DNA of 64,000 nucleotides, from positions 1 to 64,000 of the forward strand of contig LGRX02025840.1 of assembly GCA_001247695.2 (NCBI GenBank), given 5' to 3'. The stretch's first letter is position 1. Each line of letters opens with the position of its first letter. The notes below the pieces were generated by a model, which saw only the letters and a list, made by a program, of their open reading frames with translations, ran no database searches and had not been told where the DNA came from. Source of the stretch: Cymbomonas tetramitiformis. Lineage: Eukaryota; Chlorophyta; Pyramimonadophyceae; Pyramimonadales; Pyramimonadaceae. Made by a program: the position numbers and the translations under genes. This document shows, in pieces, positions 1 to 64,000 of this stretch.

Positions 1-20
1 GTCCACATGCTACGTACACA

Positions 21-240
21 CTAAGGGGTATCACATGGACCCCACATGGACCCGTAGGGAGGGGTCCATGTGAGGTCCATGTGACTGAAAACCGTATGGA
101 CCCCACATGGACCTTCAGTGGACCCATATGGACCCCTAGGGAGAAATGTCTGACCATTTGGGGCATGCGAGGTCCATTCCAAGTCCACGGGGGTCCACGT
201 GAGGTCCATGCGGGGTCCATGTGATTTGTGAATCACATGG
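21..240. repeat. Short palindromic direct/inverted repeats
   Basis: The motif CACATGGACC and its reverse complement GGTCCATGTG recur many times in both orientations, separated by short spacers such as CCCTAGGGAG. The stretch can therefore fold into several hairpins. The open frame across it is only a by-product of the repeat. No gene is visible. Confidence 0.75.
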
Positions 241-297
241 ACCCGTCCCTATTTGGTAGGGCCCCTAGCAGCTTGCACGAACGTCTAGGGGGTTTTG

Positions 298-412
298 TGT
301 ACCCCCTAAGAAATGCAAATTTTGTAGAGCGCCCTGCGCCAGAGCGCGCCGCGCCAGAGCGCAAGAGCGCCAGAGCGCCGAAGCAATGTACCCCCTAAGA
401 AATGCACAATTT
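298..412. repeat. Direct repeat flanking a GCGCCAGAGC-rich tract
   Basis: GTACCCCCTAAGAAATGCA occurs twice, near 298 and near 386. Between the copies lies a short GC-rich tract built of GCGCCAGAGC variants. This is a small tandem structure next to the larger satellite that starts at 439, with no coding content. Confidence 0.6.
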
Positions 413-438
413 GTTTGCCAAGCCATCAGCCATGCATG

Positions 439-2626
439 CAGTTGTGCACATGCCTATCATTACACGTACACAATGAAAGCCGTGCATACTTTGCCCGTGC
501 AGCGCCCTCGCAGGTGTGTGATGACTGCCCCGGTTGAATAGTTCCTAAAACGCGAGAACTCCGCAAGTTCGCTCGATATAGGAACCAAACAGTACCGAGG
601 CCAGCTGCCCCCACCCGCCCCTGCAGTTGTGCACATGCCTATCATTCCCCGTGCGTACACAATGAAAGCCGTGCATGCTTTGCCCGTGCAGTGCCCTCGC
701 AGGTGTGTGGTGGCTGCCCTTGAATAGTTCCTAACACGCGAGAACTCCGCAAGTTCGCGCGATATAGGAACCATACAATACCGAGGCCAGCTGCCCCCAC
801 CCCCTGCAGTTGTGCACATGCCTATCATCCCCCGCCTATCATTACACGTACACAATGAAAGCCGTGCATGCTTTGCCCGTGCAGTGCCCTCGCAGGTGTG
901 TGATGGCTGCCCTTGAATAGTTCCTAAAACGCGAGAACTCCGCAAGTTCGCGCGATATAGGAACCAAACAGTACCGAATCCAGCTGCCCCCACCTCCTGC
1001 AGTTGTGCACATGCCTATCATTACACGTACAAAAAAAATGAAAGCCGTGCATGCTTTGCCCGTGCAGCGCCCTCGCAGGTGTGTGATGGCTGCCCTTGAA
1101 TAGTTCCTAAAACGCGAGAACTCCGCAAGTTCGCGCGATATAGGAACCAAACAGTACCGAGGCCAGCTGCCCCACCCCCTGCAGTTGTGCACATGCCTAT
1201 CATCCCCCGTGCGTACACAATGAAAGCCGTGCAGGCTTTGCCCGTGCGGCGCCCTCGCAGGTGTGTGATGGCTGCCCTTGAATACTTCCTAAATCGCGAG
1301 AAATCCGCAAGTTCGCGCGATATAGGAACCATCCAAGGCCAGCTGCCCCACCCCCTGCAGTTGTGCACATGCCTATCATCCCCCGTGCGTACACAATGAA
1401 AGCCATGCAGGCTTTGCCCGTGCAGCGCCCTCGCAGGTGTGTGGTGGCTGCCCTTGATTCCTAAAACGCGAGAACTCCGCAAGTTCGCTCGATATAGGAA
1501 CCATCCGAGGCCAGCTGCCCCACCCCTTGCAGTTGTGCACATGCCTATCATCCCCCGTGCGTACACAATGAAAGCCGGGCATGTTTTGCCCGTGCAGAGC
1601 CCTCGCAGGTGTGTGATGGCTACCCTTGAATAGTTCCTAAAACGCGAGAACTCCGCAAGTTCGCTCGATATAGGAACCATACAGTACCGAGGCCAGCTGC
1701 CCCCACCCCCTGAAGTTGTGCACATGCCTATCATCCCCCGTGCGTACACAATGAAAGCCGTGCATGCTTTGCCCGTGCAGCGCCCTCGCAGGTGTGTGAT
1801 GGCTGCCCTTGAGTAGTTCCTAAAACGCGAGAACTCCGCAAGTTCGCGCGATATAGGAACCATCCGAGGCCAGCTGCCCCACCCCCTGCAGTTGTGCACA
1901 TACCTATCATTACACGTACACAATGAAAGCCGTGCATGCTTTGCCCGTGCGTGCAGCGCCCTCGCAGGTGTGTGATGGCTGCCCTTGAATAGTTCCTAAA
2001 ACGCGAGAACTCCGCAAGTTCGCGCGATATAGGAACCATACAGTACCAAGGCCAGCTGCCCCCACCCCCTGCAGTTGTGCACATGCCTATCATCCCCCGT
2101 GCGTACACAATGACAGCCGTGCATGCTTTGGCCGTGCAGAGCCCTCGCAGGTGTGTGATGGCTGCCCTTGAATTGTTCCTAAAACGCGAGAACTCCGCAA
2201 GTTCGCGCGATATAATAGGAACCATCCGAGGCCAGCTGCCCCACCCCTGCAGTTTTGCACATGCCTATCATTACACGTACACAATGAAAGCCGTGCATGC
2301 TTTGCCCGTGCAGCGCCCTCGCAGGTGTGTGATGGCTGCCCTTGAATAGTTCCTAAAACGCGAGAACTCCGCAAGTTCGCGCGATATAGGAACCATACAG
2401 TACCGAGGCCAGCTGCCCCCACCCCCTGCAGTTGTGCACATGCCTATCATCCCCCGTGCGTACACAATGAAAGCCGTGCATGCTTTGCCTGTACAGTGCC
2501 CTCGCAGGTGTGTGATGGCTGCCCCGGTTGAATAGTTCCTAAAACGCGAGAACTCCGCAAGTTCGCTCGATATAGGAACCATACAGTACCGAGGCCAGCT
2601 GCCCCCGCCACCCCCTGCAGTTGTGC
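439..2626. repeat. ~180-bp satellite array, about 12 units
   Basis: The landmark AGTTGTGCACATGCC recurs near 441, 626, 809, 1002, 1184, 1360, 1532, 1715, 1891, 2074, 2252, 2431 and 2620, giving unit lengths of 172 to 193 bp. Each unit runs through a CCTATCAT segment, a GTACACAATGAAAGCC segment, a CGCTCGCAGGTGTG-like segment and GCGATATAGGAACCA, and ends in CAGCTGCCCC. Units differ by small indels, mostly the presence or absence of ACAGTACCGA. The many 60-300 codon open frames across it are repeats of one peptide and are not genes. The array stops abruptly where the 44-bp array begins. Confidence 0.95.
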
Positions 2627-3066
2627 ACGCGCGCGGGGGCGGGAGTGCCCCACGCGCGGATATCACCATCACGCGCGCGGGGGCGGGAGTGCCCCACGCG
2701 CGGATACCACCATCACGCGCGCGGGGGCGGGAGTGCTTCACGCGCGGATACCACCATCACGCGCGCGGGGGCGGGAGTGCTTCACGCGCGGATACCACCA
2801 TCACGCGCGCAGGGGCGGGAGTGCCCCACGCGCGGATACCACCATCACGCGCGCGGGGGCGGGAGTGCCCCACGCGCGGATACCACCATCACGCGCGCGG
2901 GGGCGGGAGTGCCCCACGCGCGGATACCACCATCACGCGCGCGGGCGGGAGTGCCCCACGCGCGGATACCACCATCACGCGCGCGGGGGCGGGAGTGCCC
3001 CACGCGCGGATACCACCATCACGCGCGTGGGGGCGGGGGTGCCCCACGCGCGGATACCACCACGCA
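2627..3066. repeat. 44-bp GC-rich minisatellite, 10 units
   Basis: The unit contains GGGGGCGGGAGTGCCCCA, then CGCGCGGATACCACCATCA. Unit landmarks (CACGCGCGGATA) lie near 2651, 2695, 2739, 2783, 2827, 2871, 2915, 2957, 3001 and 3045. One unit is 2 bp short. Because 44 is not a multiple of three and the unit has no stop on the plus strand, all three plus frames stay open and encode the same peptide in rotation; these are not genes. Confidence 0.95.
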
Positions 3067-3379
3067 GCACTAGAGGAGCTTTGACGGGTGCTTGGCTGAA
3101 ATGAATTTGACGGACGTTGAACTCTTATAATAACGCTATGGGATATTCCGCCGCAGGCGCCGAAATGTTGGCATTTCTCATGTGTTTTGAGCAATTCTCA
3201 GTGGTAATCGGTTGCGATTAGGGCTGAGTACCCGCACCCCCCACTCTGCTTTCGTGGCAGTTTTCAAGGCAGTTGTTATTACTCACAATATCAGAATTAG
3301 GCAGATTTTTCGAGCGGCCGCTAGCGCGGGGCTTTTTTTCTCCCCACAAGCGGCGGCACTTTTCCGGCTTTGGGGGGGA

Positions 3380-3672
3380 TAGACCTAGGCACGCTTTTCG
3401 GTGCGGGGGTAGCCCTAGCGACACGCTTTTCGGTCTGGGGGGTAGACCCCTAGCGGCTTACGCTTTCGGTGCGGGGGTAGACCCCCTAGCAACACGCTTT
3501 TCGGTCTGGGGGGTAGACCCCCTCTGCTTGGCTGCCTTTTCGGTCTGGGGGTAGACCCCTAGCAGCACGCTTTTCGGTCTGGGGGGACCCCCTAGCAGCA
3601 ACGATTTCGGTCTAGGGGTAGACCCCCCTAGCGGCAACGATTTCGGTCTAGGGGGTAGACCCCAGCAACACG
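3380..3672. repeat. ~43-45-bp array with GGGGTAGACCCC palindromes
   Basis: About seven or eight units combine TTTTCGGTCTGGGGG, GTAGACCCCCTAGC and AGCAACACGC, with variants CGATTTCGGTCTAGG towards the end. Each unit carries a small palindrome of the type GGGG-TAGA-CCCC, so single strands could form a row of hairpins. No gene is present. From 3673 to the 3' end of the next gene at 3894 I see only unique sequence. Confidence 0.85.
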
Positions 3673-3893
3673 CGTGTTCTATCTTGGCCCCCCAGAGCAA
3701 TGTTCGCCCGCCCCAAAAGCACACAGGCAATTGAGTGTCCTGCCAAACTACTGAAAAAGTCTGCACCAGCAAGTCAGATGTAAGAATATAAAGGTGTCAA
3801 AGTAAATCAAACCAGATTGAAGACCGTGTTGAGGTCAACGTACATCTCAGTACACCACCAGAAAGTGGTGCACTGCCAGAGCCAGAAGGAGAT

Positions 3894-6025
3894 CTACTCG
3901 GGGTCAAAGTTCAGAGGAGCACCTTCACCACATCGTTCACCGTAGTAGCCCGCAGTAGCACGGCGGAGCAATACGGGGCGGCCAAAGTGTAAGGTGTCGA
4001 TCACTGAAAAATCATTCGTCAGAGAATTTGACGGAGTCGGTGTCGTTGATTCGTCGATCACGGGAGGCTGCACCGCACCGGGGTGCTGCCAAGTGCTGCC
4101 CGACGGTGGGGCCTCGTCATCTGAAGACGATGCCGGCGACAGCGGAGGACCGTCCTCAAATAACACGGCAGGCGGCGGCGGCCCGGGATGCCACAGCACC
4201 GGAGCCATATAGAGGCCCTGCCGCATCTGTTCCCGCCGGTGGAGACGAGGTGGAATAGCACACGGCACCGGAACAAGCGGTGCCGCCTCACCTGACACCT
4301 GCAGAAGGTCGGTTTCGTTGGCCACCGTGAAGGTGGCAGCTCCCACTCCCATGACGGAAATCAAGAGAATGAAGGAAAGAAGGAAGGGCATCCCCCACAT
4401 ACCCGGCTGAGCGGGGAAGCCCCACGGTGGCTTGCCGCAACCATAGGTGCGGTGAGCACCGTCACGCCAATCCCCAACAGCACCACCAGAGGGAGGTGCG
4501 TGGGCTGCGGGCTCCGACGCATGATTCGTCGAAATGGCAGGAGCCCGCGGCTGGCGCGCGTGATCCGCCAAGACAGCCTGCGGTCTCAGCCTGAAGCTAC
4601 CGTCGGGGAGGTCCTCGTAATCATCCGTGTCGTAGCCAGTCAGGTCGACCGGCATAACCGCGGCGTGGTTGACATTCTCCACAATGCTCTTGAACTCACC
4701 GTCCGTGCTCGCCGTAGTGGTCACCCGTGCCGATTTAAGGGACACGGGCTCGCCGTAGCCGTAGAGCTTCAGGAGCTCCTCCTCGTCCTCCAGGACAGGC
4801 ATAGCAGGGGCCGGCACGGCGGATGCCGATGCCGCCGCACCACCTGCCGGAACCTGCTTCCCCGGCGTGCCACCTGCCTCGGCAGGGTCACACACCAGAG
4901 CCGAAGCCTGCGCGTCAACTCCCCCAGACGGCAGGAAGGAGGCGTGAGTGTAGTGTACCTTAGGCTCAACGGCCGCGTTGACCTCCGCCGCGATGACGAC
5001 GTGCAGCCTAGTTTTAATTAAGTGTTGCTGTAAAATAGAAAATAGTTTTGATATCGTCATCGATGACAATAAAATGAAAACACATAAATACACCGAGTAT
5101 TTTATCATAATTACCTGCTGCGTCACGAACAAAACCCCCTGGTCGAAAATGTATTTGACCTTTGGACTCTGACCAGTTCTTTGCATCCAGGTATGCCGCA
5201 AACTCTTCTGGGTGTTCCTGAGCGTAGATAGCGACGGCGTAATCGACCGCAGCCCACATCGCCCTCTCGTCCATGCCGCGTTCCCCGGCGGACAAGGGGT
5301 TGACTACTAGTTTTATCAAGCCGAGTGTTGGAATCACGCAACATATCTTCTCCACCACCTTGTCCCTCATTGTTTTGTGCATGCCATCAGAATAAGCCAG
5401 CTGACCTTTGAAAGGTGGCTTTCCGAGGACTCTGTCCATTAATAGCATCACCTTGGCCGGCGACCACGGAATGTCCAAGGGACAGATGCAGTACTGCAAA
5501 GGCGGCCTGTGATAATTACATTTGTTAGTTTCAAATAACAAACATGGAACAACATCAATATTGATATTGCTATGTTTTGAATGCGTACCTTTCAAACAAC
5601 AACGCGCGGAGTCCAAGTTCTTGCAAGCGCTGACGCAACTGTCGTATCTCGACATCGGGGTCCTTTGAGGGGACATACGTCGAGCTCTTGCTTCCTCGAA
5701 TAACGTACTCCAAAGCCCGAACATCTTGCACCGCCTCTGACACGTTCAGTACGTCTTCTAGGGTGGTTGACTCGTGTCCACTCAGCAGTTTGTTCATCAC
5801 ATTGGCGGTTGCAGCCATCTTCAGGTTTTCCAATCGAGCTGCGCCCATCTCGGGGATTGCCTTCAAGACTGCCTCAGTTTCGGTTTCCCCAAGCTCTGTT
5901 GGCTTGGTTTTTTTGACAAGATTTGTGCAAGAGTGTTTCCCGATGTGTTTAAACATCAACAAATAGCCTGATCCGGGCGTAAGTTCACCACGGTAAAGCG
6001 TGGCGGTAGCGGCACAAGGTTCCAT
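3894..6025 (-). CDS. Spliced gene of unknown function (three exons proposed; possibly transposase-like)
   Basis: Proposed exon 1 is 6025-5589, exon 2 5506-5115 and exon 3 about 5027-3894. Intron 1 (5588-5507, 82 bp) is well supported: donor AAAG|GTACGC, acceptor ATCACAG|G, and the frame continues as LLFERPPLQYCICPLDIPW. For intron 2 the best donor (GCAG|GTAATT) and acceptor (TTTTACAG|CAAC) disagree in phase, so either the junction differs or there is a frameshift. Exon 1 has a KHIGKHSC motif that could be half of a zinc finger. Exon 2 has YSDGMHK and, about 100 residues later, FVRDAAG, which could be the spaced Asp residues of a DDE/Mutator-like transposase; that is a guess. Exon 3 is Pro/Ala-rich with one hydrophobic segment (FLLSFILLISVMGVGAA). 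I do not recognise the family securely. The real start may be further upstream, because a Cys-rich open frame runs from 6332. Confidence 0.5.
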
Positions 6026-6068
6026 GGATGTAGTTTGTTTGCACTTTGGACAGGATATATTTAAAAAA

Positions 6069-6183
6069 ATTCCCCCGTAAACAACGCGCGCGCCCAGACA
6101 GCGCCACCCCGCACACCTGACACCTCAGCAGCCGTGCCACCACGCCACCTGCCACGACACAGCGCTGTTCATAATCGCGACAG
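6069..6183. repeat. Dispersed ~115-bp repeat, copy A
   Basis: From TTCCCCCGTAAACAACG to TTCATAATCGCGACA this stretch matches 27290-27393 almost base for base, apart from a 12-bp length difference and a few substitutions. Read on the minus strand it is open and encodes RDYEQRCVVAGGVVARLLRC in both copies, so it may be a shared exon or the end of a mobile element. It lies just upstream of the proposed gene start at 6025. Confidence 0.8.
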
Positions 6184-7234
6184 CTGTCACAACTATGGAC
6201 ACGCCCAACCATAGGGTCGAAGGGGGGGACCCTTTTGCAGCCCACGACAGGGTCTCCCCCCCCCTGTCCCAGCTCAGCCACATCCCTGTCACCCATCAGG
6301 CAATCATACTCACGTTCACGCTCAGTTGTCACCGTTTTCCCCCACTCTGCAGCACCATTTTCCCCCAGCTATGCCAATTATACTAGTTATACTAGTTATA
6401 CCAGTTACACCAGCCACGCCACCGCCCCGCTTTCGTACTCAGGTACCACCAGCGATCCCCGTCAGCCAGTCACCCTTCGGATATAAATCTTGCTTCAGCG
6501 CGACACCAGGAAAGCACATGCCGGCATACGCCCCGCTTGCACCCCAGTTCGCCACAGCACACGCATGAAGGCGAGCCCTTGTGATAGTCTCACCCTTCGC
6601 AAGTACAAGCCTTCTTGACAGCGTCTCTCAGCAGCAGTACGATCCCTTTTGATTGCTACCCTTACAGGGGCAAGTCTCACAGGTCCATCCCCTTTGCGAG
6701 TCGAGCCCCCGTGAAACCCGCGACCGTTGTGACGCCCATCAGACAGCCCCCTTCCTCACAATCAGTTATCCGCCCGATGGCGCTTGTCACGCATGCAATT
6801 ATACCCCAAAAAACACCAAAGCACTACAGTACGACTCGTCACGACAACGGCACCCCTGCACAGCAGCCACATACGCCACCCATGGCGTATCAGCCGTTAC
6901 ATTAACCCAAAACGTCACAGTCAGTTATTCAGCAGCACGACAGCCACGTCATCGCGTACGACAGCAACTCCAAACCCGAGTTATGTTCGCTCGGACCCAG
7001 CTCTTGTTTACCAAAATGCTTTCTCTCAGAAGCGCTCACGCCCTCGCGAACTGGATGACACTTCACCGGGTGTCACGTGAAGTCCGCCGGACCGGGCTGA
7101 GCCCATCCACGGCCTCGTGAAGATCGAGAAATGTGCCCAGAGGCACAGCGTGAACCGATATGCCTATGCGTCCGTATATGTGTCATCGGGAGTAATCTGG
7201 GATTGGCACGATGACAGTGAAATTGGGCTTGAAA
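6184..7234. other. No gene recognised; GTCAC-rich sequence
   Basis: The short open frames here look like chance. The stretch is rich in scattered GTCAC/GTGAC pentamers and has a small CTAGTTATAC tandem near 6380. There are no convincing splice sites, no protein motifs and no RNA gene. Confidence 0.5.
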
Positions 7235-7500
7235 TCACGATGAGAATGAATACCAGATGTCCGGGGTATGACAGTATGACACTATGACACTATGACAGTA
7301 TGACACTATAGTAGTATGATATTACTGTGGGGGGTGTCATCGTGGTACTCGGTCAGACCCTCGAAGAATGGTCGGATTCGCATCGGGGTTGAAAAGACAA
7401 TGAAATCGAGTATCAGATATCAAGGTTATGACAGTATGACAGTATGACGCTATGACAGTATGACAGTACAGTAGTATGACAGTACTGTGGGACAGTCATC
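7235..7500. repeat. Diverged ~165-bp tandem duplication with TATGACAG microsatellite
   Basis: The blocks beginning near 7250 and 7415 share the order ATCAGAT, GTATGACAGTATGACAC-type microsatellite, TAGTAGTATGA, TACTGTGGG and GTCATCGTG. The microsatellite core alternates GACAGTAT and GACACTAT. It sits just downstream (minus strand) of the Ty3-type pol and could be part of that element's terminal region, but no matching copy was found on its other side. Confidence 0.7.
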
Positions 7501-7548
7501 GTGTCAGTCTGTCGGCATAACATCTGAATCAAGAATGACGAATCGGAA

Positions 7549-8544
7549 TTAGAAATGAGATCGGATCGGGAATTGAACGTTGAGCCGAAGTGTGACATCG
7601 GCTGTTGAGAGGTTGGGAGAAGGAGGCGAGGATGCTGTCAGTTTGCCAGAGCGCGTCTGAACTGCCAGGGTTGCTTCCTCGTACCCGGTTTCGGCCAGCT
7701 GCAGGGTATGTAAGGCGTCCATCCAGAGTTGAGGGGAGTCCATCCAGGTGAGAGTCCCACTGTACGCGAGAACTGGTTCAGGATCTTTGGTCTTGGCGCT
7801 GTTGGACTTGCGCTCCTTCAACTTGTTGGGATCTACCACTCCCAGGGGCGCACGTCCTTGGCGAGACTCTTTACCAGCTGCAGGTCGAAACTTGTTGGCA
7901 GTGTCTGCGGTCGAAGGAGGTCGCTGCGGTTTCCCAGTAACCGGGTGCACAAAGCCAGCTTCTACCAGTCCTTCTCTCGCGGAAATTTCCTTGTAGTCGG
8001 GTCGCCTGGACAGAGCGTCTGGAACCCAGAGTAGCGCCCCAGGGATGTACTCCATCTCGGGTACCCCTACCTCCACTAGATCCATGTACCATCGGGCTTG
8101 GCGTCGGCTGAGAGGTTGCCCGGGTGCCATTAACCAGACTAGGGGCTTATGGTCACCCTGCAATTGGAACTCGGTCCAGATGAGGTAGTGTCGCCAAGTT
8201 TGCGTAGTGCAGTGATGGAGAGCGCAGAGTTCTCTTTCGCCAGCATGGTAGTTCTGCTCGGCTCCATTAAACTGTCTGCTCTCAAAGGCGATAGGTTGCA
8301 ATCCATTTCCTACGTCTTGCATCAGTACTCCCCCCAGCGCCACTCCACTGGCGTCAGTTTGTACCACGAAAGGATGCCGTCCTTCGGCCGCCGCTTTCAT
8401 ATCGGGTAGCGCCAGAGTGGGTGAAGAACATAGCGCCTTCTTAATCTCCTCGAAGGCCCAACGCTGCATGGGTCCCCATAGCCAAGCGACATCCCCTTTG
8501 GTGAGCTGAGTCAAAGGTTGTGCTACTTCAGAGAAGCCCAGCAT
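7549..8544 (-). CDS. Ty3-type pol, C-terminal part: RNase H and linker
   Basis: 331 codons in the frame following the frameshift. RNase H motifs are clear: VVQTDASGVALGGVLMQ with the first catalytic Asp near residue 62, YHAGERELCALHH with the Glu, QLQGDHKPLVWLM, and the usual end VPDALSRRPD near residue 180. After that comes a Pro/Ser-rich linker containing LWMDALHTLQLAETGYEEAT and QTRSGK, then a stop. Element 2 has a recognisably related linker that leads into a Dam-like methyltransferase; here the frame ends first. No integrase follows. It may be a truncated copy. Confidence 0.85.
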   Translation of the reverse strand: MLGFSEVAQPLTQLTKGDVAWLWGPMQRWAFEEIKKALCSSPTLALPDMKAAAEGRHPFVVQTDASGVALGGVLMQDVGNGLQPIAFESRQFNGAEQNYHAGERELCALHHCTTQTWRHYLIWTEFQLQGDHKPLVWLMAPGQPLSRRQARWYMDLVEVGVPEMEYIPGALLWVPDALSRRPDYKEISAREGLVEAGFVHPVTGKPQRPPSTADTANKFRPAAGKESRQGRAPLGVVDPNKLKERKSNSAKTKDPEPVLAYSGTLTWMDSPQLWMDALHTLQLAETGYEEATLAVQTRSGKLTASSPPSPNLSTADVTLRLNVQFPIRSHF

Positions 8545-11522
8545 GAATTGTACCGCCGGTAGTACCCAGCCAACCCCAAAAATTGGCGCACATGCGTGGC
8601 GTTTTCCAGAGCGGGCCAGTCCCTGATGGCGGCCAACTTGTCATGTTGAGGTTGACTTCCTTCCCGTGAGATGACATGCCCCAGAAAGCGTATCTGGGTC
8701 TGCAGTAGTTGACACTTAGACTCCTTGAGGTAGATACCCTGGTTCTCACAGACTTCGAGAAATTGCTGGAGATGGGAAAGATGCTCCTCCAAGGTGTTGC
8801 TGAAGAGGATACAATCGTCCAGGAATATTCTTACAAAAGGAAGATGTCCCAGAGCGCGCTGCATGCGTCTCTGATAGCAGGAAGGACTGTTGGTCAACCC
8901 CATGGGCATCACCAACCACTCATACGAGCCATAGGGAGAAGTGAACGCCGTCTTTTCCACATCCTCAGACGCCATAGCCATCTGCCAGAACCCATCGACT
9001 GCATCGAAGGAGGAGAAGTACTTGGCCCCATGCATGGAGTCGAACAACTGCTGAATGTCGGGAAGTGGATATTTGTCCTTGACGGTCAGGCTGTTGATGG
9101 CTCGGAAGTCGCAGACCATTCTGAGTACTTCAGGTTTCCCAGGCTTGGGAACCATCAGCACTGGTGCAGCGAACGGACTTGAGGAAGGCCTGATGTAGCC
9201 CTTGCTCAGGAGTTCATCCAGGCGTTCTCGCAGTTGAGTCAGCTCCACCATGGACATCTTATAGGGCCTCTTAGCGGGCGCGATACCATTCCATCCCTCT
9301 TGCAGTCTCACATGGGCCACTTCATCTTTTCGCAGAGCGTCAAAGTTGGGCAGCGCTTCGCGAATTACTCGAGGTGAAAAGGACTCGATCAGCTTTTGAA
9401 ACTTCTTTCTCCACTCGGGGGAGATTGAAGGGTCCTCCAAATTCTCGCTGGTGGCCATCGCTGATAACATCGAAGTCCCTACCAAAGGTGTCGCATAGGC
9501 CACTAAGATGTCGTGGGGTGTCGCGGCACTGTCCATTCCCGCATATCTGCGCCGATAGGCTTTGATCTCCTTGGTCGCTTGGGCCGCAGATAACATTACC
9601 ATCGGTTCCAGAGCCATCGCGGTTCTCTCGCCTTTGCGTGTGGAGCTACGCCCCGGCGAACATCCCCGTATCCGCACGGATTTGCCATGATGGCGAAACT
9701 TGACTGATCCCCACCCATCATAGTCCAGCGTGACCGGCGAGAGGTGTCTCAACCACCTTCCTCCGAGTACAATGTCCACCTTGATGCCCAGAGGAAGTAC
9801 TCGCATCTTGATGACCTCGGAGTAAGTCCCCTCTGAAGTCTCGGCGGTCAGCTTGCCGTAAGCGACTTGCGCAGAGGTCTGCACTGACCCATCCGCCAGG
9901 GTAACGTTCAGCGGCATTCCATTAGCGCGAACTGTGAGGTTCAATCTCTTGACGCACTCACTGGAGATGAATTCATCCGAGGCCCCAGAATCCACCAGCA
10001 CGCGCACTCGCTGTCCCTTCAGCAAGGCCCAGAACACCAATAGCAGCGTTCCCTCTTTGTCCCGAATCGCAGTTAGCTGACTGTCCTGGTTCCACATTAC
10101 TTGACCATCGCGTCGCAGATGTGCACAGATGGCTGCTCGCACTGGGTGATGCAAAGGTACGCGCTGCTTAGACCGGATAGGTCTTGTGCGCGGTGGTGCA
10201 GGCTGAGAACGAGGATCCGGACCAAAGTACCATCCACCTTCCAGGTCGCGATCTGCTTGTAGCTGTCGCTCCTTGGCGCGTCGCTCCTGTCCTTGAGCGC
10301 GTCGTCTGGCGCGGCTCTGCGTGCGGCTTTCCAGAGGGTAAGAGCGAAGAGGTTGGATGGAAATCTCTTCCTCCTCTTCCTCCCCAGAGCTATCTTCTGG
10401 TTCGGACTTTGGAGTGAAAGAGGGGGTTTCTTCTTCCCGCGGTGCCGCCTGAGCGTCGGTGACGTTCGCTGGTGCTGCCACTGCTTCATTACCTTCCAGG
10501 ATCGGCCGCAGACGATGGCGTTGCTGTTTCTGAATGGTTAGTAGCAGTTCCAGGTGGGTTTCCTCCTGGATGGTTTTCAGGGGAGTCGGCTCCACTCCTT
10601 CTGTCACCGTTGTCAGCACACTTGGATTGTTCTCCGATCTGGCGGTGGCCAGCTGTCGCTCCATCAACTGCTGCGTGAAGCTGAGCGACCGCTGGGAGTC
10701 CTCGAGGTCTGAAATGTCCCCAGAAGTTGCGGGCTGAGAACTGGATGGAGATAAGGTCAAATCCAGAGTTGTCGCTGGATTCGCCTCTGATGGTTCCGCT
10801 GAGTCCAGGGAGAATGAATCACCACTTGCTGTTGATGGTAGGGCCAGGTGAGCAGCCTCTTCCGCAGCTTCCCTTTCTCGCTGGTTCCATTGGTGCACCC
10901 GGTATAGACTGCACCAGGCGTCTGGAATTCCTACATCTCCACCAGAACCTGGGATAGTACCGCACTCGGTCTCCAGAGATAGCTGAACTGCTCCTTCGGT
11001 TATCGTCAGGTCAGGGGTGACCTTCCCATGCCATCTGTACCAGCGGCGGCGATATCTGCGCCACCCTTCGGGTACCCATGCATCTCTCCATTTCTCATTC
11101 TCCTTTACCAGCGCCGCCGCGGCCATGTGCTCCGGGTGCGTCATCTCTCTCCAAGCGCGCGTGCGTGCGATCCGCCAGTGACTCCGCTCGAAGTCCTGGG
11201 GGTTCATCTCCCAACCTCGTAACCTCTGCCTCATGCGGCAGTCGGTCTCGTACAGTCTTCGGAGTTCTGCTGCGAGGTTTTCTCGGTACTCGCGGTCGAG
11301 GAGTTTTCCGCCAGGGGGTGTTGAGTGGGTTGAAGGTCCACTGGGTCTCCTCTTCCTGACCATCATCCTCCTCCAGTGCTGCCAGTACTGATGTCTCAGG
11401 GTTAAGGTTAGGGTTAGGGTTAGGGTTAGGGTTAGGGTTAGGGTCCCCAAGGTCTGTGGGGTCAACGCGGGGCGTTTCGCCACGCTCGCGTCGTGGAGCT
11501 GGACAGCGATCATCAGTTCCAA
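8523..11522 (-). CDS. Ty3-type pol, N-terminal part: aspartic protease and reverse transcriptase
   Basis: 999 codons. Residues 1-450 are charged and low in complexity and include a run of Leu-Thr repeats encoded by a telomere-like array. The retropepsin motif VLVDSGASDEF lies near residue 508. The RT runs from about 760 to 980: SPFAAPVLMVPKPGKPE, YPLPDIQQLFD, FDAVDGFWQMAM, the catalytic FLDDCILF near 900, then KCQLLQTQIRFLGHVIS and QFLGLAGYYRRY, all typical of Ty3/gypsy. The frame then shifts and ends after NSCWASLK. The expected continuation (FMLGFSEVAQPLTQLTK) lies in the next frame, so a one-base indel near 8545-8560 separates RT from RNase H. The start codon is uncertain. Confidence 0.9.
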   Translation of the reverse strand: MELMIAVQLHDASVAKRPALTPQTLGTLTLTLTLTLTLTLTLRHQYWQHWRRMMVRKRRPSGPSTHSTPPGGKLLDREYRENLAAELRRLYETDCRMRQRLRGWEMNPQDFERSHWRIARTRAWREMTHPEHMAAAALVKENEKWRDAWVPEGWRRYRRRWYRWHGKVTPDLTITEGAVQLSLETECGTIPGSGGDVGIPDAWCSLYRVHQWNQREREAAEEAAHLALPSTASGDSFSLDSAEPSEANPATTLDLTLSPSSSQPATSGDISDLEDSQRSLSFTQQLMERQLATARSENNPSVLTTVTEGVEPTPLKTIQEETHLELLLTIQKQQRHRLRPILEGNEAVAAPANVTDAQAAPREEETPSFTPKSEPEDSSGEEEEEEISIQPLRSYPLESRTQSRARRRAQGQERRAKERQLQADRDLEGGWYFGPDPRSQPAPPRTRPIRSKQRVPLHHPVRAAICAHLRRDGQVMWNQDSQLTAIRDKEGTLLLVFWALLKGQRVRVLVDSGASDEFISSECVKRLNLTVRANGMPLNVTLADGSVQTSAQVAYGKLTAETSEGTYSEVIKMRVLPLGIKVDIVLGGRWLRHLSPVTLDYDGWGSVKFRHHGKSVRIRGCSPGRSSTRKGERTAMALEPMVMLSAAQATKEIKAYRRRYAGMDSAATPHDILVAYATPLVGTSMLSAMATSENLEDPSISPEWRKKFQKLIESFSPRVIREALPNFDALRKDEVAHVRLQEGWNGIAPAKRPYKMSMVELTQLRERLDELLSKGYIRPSSSPFAAPVLMVPKPGKPEVLRMVCDFRAINSLTVKDKYPLPDIQQLFDSMHGAKYFSSFDAVDGFWQMAMASEDVEKTAFTSPYGSYEWLVMPMGLTNSPSCYQRRMQRALGHLPFVRIFLDDCILFSNTLEEHLSHLQQFLEVCENQGIYLKESKCQLLQTQIRFLGHVISREGSQPQHDKLAAIRDWPALENATHVRQFLGLAGYYRRYNSCWASLK
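11402..11443. repeat. Interstitial telomere-like array (TTAGGG)6
   Basis: TTAAGG at 11402-11407 is followed by six perfect TTAGGG units at 11408-11443. The array lies inside the open frame of element 1 and is read on the minus strand as alternating Leu and Thr. TTAGGG is the telomere repeat of animals, fungi and several protist and algal groups; whether it is this organism's telomere repeat cannot be told from the window. Confidence 0.95.
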
Positions 11523-11565
11523 GGGAGCGATCTACACTGAACATAACGGGAGGCTTGGAGCGCAA

Positions 11566-12521
11566 ATTTCAAAAATTGAGTGTTAATCGGCAGTTTGGCC
11601 AATTTCTTGGCGGCCATCCCGGAGCAATCCAGACAAATTGACCAGGTCCCAGTGTTGTAGACTATTTTCTTCTTTCAAAGAATATTAAAAAAATAGAAAA
11701 TTTTCCTTCTGGGCTCTCGTTTCCCCCTATGTAGTCCGATGGGCTCAAATTTGTCTAATTTGGCTCTGTCGTGCCGATCGGCCATCCCAATTTAAAATGT
11801 AGCGATCTATGAGGACCCAGGTGTCGGGGCCAGGTTCCAAACGACAAAAAACTATCAAGAAACGTCTGGAATTTTTGTGTCCACGTTAAAACTGTCTCCG
11901 AGGTCCTCTTTTCTCAATCTGACCACTGGTGCACTTTCCACTCTCCGTTCGGGTCAATCGGGCTGTTAATCCCGGTAAATTTAAGTTGCTGGCGACCTCT
12001 TTTTCCCCTTTCTGACTATTTTGCAGCATAACAGTCTTGGAAAATCGCCTGTCTGCATGCAGGGTAAAAGTCAGGGGGCAAAAGGGCGCAGAGCAATACC
12101 ACTTCCAAGTGCAGACTTCTTGAGCACGTGACTGTATCCGAGCCGGAGCTCAAGGGTCAGTCAGAGGTTAATCTGCTTCAATCTTGGGGCACAGGTCCGT
12201 AGTCGGCAATTTTGCAGTGTACAAAATTGCAATGTTCTAGATAAACAGTTGAACAAGGCTACAATTCAAGCAATTGCAATATCTTTATGGCAGGAAAGAT
12301 TGACCAGTAAATTAACAGGTTGAGCAACAGCTCCTCCAAATAGTTACTTCAAGTTAGAACAGCCTCCAAATGGGCAATATTCAGGTCTTATACTTTCAAG
12401 GCGCGCAATTCATATCTCTAATCGATCTGTCCCATGTCGGCTGGCATATCATCATCTGCCACCTATACAAATCCTAATCAGAGAATCTGCATTTGGACAA
12501 TCCTAATCAAGACAGTTGATT
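11566..12521. other. No gene recognised
   Basis: Mixed-composition sequence between the start of element 1 and the 3' end of the next ORF. No open frame of note, no clear repeat, and no match to the region left of element 1 that would mark a long terminal repeat. Confidence 0.5.
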
Positions 12522-13577
12522 TCATTGTCCCTTGCTGATCTTTGCTTTCTTCCTACGAGGAGCCACGTCAAGCACTTCTTCTTCATCACTGTCACTGCTT
12601 ATGGAGCATTTCAATTGAGTTATATACTCATGTGTCCAACATCTCGGATATTTCCTAGGTTGCCTCTTCGTCTCTTCAGACACCCCAGCCTTATTCTCAC
12701 CCATTGAAGTCAATCCAGTATCTGACCCATAAGGTTTCTTCGGTGGTGCATGAACAGTCTCCACCACAGAGGCTGGGGCATCCTCAGATATGGCCTCAGA
12801 CTCCTGCTCGGTGATAGGCGGATCCTCTGGCTGAACAGGTGAGGTCGGGGAGGTGCCCTTTGGCACCCAATGAAGTTCACCCTTCTCATCCATGATCAAT
12901 TGCAGTCCCAGTCTCTTCAACCTTCGAGCTTCAGCTTGTTCTTCAGCATCGTCAGCTACCAAGTCATCGAACTCGCTGACGTCATCCTCAGTGTCATCAT
13001 ATTCGGGCGAGGCTGGCTCCCATTTCGGACTGGCAGTGTCCAGGTCATATGTGACACCCGCGTCATCGTTGTCATCCGAACCTGGTAGCTTCTCCTTACT
13101 GTTAGTGACACCCGCGTCATCATTGTCATCAGAATCTGGTAACTTCTCTTTACTCCATGACACAGCGCCTGTACCCGAATCGTCACCGTCTGTAGGCGCT
13201 GAGTGTACAGGCTTACGCCCCGTGTAGGGAGTTCCACGATATTCGTCATCGTCAATCACAATCGTCGGATTCCCGCGCCCAATGCTGCTGATCGGTAATG
13301 AGAATGGCGCTACCGGCGCCTTCAACTGAGTGGCGTCTTCCAGAAACCAGCCGCCGCCCCTATTACGCTCCCAGCGGCGTAGCGCACCCGAAGGGTGGAT
13401 GATAATATGCTGCCAGCTATAATCAAGTCCAGGCTTTCGCTCCCCATAGTACGAAGTCAATGGCTCGGGAGTCCCCTTCCGAGCCCATTGCCATTTCACT
13501 GCCCCAGTACGCGTAAATACAACATGCCAATCGAATGGCTTGGCATGGCTAGTGTTCCCTGGCACAGCATATCCCAC
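12522..13577 (-). CDS. Acidic protein of unknown function with a DDEYRGTPYTGRKP motif
   Basis: 351 codons. The N-terminal ~90 residues are Trp-rich (DWHVVFTRTGAVKWQW, YSWQHIIIHPSGALRRWER). The middle has DDEYRGTPYTGRKP, which also occurs near the N-terminus of the LINE polyprotein at 46205-46262 as DDQYRGIPYTGKKP. Next comes an imperfect duplication of EKLPxSDDNDDAGVT, then a long acidic stretch. The C-terminus ends in a basic APRRKKAKISKGQ, a likely nuclear localisation signal. I do not recognise the family. The motif shared with a retroelement suggests that this too may belong to a mobile element. Its first ~40 codons overlap, antisense, the start of the polyQ frame on the plus strand. Confidence 0.6.
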   Translation of the reverse strand: MGYAVPGNTSHAKPFDWHVVFTRTGAVKWQWARKGTPEPLTSYYGERKPGLDYSWQHIIIHPSGALRRWERNRGGGWFLEDATQLKAPVAPFSLPISSIGRGNPTIVIDDDEYRGTPYTGRKPVHSAPTDGDDSGTGAVSWSKEKLPDSDDNDDAGVTNSKEKLPGSDDNDDAGVTYDLDTASPKWEPASPEYDDTEDDVSEFDDLVADDAEEQAEARRLKRLGLQLIMDEKGELHWVPKGTSPTSPVQPEDPPITEQESEAISEDAPASVVETVHAPPKKPYGSDTGLTSMGENKAGVSEETKRQPRKYPRCWTHEYITQLKCSISSDSDEEEVLDVAPRRKKAKISKGQ

Positions 13578-13581
13578 ACCG

Positions 13582-13725
13582 TTCCAACAACAGCTACAGC
13601 AGCAGCAGCAGTGGCTCGCGTACCAGCAGCAGCAACAGCAGTGGCTTCAGCAGCAGCCACTGGAACCGATGCAGCAGCAGTTACAGCAGCAGCAGTTACA
13701 ACAGCAGCAGTTACAGCAGCAACAG

Positions 13726-13756
<31 letters not shown>

Positions 13757-13760
13757 CGCA
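13582..13760 (+). repeat. CAG/CAR trinucleotide tract (polyGln on plus strand)
   Basis: An impure CAG/CAA/CAAC-type trinucleotide run encodes long polyGln in one plus frame, while the minus strand reads polyAla/Val. It lies at the front of a plus-strand frame (13540-14370) that continues through Arg- and Pro-rich sequence to a stop at 14370. That frame overlaps the gag frame and may be its N-terminal extension in another frame, but no join is evident. Confidence 0.8.
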
Positions 13761-14279
13761 GCCGCCACAACAGCCGCAACATCGACCACAGCAGCCCCAT
13801 CAGCTGGCACCAGCCACCTCCGCGCTTCATGACTCAGGCGCGGATCTCTCATCGCTGCAGCACTTCATCAGCATCGGCGCCGCGGCCCTGCCGGACCCTC
13901 TGCAGGTACCCCTTGACAGCGGAGTTCAGCAGAACGTCTCGGGCGGGACCCAGCTCTTGGTGCGTCACCTTCCCGCGGTGGCAACAACCTCAGAAACTCG
14001 CCGGCGTCGGCGTTCCCGAAGGGCACGTCCTCGGGCCCTGCGACACATGGCAAACATCTTCCAGGCCCAAGCCACGCACCTGATCACTCTGACCCCGACT
14101 CCGGCACGGACATCAGCCGCACCAGCACGGGGACCAGAGGCAGCCGAAGCACGCAGGCACGGGCTGAGCGCAGGCGGAGGGCCGCCCACAGGTCCGGCTC
14201 CGACTCGGACGCGAGCAGCCGAAGTGAACACATTCGCAGAGAAGTCCTGGCGGCAGTACAGGCCCTGGACATCTCCGCG

Positions 14280-16694
14280 GTGCTCTCGAGAGGACTCGCG
14301 CTGCCTGGCGCGACGGCATCGGCAGGAGCCTCCCCACCAGGCGACCCTCAGGGCAGCGCACAGGGCCTGACGGCGGACCATCTACACGAGGCAGACGCCG
14401 CCGCCAGCGTAACCCCTCCAGTGCCTCAGACCGCCGCTGAGAGCGCTCCCGCCGAACCTCCCACTCAGGGTCGGCCAAATCCCCACAACATGATGGTGGC
14501 CCGCCGGCGGCAGTCGATGGAGACGGTGGTGCACGGCGGTGGCAACCCCGACTCAGAGCCCAGAGACTCCAGTTCAAGCGACTCGCCACCAGGCCCCCCT
14601 AGTGATCCACCTCAGGATCCCCCTGACGATCCCGCACCAGAGCCCTCCTACCCTCAGTACCCAGAGGTCAGAGCCCTCTTCGTCACCCACGATGGTGGGT
14701 CATTGTGGGTGCACCAGTCAGCTGGGGTGCGAGGCGCGGCAACCGTCTCCCTGCCATGGGATGAACGCCGCCGGGCTGGGGTGCAGGGCGACGCCATCTT
14801 GTTCAGGATCATGCACCTGCTGGGAGCGCCGCTGACCGCATATGCGCGCATGGGAGGCCGGCTACACCATGCACCCCTACCCCTTACCAACCCTCGTGTG
14901 GAGACCTGGGTCCTCATGGTCGACCGCGAGGTCATGGATATGGCAATGGGGGACCCAGCCGCGGCCAATGTGCGGTCTACCAGCATGGGGCAGCCAGTGT
15001 GGGAGTGGATCCCTGCTACTGCGCGGGAGTCGGAGATGCAGAACTTCGATCAGGACGGGCTCGCCGCGTGGTCGGAGGTCAGCAACTCCGATTGGTACCG
15101 GAGCATGAGCGTGGTGGCCGCACAACCATCCACACCCCTGCCCTTCCATACACCTCTTCCACTCCCCGCACCACCATCAGCCCCTACATTACCGCCCACT
15201 CCGACCGCAGTCCCCACAAATCCCGCGCCTGCGCTCCCGCCCGCGCATGCCCCGGGACCACCACCTCCAGCCCGTTTCCCCCACTCCGCCGCCGCAAACC
15301 CCGTTCACTCTGCCGCGAACCCCGTTCACCCTGCCGCCGCTGCGAACCCCGTGCTCTCTCCCAGCGCCACCCCCTTTGTACCAGGCATCGTTCGATTGCC
15401 GCAGGGCACTAATCTGCGAGCATCCTCAGATGAGGTCCGCCTGGAGCACAAGACCAAGGAGATGGTGCTAAAGCTGGTCAAGAGCGTGACCAGGTTCCCC
15501 CGCTCCGCGTCCGACACTAAATCGGCCGACAAGGAGAGCCTCCTGACGCAGTTGGAGAACTACTCCAACATGGTGCGGAAGGTATTCCAAGAGGCCATCG
15601 TGATCGAGGCACTGACCACTCCCAGCTGTACGCCGTCTGTATCAGCGTACCAGGCGAGTGTGTCAAGCCTTCTTTGGAGCTTCAAGGAGCACACTCTTCA
15701 AGACCAGCAGAGAAAGTTCTTGGAGCGCGCGGCGGGGACCTTTGGGTCCGAGCAGGCCTGGCACCAACGCTACGGGGAGCTGGACGTGTTCTTCAGCGAT
15801 CTGGCGGTGTGCTCCCTGACGCAGGCCTACCTGGAGAACGCACATGGCGAGGCCATTGCCCTGAAGCAGGCGATGAACGAGACCGCGGCGGAGTATTTCT
15901 CGCGATTGGAGACCCGCATGGCCTCCGTCAACTTCCTGGCCGGCAGAGTCCCCAATTGCGTGGAGATGACCAACCTGTCGATGCTCTCTACGTACCGCCG
16001 AGGGTTGAAATATGCACCCAAGGTGATGCGGCGCCTGAGAGCCATCCACTTGGATGTCTCCAAACCAGAAGAGTGGGAGAGGAAGGCCGTCGCTGACGAC
16101 ATCCCAGGCACCCACAACGCCTTGTTGAAGATTCGGGAAGTTGCTGAGGAGGTGGAGAGTGACATTGACACGGAGGCGGCTCAGAGGCGCTCTCAAGACC
16201 GTCCTCCCCGTACTGTTTCCTTCGCTAATCCACCACCTCGCACCCCCTTCTACAGGCGTACCCCCTCTTCGAACCGCCCAGCTCTTGCCATGCTGGAGAA
16301 TGGGCCTGCCACCACCGTCGCCGCGGCAGTGACCCCATTGCCACCACCACCTGGCCTCTCCCGCCCCGACGCTCCGAAAGTCCGCCGGTGCTTCGCCTGC
16401 GGCTCTGCGGAGCACATCGTCCGTAACTGTACGGACGAGGCTAAGCTCAAGGAGTGGAGGGCCAATGCACCCGCTCGACTGGCGAACTCCCCTGGGTTTG
16501 TAGCCGCCGTCGTTTGGGCCATCGAGCAGCAGGAGGACACCTCCTCGGTGGATGGCGTCCCAGAGGAGTTCTCCGAGGAGGTCTTGGCTCTTGCTACCTG
16601 TGAGGACGAGCAGAGCTACCAGACCCTGGCGGCCCTTGCGGGCATCGAGCTTGTGGAGGGTGACGGCCTTCCCCCGGTGGAGAGCGATGAATGA
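14280..16694 (+). CDS. Retroelement Gag with CCHC zinc knuckle
   Basis: 804 codons. The N-terminal third is Pro/Ser-rich and disordered. A middle block (PVWEWIPATARESEM, AAWSEVSNSDWYRSM) is followed by another Pro-rich stretch. From about residue 380 to 640 the sequence is helical and looks like a capsid-type retrotransposon Gag (LLWSFKEHTLQDQQRKFLER, AYLENAHGEAIALKQAMNE). Near residue 705 lies one CCHC knuckle, CFACGSAEHIVRNC (C-x2-C-x4-H-x4-C), which should bind element RNA. The frame ends ESDE-TGA, and the pol remnant continues in the same frame after the stop. The true start is not defined. Confidence 0.85.
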   Translation: MLSRGLALPGATASAGASPPGDPQGSAQGLTADHLHEADAAASVTPPVPQTAAESAPAEPPTQGRPNPHNMMVARRRQSMETVVHGGGNPDSEPRDSSSSDSPPGPPSDPPQDPPDDPAPEPSYPQYPEVRALFVTHDGGSLWVHQSAGVRGAATVSLPWDERRRAGVQGDAILFRIMHLLGAPLTAYARMGGRLHHAPLPLTNPRVETWVLMVDREVMDMAMGDPAAANVRSTSMGQPVWEWIPATARESEMQNFDQDGLAAWSEVSNSDWYRSMSVVAAQPSTPLPFHTPLPLPAPPSAPTLPPTPTAVPTNPAPALPPAHAPGPPPPARFPHSAAANPVHSAANPVHPAAAANPVLSPSATPFVPGIVRLPQGTNLRASSDEVRLEHKTKEMVLKLVKSVTRFPRSASDTKSADKESLLTQLENYSNMVRKVFQEAIVIEALTTPSCTPSVSAYQASVSSLLWSFKEHTLQDQQRKFLERAAGTFGSEQAWHQRYGELDVFFSDLAVCSLTQAYLENAHGEAIALKQAMNETAAEYFSRLETRMASVNFLAGRVPNCVEMTNLSMLSTYRRGLKYAPKVMRRLRAIHLDVSKPEEWERKAVADDIPGTHNALLKIREVAEEVESDIDTEAAQRRSQDRPPRTVSFANPPPRTPFYRRTPSSNRPALAMLENGPATTVAAAVTPLPPPPGLSRPDAPKVRRCFACGSAEHIVRNCTDEAKLKEWRANAPARLANSPGFVAAVVWAIEQQEDTSSVDGVPEEFSEEVLALATCEDEQSYQTLAALAGIELVEGDGLPPVESDE

Positions 16695-17034
16695 CTGGCC
16701 GGCGGCCAGCCCCAGACCCTGCCCTTCGAGGAAGTGAGGTCTTGCCCTGATGATCAGACCCTCTCCGCCCTGGAGAAGCGGCCAGAACCAGTGGAACCCC
16801 GACGCGCCCGAGGACGCAGAGACCCTTGGGGCCAACGTCCCCATCCCAAGAGCGTGGCCTTCACCTCTGGGACCCGCTTGCGACGCACCTACCGCTCAGC
16901 TGGTGCCCCATCGCCGCCGAGGGATGACTTGTCTAGCCACCCTCTTGCAGGAAGCACCCCCTTCGATGAGCCGTCACTACCTCTTGATGACGGCCCTGCT
17001 TATACACAAGCGAGGATCGAGGGTCGGAGGGGAC
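16695..17034 (+). pseudogene. Pol N-terminal remnant following the gag stop codon
   Basis: The reading frame of gag continues past its TGA for at least 110 codons (FEEVRSCPDDQTLSALEKRP, then a basic Arg-rich stretch) without another stop. That fits a gag-pol arrangement expressed by stop readthrough. It holds no protease or RT motif. Near 17035 it meets the RNase H tail in a different frame, which marks the internal deletion. Confidence 0.55.
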
Positions 17035-17056
17035 GGCGAGTCCCCCGGCATGGTAC

Positions 17057-18490
17057 ATGGACCTGGTGGAGGTGGGAGTCCCAAGAATGGAGTACATCAA
17101 GGGGGCGTTACTGCTGGTACCAGACGCCCTGTCCAGAAGACCTGACTTCAAAGACAAGGACGTTCGCGAGGGGTTGAAGGAGGCAGGAGTGATCGACCCC
17201 ACCTCAGACCTGCCGAAAGACCCTCTGGCAACGCTGGAGTCTGAATGCTTCTCCAGCTCACCACCCGCAGCTCACCCTCACTGGGCCCAGACGGTTGACT
17301 GTTGGCTCTCAGCAGTGGAAACCCTCTCCGTGGCAGAACAGGCCATGGACATGGGGGAGACCATCGCTCTCGTTAATCCGAAGCTCTACAAGGGAATGAA
17401 GGAGGACCACCTCGACTTCGACATGCCTGACTGGCCTGATGCTGATAGCGCGAAGCCGACAGAGGCTCCACACGAACCCCCTGACCGAGCTCCACCTCAG
17501 ATAAGGATAACGAGGAGCATGTCACGCGCTGGGAAAGCCTCTGCGACCCCAGCGCCTCCACAGTTGGCGTCACCGAAGACGCGAACGCCTGCTTCACGAG
17601 CTGACGCATCGGAGGCGCCCACTGAGAAGGCGCCAGCGAGCTCACCACCCCCACAGCAGGCACCCCAGCAGCCAGCTCCATCTCCGGTCCTTCGCCCACA
17701 GAAGCGACAGACCCCACCAGAGGACTCGCAGAATTGGCGTGTCCGAGCAGAGTACTCCTCAAAGTACGCCGAGAAGTTTGGACCCTTCGATGTGGACGCC
17801 TGTTGTGACCTGGGTGGCCGCAACAGACAGGCAGATAGATTCTGGACAGACTGCCTTTCAGAGAAATGGAGGGGCCTCCGGATTTGGTGTAACCCTCCAT
17901 ATAACTCCAAGCACATCACTGTGGAGGCGATTCTGAACAAGTATATCGCTGAATGGAAGGCGGACCCAGAAAACACCTCAGCAGTCTTCGTCCTGCCGGA
18001 TCATCAGTCCAAGCTCCCCGCGTGGCGCAAACTTTTCAGGAAGGCCAATATGCAGATCGTGGAAGTTGTTCCTACCCACGATGATAAGGGCGAGCCCAAC
18101 CAGTTCTTTGAGAACCCAGATGGGAAGGCCTTCGACCTTCGTTGGCCTGTTCTGATAGTACACGCCCCTCCCGCCAAACCACAGCCAGCACGCGTGAGGC
18201 ATCCGCGGACAGCCCCCGCTGTGATAAGGACAGGTGAGGCAGCAGCCTTCAGAGACACTACCTCCCAGCAGTCGGACTCAAAGTTCCTGCGTGCGCTGAG
18301 AGCGGAGTACACCCGAGAGGGAACACTTCGTTCGCTGCGGGAGAAAGTGAAGGCGGCACCGCACCAATGCCTACAGGACTTCAGGCTGGTGGGTGAAGTG
18401 GTTTGGAGGACCGCAGCATACAGTTTTGATGTGTCTACATGCAGTGAGAAGCACACATGTGTACGCGCGACGAAATCATATGCAGAATGA
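17057..18490 (+). CDS. RNase H tail fused to a Dam-like DNA N6-adenine methyltransferase
   Basis: 477 codons. Residues 1-30 are the end of Ty3-type RNase H (MDLVEVGVPRMEYIKGALL, VPDALSRRPD), nearly the same as in element 1. Residues 35-215 are a Pro/Ala-rich linker (CWLSAVETLSVAEQAMDMGE, RITRSMSRAGK). From about 225 to 370 the sequence fits the phage-type DNA N6-adenine methyltransferase (Dam) family: FGPFDVDACCDLGGRNRQ, FWTDCLSEKWRGLRIWCNPPY with the catalytic NPPY at residues 279-282, then SAVFVLPDH. The C-terminal ~100 residues are not recognised. The domain stands where an integrase would be expected in Ty3 elements. DIRS-type elements are known to carry such a methyltransferase after RNase H, but they lack a retropepsin, which element 1 of this family has. 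Confidence 0.8.
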   Translation: MDLVEVGVPRMEYIKGALLLVPDALSRRPDFKDKDVREGLKEAGVIDPTSDLPKDPLATLESECFSSSPPAAHPHWAQTVDCWLSAVETLSVAEQAMDMGETIALVNPKLYKGMKEDHLDFDMPDWPDADSAKPTEAPHEPPDRAPPQIRITRSMSRAGKASATPAPPQLASPKTRTPASRADASEAPTEKAPASSPPPQQAPQQPAPSPVLRPQKRQTPPEDSQNWRVRAEYSSKYAEKFGPFDVDACCDLGGRNRQADRFWTDCLSEKWRGLRIWCNPPYNSKHITVEAILNKYIAEWKADPENTSAVFVLPDHQSKLPAWRKLFRKANMQIVEVVPTHDDKGEPNQFFENPDGKAFDLRWPVLIVHAPPAKPQPARVRHPRTAPAVIRTGEAAAFRDTTSQQSDSKFLRALRAEYTREGTLRSLREKVKAAPHQCLQDFRLVGEVVWRTAAYSFDVSTCSEKHTCVRATKSYAE

Positions 18491-20611
18491 TTGTATATAT
18501 GCAGGAATGCTAAGAGCACATGATCGTTATGCTGTGGATACATACTGCTGTGAATGCATTATTATCATACTGCAGCAGATTCCAATGTTCAGATGACCAC
18601 ACAAATACTTTTGATCATCAACATTATACTTATCAACAGCACAATGATCTGTGCACAACATGTGTGTGCAGATCAGCACACACACACATACACTCATTTC
18701 ACTTACAGCAATCATCAATATATAGTGCATATACTTCTATATCATGCACACATCTTATGCTGAATGATTGCAATGTTGTGAATGGTACATACTTTATTAT
18801 ACTGTACAGCTTGATCACGATAACAGCTGTAGTACATAGAGCACAAGCATATTGCAGTGAATGCTAGTCTATATTCGAATTCATGTTGCAAAGGGTGCCT
18901 GAAAGTAATCTCAACACCATAATTAGTTTGTCGTGTCCTGGTGGAGCCGAGATGCTCTCCAGGTAACATGTATATTCTATGGTGGATTACTAGAAGGAAT
19001 GCTCACCTGAGCTTCATGTAAAATCTATCAGCAACTCATTTCGTAATGAGATTATCATGGAATTACAACAATCCCTAAACTATATATATCATGTTAGATG
19101 TAATCAGTACGTGGTATGCTGACTGTCTGCATGATAAATTGTTAGGATATTGTGATATCCATAAAGATCCTGTAAAGTGTGTGTAAGTAAACACACACAC
19201 ACACTAGTACTAATCAGCAGTACTATACACTGCACAAACACTAGCATTCATTGTACATTTTGAGATTCACTGACTCAAAGTGAATATATCAATTATACTG
19301 TATATGGTAATGTGGATACCACTTTCCAAACACATGTGCGTGGAAAGTGTCAGCGATGGTGATAGTAATGGTAAACAGGATAAGACACCATGCTGAAGGG
19401 CTGGATGGAGTTATCTCCAGACCCGAAGGCTAAATACTGCACCCACAAAACAGCTGGTAACTGTTAGGTGCAGTCCATGCGTCTCATCTCACATATCATC
19501 GCTGGAGCAACTACAAAAACTACTCTGCATATTGACAATTGAATCAGACTTGATCAGATCAATATTGCATGCAACTCTCAGATCAGCTTACATGATATCT
19601 GACATAGTTATCAAGGACAAAACACACACATAAATATGCTGTGTGAAGTTGCTGTGATTGTATCCAGCAAAAGTCCAGATTTGTTCTAAATAAGATATAT
19701 CACTTTGATAAATCTTAAGAGCACAGACCTATGCTCAGAACAAATCATAGGTTGATATATATTACTTCAGTGGGTGTTTCCACTTAAATCAATAAATATA
19801 CATAATCAGAAAAGTATATTTGCTGTACATGGGTTTGAATCAGAAAAACCCAGAATGCTATCAACCATAAATGTTGATATATAGCACAACTCACTTATTT
19901 GCTATGAAATTTGTCATATGCAAAAGTGAAGTTCCTCACAGTGATTCTGTACTTACATTCCACATATACACTGAGATATGTCACTAAAGCGATATTTCAG
20001 ATAGCTGAAAAAGCTGTAAAATGGGTAAAAATGCTCCACGTTTAATTTCAAAATGAAAAATGTGTGCCCATTTTATTTAAAATTATGATTTTATACCTAT
20101 TAAGGTATCAGGAAATCATAATGACACATGTCATATCTGTGTGACACCCTAAATATTAGGTGTTGAATATATAGGGGTAACGCTATTGCTGTAACGATAA
20201 ATCGCTCAAAATGCTGTACGTAAAACACATTTTGAAAATTTCGGATTGATTTTTTTTGCTGAAATGAATGTTTATATATCAAATAACAATCCCTGATTTA
20301 TGCAGCATGTGTAACGCCCTGTAACAACCCTAAAATTAAATGTGTGTGACAGGGGGTGTAACGTACCTCCTGAAAACCACCTTACGTTCATGTAACTATT
20401 AAATGCAGTTTTGCTTAAAAATCTTTGCAAAAACATTATACTGCTTATTTTTTACATGTATTAGGGTTACTGATATCATGTAACACCCTAATCACTGTAT
20501 TGGGTAATAGGGCCACTGTAACCACACATGCCCTAAAATGCCGCTGTTATTTCGAAAAACTTCGTTTTTTTGGCATTATTATATCATGCTAAATCATTAC
20601 AGACATGATAA

Positions 20612-20703
20612 TACTGTGGGCAACAACCCAAGAACTGTAGGGCAACAACCCAAAAACTGCAGGGCTACAACCCAAGGACTGTAGGGCTGCAACCCTAAAA
20701 CTG
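20612..20703. repeat. ~21-bp degenerate array of GGGCTACAACCCAAGAACTG type
   Basis: Four to five units of the form GGG(C)xACAACCC(A)AxxACTGxA follow each other. Each unit has a short GGG...CCC palindrome. The same core in the form GGCTGCATCCCAAGAACTGC appears near 22080-22140, 25552-25632 and 26460-26478, so this is a dispersed family. Confidence 0.75.
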
Positions 20704-22078
20704 TATGAGCTGCTTTCTATAAGGACTGCAAGCTATAAGCTATAAGCCATAAAGTATATAAACAACTGACTGCCTATGTATTCACACTTCCTCAAGGGGG
20801 GAAGAAGGTGGATAGGATTCATACATATCCATTTCATATTCCGATCTGGTGATTTCTGATGGATTGCTTTTGATAAAATCACTGCATCCACAAATAACGT
20901 TGAAATCTGTACAACGTTGAATCCACCATCACTAATAAAGTGTAAACTCGGATGGGAAACTATATTCCAATGACTATAAGTTGACTCTTGCTCAGCATTT
21001 ACATTCTCGAGTAAGTTTGGAATGCTGAACTATATACATAACATATAACCTGATACCATGCTTAATTGCATTTCCTGGATCAGAAGATGATAGTTATATA
21101 ATGTATATATATATATATATCCCACCTGATGCACTTTGGCACTATAGCCGTACATAAGAGTGGGAAGGACAAGTGCATCGCAGTAAGACTGGTTGATATA
21201 GTCCCAGTGTTGGAGGCAGAATTTGGCACCCGAATAACAGCTGATAACTGTTGGTGACCACCATGCAAAACCTTCCAAGCGTAACCCTTTTGTCCTGAGA
21301 TGCAAGTGAATTGTTCATAAATGTTGACATCACATAAAAGCATTCTGATAAAAACCCTATATATCCATGTGAGTTGTCATTACTACAAATGACATGGGTT
21401 TTGAATCGTCGAATGAGTATAACTCCAATGAATTCATTAGTACAGAATAGCTGTAGAGATTATTCCTCCGGCTGGATTGCAATCATTCACAATCCCTGTA
21501 CATTCCGGTGACAAAATATTGCACTGGACTGATCACCACATTGGTATAATCTGTGATATATAAGTCACCAAAGAAAGCATTGCAATCAGCACAATGCTGT
21601 CTAAACTCACAAAGATGAGTAACAGATATTCTCAGATGTAATAAATGGAGGCACAATGTGACCTACGCTAAAATCGCGTATGCTCGGGCACTGTATTGTG
21701 ACCTGCGCTAAGATCGCGTATGCATGGACACAATATGACTCGTGCCGATGACGTGGACACAATTCATACAACCTCCGGTACAAGCGGACAAGGTTGACTG
21801 CCACGACATCACATCTGAAATCAATAAATCACTCAGAGAGAAGGTGTTGACATCAGTACAACACCATTATACATATAGTCATGAGGATTTTAAAGAAGAC
21901 ACAGTCTCTCCGATATTGACAAACATGGTACACATATTACCATGCTCTCTGATCACATATTTGATATCCCACAGCATACGATGATGGTAATAGCAAACCA
22001 CTTCGCCGCTGGAGGGTAGTGTTGTATATATACAGCACATGCTTGGGCACTATATGACCCACGCTGATGACGTGGATT

Positions 22079-22141
22079 CGGGCTGCATCCCAAGAACTGC
22101 GATGCACCTTCGGTGCAATGGGCTGCATCCCGAGAACTGCT
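22079..22141. repeat. Dispersed repeat with UUCG-loop hairpin, copy 1
   Basis: Two GGCTGCATCCCAAGAACTGC-type units flank GCACCTTCGGTGC (22104-22116), a 5-bp stem closing on C-UUCG-G, an exceptionally stable tetraloop in RNA. A second copy lies at 25551-25632. Confidence 0.75.
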
Positions 22142-23313
22142 ATCCAGCTTCATAGTAAGCTTCCACGTCATCACATAGAGGTCGGACCTCTGTTGTATTT
22201 AAACGGCGCTTGACAACCGCCTAGCAATACACTTCCTTGAGGGGGGAAGATGATAAGCTAGAAATACAACTAAAAACCAAATAATAATAAAGACAAATAA
22301 TAAAACAAGTAAGTTGCATCATTGTTTTTGTTTTGGTAAGCCTGACTGTATACAGTCAAACCATGCAGAACTCCATGAAGTGACACATACATCAGCCATG
22401 ACATACATATAAGCTTGATTTTGAAGACCTAAGACATTGTATACATCTGATCTAGCATGTATCCAGATTAGAATTGTATATTGACACGGCGCAAGCACTA
22501 TAGCCTCTGCCACCGATGATCATTGAAAAGGGCAACCATTCCTGATATTTCATACACATCATCTGATTGTATCATTAAAGGTGTCAAGAGTACTCAATGC
22601 AATATGCAGGCTACAGCCTGAGTACAACACCTAGATAGGTCAAAGCCACTGAGCTGACCAATGCAGCATAAATGCTAGTTGTCTTGAAGGCTATACAATA
22701 AGCCTATTGCCCTTATGTCTTGATATGTATCCGTGTATTGGCATCTCTTTGAGGTAATTATACCTACTGAATGAGCCATACCAACCATCTTGTCTTCACT
22801 GATCATTACATATCTGATCATATCGCCATTGAGCAATGCCTATTCTGTGAGATTATATATCACGAGGCATTTCATTAAGTGCACATTAAACAATTGTAGT
22901 GCAACAAAGGTCATCAGCTCTTCATCATACCAAAAGGTTGAGTTGTTGTCAATTGGTTTTTCAGACACCATTTCTCAGAGGTCTATTCATCATAAAATAT
23001 AGAGTCTGTGCAATCATGGCTATTCAGCCTCCGACATAGCTGCATAGCTATTTAGCTTATGACCCAACCGTTGTTAAGCAGCCTCCACGCTATATGGCTG
23101 AAAAATGGCAAGCAATCTCTTCGGTCATTCTTGGGCATATAGCAATCAAGCACAGCCAATCCAGGATGTTTATCCCAAAAATTCTCTTCGAATTATTCAT
23201 ATCTTCTATGTGTCATATGAAACAACCAATATACCACCCTATGATGAAAGTCATCTCCTTCAGTGGTGATTTTGCATAGTGACTTTCTTGCTGTTTATTT
23301 TCTTCTCATGCTG

Positions 23314-23554
23314 CAGGTCTGCTGCATCCCTGTGTGATTTGTCCTCGATGAAAGAACAAGACATGTTGAAGCCAGTTTTGCTTTTGGATGAAGAAAGCTC
23401 AGAAGATGAAGTTACCAGCAAGTTTCGTAGCTGGTACAACGTTCCGGATGTAGCAGTAGCAAAGAGGCGCTTGCAGAATAAGAAAAACGCTGAGCGTGAT
23501 GCCAAAAGACGTAAGAAACAATGTCCTCAGTGGATGTTGGATAGTCAATGGTAG
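23314..23554 (+). CDS. Possible terminal exon of an unknown gene
   Basis: A good 3' splice site (TTTTCTTCTCATGCTGCAG) precedes an open frame of about 80 codons: SAASLCDLSSMKEQDMLKPV, LLLDEESSEDEVTSKF, then VAVAKRRLQNKKNAERDAKR and RKKQCPQWMLDSQW before TAG. The basic cluster looks like a nuclear localisation signal. The base composition is higher in GC than the surroundings. No upstream exon was found and the family is not recognised. Confidence 0.35.
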
Positions 23555-24626
23555 CTCTAGCTAGAAAAGCACATTAGATTCAAATTCTGAACATTTAAGT
23601 GGGCTTGAATGCACTCAAATTTGTACTGAGTTGCAATTGTCCAAAGTTTTTACTCTGACATCATTACTTATTTGTGGAATAGCATACAATGGTATAAACC
23701 ATCCACATATTGATTGACACCATATTTGTAATTTCATAACATTTTGGCACATAAGACAAACATTCTGGAAAGTAACAGAAATTTTATAGTCATAAAACAA
23801 GTCACAATTCTATCGGATTGAAATGACACATTCATCATTCATATTTCTTTATCATAACAAGTCTCTGAATAGTGTCTGCCCAAAAATAAAATGGGCACCA
23901 TTGAGATAAATGATCATGTGCTGAAGAATATACACATATCACTAGGCAATGCCATGTTCCATTCATAATGAAATGACATGTCAGTCATCCATCAACTACG
24001 AAAATACAACTCGTAGTAAGTTGTTGTCATTACGGACACTTCTTGATTGACTCTCCATTAGCTTCGATACCAAAGTTAAACTTCGGTAACTCTCCATCAC
24101 TGATTTCTTTGTTCATCATGACAATCATTTTCCAGAACATTGTCTAAGTTGGGCACACTATAGTGACCCTGAATTGACAAATGTATGTAAGCTTCAACAA
24201 CTGCATTTGACATCATCTGGCATTAGCCACATTCAAAAACGTCAGGCATATTGCCAATATGACGTAGAGAGAATCAATGTTCAGATTGACATTGTTACTT
24301 CTAAAGCATTCGATGAGTAATCTCAGTCTGATTCGCATAACATAATGATTGAATAACATCCTCCATCACCATCTGATTGGTTTGATACATCTCTTTTTGC
24401 GAGGGGGAGGAAGAGTATAGATTCATTCATTTTCATACAGCTGCCACACCTTACATCATTGTGATTTTATGATTTTATCAAAAGTTCCAGCATCTGTGTA
24501 TAGCAGCCATAAAATTGATGACACGGTACATCATGCCGATTGAAACATCAAATGAAGTCTTATTTGACTTATTGACACATCAAGTTCATTGTGAAGAAAT
24601 CATAGATGCATATTTCTCCGGCTCTA
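23555..24626. other. No gene recognised, AT-rich
   Basis: AT-rich sequence without an open frame of interest or recognisable repeats, apart from a purine run (GCGAGGGGGAGGAAGAG) near 24400. Confidence 0.5.
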
Positions 24627-25161
24627 TCATATTATATGAAAGGCACTGGCATAGGAGAAAGATGGTTTTTCAAATGTGAATAAGCTATATTGTACGCTTA
24701 CGACCATCACTTTGACGTCAACAGCCTGAGATGCTGATTGTCGAAATTCAAGAGTTGAAGGATTCGATGAATCAACCTTGATACATGTGTTTTGATTGAT
24801 GAATTGTTGATCCATGGTTTCTCCCCAAATCTTGAGAAGCTGGCACACAAGTTGTTGCCAATGTCTTAAGGAAAGCATCTGAGCAAAGGATTGCCAGTTG
24901 TGCCATCAGGCATCGAATTCTATAAACAGCAAAGCCGAGTGAGTAAATCCGCCACTCTAGCTATTTGCCCGTCATTCCTCCCAGGTTCATGACAAGAGAC
25001 AATTCATCAAAGTCATACACCAATGCATAATTCACATGCATGGTTGCACAGTTTGTATCCGAATGCCATTCCATCAAGGTTAAGCATCTTGACAGTAACT
25101 CTGGCCAACCAAAAGCCTTCCTGTCTTCGGATATCTTGAGCATTCTCATTTCCAGTTCCAT
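24627..25161 (-). CDS. Possible exon fragments of an unknown protein
   Basis: Two minus-strand open pieces, 25161-24961 (MELEMRMLKISEDRKAFGWP..., with TLMEWHSDTNCATMHVNYAL) and 24878-24627 (SLRHWQQLVCQLLKIWGE), read like coding sequence and lie in a consistent order. They are separated by stops in every frame. No confident splice sites or family could be assigned. They may be decayed exons. Confidence 0.25.
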
Positions 25162-25550
25162 TATGGACTAGGAAGCATCATGACTGTGCCTCACCAAGAA
25201 GCTAATCCTCAAAGCCGCACACTTGAGGCGAGCCTTATGAAACAGTGACCTTTGACTTGTGGGGCGTCAACCCCTTATCAAATCCTGAACACTTGTTAAC
25301 ACCTGGATAAATTTATCATGATGCAACTTAAGTGGGATTATAAGTTCCATATAATCATATTGTCTACGTATGCTGAAGGCATAACTGCCGCATATGATCA
25401 CAATAGGTCGCAGCTTCTATAACATTGTGGCTTCTGAGTCAAAAGCTGATAGCCAATGACTTTTGCCAATAATTGCCGACCTAATAATAATCAGGCCGTG
25501 GAAACATGTACCCAAGAGGTTTTCATCCATCGGTCGTATAAATATATCAG

Positions 25551-25640
25551 GGCTGCATCCCAAGAACTGCAGGGCTGCATCCCAAGAACTGCGATGCGCC
25601 TTCGGTGCAATGGGCTGCAGCCCAAGAACTGCAGGGATAT
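25551..25640. repeat. Dispersed repeat with UUCG-loop hairpin, copy 2
   Basis: Three GGCTGCATCCCAAGAACTGC-type units surround GCGCCTTCGGTGC (25596-25608). Relative to copy 1 at 22104, one A-U stem pair has become G-U, so the stem is preserved. Confidence 0.75.
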
Positions 25641-25650
25641 ATCCCTAACA

Positions 25651-26640
25651 TTTTTTACCCTGCATCAAATTGATATGACAGGAGCAGGAATTGATCCTTC
25701 CTTGCTAAGGTGTAGTGAGCCTTGTATAAATCATACCCTTACACAGATACGCATATGCGGGTACCAATATCTGTGAAAAACTGCTAATGCTACCTTTGCC
25801 AAAACCGTGGTTTGTCATCGGATTCTTGGCCAGTCATCCGAGCTACCGGAGATATCGACTGAGGTAGACGGAGTTGTGATCCTAAGTTGTGCTTGACAAA
25901 CATAACTAAAGAAATTTCACATTAGTACGTGGCGAATCCATTCTCACTCATCGCGATAGATGTTCGTCAAAGCGCGCGTACCGGACCAAATATTGAGGAG
26001 TTGAGCAGACCGGGTAAAGGATTATAAGTCCAATCCCGTTAAGCAGGGCCACTCCGTTTACATTAAAACAAGCCCCCGGTGAAATAACTCCGGAAACATA
26101 CACGGGCTCCCCGTTGCCGCCTGTGAACCTCCATAGTAGCTTCAGGAGGGGAGGAAGGGTTGGGTGCACTATATATAACTGTGGAAACATGTACCCAAGG
26201 GTTTTCGTCGATCAGTTGTATATATCAGGCCGAGAATCGTTCGATTATAAATTGTTAAATCGTGGGATCATCGTTCGCAAAGCGACGACGGCTAGCGCAA
26301 ATAATCCGTAACGTATACTTCGGATGCTTTGAATCGTCACTCTGACGCACGATACGTATGGATCAATCAGTAATCCAGCGTCAATCTGCATCACGAAACG
26401 CAATTCATTGAACCTTGAAACGTCACTCTGAAATACGATACGATTTCCAGAAAGGTGGGCTACATCCTAAGAACTGTAAGGTGAGGGACTAAAGTGGACT
26501 CAGTTCCCCCCAATAACCTAAAACACCATGAGGGACGCCTCAAATCGGTGTAAGAAGACTGGTACCAGCAAGAAGCGACAACGACAAAGACATCATAGAC
26601 ATATACAAAGGTATGCCCGTTGTGAGGTCACAACTCTTTT
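25651..26640. other. No gene recognised
   Basis: Unique-looking sequence with one more degenerate copy of the GGGCTACATCCTAAGAACTG core near 26457. No coding motifs, splice structure or RNA gene recognised. Confidence 0.5.
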
Positions 26641-26659
26641 AAGAGGGGAGATCTGTCAG

Positions 26660-26875
26660 GGTCATGACCGATGACATATGTGTCATACATGTCATACGTG
26701 TCATACCTGTCAGACATGTCATACCATGTCATGTCATGTCAGTCGGTCGTGTCATATATTTATGACAGTCGACAGTATGGTCGACCATGACTGTACATGT
26801 CGAGTCGCGTCATATATTGATATGACATTCGTCAGTACGGTCGACGATGACTGTACATGTCGCCAGATGATAATG
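26660..26875. repeat. TGTCATAC microsatellite and ~63-bp tandem duplication
   Basis: 26670-26745 is built of TGTCATAC/CATGTCAT units. It is followed by two copies (near 26749 and 26812) of a ~63-bp block containing TCATATATTxATGACA, GTATGGTCGAC and GATGACTGTACATGTCG. The TATGACA flavour resembles the array at 7260-7490. Confidence 0.75.
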
Positions 26876-27130
26876 TCATATCATCAGGCATCCCTCTCAT
26901 CGAGAGTTCGTACGTCGAACTCGATGATGGCAAAGCAAAGATACATCTTGAATGACAAACAAGAACCATCTTGGCTTTTAGCATGCGCGGAACTCGCATG
27001 CGCAGCATGAACGAACTAGTCGTTTCCACAATGCTGGTCGTTCAACCTACGTCTCGGGTTCACAACCCAATGGCGGTACCATCTAAGATGATGGGAGACG
27101 TATGGTACTTAAGTGAGGAAGCGTTGTGCT

Positions 27131-27393
27131 TCAGCAGATCTTCTTACAGAGACTGCACTCACAAACCCGCTTATCCGTACACTTGCATTGCTGTCCAACT
27201 TTGCAGTGTTTCTTGTATACTGATAATATATTCACGGCGCCTGTATATCCAGCCGTATCAACCTTCCACATTCCATATATATCTAAAAATTTTCCCCCGT
27301 AAACAACGACACCGCCACCCCGCACACCTGACACCTCAGCAGCCGTGCCACCACGCCACCCGCCACGACACAGCGTTGTTCATAATCGCGACA
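27131..27393 (-). other. Dispersed repeat copy B and adjoining Cys-rich frame
   Basis: 27290-27393 is the second copy of the ~115-bp repeat at 6069-6183, in the same orientation. A 67-codon minus-strand frame (27334-27131) starts in it and ends in a Cys-rich tail (HCKVGQQCKCTDKRVCECSL, then CKKIC). In another minus frame the repeat reads RDYEQRCVVAGGVVARLLRC, as at copy A. Whether either frame is expressed is unknown. Confidence 0.45.
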
Positions 27394-29160
27394 TGTCCAA
27401 AAATGATAAACTCGGGTCCTCGTACCCTCGTTACCTCGTTACTTGAGTTTGGTGGTGACAAGCGAAGGATGGCCCGTGGCGATGGCGTGGGGCTGGCGTG
27501 GCGCTGGCGAACGAGCCAGCGCCGCTGGCGGAGCGCCTCGATTACGATGGAGCGATGGCGCGCCGCGGCGGCAGCTCGGCGCGTGTATTTTTCCTGGCGT
27601 GTGGGCTCTCAAAATGGGTCAGGCGCGCCAGATATGGCGCGCTGGTGCTTCCAAAGCGCATCCTTGTCAACGACATTACTGATTTGTGATTACAGTCGAG
27701 TGGAGATATCTGTTATGGAGTGCCAGTCGGTGGTGAGTCGAGTGCCCCCTAACAAGCTACATACCCTAACCTGACGTGAACCCTTTTTGCTTTTAAAACG
27801 ATCTGGATGGCACTCGGCTAGATAAGATCGTTTTGAGTGATATTGAAACTCTATACTCTTTACTATCGTGTGTATCTCGTGTGAGCTGCTACGGTGCAAA
27901 GTTCTGGCTCTAGAAAAGTTTTTATCACTGATATTGTTGCGTAATCTTCTAGAGCCACTCCAGGAGATGTTTTCTAAGGGACACTGAAGCCATTTTGGCC
28001 ATTCAGAGGAAGGTTCAAGCCAGGCACGCAGGCCTGCGGTGCTTTGCCTCACAATGGCGCCAGTGAACGATTTATTCTGCCTTTTTGAAATTGTCATCGC
28101 CTAGTTCATCGAGCTTTTCGCTGCTTTCAGAGCTGTGTCACGAACTTTGCACTGTTCCTTTGCAATTGGGTTGGAGTTCAATTAAAAAGTTTATCACAAT
28201 CATCTATCACTATTACAGAATAGTATTTGTTGAGTAAGTATTATATCAAAGTAGTTACTCTGTAGGTGCCAGGGCTCACTTAGTCATCAGGGCGACGTCT
28301 TTTTAAAGTTGTGAAACCAACTACGGCTGCCGCAGGCTGATCACTAGTTCGGCTGGGTGCTGTGCAGCTTGAACAAACAGGAAGGTAGAACACGATGACA
28401 TCAGCACAATATCGCGGTTCGCACGCTCTCAATTCTAGCGCGGTTCTCAAAGGCGAGCCTTGGTGGACACCACTCGGCGTGTCCGCGAGCTTCCTGGCGA
28501 CTCTCCGAAAGTGCTTCCTACAAAAGTGCAGCAACAAATTCAGTGGTGATGGCACAGCTGCCGAGGGTACCTTTCTGTCAGAACCCATCACGGAGCAGTT
28601 GGTCTTCGGCCAAGGTAACAGAGGCCACACAGGAGCGGGGCCTCAACCCTGGTGCATCTATGCTGCAGTGCAGCTTTATTGAATTCTGGCAAGCCCAGAG
28701 TGTGGCGCTCTGCACGACCCACCGCTCCCCAAGTTCCGCTGCCATCCTAAGCCACCAGGTATTTAGCCTAAAAGGATATACAGTGAGAATATGTAGTATA
28801 TTTATTCGCCGCCGGGATGAATCGAAATAATAATAATGGTCCAATGACACTGAAGGACGCTTCAACTTTGCACGCATTGATGCACCCTTCTTTGAAAAAC
28901 GTTGTTCTCAGGTCGCGTACACATACAGTCTGCAAGAACACTCGTATTGAGAAGCCTAATTTTGTTGCATAGATGTTTGTCTGCAAACAGCCTGTGCATC
29001 ACACACCGGGTATCAAGGTGGCACTATCTGACAATAACTTGGACCATATAGTTCTACTTGTTAAAGCTGGGAGGGGGGTGTCATAGGACCTCGTTGATTG
29101 CATGTCGTTGAGGCACCAGGTTTTGCGTCGCCACATGAGAGCCGCCGGTCTTCTTTTGGG
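27394..29160. other. No secure gene; possible upstream exon sequence
   Basis: 27440-27620 is a GC-rich island encoding only Arg/Trp-rich chance peptides. Near 28430-28520 a plus frame reads EPWWTPLGVSASFLATLRKC and could be an upstream exon of the SHAW/TPR pseudogene, but this is weak. The rest is without recognisable features. Confidence 0.4.
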
Positions 29161-29177
29161 CTTCTTTTAGCCGAGCC

Positions 29178-30302
29178 ACCCACTTTGTGTCCCATGCATG
29201 GCACACCGAGTAGTCGCACACGGTGGATGCGAGCACGGGCGCACTCGAGCCGGCTGAGGATGCTTTGCTTTACTTCAACATTTTCGTCACCAACCAGCAC
29301 TGTCCGGTGTACACCGGGAGTGAGTCCAGACGAGGTGCTTGGGCTAGCCGTTACTGCTGCCCGAGCGGCACTGCTCGTGCTGACACCATGGTCGGCACCA
29401 GTTGCACTGACATGTGTGTGGTGCCTCTTCGAGGTCACGACCACCATCCAGCTAAGCACACCACTCCAGGTAAGATAATGATAGGTAACAGATCATTGTA
29501 GCTTGCAATCCGTTCAGCAGGGCTAGTGGATAAATCTGACGGTTGATAACACAAGATTCATGAAGGCTGATAGTTATAATCCAGGGCTAGTGAACAAATC
29601 TGACAGTCAGTGATGATAACGCAGCTGAGTTTTATCATCAAGTGGGATTGGCAGAGGCATTGTACGTAACAAGTGTTTGCTTACCAACAAGTCACGTGAT
29701 AAGCATCTTAGCTCTTAGTTAGACATATTTTGGGAATTTACACCTCTGATAATTGTTAGCCACAGGCAAAGCTGAGTGTGATATGATGTTTCACAAAGTC
29801 TTTTACGCCGACACTTGTGGCTTTGGTTTTGCCTCAGAGACCTAGCAGCAGAGCGGTGATGGCCGAGGCGTGCGTGAGTGGTAAGGGCAGGTTGGCGCCG
29901 TAGTAGAAGTGAAACATGGGCCCGCAAAGAGCAAGAGGGGAGGGCAGAGATGGCGGTCTGCTGGGGGAGCTCAAGCTGATGGGATGAGGCGAGGGGGCTC
30001 GCTCTCCCCAATGCAATGCAGCTATGGGGAAGCTGGAGCAGGCGCTGCCGTTGTACAACTCGATACGATTACCCGAAGAAACCTCGACTGTGACCGAGCA
30101 CACTTCTTCCATTCACATGTTGCTTGATCATGGAATGTGCTACTTCTCACAAGTTGGCACACCAAGATGTCCCCTTGTCAGATACGGGTAGCTGGATGCG
30201 GCGCTGTTACTGTACGCACCTTTACAATTCAAGAGGAAACGCTCGGAAGCGAGCACCCGAAGACTGCTGAAACCTTGATCAACCTCGACACCCTCAATGC
30301 AG
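29178..30302 (+). pseudogene. Decayed SHAW/TPR (kinesin-light-chain-type repeat) gene
   Basis: The frame at 29178 reads THFVSHAWHTE, then an in-frame TAG (29211-29213), then EDALLYFNIFVTNQH. A frameshift near 29300 leads to DEVLGLAVTAARAALLVLTP and ALTCVWCLFEV before a good donor CCAG|GTAAGA at 29469/29470. This order (HFVSHAW, a YF-x-D/N-x-F-NQH block, TPW-x-P, WCLFE) is one I associate with algal and other protist proteins that carry kinesin-light-chain-type TPRs. About 550 bp on, TPR pieces follow: MGKLEQALPLY (30024) and ETLGSEHPKTAETLINL ending at CAG|GTGAGC (30302). The two TPR pieces are in different frames, and the usual spacing is lost. Stop, frameshift and missing repeats point to a pseudogene. 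Confidence 0.7.
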
Positions 30303-31529
30303 GTGAGCTTTGCGATAACGATAAAAGGAATCTTGATTATGGAAGCGCATGTTTTTGGAAATGGACACAGTTATTATTGTTGCTATAACGCAGACAAGAC
30401 ACTTGACAAGGCATGCATGAGAGTGGCAGTCCAAGGGAATTCTAATGATTGGCGCAGTGATGGGATTATTGCGACTTGTGTTTGATATTACGGCATGCAA
30501 ATATTGAGGATTCACCACATATGAATGAAGGCACGTGTCGAGATATTTATCTATTTGGCATGTGGAGATGGGATTTCGAGCGAAGGCATATTGATGTGGA
30601 GATCAAATTATACTAGTGCGAGGGTGTATGTGCGAGTATTTTCAACAGAGAACGGCCGACTGGATCGAGCAAACAAACTTAGAACGTGTGCGCTAGACAT
30701 CCTGGAGAAAGTGCTTGAATCAAATCACTATAAAGTTGTTGGCGTGAAGAAGCGAACTTTTACAGCCATAATTATACCGGAGAATGAAAAACAATCGTGA
30801 TATTTAGACATTGAACAAATAAGCGCCATTGGTTTGAAGGTAAGGTATGGGTGCTGCCCTGCATGCGTGTTCTGTCAATGGAATCAGGTTGTACGCTTCT
30901 ACAACGTTAAGCCTGGTTTTTATGATACGGCTAGAAAATTATGAACAGATCTTGCTGAGCTCAGAGTATATATGCTCATACGGTTGGACCATCTCATGCA
31001 CATAGTGGGAGGTCGCATTGCGCCACTTTGCATTGCAGTTTAAGTGGCCTGGTAGCCTCTTATTATATGTTACACGAGTATTATGATTGATTCGATGGTG
31101 CTCGCTCATTAATTGCGATACAACGTCCAAGTCTACAATGAGGCAAACTCTCGTCAGAGCGCATCGATGCTCATCAGTGGAATCATATGACATTGAGCTG
31201 TCCCTTGCTTTGCGCCTGCCTCAACGTACCACTTTCCCTGCAGGATGCTCCATGCAGGAGCCGGGTGCATGTTTGCTGTTCTATTATATATGCTGGCACC
31301 GGCTGACTTAGGCAAGTCTCATATAGAATCACTGCGTACCTGTCTTTGTGCACCAATATATTATTGCCGACCTCATCTTGACCGATTCTGAATCGCAAAC
31401 TTGCAAAAGTCATATGCGAAGGAATGGTGGCGTGGTGTATGCAAGGTACCAGAATCCAATTCCTATCGATTTTATTCCTACAGCAGACTGAAATGATTAC
31501 ATAAGCTACCGTGTATGCTATTGAAGGGC
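30303..31529. other. No gene recognised
   Basis: Short open frames on both strands (for example 30525-30800) carry no motif I recognise. The stretch separates the SHAW/TPR pseudogene from the 3' end of the giant minus-strand gene. Confidence 0.45.
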
Positions 31530-34500
31530 TTATAGGTGCTCAGTCACAATTTTGTGGGCCATCATCTTGCTTAGGTACTCCCCGAACTTCTGGACGAGAC
31601 CATCCACGGCATTGCACCCGCATGCGATGCTTTGAAAGGTTTGTCGTAGCTGTATCTCGTCAGCTGCCTGGTGATAAAGACCTACCCCCGCATGTGTGTC
31701 GAGCAAGGCCATCCTGCTCATATTCTTTTTCAGTTCATCTTGACCAAATCCGATGGTATGGATCTGCATTCCGTTGCTGCGGTAAGCGTTGTAGATGTTT
31801 TGCATAATGGAGATTGCGACATTTGTATTTCCACCATCCATTCCATCGGACATGAATACCAATACAGGGGTGTAATGAGCAAACGCAGCTGCAGATTCGG
31901 ACAAGATGGCCTGCGCTTCTTGCATCCCTGCTGAGTAACATGTCCCTCCGCCATGATTGGTCACCGGCAATTGAGGTGCAGATATGAGCTTGCTGCACAC
32001 AAAGCGCCGCATTGCACCACTGCCAAACTCCACCGCAGACACAAGGTCACCATCGCCTTAGTCATTTCGCCGCTGGGCAATGAAGCGATTGTACGAGTTC
32101 CTCAGACTGCCCCATTTGTGACCGCTCATTGACCCCGAACCATCCAGCACGAACACAAAGTGGAATTGAGCGACGCTAGGTACGGAAGCATCAAACAGGT
32201 TCGTGACCTCTATCCGTCGGTTGTCAACGTCATACGCTAGCCGCAGCGTGCGCAGCATACGCCGGGTGCGTGGCTCATTGATGGTGCAAATGCACAGCTC
32301 AATGCCCGCGTCATGCAGCTGTCCCGCCACTTTCTCCGCCGTCAACCCTCCAGGATCCCCACCGGGATATGAGTCGCGCACGTCTGCTTCTGCAAGGCCG
32401 TGGCTGGGCGCATCCGTGATCAGCACCATGTACTTGATGCGGCCTCGCCAAACAGGAACGCTCACAGCTCGACTCATCGCGCCCAGCACGTCCTCAGGGA
32501 TGTCTTCTCCGCCCTGCGCGCGCAAACTGTGAATCCATTGAGTGAAGCTGTCTGCATCTTCAGTGAACGCGTAGTCCATGAACCTCTCGGCATCCGAAAT
32601 GTCCCTGAAGGCGGTGCACCCGAATCGAAACTCAATCGTGATGTCCGGGTATTCTTTCTGAATCAGGGGCAACATGCCACGCGTGATGCTGCCGATCTGC
32701 TCTTTGGCAGCTTGAATCCAGGGCCCCATGCTGCCGGTAACATCAAGCACAACCATGACGTCGCAGGACAGGCGGTCCACCCCCTGCTGCCCGGAAACAA
32801 GCTTCAGCTCGCGCTCTTGTCGAAGCTGCGCCCCGAGGTTTGGGAATGCCTGCTGCCGCTGCTCCAAGATCTCGTCCACGCTGAGGCCGTTCCCCACAAT
32901 CGCGGCGATGTGCTGCCACTTCTTCATGTGGGCACCGGGAATGATGGCCGCAGGGTCCGACACACTGTGGCTCTCGTACCTCATACGCAGCGCTTGGGGC
33001 ACGAAGGAGGGGTCCGCGGCGGCGACCCAGTGTTGGTAGCAGGAAGGAACGAAGCTGTCGTCGAGCCCGACGGCCATGCCCACGACCTCCACCTGCAGCT
33101 GCTCCGCATGGCGCAGGGCGTGCTTCAGCGTGCCCACAGTGCCGTACCCATCAGTGATCACGAACACCTTCTTGGGACCGCGCACGCCGCGCACCATCTC
33201 CACTGCACACCGCACCGCGTCGCCGTCCATGGACTGCGCCTGCTGCTGCGGGCACCTGCTAGCCGCCAGGGGCGACAGCGCGCTGAGCATCAGATGCTTG
33301 GTTGCGGCGTCGAAGGGCATCCCCAGGGTCTTCACGACCTGCACGTGGTCCGCAAAGACCGTCACGGCGAAGCTCACTCTGGCGCCGTGCAGCGCAGCGG
33401 TGAGGGTGACCAGCAGCTCGCAGGCGCTCTTTGCAAGTGCCCCGCGCATGGAAGGCGAGATGTCCAGCGTAAGGCACACTGCGTAATCACGCCGCCCCCC
33501 CGCGCTCTTCCGCGCAAAGATCTTCTTGTACGAAAAGTCGGTGCTGATCGCGCGGATAAGGCCAGGGAGGTGCAGGCTCGACCCGGCTGCTGCTGCGATC
33601 TTGCGCGTGAAGCGGTTGTACGGCAGCACCGCCTCCTCCAGTGCCTCCTGCATTTGCTCCACCTCCGCCACCAGCTTGGCTTCCGCGCAGCCCCAGAGGG
33701 ACTCCGCAGCAGCCGTGACCTCGGCAAGGGCCAGGCCGCCGCCGGCAGGGGCGCCACTGGAGCGCATGCTTCTGCCTTGGGTTTCAGTAGAAGTGCTGGC
33801 GGCGCCAATGAGCCTTGCATGCGCCTCCTCAGCGTCGGCCCGTGCGCGGTCGAGCAACGCCTCCATGTCCTGCAAGCTCCACGGGTCGTCCTCCGCCACG
33901 AGGAACGGGATTGGCTGCCCAGGGGGGCTGACGTCGATCAGTGTGGACGGCCTGGGGGCGCCAGCAGAGATGAGGTCAGTGAAGCGGCACTTGCGCACCA
34001 TATCGGGCAGTCGGAGAAGCTGCATCGCGGAGGGGAGCGGCTCTACTGTGGGGCATGTTAGGCAACTGTGCTGGTACGCCACACACGCCTTGTGAGGCGG
34101 GCCGGGGGTGACTGCCATGGAGATCGCCTTGGGCGCCCTGGGCGGCGGTCTTTCCTCGGAGGAGTCGCGGATGATCCGGGCAAGCTGCTTGGTCATGAGC
34201 GTGGCCAAGGCTGTGGGCAGCTGGTCCGCCTCTTCGGCATCCAGGACTTCGAAGAGGCCGTCGGTCACTTCACGCCACAGTCGGCTCACGTCATCCACAA
34301 GGCCCTGCATGCGTGCGTCCTTCACGTTCAGCACACACGCGGACGCGCCGTGTCGCCGCAACGTCTGCAGGTAGTCCTCCGGCACCCCCTCTTGCGTCAG
34401 GCCGTCCAGGATCATCAGCACCACCCGATGCCGCGGCGCAGCTGTTGCTCCTCCTCCTGATGTGGCACCTCCCCCGTCCGGTTGTGCCACCTCCCCCACA

Positions 34501-34836
34501 TCGCTCCACACTCTCGGCGCGATGTTCTGCAGCCCGGTGGCCGGGTAGGTGGCCTCGTCGTACGTGAGGCAGTCGAGGATGCGCTGCCCGAGGAGGAAGT
34601 CGAAGGGCTCGCCCAGCTCCTTCACCACCACCTGGCGGTTGCGGTCCCCGAAGCGACCGACCGCGAAGGGGCACTCCAGGCGCTGCAGGCTCTGCGTCAT
34701 CAGCGCCACCGCCTCCGCGACCGGCTTGCGCTTGGTCAGCATCGACCCGGAGTTATCCAGGAGCAGCAGCCACTCCACGGTGTGCGAGCGCTCCGTGCAC
34801 CGGTACAGCGCCTCGAACTGTCCGCGAAACTCTCGA
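31530..34836 (-). CDS. Giant gene, C-terminal block: four VWA domains (in-frame stop before the end)
   Basis: Host coding sequence begins just after the LINE tail and is open to a TAA at 32058-32060; the same frame then continues to 31530. VWA1 (EWLLLLDNSGSM, ~34750) is midasin-like. VWA2 has YAVCLTLDISPSM (~33470). VWA3 (VMVVLDVTGSMGPW, ~32740, with ITDAPSHG) resembles the VWA of VwkA-type alpha kinases. VWA4 has FVFVLDGSGSMSGH (~32130) and, beyond the TAA, GDGDLVSAVEFGSGAM, LVFMSDGMDGG and IHTIGFGQDEL. All four keep the MIDAS D-x-S/T-x-S metal site. The TAA falls between two conserved strands of VWA4, so it truncates that domain unless read through. It looks like a point nonsense mutation. 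Confidence 0.75.
32058..32060 (-). other. In-frame TAA inside VWA domain 4
   Basis: Upstream residues FIAQRRND and downstream GDGDLVSAVEFGSG are in the same frame with no gap, and both belong to one VWA fold. There is no GT-AG pair that would remove the stop. Long frames elsewhere in the window avoid TAA, so a reassigned code is not the explanation. Confidence 0.8.
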
Positions 34837-34861
34837 GAAAGAAAAAGAAAAAGAAAAAACC

Positions 34862-34931
34862 ACGCCCGTCGGGCGTATGAGTAAATTAATTTCCCCGGCC
34901 CTACTCTGGGCCGGACCGCCACAGGTGGCGG
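34862..34931 (-). promoter_or_regulatory. LINE 3'UTR hairpins
   Basis: Three perfect inverted repeats follow the stop codon (TAA at 34949-34947): CCGCCAC/GTGGCGG (34916-34931), CCGGCCC/GGGCCGG (34895-34914) and ACGCCC/GGGCGT (34862-34876), followed by the (TTTTTC)n tail. The last two are kept in the 75-bp copy at 59278-59352, where only the loop of the final hairpin differs. Such 3' structures are commonly what a LINE reverse transcriptase recognises to start copying; that role is inferred here. Confidence 0.75.
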
Positions 34932-34946
34932 CCTTAAAGGGACAAT

Positions 34947-37900
34947 TTACACTGGGTGGTTCTCATCTTTTTCCTTCTCTTGTTTCTCCTGTCTGAGCCT
35001 TCTGTATAGTTGGTAGGTGCTGTGAGCGTAGTTCACCGTCAGGTCGTGTATCCTTTGCAGTGCCTGTAAGGCTTCTTTTCTGTCGAGCCCGAGTTGCTCG
35101 AGTATGTCCCGGTTGTGTTTGTATACGGTGCCTGTCCTGCCCACTGCAAAGACATGGAGTTTGGCGCGGAATCCATGTCTACGTAGCAGTTGTAGTAGTG
35201 GTCCATATTTCATGTATTTTTCCAGGAGCTTGGGTCCCCATTTCTCGTCGTCGGTATGGGCCACCTCAATGAGGTGTAGGTTTTTGACTCTTGCTGGTGC
35301 TTCCTGTTGTGTACATTCCCATCCGTCTTCTAGGTCCTCCAGGCCCTCTATCATGACTATGTCTACAAAGCTCGGTATTGTGTCGGGTCCATCATTTCTG
35401 CCTGGGTTGTTCTTTCCGTCGTGTCTGCATTGCCCTCTGGTAAGTATGTAGTTTGGAAGTACTCTTGGCTTAATACCTGGGTCCCTCTTTTTTCCGGTGT
35501 AGGCAAGGACCTTGCATCCTCCTTTCCTATGGTGGTCAAGTATGTGTTTAAGTTCGTCTGCGTGGGCGTCCGCCCTGTCCGAGAACATTCCCCTCATTTG
35601 TGGGTTGTCGCACCCACCTAGGGCGTGCCCCACTCTCATGAGGAAGCCCTTCGCGTAATCCACCCCTTTGTGCCGACATCCTTCCAGGGTGCACCTTCCG
35701 CTTCCTCCGGCTGAGTTTTTCGCCGTCTCGTAGTCTTGTGCTGGCAGTATTCTCAGTCTGCATTTGAGTATTGTTTTCCGCGCCGCAAAGGTGGCTCGTT
35801 TCCAGAAGCCGTTCGCTATTTTGTGTAGCGGCATGTCTCCCTTGAGGTGCCCCATTGTTTCGTTCAGCCAGTTGTCGGTGGCCTTGTTCTCTTGGACCGG
35901 AGGGGCGTTCCTATTTTTCGTTCTGTTGTGTGTCATGTCGTGCTTTCGTTGCTTCCATCTTGTTCTGGGCATCGGGTCCTGCATCATCGCATGGACTCTG
36001 GATTCCTCCGTGACCCGGTCATGGTGAGCTTGTCTTACATTTGTCGGTCCCCCTTTAGGTGCTTCCCGCTGTTCAATGAGTTCATTGAGCATCTCAAAGG
36101 TTTCCTCATCATTGTGCTGCTTTTGGGTCGCCTCGAGTCTCTCCACGAGTTCGTTGAGTTCCTCAAACACTTCTTCCCTTTCACGGGGTTGGGGTGGTGT
36201 GTCTGCAGGTGTGGGGCCGCTTCCCCGGGTGGGGCCTGTTTCGCCTTCTGTCTCCCTTTGGTCTTGTTGCTTGTGTATGTCTCTTATAAGGAGCATCTCT
36301 TCATCCTCCTTTTGTTCCATCATAGCTTTTATTTGTCTGTCTTCTTCATCTCTGGTCTGGTCGGCCTGTTGCTGCTGGTTGGGCTTCGGGTCCCGCATCA
36401 TTGCTTGCTCCTCTTCATTTTGCTGTGCTTGGTCATGGTGTGCTTCCCACCTGAAAATGTGCTTCGTTTTCAGTTGGTGGGTCCATGTTGTGGGTTCTCC
36501 CTGAAGCTCGGTAGTTTTTGCCGTGAGCCTGCTGTTTCCTCGGGCTTGCTGTTCCCGTAGTAATGTGGTCACATATTTCTGGACGGCGAGCTTTCCTTGT
36601 AGCTCTCTGCTGCCCGAGTCTTCATCTGGTACCATGGGTTTGACTTGTATTGTTTCGTTATTATCCCACGCCTCCGTGAGGGTCCCTGTGGTGCATGCTT
36701 GCTTGGCTGCTTCGTCTGCTTTTTCGTTTCCCGCAATTCCTGTATGTGCCTTGACTTTCAGTAAAGAGACCTTGTGCCCCGCTGCTACCAACGCTTCAAT
36801 GTTGACCAGTATGGCATACAGGAGGTCTCTTTGCCGGTGGTGTTCCATGCTGTGGGGTTTTGTTCTCATGTTCTCCAATTGTCTAATGGAGTTGGCACTG
36901 TCCGTGCAAATGGTGAGTCCTTCGCCGCTTGGTGGCGGCGGGAGTGTGACTGCTTTCTGTATGGCGAGAAGCTCGGCTCTGTTCACCTCTTGGTCCTCAC
37001 CTTCCCATCTAATCATGTGGGCCTCCCCTTCTCCGGACCTGGGGTCCCATACCGCAGCTCCTGAGGCCCATTCTTTGCCTCCTTCCTCTGTTTCAATTTC
37101 TCTCTTGCTGCCGTCCGTGTATAGGTACGAGGTCGCTTCGTGTGCCCTTTGAGGGGGGGGGTATGTCAGTTGGGCTGGTGTGTCACTCGGGGGTAGGTTC
37201 CTGGGGTCCTCTGTCTGGTCTCTCGTTAGTTCCCATCTTCTCCCTTGGACCCCCGGCTCGTGCTCGGGCCAGAAGTCGGCGGGGTATCTGACAATTTTTG
37301 ACCTCGCCACTTTGTCCCATAGCATTTGGGCATCAGTCTGTCTTCTGAGTCTGGTGTGCGAGGTATTCGCTTCTATCACCTGTTGCACTGTGGGGGGGTG
37401 AATGTCCCATTTCCCTCCCCTGCTACCGGGGAGGAGTTCCCATTTGGCTGGTCCATCCTCCACATGGAGGTAGCCGTCCTCCCACCAGGTTTCAATTTCT
37501 GTCTGTACGTTGAGGCACTGGGGGCAGAGGTCGTTCCTTATGTGCGGCATTGTGTTGCACATTCTTCCCATTGCGTCCGTCATGTCCTTTGTTTTAATCT
37601 CCGGGAATTCATATCTCTGCCATGGTCTTGTGTCAATAATGCAGTCCGTACCGGGGGTGTGTCCTTTTTGGTTTGGTTCGTGCTTGTCATGCTGGTTCGC
37701 CTCCCTTGCCGGCTGTTTGGCGGTTGTGGTCGTGCGGACCTTGCTCTGCGGGCAGGTTGTGAGTGCTTGTCTTATGCAATCCGCAGCAACGTCTGGGTCC
37801 CCGCAGTGGGCCTGCCACCCCGCTTTGTTGGCAACAATCAGTACCCTGAGGTTCCAGTTGCACTGCTTCGCTTGCTGGTGTGTGGCACCCATCCAGTGGT

Positions 37901-40900
37901 CAGGGGGCAGGAATGTGAATTTGCCTTGCGGTATTTCAAGCAGTTCGTGCACTAGGTGCCCTGCATGTGCGTTGTAAAGTTTCCTATAGGGGGTTTTTTC
38001 ATATGTCGGGTATATTCCGACCCCGAATACCGGGTCCTGTGTGGTGGTGGCTGCAATGGCGAAGTCCAGTGCCTTCTTGAGGTCCTGTGGCGTGTATTCT
38101 GGGTTGAACTGGTAGGCCCCCAGTTTCATCCAGTTTGCAGTCCAGGCTGAGCCTCTGGCCCCGAACACCTTGTCTCTGTCATATTTGGCGTAGTAGTTCG
38201 TGGTGTTGTGGTGGACATTGAGGGGTGAGGCGAATAGTTCAGTGTTGAGTCCGAATGCCTGTTGTAGTGCTCTTTGCATCTGGGCGGGGAATGTCCAGTG
38301 GTTTTGTAGGTTCTTTTTCCTTTCCTCCTTTTCTTCTTTGCTTGAGTATCTAATAAGTAGGTGCCCTACTTCTTCCTCAAATGTTGAGACTTGTATTTTA
38401 TGGTCCTCCCACATCTCGGTGCGTAGCGTGCGTTGGTGCGGGGTTTGGTGGTGTGTGGTACCCACTGCTTGGGTGTACCTTTCATGTAGCCTGAGAAGCT
38501 TCTCTTTTGTAAGGGTGCCTATGTACTTCCCGTTCCTGTGGTAGCTGTGGGCGAGGTCCCCTTCCATCCGCAGTTGGCAGTGGTGTTCTCTGTTGTCCGC
38601 AATGTCCTGGCCCGGGTTGGTTTCCGTCGGGTCCAGGGTGAGGTTTCCCGCATGTAGTGTGGGCCAGGCCTGTCCCAGGTGGGGCCTACCGGCCAGTATC
38701 TCCCTGAGTCCTCTGGGGTGGGTTACTTGGGAGCCCCTGGCTCGTAGCCTTCTTGTCAGGGTTGGGAAGGTGGTCGCACTTTGGCCCCTTCGTTTTGCGA
38801 GTTTCAAGAAGTCGGTTATGGTTTCTCTTGTGCTCCACGAGTAGGAGTCTTCCCCTGTTGGGTGCCTCCACTGGGTTCTGTACTGTGTCACTTGGGAGTG
38901 CGGGTCCGTTGGGTCAATGAGTAGGGTCCTCATTGCCACAATTTCTTTCGGTTTGTCTATCGTTTGGCCCCTATCAAAGCTCTCTGCCTCCATTTTTCTC
39001 GCCATGGGGTCTACCTCATCTATCCACTTAGTTTGTGGGTTTTCGTGGAGGTCTTGTGGGACTTCCTGCTCTTCCCCCCACGTTTGACCGTTGGTTTCTG
39101 TCTCGTTAATTCTTGTGAGCGGGTGCAGGGAGAGTTGCCTATGAATCTCTTCTCTGGGGACCAGTTTCGCCTCCCATTCCGTCATTTTAGCCCGTATTTG
39201 TTCCGGGTTGAGGCGCGGGAGGTTGGTTCGCATCGTGTGGGGGTCCAACGGCCCCTCACTGGGCATGCTCCTGTATTGTTGCTTCAGCCGTCGGTTTGTG
39301 AGGCTGTCATAGAAGTCCCCTGGCTTCGCTATGTTCCTCGGCTGGGCTTCGCAAAGGTATGGGTATAGGTGTGCTAGGCCTTTTGCTATGGCACTGCGGT
39401 CTGCGCTGAGGGTTGCATCTGTGCATTGTTCCCTGACGTTTACCTGACTAATTGCGTGTTGGCCATCTCTGGTGGTAAGGAAGGCTAGGTCCGGGAAATG
39501 CGTGAATAGTTTGAGGCACGTCGTGAAATTTATCGCAGTCGGCGTGTCCTTGGGTACTGTGAGCTTGGCGGTTTGGTCTGTGTACATCGCCTGCCAGTCC
39601 GGAGGCGCCGGCAGGTCCCCATCCATCATTTTGCCAGCTTTTGTTTTTCTCGTGGTTCCTTCCATTTCTTTGTCAGACTTTCTTCTTGTCGCCCCTTTTA
39701 GTTGCTCCATTATCTTCGGTACTGGGGTCTGGAGTTGTTCGAGCATCCCTTCTGTTCCTTGGGGCGTAATGTTGTATCTGAGAAGGGCATTGAGTTTTCT
39801 TAGTGTGTTGTGTTTTGTCTGGTGTCCTCCCCAGAGTTTGTCAAGGTCTGTGCAATTCTTGCGTGTGGTGCAGTGGTATTCTATCAGTCCTCTGGTGGAC
39901 CTGCTGACGTGGGACATTCTGAGTCTTGACCTCAGGTTTATTTGCCTCCACGCAGGGCCCCGTACGGCTCCTCTGTCCTCCTCACTGTGCATGGCTTCCA
40001 GCAGTCCGCTCCAAATTGCCTGGGCGTAGACTGCCTGGAGTGGCACCATGCCCAATCCGAATCTTTCCTTTTCCTGTGTGGTGAAAATGTTCGGTGTTCC
40101 GTTGCGGGGTAGGCCTTGTATGTTCTTTGTGGCCCCACCTATTACTTTGTTGAAGTCATCTATTTCACCCGCGGTGTAGAGGCCTAAGTGTAGTCCATAT
40201 CTGAACTTTCCCAGTATTGCAGAGTGGAGGGAGTACTCTTTTTGGTCTGGGGTCAGCGGTGAGCGCAGTAGTGCTTGTATCCTGTGGTTCATTTCCTCCC
40301 TGGCAGCTTCCTTCTCCTTGTCCCATCTGCCTGTGAATGCCAGTAGTACTCCTAGGTACTTGTATGTGTCTTCCGGTTTGAGTATTTTGAAGTGGCTCAG
40401 CTCACCATCCACCCCAACCGTTTTGAGGTCCTTATGGAGTTGTTCTGGTATGGAGACCCCATTTTTTATGCCGGTTATGGCTGACTTGGTAAGGTTAATT
40501 TTGAGTTCACTCCATCGTGAGAATGTCTCTAGCTTGTGTAGCTGGGCTCGCATGTGGAAAATCGTGGGGCATAGTATGAGCAGGTCGTCGACGAATGCCC
40601 CTGCTGTCGTCCTGAGGGGGCCCAGTCTTTCCTGCTCGGCTGCGTGTTTGTGTTGGTACCCATGCTCCCCCACCTCCAGCCATCTTAACAGTGGTTCCTG
40701 GTATATTATGAAGAGGAGGGGGCTCATGCTGTCTCCTTGGAGGAGACCTCTTTGCACCTGGACCATTTCGTGAGAGGTTTCCCCCCCTACCCTGGTGTAC
40801 ATTGACATAGTGTCGTGACTTTGTGTACCTAGGACATCTCGCACTACTTGTGTAAGCTCATCAGGTATCCCAAGGTATTGCATTGTATGTAGCAGCTTGT

Positions 40901-43900
40901 TGTGGTCCACTGAGCCATATGCATTTTCGAAGTCAACATACAGGCCATGCAGTTCCCGTCCGGAGACATTTGCATCCTCTATTGCGTTGGTCACTCTCGT
41001 GAGTTGTCTGAGTGTGTTTCTTTTCTCTCTGGAGCCTTCCTGTGCCTGAGCCAGTATCCCCTGTGTTTCGCAGAACGTGGAGAGCATGTTTGCTATTTGC
41101 GAGGTGTATAGTTTGAATACTCCCTCCAGAAGGGCTATGGGCCTGTAGTTTTGCTGCAGGGTGACATCTCCTTTCTTGTGGTGAAAGCAGAATGTCCCTC
41201 TCTTCCAGGTGAGGGGGACGTGTTTGCTGTTCCACATCTCCAGCATGAGCGCATGCAAGGCATCGTGGAAGTCCTCTGGCATGTACTTGAGAATTTCGTT
41301 AGGGGTTCTGGTGGGGCCTGGTGCCTTGTTGTTGTTTAGGGTGTGTACTGCTTTGCTGTAGCCCTGTCTACTTATCGTGAGGTCCATTCCCTTGGGGTCC
41401 GGTCTTGGTGCCTTTACAAGTCGCTCCTTGTGGGCTGGGTCCTCCCATGGTGGGGTTGCTAGGTCGGGTAGACTCCGGTGTTCCATCCTGTATGGTGCCG
41501 AGTGGGCCATGTGGTCCACTAGTGCGTTTGCAATGTTCTTGTGGCCCACGGTTAGGTTGCCCTCCCTGTCCTGTAGGGCCTGTATATTCGCCGTGGGGGC
41601 ATGGCCTGTTTCTTGGGCCTTGGCATAAATCCTTTTGTGGTATCGTTTCTGGTTGTTCCAGTATTCTCTTACTGTTTTGTCATTATGCCTTTGTTTGGCT
41701 CGCTTCCAGTGCTGTTTGACCACTTTGTGTGCAGTCGACCTTTCTTTTTTGGCCTCCTCAGTGAGCCAAGAGACCCATTCCTTTGTGTCTGCATTGACCC
41801 TGTTTGTCGGGCCTTTTGTTTCTCCTTCCTTCAGGTGGCGGAGAGTGGTGTGTTCCGTGTGTGGGTTTCGTAGTTGTCGTTTGGTTTTCTTGTGCATCCG
41901 CATTTTGAGTATCGCGGCATCTCTTTCTTTTCTGTCCTTTTTGCTCATTAGTAGGTCCGTTGCCCCATGGGTGGAGGTTCTTCCAGTTATCACCGTCGGT
42001 AGTTCCTCGTCCTTCAGCGCGCAATTGTTTGCTCTGTTGAGTATACTCAGCACTGCCTCTCCTGCTCTGTCTATTGTGGCATGTGCCACCTGCTTGTTGC
42101 CTTCTTCCCTGCATCGGGTGGCTATCCCTATCATGTCCTTCAGCTTAGCCGTCCTGGCGTAGTCGTGTGTTCTGAGGAGGACGCTTTGGAGGGTTTCCCT
42201 GTGGGCTTTGCTCAGGGGCGTGTTCAGCTTCACTTGCCCTGGGTGGGGGTCTTGGTCCACGTATGGTTCATGGGTGTCTATGCTGTCTAGCCGAAGGGTC
42301 GTAAGGCTGACCATCTCGTGGTCACTCGTGTGGTGTTGAGTGAGGTGTGCGGTGCTTCCCCTCTCGTATTGGGCCCGTTTGTCCCTCGGTGCTAGCCATC
42401 TGTCAATGTTTCTGTTCTCTGCCCAGTTCAGCGTGGTATTAACCGTTGGACCTACATTATGGAGGTTCAACTCTTCCGCGAGCTTTTTCCATTGTCTGTC
42501 GGTTTTCGTTACCCTCTTTCCTGTGCTGGTGTTGCTTGCATTGAGGTCTCCTCCAACAATGACATGCTCGTCCGGTTTTTCCGCTGTTCTTCGGAACAGG
42601 TTGGCTGTGTACTTAAGTATCTTGTCTCTGGTTTTCCCCTCCTCTGCTCCCGGTGGGTTGTATATGCCCAGCACGTGGTACATTACTTCCCCGGGCAGGT
42701 GTAACACCACATGGAGTAGGTACCCCTCCAGGTGCCTCGCTGGGACCACATGGTGGTTGTGAGCGTGGCCGTAGGGGTTGCTAAGGAGTATGGCTACTCC
42801 TCCTTTCACTGGCTGCTCTGCAGCACTGCCTGCTTCTTTTGCCTCTGTTTTGGTGCCTATTGCAGTGTACTGCAGGTCTCTGAATTTCCTCATCACACTG
42901 TCGTGTGCATGCTTCACTTCCGTGAGCACCACCACTTGTAGACCCAGTTGGTTCTGGTGTCTCTTCCTGACTGCCTCTGCTAGGTCGAGGCAGGCGTCAC
43001 TTTGTCCCGCTATGTTCCATGTGAGCATGTGTAGGCGGTCTTCTCCTATCTCCCCCTTTTTTGGTTCCGTGAGGGGGGGCTGGTGTTTTCGGGGGTCGCT
43101 TGTTTCCAGTGCCTCCTGTTGCACGTCTTCGAATTTCTCCCATTGTGCAGTGGGTTCATCGCTTGTCTCTTCCCCCCCCTCGTCCGAGTGGGTTTCCATC
43201 GTTCCCTGCTCTCCGCGCGTGTGCTCATTGTCCCTTGCCTGGTTCATGGGGGTCAGTCTATGGAGCCATTTCCATAGTCCCTGTTGCTTTGTGTGTACTC
43301 TGTGCCCCCCCTCCTGGGTTCGTGGCGGTTGTGCCTCGGCTTGCGGGTTTGGGTTTGGGTCATCAGTGGGTTCCCTGGCCCCTGTCATTTGCTGACTGCC
43401 CTCTGGCGTTTGCTGTTGTTCTTCGGCGGCAGTTATTCTTTTCTTCACTGAGTGCTGTATCGACTTCCTGTAGGCATCCACCGCTGCTCTGTTGGTGGGT
43501 CCCCATTTGCTGACCGCCTCATTGAAGTGGGTGGGCCAGTGTCCCTCTGGGCATGTTTCCTGGAAGTGCATCCATGCTTTGGTGGCCATCAGGGCCCATA
43601 CCCCACAGCTGTAGTGGTCTTTTGCGCTTTGGTTGCCTACGTTCATTAGTTCCACTGTTACTTGTCTGCTTAGTTTCCCTGCGAGGTGTTCTGCCCAGTT
43701 GGTCATTTCCATTGTAAGTCTCTTTGTGTTGTGTAGGGTTGCTTTAGTTTTACCATTCAAGGAATCATATATCCAGAGCTTAAGTTTGTCGTTTGCTTTG
43801 TCTGGTCCCGCCAGCACTACTCTCCAGTGCTTGCCATCGCATACAGGTATGCAGAAGCTCTGGAGGTTCCTGAGTAGTTGTAGTGCCTTCGTAGTATGTG

Positions 43901-46418
43901 GCTCATTGGTGTTCCCTGGTTTCAGTGTTTCCCTCATTGAGGCTACCACCAGAGGAGGCAATGGGTCATTTTCATATAGTGTGTGGGCATGTTGCATTTG
44001 GAACATGTTCAGTCGGCCCTTCTTTTCGAACAGTCCTTTTGAGGTGGTGTTGTGTGGGTGCGTCCCTGCGTGGTCCTGGCTTCCCCCTCCTGCCATGCTC
44101 CGCTTGCAGCGGCTGGCTCTTTGTCTCATTCTCTGCTCAACTCCCCTCATCAGCAGCTTGCGCTTGGTTGGGGTGCCCTCTGGTATTGCAGTTACCGCAT
44201 ATTCCGGTTTCCTTGTCCTAATGAGCATGGGTTTACCATTTCGGTAAATTATCCTGAGCAGTTTCTGGCCGGGAGGTGGTTGTGCTCTCCCTTTCGTTGC
44301 ATTTCTCGCTCTGGTCCATTTCCTCCTGCACCTTCTTTTACATGTTATGCTGTTGGGTTCAATGTTGTTCGTTTTCTTCGTGCGGCCATGCGCTTTTCTT
44401 CTTGGCAATGTGGTAAGTAACAGCATGGTGAGTATTGGGGTCAGGGCGAGTGCGGCGTTCTGCAGGGGCCTGGCAATGTCCTGGTTACTCCTTACCAGTC
44501 GGGTGGGTGGTAGTGTTGCTGTTGGTCTGTGGGGGTGTTCACATTGAGTTGCTGCTGCTCCGCACTTCGTGCAGCCGTGTAGTCTATTTTTTGGGTTTAT
44601 GGTTACAGCGTTACATTGCCCTAAATCGCCTGTTGTAACACCCCTAAAGGTATTCCCAGAGTGAGTTGTGTTTTTAGTTCGTTGTCTCATGGCTGTGCCA
44701 AAATTTTTTTGAGTTTCCACATGTTTTCCAGTTTTTCTGATTTTAACGTAGAGCATTTTTAGGAATTCGCTTGTGGTCGACTTTTGGAATTTTGCTCTCA
44801 TATTTTGTGTGCATTGCCCTTCCGCCCCCATGAGTCGTCCCCTAGAGTTTTTTGGCTTCCTTCCCAGTAGTTTGGGCTGTGTAAGGTCATTTGTGTCCTT
44901 TTTGCTTAGGGTTATAATAGGGTTGTTTGTGTTATTCAGGCATTCATGGGTTAGGCGGGTGGGTGGTAATGCTACTGTCAGCTGGTGGGGGCAATTACAT
45001 TGGGTTGCTGCTGCTCTGCCTTTCCCGTGTCTATGCATTCCAATTGTTGGGTTTATGGTTACAGCGTTGCATTGCCCTAAATGACTTGCTGTAACTCCCC
45101 TAACGGTATTTCCAAGGTGGGCCGTGTTTTTGTTTTGTTGTCCCGTGGTGGTGCAAAAAATTTTCCGGGTTTCAGTATGTTCTCCGGTTTTTCCGAATTT
45201 AACGTAGAGCATTTTTAGGAATTCGCTTGTGGTCGACCATTGGAATTTTGCTCCTGTATTTTGTGTATACAGTCCTTCCACCCCCCTGAGTCTTCCCCCG
45301 AGGTTTTTCAGTTTTATTCCCATTATTTTGGGTTGTGCACGGTCATTTGTATCTTTTTTGCTTAGGGTTACCGTAGGGTTGTTCGTATTAGGACAGTTAT
45401 GTTTTAGCCAGGTGGGCGGTAATGTTGCCCTCCCTCGGCTGAAATGTGTGGGTAGGACCTTTGCCATCACTGGCGTGTATCCGCACCTGCTGTCCCTTTG
45501 GTGCTTTCTGTTTCGCTTGCCACTGGCATGAGGGTGTGAGTGTCGCGAGGTATCATCATTCCAGTTATTTAGTGTGTCGTCAAGGTGAACCCAAGAGTGG
45601 TGTGGACTCTTTGTCTGCCGGGGTGTTGCTATTAGTTTTCGGTTAGTTTGTAGTAAGTTATTATGGTGAATTGACATTTTCCATTCGAACGGTGTGTGGT
45701 TAATGCTTGGTCCCCCGGCCTGGTCAATGTGGGAAATGCTCGCTGGGTGCATATATTCACAGCATTTGTCAGTGGCAGTTGCAATGGTAGGCAGAGACAA
45801 CATAAATATTACTTTGAGTTGTAAGTTCAGGCTAACTTTACTAGGTCTGCTTCCTATATCCCTTCTCTTGCTATGAGTCCCTGCAGCTGGCTCTGTTATG
45901 CCACCCTGTCTTGCAGGCCTGCTGCTTCCTTGGTTCTCTGCAGCACAGATGTTATTTGTTAGTGCAGTGGGGGTGTGGCTCCACTGGCAGGGTGTGGTGG
46001 GTTGTGATGTGAGTTGGTCAGCAGGGCAGGGGGTTGTATGATTACTCACCTTTCTAGTGAGTGGCGGGGCAGATCGGGGGCTCTCAGATTGTGCCCCCTC
46101 CTGTGCTGTCGCCTGTGCACCCCCTTGTGCCCTCCGCTTCGCCGGTGGCTCGGCGTCGACCGCCCGGCCCCCCGTGTTGGTTGCTGGTCTCTTTGGCGGG
46201 GGCTGGTTCCTCTTGGGGTCGGGTTTCTTTCCAGTGTAGGGGATGCCCCGGTATTGATCGTCCTCCTCTGCAGTCTGTGGTGATTTTTTCGTGAAGTGAA
46301 GCGGATGATCAGGTGCCTGGTGTTTTCCTTCTCCTGTCACACGGCATTTGCGGCGATCACAACTGGGAGCACAGCTTCTGCCCAGGCTGCGCCGGGTGGG
46401 TATGACTGATTCAAGCAC
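34947..46418 (-). CDS. LINE polyprotein: C48 protease, APE endonuclease, RT, PCIF1-like methyltransferase, RNase H
   Basis: 3823 codons without a stop; the true start is probably inside 46336. Residues ~330-640 hold two 152-residue tandem repeats. At ~800-945 is a C48/Ulp1-like cysteine protease: KHWRVVL (His ~862), WIYDSL (Asp ~883), GNQ and HYSCGVWAL (Cys ~937). At ~1125-1370 is an APE-type endonuclease: LTWNIAG, LTEVK, GIYNPPG, VVGGDLNASN, NIDRW, TSDHEMV. At ~1700-2000 is the RT: QQNYRPIALLEGVFKLY, LYVDFENAYGSVDH, RGLLQGDSMSPLLF, AFVDDLLIL. At ~2710-2870 is a PCIF1-like domain: FGLNTELFASPLN, GAYQFNPEY (2772-2775), LRVLIVANKAGW. At ~3095-3240 is RNase H: YTDGSK, NRAELLAIQ, CTDSANSI, KVKAHTGIAGNEKADEAAK. 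A Cys/His cluster near 3576 (CTLEGCRH...GHALGGC) may bind zinc. Domain calls are from motifs only. Confidence 0.88.
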   Translation of the reverse strand: MLESVIPTRRSLGRSCAPSCDRRKCRVTGEGKHQAPDHPLHFTKKSPQTAEEDDQYRGIPYTGKKPDPKRNQPPPKRPATNTGGRAVDAEPPAKRRAQGGAQATAQEGAQSESPRSAPPLTRKVSNHTTPCPADQLTSQPTTPCQWSHTPTALTNNICAAENQGSSRPARQGGITEPAAGTHSKRRDIGSRPSKVSLNLQLKVIFMLSLPTIATATDKCCEYMHPASISHIDQAGGPSINHTPFEWKMSIHHNNLLQTNRKLIATPRQTKSPHHSWVHLDDTLNNWNDDTSRHSHPHASGKRNRKHQRDSRCGYTPVMAKVLPTHFSRGRATLPPTWLKHNCPNTNNPTVTLSKKDTNDRAQPKIMGIKLKNLGGRLRGVEGLYTQNTGAKFQWSTTSEFLKMLYVKFGKTGEHTETRKIFCTTTGQQNKNTAHLGNTVRGVTASHLGQCNAVTINPTIGMHRHGKGRAAATQCNCPHQLTVALPPTRLTHECLNNTNNPIITLSKKDTNDLTQPKLLGRKPKNSRGRLMGAEGQCTQNMRAKFQKSTTSEFLKMLYVKIRKTGKHVETQKNFGTAMRQRTKNTTHSGNTFRGVTTGDLGQCNAVTINPKNRLHGCTKCGAAATQCEHPHRPTATLPPTRLVRSNQDIARPLQNAALALTPILTMLLLTTLPRRKAHGRTKKTNNIEPNSITCKRRCRRKWTRARNATKGRAQPPPGQKLLRIIYRNGKPMLIRTRKPEYAVTAIPEGTPTKRKLLMRGVEQRMRQRASRCKRSMAGGGSQDHAGTHPHNTTSKGLFEKKGRLNMFQMQHAHTLYENDPLPPLVVASMRETLKPGNTNEPHTTKALQLLRNLQSFCIPVCDGKHWRVVLAGPDKANDKLKLWIYDSLNGKTKATLHNTKRLTMEMTNWAEHLAGKLSRQVTVELMNVGNQSAKDHYSCGVWALMATKAWMHFQETCPEGHWPTHFNEAVSKWGPTNRAAVDAYRKSIQHSVKKRITAAEEQQQTPEGSQQMTGAREPTDDPNPNPQAEAQPPRTQEGGHRVHTKQQGLWKWLHRLTPMNQARDNEHTRGEQGTMETHSDEGGEETSDEPTAQWEKFEDVQQEALETSDPRKHQPPLTEPKKGEIGEDRLHMLTWNIAGQSDACLDLAEAVRKRHQNQLGLQVVVLTEVKHAHDSVMRKFRDLQYTAIGTKTEAKEAGSAAEQPVKGGVAILLSNPYGHAHNHHVVPARHLEGYLLHVVLHLPGEVMYHVLGIYNPPGAEEGKTRDKILKYTANLFRRTAEKPDEHVIVGGDLNASNTSTGKRVTKTDRQWKKLAEELNLHNVGPTVNTTLNWAENRNIDRWLAPRDKRAQYERGSTAHLTQHHTSDHEMVSLTTLRLDSIDTHEPYVDQDPHPGQVKLNTPLSKAHRETLQSVLLRTHDYARTAKLKDMIGIATRCREEGNKQVAHATIDRAGEAVLSILNRANNCALKDEELPTVITGRTSTHGATDLLMSKKDRKERDAAILKMRMHKKTKRQLRNPHTEHTTLRHLKEGETKGPTNRVNADTKEWVSWLTEEAKKERSTAHKVVKQHWKRAKQRHNDKTVREYWNNQKRYHKRIYAKAQETGHAPTANIQALQDREGNLTVGHKNIANALVDHMAHSAPYRMEHRSLPDLATPPWEDPAHKERLVKAPRPDPKGMDLTISRQGYSKAVHTLNNNKAPGPTRTPNEILKYMPEDFHDALHALMLEMWNSKHVPLTWKRGTFCFHHKKGDVTLQQNYRPIALLEGVFKLYTSQIANMLSTFCETQGILAQAQEGSREKRNTLRQLTRVTNAIEDANVSGRELHGLYVDFENAYGSVDHNKLLHTMQYLGIPDELTQVVRDVLGTQSHDTMSMYTRVGGETSHEMVQVQRGLLQGDSMSPLLFIIYQEPLLRWLEVGEHGYQHKHAAEQERLGPLRTTAGAFVDDLLILCPTIFHMRAQLHKLETFSRWSELKINLTKSAITGIKNGVSIPEQLHKDLKTVGVDGELSHFKILKPEDTYKYLGVLLAFTGRWDKEKEAAREEMNHRIQALLRSPLTPDQKEYSLHSAILGKFRYGLHLGLYTAGEIDDFNKVIGGATKNIQGLPRNGTPNIFTTQEKERFGLGMVPLQAVYAQAIWSGLLEAMHSEEDRGAVRGPAWRQINLRSRLRMSHVSRSTRGLIEYHCTTRKNCTDLDKLWGGHQTKHNTLRKLNALLRYNITPQGTEGMLEQLQTPVPKIMEQLKGATRRKSDKEMEGTTRKTKAGKMMDGDLPAPPDWQAMYTDQTAKLTVPKDTPTAINFTTCLKLFTHFPDLAFLTTRDGQHAISQVNVREQCTDATLSADRSAIAKGLAHLYPYLCEAQPRNIAKPGDFYDSLTNRRLKQQYRSMPSEGPLDPHTMRTNLPRLNPEQIRAKMTEWEAKLVPREEIHRQLSLHPLTRINETETNGQTWGEEQEVPQDLHENPQTKWIDEVDPMARKMEAESFDRGQTIDKPKEIVAMRTLLIDPTDPHSQVTQYRTQWRHPTGEDSYSWSTRETITDFLKLAKRRGQSATTFPTLTRRLRARGSQVTHPRGLREILAGRPHLGQAWPTLHAGNLTLDPTETNPGQDIADNREHHCQLRMEGDLAHSYHRNGKYIGTLTKEKLLRLHERYTQAVGTTHHQTPHQRTLRTEMWEDHKIQVSTFEEEVGHLLIRYSSKEEKEERKKNLQNHWTFPAQMQRALQQAFGLNTELFASPLNVHHNTTNYYAKYDRDKVFGARGSAWTANWMKLGAYQFNPEYTPQDLKKALDFAIAATTTQDPVFGVGIYPTYEKTPYRKLYNAHAGHLVHELLEIPQGKFTFLPPDHWMGATHQQAKQCNWNLRVLIVANKAGWQAHCGDPDVAADCIRQALTTCPQSKVRTTTTAKQPAREANQHDKHEPNQKGHTPGTDCIIDTRPWQRYEFPEIKTKDMTDAMGRMCNTMPHIRNDLCPQCLNVQTEIETWWEDGYLHVEDGPAKWELLPGSRGGKWDIHPPTVQQVIEANTSHTRLRRQTDAQMLWDKVARSKIVRYPADFWPEHEPGVQGRRWELTRDQTEDPRNLPPSDTPAQLTYPPPQRAHEATSYLYTDGSKREIETEEGGKEWASGAAVWDPRSGEGEAHMIRWEGEDQEVNRAELLAIQKAVTLPPPPSGEGLTICTDSANSIRQLENMRTKPHSMEHHRQRDLLYAILVNIEALVAAGHKVSLLKVKAHTGIAGNEKADEAAKQACTTGTLTEAWDNNETIQVKPMVPDEDSGSRELQGKLAVQKYVTTLLREQQARGNSRLTAKTTELQGEPTTWTHQLKTKHIFRWEAHHDQAQQNEEEQAMMRDPKPNQQQQADQTRDEEDRQIKAMMEQKEDEEMLLIRDIHKQQDQRETEGETGPTRGSGPTPADTPPQPREREEVFEELNELVERLEATQKQHNDEETFEMLNELIEQREAPKGGPTNVRQAHHDRVTEESRVHAMMQDPMPRTRWKQRKHDMTHNRTKNRNAPPVQENKATDNWLNETMGHLKGDMPLHKIANGFWKRATFAARKTILKCRLRILPAQDYETAKNSAGGSGRCTLEGCRHKGVDYAKGFLMRVGHALGGCDNPQMRGMFSDRADAHADELKHILDHHRKGGCKVLAYTGKKRDPGIKPRVLPNYILTRGQCRHDGKNNPGRNDGPDTIPSFVDIVMIEGLEDLEDGWECTQQEAPARVKNLHLIEVAHTDDEKWGPKLLEKYMKYGPLLQLLRRHGFRAKLHVFAVGRTGTVYKHNRDILEQLGLDRKEALQALQRIHDLTVNYAHSTYQLYRRLRQEKQEKEKDENHPV
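44505..45425 (-). repeat. Two 456-bp tandem repeats inside the LINE frame
   Basis: The landmark ACGTAGAGCATTTTTAGGAA recurs at 44746 and 45202, exactly 456 bp (152 codons) apart, so the repeat is frame-neutral. Each unit encodes STTSEFLKMLYVK, LGQCNAVTINP, AAATQC and TLSKKDTND-type segments, and a third partial unit lies upstream. Conserved Cys and His residues (GQCN, H, TQC, PH) suggest a repeated metal-binding nucleic-acid-binding module; this is inference. Confidence 0.8.
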
Positions 46419-48565
46419 GCCACAACGGCATCTGCCGCCGAGCCGAGCATTCCAGATCGCTGGAGCAGAGTGGGCTTCTGCTGCTCTGCGTGCGCGCTCT
46501 GGTCTGGCCGCAGCTCATCGCCCGCTTCGTTGCAGCCCTCCACGGTGAGGTGCAGACAGTGCGGAGCGGTTTCTGCCAGCAGCCCCTCCGGTCCGACCGT
46601 GTATTCCCGTCGCTGAGCCACCTGCGCCTCGACGTATGCCGATTGCCTATTGGCCCCATCGCCAACCGTCACCTCGATCAGAACCGTGAGCTCGCTCTCA
46701 GCAGGAAGCTTCATGTGGCTGCTGCTATACTTCACCCGTGATGCGCCTTCTGCAGCATCTTCGCGCAGCAATGCCACTCGGCGCACCCCCTGCTTCTTGG
46801 TCGATATCTTCACCGAGATGTCTCGCTTGCTCGGGTTGTGCACGCGCAGCGTGTGTTTCAGGACGGTCCCTGCGCGTCCACGGCCGAGATGCACGGAGCC
46901 CACGGGCGTGACGCGCATCGGGAGCGTCCAGGCCTGGGCGACGACCGTGTAGGCGAGGCGCCACGTGGGCTGCGAGACGCTGTTCGTTGCGAACTCCAGG
47001 TACCCGCGACACTCGTTGAGATGGGCAAGCTGAAGTCGCACCCGCAGCTGAGTGCTCTTGCCAGGCTTGATCGTGACGCCACCCACCGGAGCTCCCTTCA
47101 ATAATGCCACGTGGCTGCCCACAGGGCGGAACTCCAGTGGCAATGTGCCTGGGTTCGTGACCTCGAAGTCTGCGTCGACGCTGGGACGGCTGCCCAGGCA
47201 GCTTGCCAGCTGGTCGTGCTTGAGCGTGAACCGCAGAGCCTTCTGCTTGCAGCGTGCCAACGGCTCCCCCGTGCGCACCGTCATGTGCAGAGTGACCACG
47301 CACTCCCGGTTGATCGTCAGCGGCAGTGCGAACCTCGTCTGATCCTCGGGGGCTGCCGGCAGCTCAGAGGCACCGCGGTGGGTGTAGGTACACCTGACGG
47401 CTGCATGGCAACCCGGGGGAAGTGAGCCCCGGACGGGGGACACGGCCAATGGAGGCGTGTCGTCCACCTTGAAACGGAAGGGTGCCTCCCCCTCGTTGTA
47501 GAGATGGAACGTGATGGACACCTGTTGCCCGGGCTGCGCGCTCGGGAAGGGGGGGAGGGACGCCGCTCCGAGGCTGTTTGGCGCTGCATCCCGGCCATCC
47601 TCGTCCCGGATCTGGAACCGGGGCCGGCGAAAGGTTGCGCGGATATCGAAGCGCTGCAGGTGAGAGGCGCTCCCCATGGCAAGCCACAGGGCGCCCGCCA
47701 GATCGCCCGCCTCGCCAGGGGTTGTCAGGGTGACCTCAAAGACCCCCTCCCCGGCCGAGGAGCACGCGGGTGGGAGGACCAGCTGACGTGGGTTGATGCC
47801 CACCGTCGACGCCCACCGACCGGGGAAGGCGCCGAGCTGGGCCTTGACGAGAACTGGCGCGTCCGTCCGATTCTGTAGGCGGAGAGGGATCTTGACGGCA
47901 TCCCTCTGCTGCAGGGCGCGGAAGGGTGTCAGCACCACGCCGAAGTCCAGTGTGGCGGGTGAGTAGTCGACGTGGAGAGCCTGTATGGATGCCGCGAGAA
48001 CCACGTCCGCAAGCTTCGGGGTGGAGCTGGCATGCCCGGTCCTCGCCGCGTTGACCTCCAGGCGCAGCGCCTGCCGCAGTACACCGTGCGCCACGGAGGA
48101 GTCCACTGCGCACTCCACACGAGCGGTTGCCTTCGCGGCCAGGTGGACGCAGGTGGGCTCCACCCGGATCGCATCGAGTGGGGCGCCCCCGCCAGTGCGA
48201 AGCGCCACAGCAATGGCTTGCTCGGTGTGGTTGGCGATGCAGAGGTGCGCGCAGTGCGTGCCGCTGCCGTGCAGCAGCTTGCCGAGGTTCACGAGAACCG
48301 TCGTCGGAGCCGCGCACACCGCACGCTGCGAGGAGCAATGGAACACGGTGACCCAGCTCTCCGGTGGCGGGCCTCCACCCAGGAGCGCCACCCCTGGGGC
48401 GTCCAGCAGGTTGTCGGGGATGTGCATAGGCCGCCCTGCGGATTGCTGCAGCGCCGCCGCCTCCTTCATGAGCTGCAGCCGTCTGACCTTGCGTGCGCGG
48501 ATGTGACATGCAGCGCGCAGAGTGCTCTGCGCCAGGGTCCGGTGGAAGCCGCGGCACGGGCCAAT
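46337..48565 (-). CDS. Giant gene, ASH/HYDIN-like beta-sandwich exon
   Basis: A 3' splice site (GTGCTGCGCAG, AG at 48567-48566) opens a frame that runs to a TGA at the LINE boundary, about 743 codons. The first ~35 residues are helical and basic (FHRTLAQSTLRAACHIRARK). The rest repeats beta-sandwich signatures of the ASH/MSP/HYDIN kind: SPATLDFGVVLTPF, FHLYNEGEAPFRFKVDD, DADFEVTNPGTLPLEF, and VGSVHLGRGRAGTVLKHTLR followed by VHNPSKRDISVKI. Such domains typically mediate microtubule, cilium or centrosome contacts, or simply act as spacers. The C-terminus (LNQSYPPGAAWAEAVLPVVI) stops where the LINE starts, so the exon may be cut by it or spliced on to the VWA exon. The joining phase upstream is unresolved. 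Confidence 0.65.
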   Translation of the reverse strand: MGPCRGFHRTLAQSTLRAACHIRARKVRRLQLMKEAAALQQSAGRPMHIPDNLLDAPGVALLGGGPPPESWVTVFHCSSQRAVCAAPTTVLVNLGKLLHGSGTHCAHLCIANHTEQAIAVALRTGGGAPLDAIRVEPTCVHLAAKATARVECAVDSSVAHGVLRQALRLEVNAARTGHASSTPKLADVVLAASIQALHVDYSPATLDFGVVLTPFRALQQRDAVKIPLRLQNRTDAPVLVKAQLGAFPGRWASTVGINPRQLVLPPACSSAGEGVFEVTLTTPGEAGDLAGALWLAMGSASHLQRFDIRATFRRPRFQIRDEDGRDAAPNSLGAASLPPFPSAQPGQQVSITFHLYNEGEAPFRFKVDDTPPLAVSPVRGSLPPGCHAAVRCTYTHRGASELPAAPEDQTRFALPLTINRECVVTLHMTVRTGEPLARCKQKALRFTLKHDQLASCLGSRPSVDADFEVTNPGTLPLEFRPVGSHVALLKGAPVGGVTIKPGKSTQLRVRLQLAHLNECRGYLEFATNSVSQPTWRLAYTVVAQAWTLPMRVTPVGSVHLGRGRAGTVLKHTLRVHNPSKRDISVKISTKKQGVRRVALLREDAAEGASRVKYSSSHMKLPAESELTVLIEVTVGDGANRQSAYVEAQVAQRREYTVGPEGLLAETAPHCLHLTVEGCNEAGDELRPDQSAHAEQQKPTLLQRSGMLGSAADAVVACLNQSYPPGAAWAEAVLPVVIAANAV

Positions 48566-48639
48566 CTGCGCAGCACAGCAAAATCCGGCTCGAAGTCAGC
48601 CGCCTTCGCTCACGTGTTTGTCTTGATCAGATGGCCGGT

Positions 48640-49180
48640 ACCTGGTGGTACACACGGATGGGTACATACGGATGGGTGCATACGGATGGGTGCATATGGA
48701 TAGATACATACGGAGGGGTACACACGGATGGGTACACACGGACGGGTACATACGGATGGTACATACGGAGGTGCATACGGAGGGGTACATACGGATGGAT
48801 ACACGGACGGATGTATACGGAGGTACATACGGAGGGTGCATACGGATGGGTACATACGGATGGGTACACACGGATGGGTACATACGGATGGGTACATACG
48901 GATGGGTACATACGGATGGGTACATACGGATGGGTACACAGTACATACGGATGGGTACATACGGATGGTACATACGGATGGGTACATACGGATGGGGATG
49001 GGTACATACGGATGGGTACATACGGATGGGTACATACGGATGGGTACACACGGATGGGTACATACGGATGGGTACATACGGATGGGTACATACGGATGGG
49101 TACGGATGGGTACATACGGATGGGTACATACGGATGGGTACACACGGATGGGTACATACGGATGGGTACACGCTGAACCA
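48640..49180. repeat. 14-bp minisatellite in an intron of the giant gene
   Basis: About 38 units of GTACATACGGATGG with variants (CACACGG, GTGCATACGG, short units) run without interruption. Plus and minus frames are open across it and give repeated YIRMGTYGWVHTDG-like peptides, which are not proteins. It lies between two coding blocks, so it is most likely intronic. Confidence 0.9.
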
Positions 49181-49686
49181 ACGGTACAAGGCCATAAATA
49201 CCTCGGATTATCATTGTGGATCATGAATATAGCAGCTAACCAATATCAGCATGCACACGCGGATTTGCCGTAAACCCCATCTGAGTAGGATAATTATAGA
49301 CTATGCCATGTGCATTCAGATCAGTTGCCTAAATTGCAGTATTGTGCGGCGAAATGCATTTTTTGCAATTAGTTTCCCGCGCGCGTATTGTTGCACTTCA
49401 GCTTCTTTGCCGTGTTTGTTGCTATTCTTTGGAGCAGCAGCTCGGCAGTAATCTTCTCACAGCAGTGAATGTTTTTTATAGTATAAATTGATATACTGTA
49501 ATGTTAGCAACGGTTACATATACAAGTTGTAGAATTTATATAAATGTATATATATATACAATGTATATATACAACGTATATATATATACAATGTATATAT
49601 CAAGTTGATGGTATAAGCAATGGCATAGCATGCATCATGGTACAGAGTGAATAGCAAATCGTAGCACGCATCAATGCTGGGCTCAC
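49181..49686. other. Intron remainder with (TA)n tracts
   Basis: After the minisatellite comes unique AT-rich sequence. Near 49545-49600, three GTATATATATACAATG-type units form a TA-rich tandem. No gene of its own is visible; the nominal open frame into it from the right is the run-on of the exon ending near 49687. Confidence 0.5.
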
Positions 49687-50738
49687 TCCCACCCAGGCAA
49701 AACTCGTCGGATGCCCATCTCACCTGGCCGACATCCAGTAGCGGGTCCAGCACTTGCAGCAGAGGGTCACACTTGGTGTCACCCGCAGTAGCTTCAAGGT
49801 TATCATCCAGGGCAGTGAGCGCCTTTTCCGTGCGGATCCGCAGGGCGTCGTGCAGCCGCGTGGCCGAGACGGCGCGGTGAAGGGCAACAGCGACTGTGGG
49901 GAGCATGGTCTGCATGTGTGACAGCAAGGCTGCGCCCTGCAAGAGGTCGGTCATCATGTCGGGAGTGCGGAGCCCTTGGATGGGCGCATCGTGCAAATTT
50001 CGATCCTCCAGCGCCCTGGTGCCACGTGGAGACTCCGCCTTTGCGAGAAACGCTCTGAGCCCCTCACCAGCTCGCTGCAGAGCCTCCCAGCCCCCGGCCA
50101 GAACCTGCGCCAATGACACGAGTCGCTTCAGCTCAGCGGGGCCGAGTGTGCACGCGGTCCAGCTGTCCTCCCGCAGTGTCTTCCAATGGAGGAGGTGGCA
50201 GGCGTCCAGGGTCTCCCCGATGACGTCTTGACACTCCCTCAGAGCAACGAACATCGCGCCGACTGGCCCACGGTCGGCGTTCTGCTTGTCCCAGTAGTTC
50301 ATGTCATCGGAGAAGGCTTTCTCTGCCGACGTCAGTCGACAGTGCTCCTCCCTCGCCACGTCCTGCTCCGTTTCTCCATCCATTCCGGGGGGAGGCTGTG
50401 GCTTTGATTCGATGGCATCCAAGGATTCACGCAACCGTCGCATATCTGCAAGCATGTACTGGGCAGTGAGTTGTGGGTGAGCCCTTCCAGATTCTATCGG
50501 CTGGGGAGATCCCTCTTGAGATGGCGCGACGTCAGCAGAGCATTCCTTGGACGTCTTGGACTTCGGGTGCAACTGCTGGAAAGCCTTGCCACAAGCTTGG
50601 GCCATATGATGTGCTGCAGCAATTGAGAGCTGGACAGCAGATTGTGTGTGACCCTTCGTCTTCGGGAGCCACCGTTGGTAAGGTTCAGCACAGATCCTGA
50701 GCTTTAAATGATGATGCGCGAAGTCTGCGGTAGAATTA
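49687..50738 (-). CDS. Giant gene, helical linker exon
   Basis: The open frame runs from about 50738 to a likely donor (GGGA|GTGAGC) at 49687. It starts KLRICAEPYQRWLPKTKGHT after a short AT-rich interval ending TACCGCAG, a plausible 3' splice site. The ~345 residues are mainly amphipathic helix (QLSIAAAHHMAQACGKAFQQ, MLADMRRLRESLDAIESK, MNYWDKQNADRGPVGAMFV), as in the helical stalk or linker of midasin. The donor phase does not match the acceptor at 48565, so one junction is misplaced or a small exon is missed. No catalytic motif. Confidence 0.6.
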
Positions 50739-53700
50739 TTTTCCATGATGTGCAACTAACAGACAATCCAAAGACACCGCAAATTTTGCCTCGAAGGAAG
50801 CAGCGTCCCGGCTGCTGGGGCCCATGCGTATCGCAAAAGAAGCTGGGTTCGAGACGATGCAGAGCATTCTCGCTGGCCTTGGGAACTCTGATTTGCGCTG
50901 CGTGACCCGATCGTTGATCGAGGGGAAGTCATCTTGCTGGCAGCAGTTTTCCGTCGCTATCAGATACCCCCCGTCGTCGCAGACGGCGTCCATGCCAAGT
51001 TTGGACAACACCTCGAGATAGTACGCCTGGGATTTTTGGTCGGCTGAGAACTGGGGAATGGGCGACGTGCAGCAAGAGAAGCGCTCTTTGACGCGTATCC
51101 TCAACGAAGAAGGCAATCTCTGGTCGATGGATGGCGTCATTGCAGCCAGATCCAGCATGCAGCGTACGTACATCGGATCGAATATGCACTGTTCAGGGGA
51201 GCCCTCCTGGGCGGTACCATGCTGCCACGCGCTGCATAGGAAACTCTCAAGCGCTGCTTCCGCGTCCTTGATTGATGCGGTGTACCTCTCGTGATCCCGA
51301 GCATATTCAGCCATTCTCCTCTCACGGCTGCGCTTCATCTCCTGCACCCTCTTTCTCGTATTTGTGATCAAGCTTCTTATGCGCCAGACTCGCATCCTTG
51401 CGCGCGCCTCGCACAGATTCGTGCAATGCGCCTTCCAGCGCTCCCTCGTGGGGGCCAAGGGCGCCTGCATCACAGCCTTCCCTCGGTCCGCCTCGTTGCA
51501 GCCCTCTGTTAGCGCCGCCTCAAACGTAGCCTGAACCTTCCTACGTGCTATGTCCAACGCGGTGCCCTCAGAGCCGCACAAGCGGTCGAGCGCTCCTCGC
51601 AGCGTCGCCGTCATCATCTTCTCGTCCGCAATCTGCGTAGATAGAACTGCCTCGACCTCTTCAACATAGGCCTGGCACAACTGAAGGCCGTCACTCACGC
51701 TGATGACCTCCTCGCCGGGGCACACAGCATATAGCCACGATGCCACGGAGGACACGTCGCGCATGCCCGTCAGTAACAGCCGCACAGCTAAGCCTAGCTC
51801 GCCCAATGTGGCACTCGCGGCGCCCTCGTCCGCAGCAGTGATCGACGCTTCCGTCGACAGCGAGGTTCTCAACGCTTCCGCCAGCAAGCGCTTCACCGCA
51901 TGAGGTCTGACGAGGGCGTCCCTGACACGCAGTGCATCCGCTTTCTGTGGCCGTGGTGAAACATCGCGATCATGTGGCTCAGCCCCAGGACAGACCTCCA
52001 TATCCATCGCCAGGGCAGTTCCTCTCTCAACGACGTCGTTGACGCTATTGGGTGTAGCAGTTGCAATGGTGATGCCACAGAGGGCGTCGAGGAAGTGTTT
52101 GGCTACTAGCTGGGCCAGGGTGCGCAAGCGGTGACCAACCGTGCGTCCCAGCTCACCGCTGTTGCGCGTTGACCCCCGGTGCGCTCGGAGCTGCGCCGCC
52201 AAGGCCTCCACGCAGGCGCGCAGGTTGTCCACTGCACCCGCGCACTCCGCTCGGTTCACAGCGGAGATCTCCACCGCCGGGCACTGTGCGAAAGTCTCTA
52301 GTGCGCCCACGGTACACATCATTGCGCGCCGCTCATCTGTGCTTGGCCCCATCAGCGGCGCCGCGGACGATGACGGCCTTCGGTGAGTTGGCACGAAGGC
52401 GTGCGCGGTATCTGAACCCCAAGTGGCGGAGGCGCCGCGCCCAATGGGCACGGACTCCACCAGTGCACTCAGACCCCCCACCAGCAAGCGCAGCAGGTAC
52501 GAGCAAGGGAGGAAGTGGCTGCTGAAGCCCTCCAGGTCAGCATCAATCTGGTTCAGCAGATGGGCAGGGTTGCCGTTGTACCCTCGGAGTAGCAGCTCGG
52601 GCAGCTCCCGGAGGCTGTGCGCCATCATCCCAGAGAGCAGCCGGAACGCCTTCAGAAGCTGGTGCAGCTCCGCCTCGTCGTTGCACAAGGGTGGGATCGC
52701 CGCGAGCTGCGGCAGTAGGCGCTCCTCGTGTGCCTCGAACAGCCCTGCTGCGCCCTGCTGCAGCGCTGTGTGCCGCCCCGCCGTGAGCACGCAGCGCGCC
52801 CCGAAGCACTCGAGCCGCTGCAGCGAAGCTTGCAGCACCGCCCCGGCGTCGCCCAGCCCCGCCCTCGTGAGCTGATGGCGTTTTTCTGCGAGCCCCTCCA
52901 GCAGCTCCACCACTCGGTCCGCCGCTGTAAGCACTGCGTGTGCCGGAGACGAGGCCAGCGAGGCGGCGATCATGCTCTCCAGGTGATCCCCCAGCGGCCC
53001 CGCCGCCTCGCCGAGCGAGACCACCGCTTCGCTCAGCGGGATGCCTCCCGCCAGCACGGTCTGCACCGCCTGCCCGAGGGCCGGATGCAGCACCGCCTGC
53101 ATGCTGTTGTGAAAGGCGTGCAAGCCGATGCGCGCCAGCTGGCACACCCGGCTCAGGGCCCGCACAAAGTCGTGCTTGGGGTCCAGCTTGCGCAGCGCGT
53201 CCTCCAGGTCCCGCACCCGGCGCAGCCACACTTCGGGGGTACGCGCCGCTCGCACATGCGTGCCATGGATCAGGCTGTTGGTGAGCGCCTCGTGCAGATC
53301 TTGGCCGAGGGAGTCCGGCGATCTGGTCCACAGGCCTCGCTGGCGGTGGCAGATATCAGGGTCCGCGATGCTTACCAGCTTCAACTGCGCCGCCATCTCG
53401 GCTGCGCGGCTGACGCTCTGACGCAGGTCTGCACACACTCTTTCCTCCTTGACACGCATCGCTGTTTCACGCTCGCGTCGCAGTTCGTCCAACTTCGCAC
53501 GCACGTGATTTAGATCCATATCAAAGTGGCCCCGACTCTGACGTTGTGTCCACCTGTCGATCTCTAAATCAATCTTCCGAACCTGGCAGGCATGATGCTG
53601 CTCCGTTCCGCCACCGAGGCGCATCCTGGAGCCGAGCACTCGATCCACGGATGCTGGCAGCTCACGGCAAGCGCAGTCCAATACGCGCAGCAGGCACAGG

Positions 53701-56700
53701 GCCGTCGCGGCCTGGTGCTGCGGCCAGGTGTCCGCCTTGAGGCCGCACAGGCCGAGCAGGGCAGGACCGTCGGTGCGTGTTCCCAGCCTCTGCAGGGTGC
53801 CCTGGGCCGCCGCAACAGCGCTCTGGCAATCTAGCACCGGTCGACTACGCCCGTTCACATCCAGGGTGAAGGCCCAAAGCCCCCCTGAGTGGAGATCTGC
53901 TGGCGCCTCAGCTGACCCCGGCGCTGGCCCTGCTGCATGCAGTGCCGCCTCGTCCATGTCCTGCAGCTGCCAGATCAGGCCGCGCGTCGCAGGAAAGGTG
54001 AGGAGCAGCACATCGGCCGGGGTGAGCAGCGGCGGCTCCACGGCACAGGGCACACCCTTGAGCGCACCTTGCAAGCGTGCGCGCAGCGTGTGCTGCCACG
54101 CGCCCACCCCCTCCACAGCCGCGCATAAGCTGAGGGCACTGGGGGGCTTGTCTGGGCCGATGCAGGCCGCCCGACAAACCTGAGCAGCCAACGAGTGATC
54201 GCCCACGCGCTCTGGGCTTTTTGCCAGCAAAGCTGAGCGGGCGAGGGCATACTCCTCGAGCACCGCAGGGAGCACCCTCCTCGCCTGCTCCACTATGCCG
54301 TTGCCCCCCGTCCCCCGCGCGGGCTCTGCGACCAGCAGCGCCCCTGCCAGGTCGTCTGACAATACTGCGCAAAGCTCCTGAGCATGGCCCCATACCCGTG
54401 CTGCCCGCCCTGGCCCTGCGCCCGACTGTGACTCGGCAGGCACACTCTCCATCAGCGCGATTCGTTCCAAGCACGCCAGTAGAGCCTTCCAGGTGCCCAT
54501 GGCGACAGAATCGCATAGCAGCTCCGCGCACAGCCGCGCCGAGGCGTGAGGGGGGCCACCGCCTTGATCGGGTGCGCCCGCCGGCTTTGCTGCGACCTCC
54601 AGCGCACGAACGCGTTGCCGAATGTCGTGCATGCCTGGTGGGTCCTCCGGCATCACCCTTCCACCAGGCCGGCCGTCAGCACCGCAGGCGGACTCCCGAT
54701 CCACCGGGTGCGCCCACATGCATTCCGGCACCTCCACCGTCAGCAGCGCCGCCTGCTCGCACTCTGGGCTTTTTTCGCGCAGGAGCGTCCGGAGCAGGTC
54801 CGGGTCTTGGGTGTGCTGCTTGTACTCCCGCAGCGCCTGCCGCACCCGAGCCTCTCGCAGCTGCGCCTGCCGCACCGCCAGCTCGTTGACTCCCGCAGGG
54901 TCCTCACCGGCCAGCAAGTCCAACGGCCTCCGCACCGCCACCAGCAGCTCCCGCACAGCGTTGATCACAGGATGCGGGAGCGGCTGCAGCGACCGGCATT
55001 CTTCCAGCAGGGCTCGCAGGCGGCTTTCCATGGCCTCCAGCTGCCGCCGCCATGCGCCCATGCGAAGACCTTCCTCGTCCACCACTGGTGCCGGCACCGT
55101 GTTGACAGCAGCCGGCTTGAGCGGCTTGGACGCGCGGTCATCACACGGAGCGCGGAGGGCCCCCTGGTTGAGCAGTGCCTCCATTCCACGGAGAGCGGCA
55201 TCGAAGGCTGCCCGTATACGGACCGTCATGTCATGAAGGCGCGCGTCACACTCGACAGGCATCACATGCTCGAGCACACGGCCCATCTCCGCTCGATAAT
55301 GCTGCAGCTGTGAGCAATCCGGGGCGCCCTCGGCGAGCCTCACGTCGACCACATGCTGCGCGCCGTGCTCCCGCACCTCGAGGCTGCGCGTGAGGGCCAT
55401 GTGCATCTCCCGCAGGGTTGCAAAACTGGCATCCACCTCCTCCGGTGTCAGCCACGTGAGGCCCTGCCGCACTGCCAGCACCGTCACCAGTTGAATCGCC
55501 CGCAGTGACGCCCACAGCCCATCCCGGTGCGCGCGGATTCCTTCCGCGGATGATGTCACGAGCACCGCATCCGCCTGCCGCAGGGCTATCTCGAGGAAAG
55601 CGGACGCCGGCATGCCAACCCGCAGCTGCAACGCGCGGTCGTGCACCTCCACAGCAGCCGCAGCGCTCCTCGGCTGCAACGCCCGCAGCGCGGTCTCCAC
55701 CTCGGCGTCGAGCCGGCTCATGGCGCGCGCGGCAGCGTGTCCGCCGCTCGTCGCGGAGAGGCACGCGGCCTGGCAAACGTCCTCGATATCCTCCCATCGC
55801 TCATGCATCTCGGACATGCGCTCCAGGTTACACGTGGCATCCGCGGCCAGCTGCAGCACTGCCTCTGCCACCCGAAGCGTCGCCAGGGCCCCATGCTCTG
55901 CGGCCTCAGCGGGAGCTCGCAGGGCCCCATGCGCCTGCAGCAACTCGGCGTGCACTCGGGTAGCATCCTCCGCCGCCTCGCGGGGACCCCACGCCACCCC
56001 AGGAGATATTGACACCGAGGACGCGCAGGAGCGCATGGATGCGCCTACTGACATTGGACGCTTCTGATGGCGATCACGTTTCTGCTGCTTCTGCTGCACA
56101 TAGTCGACCAGCGCGGAGAAGCAGGCCCTCACCACCGCCTCGTCCGCCGCCCTGTCTCCCAGTCTTCCCCCTGATGGCAGGCTGATGCCGCAGCCACGTG
56201 TATCGGCTGGCAGACACCGCTCGAAGTACTGCATCTGAATGTGGTCAGTGCGGTCTACCATGCACTCACGCTGCACACTCTTGCACCAAGCATCGTGCCA
56301 CCTGTCTGTGCCCTCCCCGTCGGGCGCGCACACGTACGCAGTGACAGTGACAAGTAGACCCGTCTCCTCTCGCTCCACGAGCAGCAGCGCCAGGGTTGAC
56401 CGCATGTGGGCCTTCACCACCTCCGGCTCGCGGTCGTACAGCGCCCACAACTCAAAGCTCCCGGGCAGAAGGACGGTGGGGAGTGCTCCTGGGGGTCGCT
56501 GCGATGCCGTGGAGAAAAACCGGAAGCGGGAGATGCGTCGCGCCACTGAGCCGAGCGCCGGGCTGAGAAGCAGTCCTCCCCATAGCTTTGCCAGCGGATG
56601 CTGCAGCTGGGGCCGGCTCAAGTTCTGGAGCTCCCGGGCAAAGTCGGCGTCCGCTGCCGCCACAACGCGCACCTCGGGCGGATCAATCGGCGAGCCGTCC

Positions 56701-57431
56701 GAGGGCGCACACGCCTGCATCCACGCCAGCAAGGCATTCCCTGCTGCCTCATTGCCCAGAATCTCTGCCTGGATAACTGCTTGCTGTAGCAGGCGCATAT
56801 CGGAGGACTGCTCCAGCTCCCGAGCGGCGTGCAGGGCCTCTGCAACGGCGCGCCCGACCTTCTCCCAGTGCGAGGCGGGCCCGGCTGTAGTCATCTCCAC
56901 CTCCTCGCTCAGTGCTTGTGGCACCGTCATCATTGTGTGCCGCCGCGCCTCACTGTTCTCTGCTTGCTGATCCTGGGGTTGACACTTCGTCTCACTGTTC
57001 TCTGCTTGCTGATCCTGGGGTTGACACTCCGCCTCTCCTTTGTAATGCTGTATGTCCTCGTTCCTACCCCACGGCGCCCATGATGGCACCTTAAACCAGG
57101 TTGTCCCGCCTTTCTCCTCGCATTGCAGCTCAGCCTTTCCTCCCTCCGTGCGGGCTGCCAAGACTGATTGGTCTACCCGTAGCACTGCCATGCACTCGTT
57201 GAGCTGGGCCATCAGAGCCTGCAGTGTCTGCACTGCACAGCTTGCGCATCTAGCCACGTCCATCGCGTGGGCTGTGCTTGCCGTGAGCGCCCCCGCGATG
57301 ACGGCCTGCTGGCCACTCCCACGGGAAGCCGGCAGGTGACGTGGCAGACGCAGAGCGCCCTCCCACAACAGCGCGGCAGCCTGCAGCCAGAGCATATATC
57401 TTCCAAAAGATTTTGCGGCCCGCAGTTGCAA
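50736..57431 (-). CDS. Giant gene, long linker exon
   Basis: A single open frame of 2231 codons. Conserved coding probably begins inside it, near SFGRYMLWLQAAALLWEGAL, because the first residues fall in an inverted-repeat element. It is rich in Ala, Leu, Arg and Glu and almost wholly alpha-helical, with coiled-coil-like stretches (AQLNECMAVLRVDQSVLAAR, KLDELRRERETAMRVKEERV, RIRSLITNTRKRVQEMKRSR). Two tandem copies of a short SETKCQPQDQQAEN-type peptide lie near residue 150 (a 42-bp duplication at ~56955-57037). No enzyme motif was found. Length and character fit the linker that in midasin connects the AAA ring with the C-terminal part. The 3' end joins the next exon through a very short intron near 50740-50790. 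Confidence 0.65.
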   Translation of the reverse strand: MQLRAAKSFGRYMLWLQAAALLWEGALRLPRHLPASRGSGQQAVIAGALTASTAHAMDVARCASCAVQTLQALMAQLNECMAVLRVDQSVLAARTEGGKAELQCEEKGGTTWFKVPSWAPWGRNEDIQHYKGEAECQPQDQQAENSETKCQPQDQQAENSEARRHTMMTVPQALSEEVEMTTAGPASHWEKVGRAVAEALHAARELEQSSDMRLLQQAVIQAEILGNEAAGNALLAWMQACAPSDGSPIDPPEVRVVAAADADFARELQNLSRPQLQHPLAKLWGGLLLSPALGSVARRISRFRFFSTASQRPPGALPTVLLPGSFELWALYDREPEVVKAHMRSTLALLLVEREETGLLVTVTAYVCAPDGEGTDRWHDAWCKSVQRECMVDRTDHIQMQYFERCLPADTRGCGISLPSGGRLGDRAADEAVVRACFSALVDYVQQKQQKRDRHQKRPMSVGASMRSCASSVSISPGVAWGPREAAEDATRVHAELLQAHGALRAPAEAAEHGALATLRVAEAVLQLAADATCNLERMSEMHERWEDIEDVCQAACLSATSGGHAAARAMSRLDAEVETALRALQPRSAAAAVEVHDRALQLRVGMPASAFLEIALRQADAVLVTSSAEGIRAHRDGLWASLRAIQLVTVLAVRQGLTWLTPEEVDASFATLREMHMALTRSLEVREHGAQHVVDVRLAEGAPDCSQLQHYRAEMGRVLEHVMPVECDARLHDMTVRIRAAFDAALRGMEALLNQGALRAPCDDRASKPLKPAAVNTVPAPVVDEEGLRMGAWRRQLEAMESRLRALLEECRSLQPLPHPVINAVRELLVAVRRPLDLLAGEDPAGVNELAVRQAQLREARVRQALREYKQHTQDPDLLRTLLREKSPECEQAALLTVEVPECMWAHPVDRESACGADGRPGGRVMPEDPPGMHDIRQRVRALEVAAKPAGAPDQGGGPPHASARLCAELLCDSVAMGTWKALLACLERIALMESVPAESQSGAGPGRAARVWGHAQELCAVLSDDLAGALLVAEPARGTGGNGIVEQARRVLPAVLEEYALARSALLAKSPERVGDHSLAAQVCRAACIGPDKPPSALSLCAAVEGVGAWQHTLRARLQGALKGVPCAVEPPLLTPADVLLLTFPATRGLIWQLQDMDEAALHAAGPAPGSAEAPADLHSGGLWAFTLDVNGRSRPVLDCQSAVAAAQGTLQRLGTRTDGPALLGLCGLKADTWPQHQAATALCLLRVLDCACRELPASVDRVLGSRMRLGGGTEQHHACQVRKIDLEIDRWTQRQSRGHFDMDLNHVRAKLDELRRERETAMRVKEERVCADLRQSVSRAAEMAAQLKLVSIADPDICHRQRGLWTRSPDSLGQDLHEALTNSLIHGTHVRAARTPEVWLRRVRDLEDALRKLDPKHDFVRALSRVCQLARIGLHAFHNSMQAVLHPALGQAVQTVLAGGIPLSEAVVSLGEAAGPLGDHLESMIAASLASSPAHAVLTAADRVVELLEGLAEKRHQLTRAGLGDAGAVLQASLQRLECFGARCVLTAGRHTALQQGAAGLFEAHEERLLPQLAAIPPLCNDEAELHQLLKAFRLLSGMMAHSLRELPELLLRGYNGNPAHLLNQIDADLEGFSSHFLPCSYLLRLLVGGLSALVESVPIGRGASATWGSDTAHAFVPTHRRPSSSAAPLMGPSTDERRAMMCTVGALETFAQCPAVEISAVNRAECAGAVDNLRACVEALAAQLRAHRGSTRNSGELGRTVGHRLRTLAQLVAKHFLDALCGITIATATPNSVNDVVERGTALAMDMEVCPGAEPHDRDVSPRPQKADALRVRDALVRPHAVKRLLAEALRTSLSTEASITAADEGAASATLGELGLAVRLLLTGMRDVSSVASWLYAVCPGEEVISVSDGLQLCQAYVEEVEAVLSTQIADEKMMTATLRGALDRLCGSEGTALDIARRKVQATFEAALTEGCNEADRGKAVMQAPLAPTRERWKAHCTNLCEARARMRVWRIRSLITNTRKRVQEMKRSRERRMAEYARDHERYTASIKDAEAALESFLCSAWQHGTAQEGSPEQCIFDPMYVRCMLDLAAMTPSIDQRLPSSLRIRVKERFSCCTSPIPQFSADQKSQAYYLEVLSKLGMDAVCDDGGYLIATENCCQQDDFPSINDRVTQRKSEFPRPARMLCIVSNPASFAIRMGPSSRDAASFEAKFAVSLDCLLVAHHGK

Positions 57432-57672
57432 ATCTTTCAGGCCCGGTTTCGGCCAGCCCGGCCCGTCTCGAAAATTGCCCGCCGCAGGCGAATTTTTCCA
57501 CTTTTAAGTATGGGAATATCATGAAAATCAAAAATTTCACGTAAATTTTTGAGATTTTCACTGTTCATCTACGGCCCGCAGCCGGATCCAATCCCGGCCC
57601 GCTTTCGGCCCGGCGTGACACGCTACGGCCCCGGGCCGGCCCGCCACGGTAAGATATATGCCCTGCCTGCAG
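57381..57672. mobile_element. 292-bp element with 22-bp terminal inverted repeats
   Basis: 57381-57402 and 57651-57672 are inverted copies matching at 20 of 22 positions, with the perfect core GCATATATCTT / AAGATATATGC. The inside is rich in GGCCCG, with two direct copies of CGGCCCGCAG and two of a TTTCGGCCxGxCC-type motif around an AT-rich centre. It separates two coding blocks (RHFGTALQAG and RYMLWLQAAALLWEG) that look continuous, so it behaves either as a small DNA-transposon insertion or as an introner-like intron. No GT-AG pair restoring the frame is convincing. Confidence 0.6.
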
Positions 57673-58296
57673 CGCCGTACCGAAGTGGCGCAGCGCCACG
57701 TGTGCTTCATCATCACCTTGGGAGTGCACCCGCGTTGACAGCTGGCGCAGCAACCGCGGCATGGTCTCCGCGGCCTCGACAAGGGGCTTGCGTAGCTCCA
57801 TCTGCAGTATCCACCGCGTGGCGCAATGCCGGTTCCCCGCGCCGGCCACAACGCCCAGCACTCGCCGGTGGAGCTCCGCTATTGCCGGGTCGTGCAGCAT
57901 GGAGAGCGCGGGGTCCACGTGTCTGCACCACAGCAGCCCCGCCACGCGCGCCCCGGCTTCCGCGCAGAGCTCCGCCACTTGCAGCGAGCAGGCGTCGGCG
58001 ATAGCAGAAAACGCGGGGTTCCATAGGAGCCCTAGGTGACCTCGTAGCTCGTGCTCGACGTGGCGCAAGAGCTGCAGCCGGTGGCGCAGGTCGTCGAAGG
58101 AGGCGCTCCAAAGGAGCTTCTGCAGCTGTACGTCGAGCTCGTCGCACTGCCGGGAGAGGTTCGACAGGAGCGCCGTGGTGGATAAATCGGCCGTGGGCAG
58201 CTGCCACTCTTGCATCAGGCGCCGCATGCCCTCGGAGTCCCCGACTGCCCCCTCCAGGCGACGCCGTATAGTGGAGTCGTCGGCAGCAGGCTTGCC
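57673..58296 (-). CDS. Giant gene, exon between the AAA modules and the linker
   Basis: A clear 3' splice site (TGTCGTTTTGCAG, AG at 58298-58297) starts the frame GKPAADDSTIRRRLEGAVGD. About 210 helical residues follow (LSNLSRQCDELDVQLQKLLW, LQLLRHVEHELRGHLGLLWN) up to RHFGTALQAG, where the inverted-repeat element begins. A phase-0 donor before GTCGCC near 58590 in the upstream exon would fit. No enzyme motif. Confidence 0.65.
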
Positions 58297-58589
58297 CTGC
58301 AAAACGACAGAGGTGCCCGTGTCTCAGAAGCAATTCTGACAAAAGAGCTGCTCTTATTGTGCTGCTAAGTCGAGTCACCCAAAGAAATAGTAACGAAGGG
58401 TGATCACGTACTACTACTGAAGACTCGATGAACACAACACGTCGCCCTCGTTGTAGGGTGTGGGCATCCCTATAGATTGACGCTGCGGTCAGATAGATAC
58501 ACCTTCACTCGATCGCAGGCGCTCCGTGAAGTACGGTAGGTAGCTTGCTACCTTCACGGTTGAGAGCCATATTCACTGAGGCTATAACG

Positions 58590-59639
58590 ACGTGGCGACA
58601 TATCGACGGACGAGCAGTTGCATGGTCTCCTGTGCATGGGGACGCACCTGCCCTCGTCGTGCGAGGAGCTCGAAGTACTGCGAGCCGCATAGCTCTGTCT
58701 GATACTGGGCCCCGCAGGACTGTCTGCGGAGCCCTGCAAGCGCCACTGCGCCCACCTGCAGCAGCACGCCAGTGAGCTGGGAGAGCAGCCTGTGGAGTAC
58801 TGCGGCCTCCAATTTCCACGCCTCCTCGCCCGCTGCGTGAACGCGCGGGGCACGGGGCAGGGTGTCCCCTTCCGCGCCCCCCTCCCGCGGCGTGCTTGCA
58901 TGCTCAACCAGCAGGTCCCGCAGTGCCCCAACAACCTGGACATGCTTGGAGGCGTCCGGCAGCAGTTGGAGGTAAGTGGAAAGGAGTGCCGACACGAGCG
59001 CTCGCGCTGGGGAGGCCCCCTGCTGCTGCAGGCAGCCTTGCAGACGGAGGGCGCTCTGAAGGCGCCGGAAAGTGACAGGCCTGCGACCCGCCACCCCTGC
59101 GACGTGCGCGTGGAACCTGCTGCATACCACTGCCATCTCCACGCCTCCCGGTGCATCCTGGAAGTGCGCGAGGAGCAGCTGCATCATATCGCTGTCATTC
59201 TCCCTGTCCGCCTTCGCGTGATCGACGCTAGATGGCGGCGTGCTTTTCTTGATTCCGGGCTGTAAAGAATTTTGGAGTCCGGCCCAGAGTAGGGCCGGGG
59301 AAATTAATTTACTCATACGCCCAATGGGCGTGGTTTTTTCTTTTTCTTTTTCTAAAGAATTTTGGAGGACCGGTCTGGAGAGGTGCAGCGCCGGCAGGGA
59401 GATGCGCAGCACGCGATTGAGGAATGCCGAAGAGAGCGTGTGATTTCCGGTCTGGAGGCGCGTGGGATCTGCCGTGGCGAAGATCCGAAAGTCGGGATGG
59501 ATTCCCCGGCCCCGGGAGAGCTCCTCGCCATCGCCCTTCTCGAGGAGGTGCAGCGTGGGCTCGTCCTCCAGAAGTGGATTCAAGCGCTCGATCACCTCCG
59601 GGAGCGCGCAGTTGATGTCATCGAGAAGCACCCAGTGGC
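58590..59639 (-). CDS. Giant gene, second half of an AAA module
   Basis: The exon starts at 59639 after CGGCAG and reads GHWVLLDDINCALPEVIERL, a Walker B motif (hhhhDD) of the dynein-related AAA type found in midasin, then FRIFATADPTRLQTG (sensor 1) and SSAFLNRVLRISLPAL. It completes the module whose P-loop lies in the preceding exon. A 90-bp insert (a LINE 3' end plus its target duplication, 59278-59367) adds 30 codons without a stop or frame change after RPVLQNSL. The remaining ~200 residues are helical lid sequence (MMQLLLAHFQDAPGGVEMAV, FRRLQSALRLQGCLQQQG). The nominal frame ends at 58582; the splice donor is probably a few codons earlier. Confidence 0.75.
59278..59352 (+). mobile_element. 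75-bp LINE 3'-end fragment with perfect 15-bp target-site duplication
   Basis: TAAAGAATTTTGGAG occurs at 59263-59277 and again at 59353-59367. Between the copies lies the LINE 3' terminus in plus orientation: the CCGGCCC/GGGCCGG hairpin, AAATTAATTTACTCATACGC, the ACGCCC/GGGCGT hairpin and the (TTTTTC)3 tail. It matches the end of the LINE at 34838-34915 except in the hairpin loop. This is an extreme 5' truncation made by target-primed reverse transcription. Confidence 0.95.
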
Positions 59640-59978
59640 CTGCCGTGATGACACATTTATACCCACATGTCATCGAGAAGCACCCAGTGGCCTGCTGTGA
59701 TGATACATTTATACCCACATGTCATCGAGAAGCACCGGTGGTGCCTGCCGATGACACATTTATACCCACATGTCATCGAGAAGCACCCAGTGGCCTGCCG
59801 TGATGACACATTTATACCCGCATGTCATCGAGAAGCACCAGTGGCCTGCTGTGATGACATATTTATACCCACATGTCATCGAGAAGCACCCAGTGGTCTG
59901 CCGTGGTGACACATTTATACCCACATGTCATCGAGAAGCACCCAGTGGTCTGCCGTGGTGACACATTTATACCCACAT
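59617..59978. repeat. 51-52-bp array copying an exon start and its 3' splice site, 7 units
   Basis: Units begin at 59617, 59669, 59721, 59772, 59824, 59875 and 59927. The first overlaps the real exon start. On the gene strand each unit carries a GGCAG or AGCAG acceptor followed by about 20 nt matching the exon (encoding GHWVLLDD in good copies). The other six lie in the intron 59640-60520. Confidence 0.9.
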
Positions 59979-60520
59979 CCATGCCACCCTTATATTACAC
60001 AGCAATTTTCCAGCAACAGGAAGTCCACCGGTCATCTTTCGTGGTTTGATTTTGTGAGGTCAGTCAGAAGGAAAGCTGACTGATGGACATCCCCTAGCTG
60101 CCTAAAAGATATCACAGCCGGCTGTGTATGTTAGCGGATGGCGCCGACGTTCAGCACGTTGGCTGCTGTCAGATCGCGCACTCTCGCCAGCAACGAGCGG
60201 ATGTGGGAATGAAACACGCAACTTGGGTGGTGCAATACTGGCGTGGCATGCGGCGAGAGCTAGCTAGGTGCCAACATAGCACCCGACAAGGCGAGCATGC
60301 CCCACGTGCATGGACCTCATCACTGGACAGTGTTGCCAACCAAATGCAGAGGTGATTCACGAATGGCAGAAGGACTCTCTGGCTGAAGTGACTGGTCGAT
60401 GAAATGGAGCTGGAAATGGTTGCATATACTATCAATGACATGATGATGATGATGATGATGATGATGAGTTATGTCAAAAGCAGTTGACAGAGACTGCCGA
60501 CGGGATGAGAGCTCCCGAAC
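59640..60520 (-). other. Intron (881 bp) of the giant gene within an AAA module
   Basis: Donor GAGAAG|GTTCGG (exon ends at 60521) and acceptor CGGCAG|GCCACTGG (exon starts at 59639) join the frame as FVQAVREG-HWVLLDDIN. That matches the normal AAA order, in which the segment before Walker B is followed by it directly. The intron holds the 52-bp array and an (ATG)n run near 60440-60466, and nothing else recognisable. Confidence 0.8.
60440..60467. repeat. (ATG)n microsatellite in the intron
   Basis: Nine tandem GAT/ATG triplets lie within the intron of the AAA region, about 55 bp after the splice donor. Confidence 0.9.
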
Positions 60521-62131
60521 CTTCTCGCACAGCCTGGACAAAGTTGCCCTCGACGAACTCAAAATGCGGGGCCGAAGCCCCGGCATCGCCGTCGCCTTCA
60601 TCCTCGGCTGCGCGCTTCCTCCGCGATGCCCCAACGAAAGCATCCAACGCCTGTGTGTGTGCGCTCAGTGCGGTGCGTAGTCCGCCTCCCTCCGCTTCCT
60701 CCGCCATCTCCGGGAGCTGTCGTCGAACGCGCTCTAGCAACTTGCACACGTTCACCGCACACTGAATCACAGCCGCTGGCGACCTGCCGTCTGGCATATC
60801 CGGCGCTTCCAAGCCGCCACTCCTACTGCTCACACCTGACACTGCAGACACCGCTTCCGCAAGCTGCTGCAGCAACTGCTGATGAGACCACAGGGGCGGG
60901 TGACACTGACCATCGTGCTGCTGCATCAGCCACGGAAGCGCATCTCCTAGCAGGCTGTTTATGGCCGGCTCCACCCACTTCCGATACGCCTCCTCTGGGG
61001 TTGCCAGCGCTATTGAGTCGGCTGCGGAGACTTGCAGCAGCTGCCCGATCAGATGGGATGCCTCCAGCTCTTGGTTGCAGGGCACGATCAGCAGTTTGCG
61101 CTGCGCGAGGCGCGCCAGCTCTTTCACCAACGAGGTCTTCCCGGAGCACGTGGGAACCTCCAGCAGCATTCCAAAGCGCCCGCGGCACGCCGCAGCCATC
61201 AGCTCCAGGCGCTTCACGGTGGTCGGGCTATGCACGAGCTTGCCGTGACACAGCCCTGTTTGGCCCTGGTCCTTGTCTACACAGGTGCGCGCTTCTCCAA
61301 GCTCATCCTCCTGATCCTGCTCCTCCCCCGTCTCAAGGTAGACCGGACCAATCCGTAGAAGCCCCGGCAGCTTCTCCACCGCAACCCGGCCGCACAGGTC
61401 CTGCATGGAGGCCCCCTTCATTGGGAGGCATTTGTCGCGAAGCGCAGAGAGTGTCGCAGTGTCTGCTGGATTGTCGAAACGGCTCCCATACACAAGATCC
61501 ACGAAGCTGCGAAGGGCGTACACAATCAGCCCAATCCCAGCCGGAGCGCCCTTCCCGTCCTCGCTGCGCAGGTATAGCTCAAAATGGACGTGCAGGTCCT
61601 GCAGGCACGTCTCAAGGACAGCGCACAGCTTCCGGATATCTCGCAGATTGACCACGCCGCCCCGTACAGAGACTTCGCCGTCATCGATGGCGCGCCGCAA
61701 GCCGTGATGCACGGCCAGGATGCCCTGTACGTGGTCCTCCCGCAGGTGCCCGCGTGCGAGCAGCTCGTGAAACATGTGTTGCGCGATCTGGGCGGTCTCT
61801 GCCTCGCTGTATTCCCCTAAACGCACCATGACCATCGCGCTTTGCAGTGCACGCGGAAGATTCCGGCGCCCCCCGCCGGTGCTTGCCGGATTCGTGGTTG
61901 CGAACCACCGGATGTCGTGGTCGCGCACCACCTCGCCGGACCCGGGGATGACGAACGGACGCCGGTCACGTGCAAATAGCGGCGCCAGGCACTCGAGCAC
62001 ATCCGGGGACGCCAGGTTAAGCTCATCCAGAAGCACCCAGCAAGCCGTCGCTGCCCCACCCACAGCTGAGGACTCCCGACTAGCAGAGCTACCCTTGAGC
62101 AGGAGGGATAGCTTGCCGTCCTGCCGGCAGC
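60521..62131 (-). CDS. Giant gene, AAA exon (end of one module, P-loop of the next)
   Basis: Host coding begins at the LINE junction near 62131. The first ~200 residues complete an AAA module: CWVLLDELNLASPDVLECLA (Walker B), RPFVIPGSGEVVRDHDIRWF and FATTNPASTGGGRRNLP (sensor), LPRALQSAMVMVRLGEYSEA. The next module then starts: GRFGMLLEVPTCSGKTSLVK is a P-loop in which the usual first Gly is Val, followed by KLLIVPCNQELEASHLIGQL. The exon ends FEFVEGNFVQAVREG at 60521, immediately before the next Walker B exon. The dynein-related AAA type and the WVLLDELNLA wording are as in midasin. The P-loop of the first module must lie upstream of the LINE, beyond this window. Confidence 0.8.
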
Positions 62132-62132
62132 G

Positions 62133-64000
62133 CACAAGGTAGTAAAGCAGCACTGGCAACAAGCCAAGCAAAGACACAACAACAAAACAGTAAAGGAATA
62201 CTGGAACAACCAAAAAAGATACCACAAAAGGATATATACCAAGGCACAAGAAACAGGCCATGCCCCCACGGCGAACATACAGGCTCTACAGGACAGAGAG
62301 GGCAGCCTGGCTGTAGGCCACGGGAACATCGCTAACGCACTAGCAGACCACATGGCCCACTCGGCACCATATAGGATGGAGCACCGAAGTCCACCCGACT
62401 CGAAACCTCCACCATGGGAAGACCCAGCTCACAGGGAGCGCCTCATAAAGTTGCCAAGACCAGACCCCAGTGGGCTGGACCTCACGATAAGTCGACAGGG
62501 CTACAGCAAAGCGGTACACACCCTAAACAACAACAAAGCACCAGGCCCCACCAGGACCCCGAACGAAATTCTTAAGTACATGCCAGAGGACTTCCATGAT
62601 GCACTACACGCACTCATGCTGGAAATGTGGAACAGCAAGCATGTCCCTCTCACCTGGAAAAAAGGGACATTCTGCTTCCACCACAAGAAAGGGGATGTCA
62701 CCTTACAGCAAAATTACCGACCCATAGCCCTGCTCGAAGGGGTATTCAAGCTGTACACCTCACAGATAGCAAGCATGCTCTCCACGTTCTGCGAAACGCA
62801 AGGAATACTAGCCCAGGCTCAGGAAGGCTCAAGGGAAAAAAGGAACACGCTTCGACAACTCACCAGAGTAACCAACGCGATTGAGGATGCAAACGTCTCA
62901 GGACGAGAACTACATGGCCTGTATGTAGACTTCGAAAACGCGTACGGCTCAGTGGACCACGACAAACTACTCCAAACGATGCAGTACCTTGGAATTCCCG
63001 ACGAACTCACACAGGTGGTGCGGGATGTCCTAGGTACACAAAGCCATGACACAATGTCCATGAACACCAGAGTAGGAGGGGAAACCTCACACAAAACTGT
63101 ACAGGTGCAAAGAGGACTCCTCCAGGGAGACAGCATGAGTCCCCTCCTTTTCATAATATACCAGGAACCGTTGTTAAGATGGCTTGAAGTGGGAGAGCAT
63201 GGGTACCAACACAAGTATGCAGCAGAACAAGAAAGGCTAGGCCCCCTCAGGACGACAGCAGGGGCGTTCGTCGACGACCTACTCATACTGTGCCCTACGA
63301 TTCACCACATGAGAGCTCAGCTACACAAACTGCAGGCATTCTCACAGTGGAGCGAACTCCGAATTAACCTCACCAAGTCAGCCATAACCGGCATAAAAAA
63401 TGGGGTCTCCATACCTGAACAACTCCACAAAGACCTCAAAATGCTAGGACTGGACGGCAAGCTAAGCCACTTCAAAGTACTCAAGCCAGACGACACGTAC
63501 AAATACCTGGGAGTACTACTTGCATTCACAGGCAGGTGGGACAAGGAAAAAGAGGCCGCTAAGGAAGAGATGAACCACAGAATACAAGCTCTACTGCGCT
63601 CCCCTCTGACACCTGACCAAAAGGAATACTCCCTTCACTCCGCAATACTGGGGAAATTCAGATATGGATTGCACCTAGGGCTGTACACAGCGGGCGAAAT
63701 AGACGAATTCAACAAAATAATAGGGGGGGCCACAAAAAATATACAAGGCCTGCCCCGCAACGGAACGCCAAACATTTTCACCACACAGGAAAAGGAAAAG
63801 TACGGCTTGGGAATGGTGCCACTCCAGGCAGTCTACGCCCAGTCGATTTGGAGCGGACTACTGGAGGCCATGCACAGCGAAGAAGACAAGGGGACGGTAC
63901 GGGGCCCGGCTTGGAGGCAAATAAACCTAAAGTCGAGACTCAGAATGTCCCATGTCAGCAGGTCCACTAGAGGACTGGTAGAATACCACAGCACCACACG
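62133..64000 (+). mobile_element. 5'-truncated LINE, copy 2 (runs off the window)
   Basis: From about 62133 the plus strand matches the LINE coding sequence of copy 1 from HWKRAKQRHND onward (here HWQQAKQRHNN) and stays open to the window end. It covers the whole RT, with NNNKAPGPTRTPNEILKYMP, QQNYRPIALLEGVFKLY, RGLLQGDSMSPLLF and AFVDDLLIL intact, into the thumb region. Sample stretches differ from copy 1 at roughly one base in eight, mostly at third codon positions. It is inserted in the midasin-like gene on the opposite strand. The 5' truncation point falls upstream of the RT; the 3' end and any target duplication lie outside the window. Confidence 0.93.

Follow-up and report, generated by a model that had tools for sequence, protein, structure and literature searches.

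A probable Dualen/RandI-type LINE of Cymbomonas tetramitiformis whose single giant protein includes a PCIF1-type methyltransferase-like domain

LINEs of the Dualen/RandI group are stated to be marked by the combination of an APE-type endonuclease with a restriction-like endonuclease (RLE) (PMC4640811, PMC3636483), and LINEs with APE only are thought to descend from such a two-endonuclease state (PMC4640811). Members of the group, which are known from Chlamydomonas and its relatives and have been called comparatively obscure (PMC8226300), are described by their two endonucleases and RNase H. The 3′ ends of all 8 green algal RandI families carry repeats which are not poly(A) but (ATT)n or (CTATTT)n (PMC3747384). 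In NeSL elements and Utopia-1_TSP, an Ulp1-like protease is situated upstream of the reverse transcriptase (RT) and an RLE downstream; these elements are described as RLE-only and mostly target-specific (PMC4640811).

Retroelements that carry a methylase are few, and those described, SymbioLINE-Dnmt, SymbioDIRS-Dnmt3 and Dam-like DIRS elements, have C5-cytosine or Dam-like enzymes; purifying selection was reported for the Dnmt-bearing ones (PMC5890265). PCIF1 (CAPAM), a cap-adenosine N6 methyltransferase, was placed in eukaryotes only by a study of N6-adenosine methylases whose text contains no word starting with 'transpos' or 'retro' (PMC8868631). The enzyme is described as preferring single-stranded RNA to RNA/DNA hybrids, and these to DNA, and its usual inactive mutants have changes in the N and F of the NPPF loop (PMC10544176).

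The element described here was found in a window of 64,000 nucleotides (contig LGRX02025840.1), which is the whole stretch of DNA analysed. With its APE, its putative RLE (recognized by motifs) and its RNase H, it has the dual-endonuclease Dualen/RandI LINEs as its nearest known group, and it resembles them also in that its 3′ repeat is not poly(A) but a variable T-rich tail with C's. It differs from Dualen, as the latter is described in citing papers, in the PCIF1-type domain located between RT and RNase H, and in its length of 14.1 kb with a single frame of 4667 codons. The order of protease-like region, RT and putative RLE is that of NeSL and Utopia-1_TSP, but an APE is present as well, the protease region scores below threshold and no common target is apparent. 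It joins a nucleic-acid methyltransferase to a retroelement as the Dnmt- and Dam-bearing elements do, but the domain is of PCIF1 type. The likeness to PCIF1 lies in the part of the methyltransferase core that surrounds FASPLN and the catalytic loop; the differences are NPEY in place of NPPF, no WW found, a helical domain that went undetected and the location inside a retroelement protein.

Taken together, the data indicate that this is probably an autonomous, recently active non-LTR retrotransposon of Dualen/RandI type, with a single giant protein, one domain of which stems from the PCIF1 family, whose members are RNA adenine-N6 methyltransferases. In comparison with LINEs as described in the literature cited, it is unusual in this PCIF1-type domain and in its size. 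An earlier sequence-only reading had been unaware of a described element with exactly this set of domains; RNase H is already known in Dualen/RandI, and so is a cysteine protease, which the Dualen paper of Kojima and Fujiwara in 2005 is said to have reported.

Layout of the element and its protein

An open frame of 3855 codons, counted from stop to stop, occupies positions 34947-46514 of the minus strand, and a plus-strand reading of the same interval contains many stops. The frame that the sequence-only reading had placed at 34947..46418 does exist; its strand, left unstated, is the minus strand, its start lies in host DNA and the copy is 5′-truncated. The features are as follows.

34835..46339, minus strand: 5′-truncated LINE copy of 11505 bp; similarity to full-length copies from 46339; tail ends at 34835 (last base ambiguous by one)
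34950..46514, minus strand: open frame, 3855 codons; residues 1-58 are flanking DNA; stop at 34947-34949
44956..45390, minus strand: unit 1 of a tandem pair, repeats of roughly 440-470 bp inside the frame, units about 79% identical
44500..44971, minus strand: unit 2 of the tandem pair, pairing with 44956..45390
43455..43937, minus strand: Ulp1/C48-like protease region; H896, D917, C970; Pfam C48 E 0.0011, below cut-off
42315..43025, minus strand: APE-type endonuclease; PF03372 (Exo_endo_phos), 1.3e-11, residues 1164-1383
40155..41444, minus strand: reverse transcriptase; PF00078 (RVT_1), 4.4e-26, residues 1780-2056; FVDD at 40584-40595
37815..38402, minus strand: PCIF1-type methyltransferase-like domain, PF12237; NPEY at 38094-38105, FASPLN at 38217-38234
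36693..37127, minus strand: RNase H; PF00075, 8.6e-15, residues 3130-3274
35610..35765, minus strand: KxRxxxLP helix motif and C-x4-C-x16-H-x4-C zinc knuckle, from a motif scan
35055..35609, minus strand: putative restriction-like endonuclease region; motif set VDIV, IEV and KYMKY (a KX2KY motif)
34835..34946, minus strand: 3′ UTR, hairpins predicted; tail T-rich, (TTTTTC)n-like

Since similarity to the full-length copies begins only at 46339, the window copy is 5′-truncated and its first 58 codons are flanking DNA. The tandem pair at 44500-45390 recurs in all five of the other copies that were compared over this part.

Pfam identified Exo_endo_phos, RVT_1, PCIF1_WW and RNase_H, in this order from the N- to the C-terminus, on the 3855-codon frame. 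Four of the five domains proposed earlier are thereby recovered, the protease reaching only a sub-threshold C48 match (19.3 bits versus a cut-off of 20.7). The proposed order of protease-like region, APE, RT, PCIF1-type domain and RNase H in one LINE polyprotein was borne out in many copies. A zinc knuckle and a putative RLE at the C-terminus, recognized by motifs, had been overlooked.

For the protease, the HMM check that had been suggested was run on the isolated segment 860-1040. Peptidase_C48 was the top Pfam match, just under its cut-off, and LupA, given with the Pfam result as another ubiquitin-type protease family, was second; the whole protein had no C48 match at E 1. C48 was matched at E 0.1 or better in 14 of 16 copies (best E 0.0011) and LupA in all 16. 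A His, an Asp and a Cys occur in order, and H896, D917 and C970 are invariant across the 16 aligned sequences. Weak matches of the region to poz1 in the PDB (E 0.0087; 0.28 with a profile) were rejected, as they leave out the His/Asp stretch.

APE motifs were present in all 19 aligned rows that cover them. Among solved chains, the RT matched R2 best (E 5.9e-19, 71 bits; best L1, 37.9 bits), as would be expected if the element is early-branching.

The last 272 residues contain KCRLRILP (residue 3584), the knuckle (3608-3635), VDIV (3717), IEV (3749) and KYMKY (3766). In RLE-bearing LINEs, a KXRINALP helix, a CX2-3CX7-8HX4C knuckle and a catalytic KX2KY are described (PMC5678591); the first spacings of the present knuckle are longer than those of the published one. 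The combined pattern, which was written after the sequence had been seen and allows a wider knuckle spacing than published, occurred in 0 of 200,000 shuffles, and in 17 when the helix motif was left out. No PDB sequence matched the region, the best Pfam match was DUF5975 (E 0.032, below its cut-off) and structures predicted for the RLE and PCIF1-like regions could not be used (mean pLDDT 41.7 and 32.1, respectively) because the alignments contain near-identical copies only. The assignment as a putative RLE thus rests on motifs and on selection (pN/pS 0.13). The KYMKY of the window copy (35205-35219, minus strand) reads KYTKY in the 19 other covering rows; both fit KX2KY.

The N-terminal 870 aa of a full-length copy had no Pfam match above cut-off (best DUF4404, E 0.016) and none in the PDB at E 1. 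In NCBIfam the protease, RLE, PCIF1-like and N-terminal parts were unmatched, and RNase H scored below the cut-offs of the RNase HI models that it matched.

The PCIF1-type domain

In the search with the whole frame, PCIF1_WW was matched at residues 2705-2843 (E 2.7e-16), and the isolated segment matched PF12237 at 1.8e-17, with 63.9 bits against a cut-off of 31.1. The methyltransferase assignment made earlier is therefore sound at the level of family, while activity is a further step, given NPEY for NPPF. Two PCIF1 crystal sequences were matched (E 8.6e-4 and 8.7e-3) over the methyltransferase core only, where the match begins, and the PCIF1 helical domain went undetected. No separate WW family was present among the Pfam matches up to E 1, the 'WW' being part of the name of PF12237. 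In the alignment to PCIF1, the cofactor-side FASPLN and FG[AS]RG are kept; at the NPPF loop the N is retained, the second P is replaced by E and the F by Y.

Copies lacking the protease or the methyltransferase were sought, as had been proposed, and none was seen among the rows examined: NPEY and LFASPLN occur in 19 of 19 covering rows, and the protease C-G motif in 16 of 16, each out of 21. Changes in the PCIF1-like domain, counted against the window frame with two duplicate loci dropped, comprised 31 synonymous and 13 nonsynonymous ones (pN/pS 0.12), with a P of 1.1e-11 versus equal rates in a test that ignores transition bias and the shared ancestry of changes.

It is not far from an even chance, if somewhat below it, that the domain is without catalytic activity and serves as a structural or RNA-binding module in an otherwise ordinary Dualen LINE. 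NPEY stands in for NPPF in every covering copy, the match to the solved structure spans only the methyltransferase core, and Drosophila Pcif1 is termed catalytic-dead in the title of a paper. The low pN/pS speaks against such a module, although a binding module would be constrained too, and so do the retained cofactor-side LFASPLN and FGARG. With the N kept, but the F changed to Y and the second P to E, methylation by the domain is plausible rather than established.

An appreciable, though lesser, possibility is that known Dualen/RandI elements already carry such a domain unannotated, in which case the composition would be ordinary for the group. The comparative obscurity of Dualen LINEs is consistent with this. 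On the other side, descriptions of Dualen name only two endonucleases and RNase H, and no PCIF1-type LINE was found among the papers listed from the openly licensed PMC literature, as judged from titles and the beginnings of abstracts.

Copies, selection and insertion

The genome (851.7 Mb in 25,745 contigs) was searched with a query of 1838 aa extending from APE to RNase H. At least 26 copies, the best-scored of 5417 first-look candidates and including that of the window, are 98-100% identical over the 1838 aa; as scoring was limited to the best candidates, 26 is a lower bound. The frame is stop-free over the query in 25 of them, and in six of the 26 an open frame extends over 4667-4668 codons. 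The search for full-length relatives in the same genome that had been suggested thus yielded a copy of 14.1 kb with a 4667-codon frame. The C17131 copy measures 14,139 bp; its 3′ UTR is 87 bp long and its tail 26 bp. Not all copies are intact: a stop occurs in three of 21 rows, in one of them close to the very end, and several rows differ by insertions or a deletion.

The first ATG in the full-length frame is codon 102. The 5′ end is identical in three full-length copies, two further copies start alike, and the common sequence opens with CACTTC. Rfam gave no match at gathering score in the window and none up to E 1 at the full-length 5′ end, where no known ribozyme is therefore seen, and the first 160 nt of a full-length copy did not fold better than shuffles. 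The 5′ UTR of full-length copies (L040, 6113-6457, minus strand) contains upstream ATGs, one of them in a strong context (ACCATGG) outside the main frame, and two stretches resembling a branch point plus CAG.

Median pairwise divergence was 1.2%, and the maximum 2.2%, over a 5514-bp core compared among 18 copies (that of the window counted, two duplicate loci left out). Two copies, L008 and L009, are identical over this core, yet their 3′ flanks differ. The family is apparently young and was active until recently.

It is apparent that each catalytic domain is under purifying selection. The pN/pS values were 0.20 for the protease, 0.08 for APE, 0.19 for the APE-RT linker, 0.12 for RT, 0.20 for the post-RT part, 0.25 for residues 2931-3120, 0.07 for RNase H and 0.28 for residues 3281-3540, that given above for the RLE including the knuckle. 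From changes present in at least two copies, the values were 0.06 for RT and 0.10 for the PCIF1-like domain. P values versus equal rates, subject to the same two simplifications, were 3.8e-14 for RT, 3.6e-15 for RLE and 3.5e-4 for the protease. Less constrained parts were residues 60-155 (0.33), 691-860 (0.39), the repeat-bearing 156-690 (0.53) and 1021-1160 (0.69); the last showed no clear constraint (P 0.27).

The T/N-rich, repeat-bearing stretch of about residues 156-690 could be regarded as an intron that separates two exons, given its weaker constraint and the occurrence of AAAGGTGAGT at codon 968 of the open frame of a full-length copy. This is improbable: the stretch is open throughout (0 stops versus 33 and 38 in the other frames), its P versus equal rates is 0.0039 (transition bias ignored), and retrotransposition of spliced RNA would remove an intron. 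That the long frame is an artefact of assembly, or of the composition of a T-poor strand with few stops (T is 0.159 in the repeat-bearing stretch of the sense strand), can be dismissed, since a full-length copy has 0 stops in 4667 codons versus 201 and 174 for the two remaining sense frames (totals of three pieces), so that the frame is not due to chance, it bears a selection signal and the 26 matches are spread over 25 contigs.

A variable T-rich tail with C's is present at all 19 of the fetched 3′ ends and in the window, followed by unlike DNA; two pairs of loci among the 19 share 3′ flanks. In the 18 distinct 3′ flanks (window included, two repeats dropped), no common target sequence was found, apart from a base at the ill-defined tail boundary. 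Six full-length copies were tested for target-site duplications. For one, C25734, the fetched DNA did not show the 5′ end; among the five with both ends read, four have duplications of 14, 13, 11 and 11 bp and one, C2104, has none. In these four copies the element follows the direct repeat immediately or after one base; three of them have one extra base (T, A and A) between the repeat and the initial C. As a control, a shared 12-mer was observed in 21 of 20,000 random draws with a like-sized frame and close pairs skipped, a figure that applies to 12-mers only. No target-site duplication was found for the window copy. The duplications of 11-14 bp and the 5′ truncation of the window copy are traits of target-primed reverse transcription (TPRT).

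The window copy is flanked by a vWA frame and a HYDIN/MSP-type Ig frame (32058-34946 and 46337-48595, minus strand), all on the same strand. The two host frames are in register if the 3′ flank begins at 34835 or 34838. The LINE may thus interrupt one host gene, a weak suggestion because the tail boundary is ambiguous. A 14-bp minisatellite of 38 copies (48647-49170) adjoins the host frame.

Elsewhere in the window, a 499-aa frame at 16991-18490 (plus strand) matches the Dam adenine methyltransferase family (PF05869, 2.3e-8), beside a 925-aa frame at 13917-16694 (plus strand) with a sub-threshold zinc knuckle; together these are perhaps part of another element, unrelated to the LINE, that carries an adenine methylase. 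The frame at 8523-11531 (minus strand), with an aspartyl protease and RVT_1, is that of an LTR-type retroelement.

No relatives were detected in IMG/VR with the PCIF1-like or RT part or with two degenerate PCIF1 patterns, nor in GTDB contigs with the RT part, nor among phages by megablast; these scans, with exact peptide words or fixed spacings and collections that do not hold eukaryotic genomes as such, are weak for distant relatives.

Proposed mechanism and significance

For the Dualen/RandI-type retrotransposon favoured here, the following course may be envisaged. The protein would bind the hairpin 3′ end of its own element RNA; APE or RLE would nick the target, and RT would copy the RNA by TPRT. 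The other endonuclease or RNase H could help to cleave the second strand and to remove the template. The Ulp1-like domain might cut the protein of roughly 4.5 thousand residues into working pieces, or strip SUMO-type modifiers. The most likely target of the PCIF1-like domain would be the element RNA or the RNA/DNA hybrid of integration, which it would methylate at adenine or, should NPEY be inactive, would bind.

A role next to the cap appears less likely, because the 5′ end starts with C rather than A and the search revealed neither a WW domain nor a helical cap-binding one. A transcript that starts at this C would have a base other than A next to the cap, contrary to self-methylation in the manner of PCIF1, and a substrate in the element RNA or the TPRT hybrid, or a binding role, is favoured; the extra base before the C in three of the four duplication-bearing copies (A twice, T once) allows for another start. 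More tentatively, and on balance doubtful, the LINE may have captured a PCIF1-family adenine-N6 methyltransferase with which it marks its own RNA, or the RNA/DNA hybrid during TPRT, and so shields new copies from host silencing.

Should the RLE be confirmed, the element would be a living example of the APE and RLE state, in a 14.1-kb single-frame element. A PCIF1-type domain in a LINE protein would tie RNA adenine methylation directly to retrotransposition, a link that is testable thanks to the many young copies.
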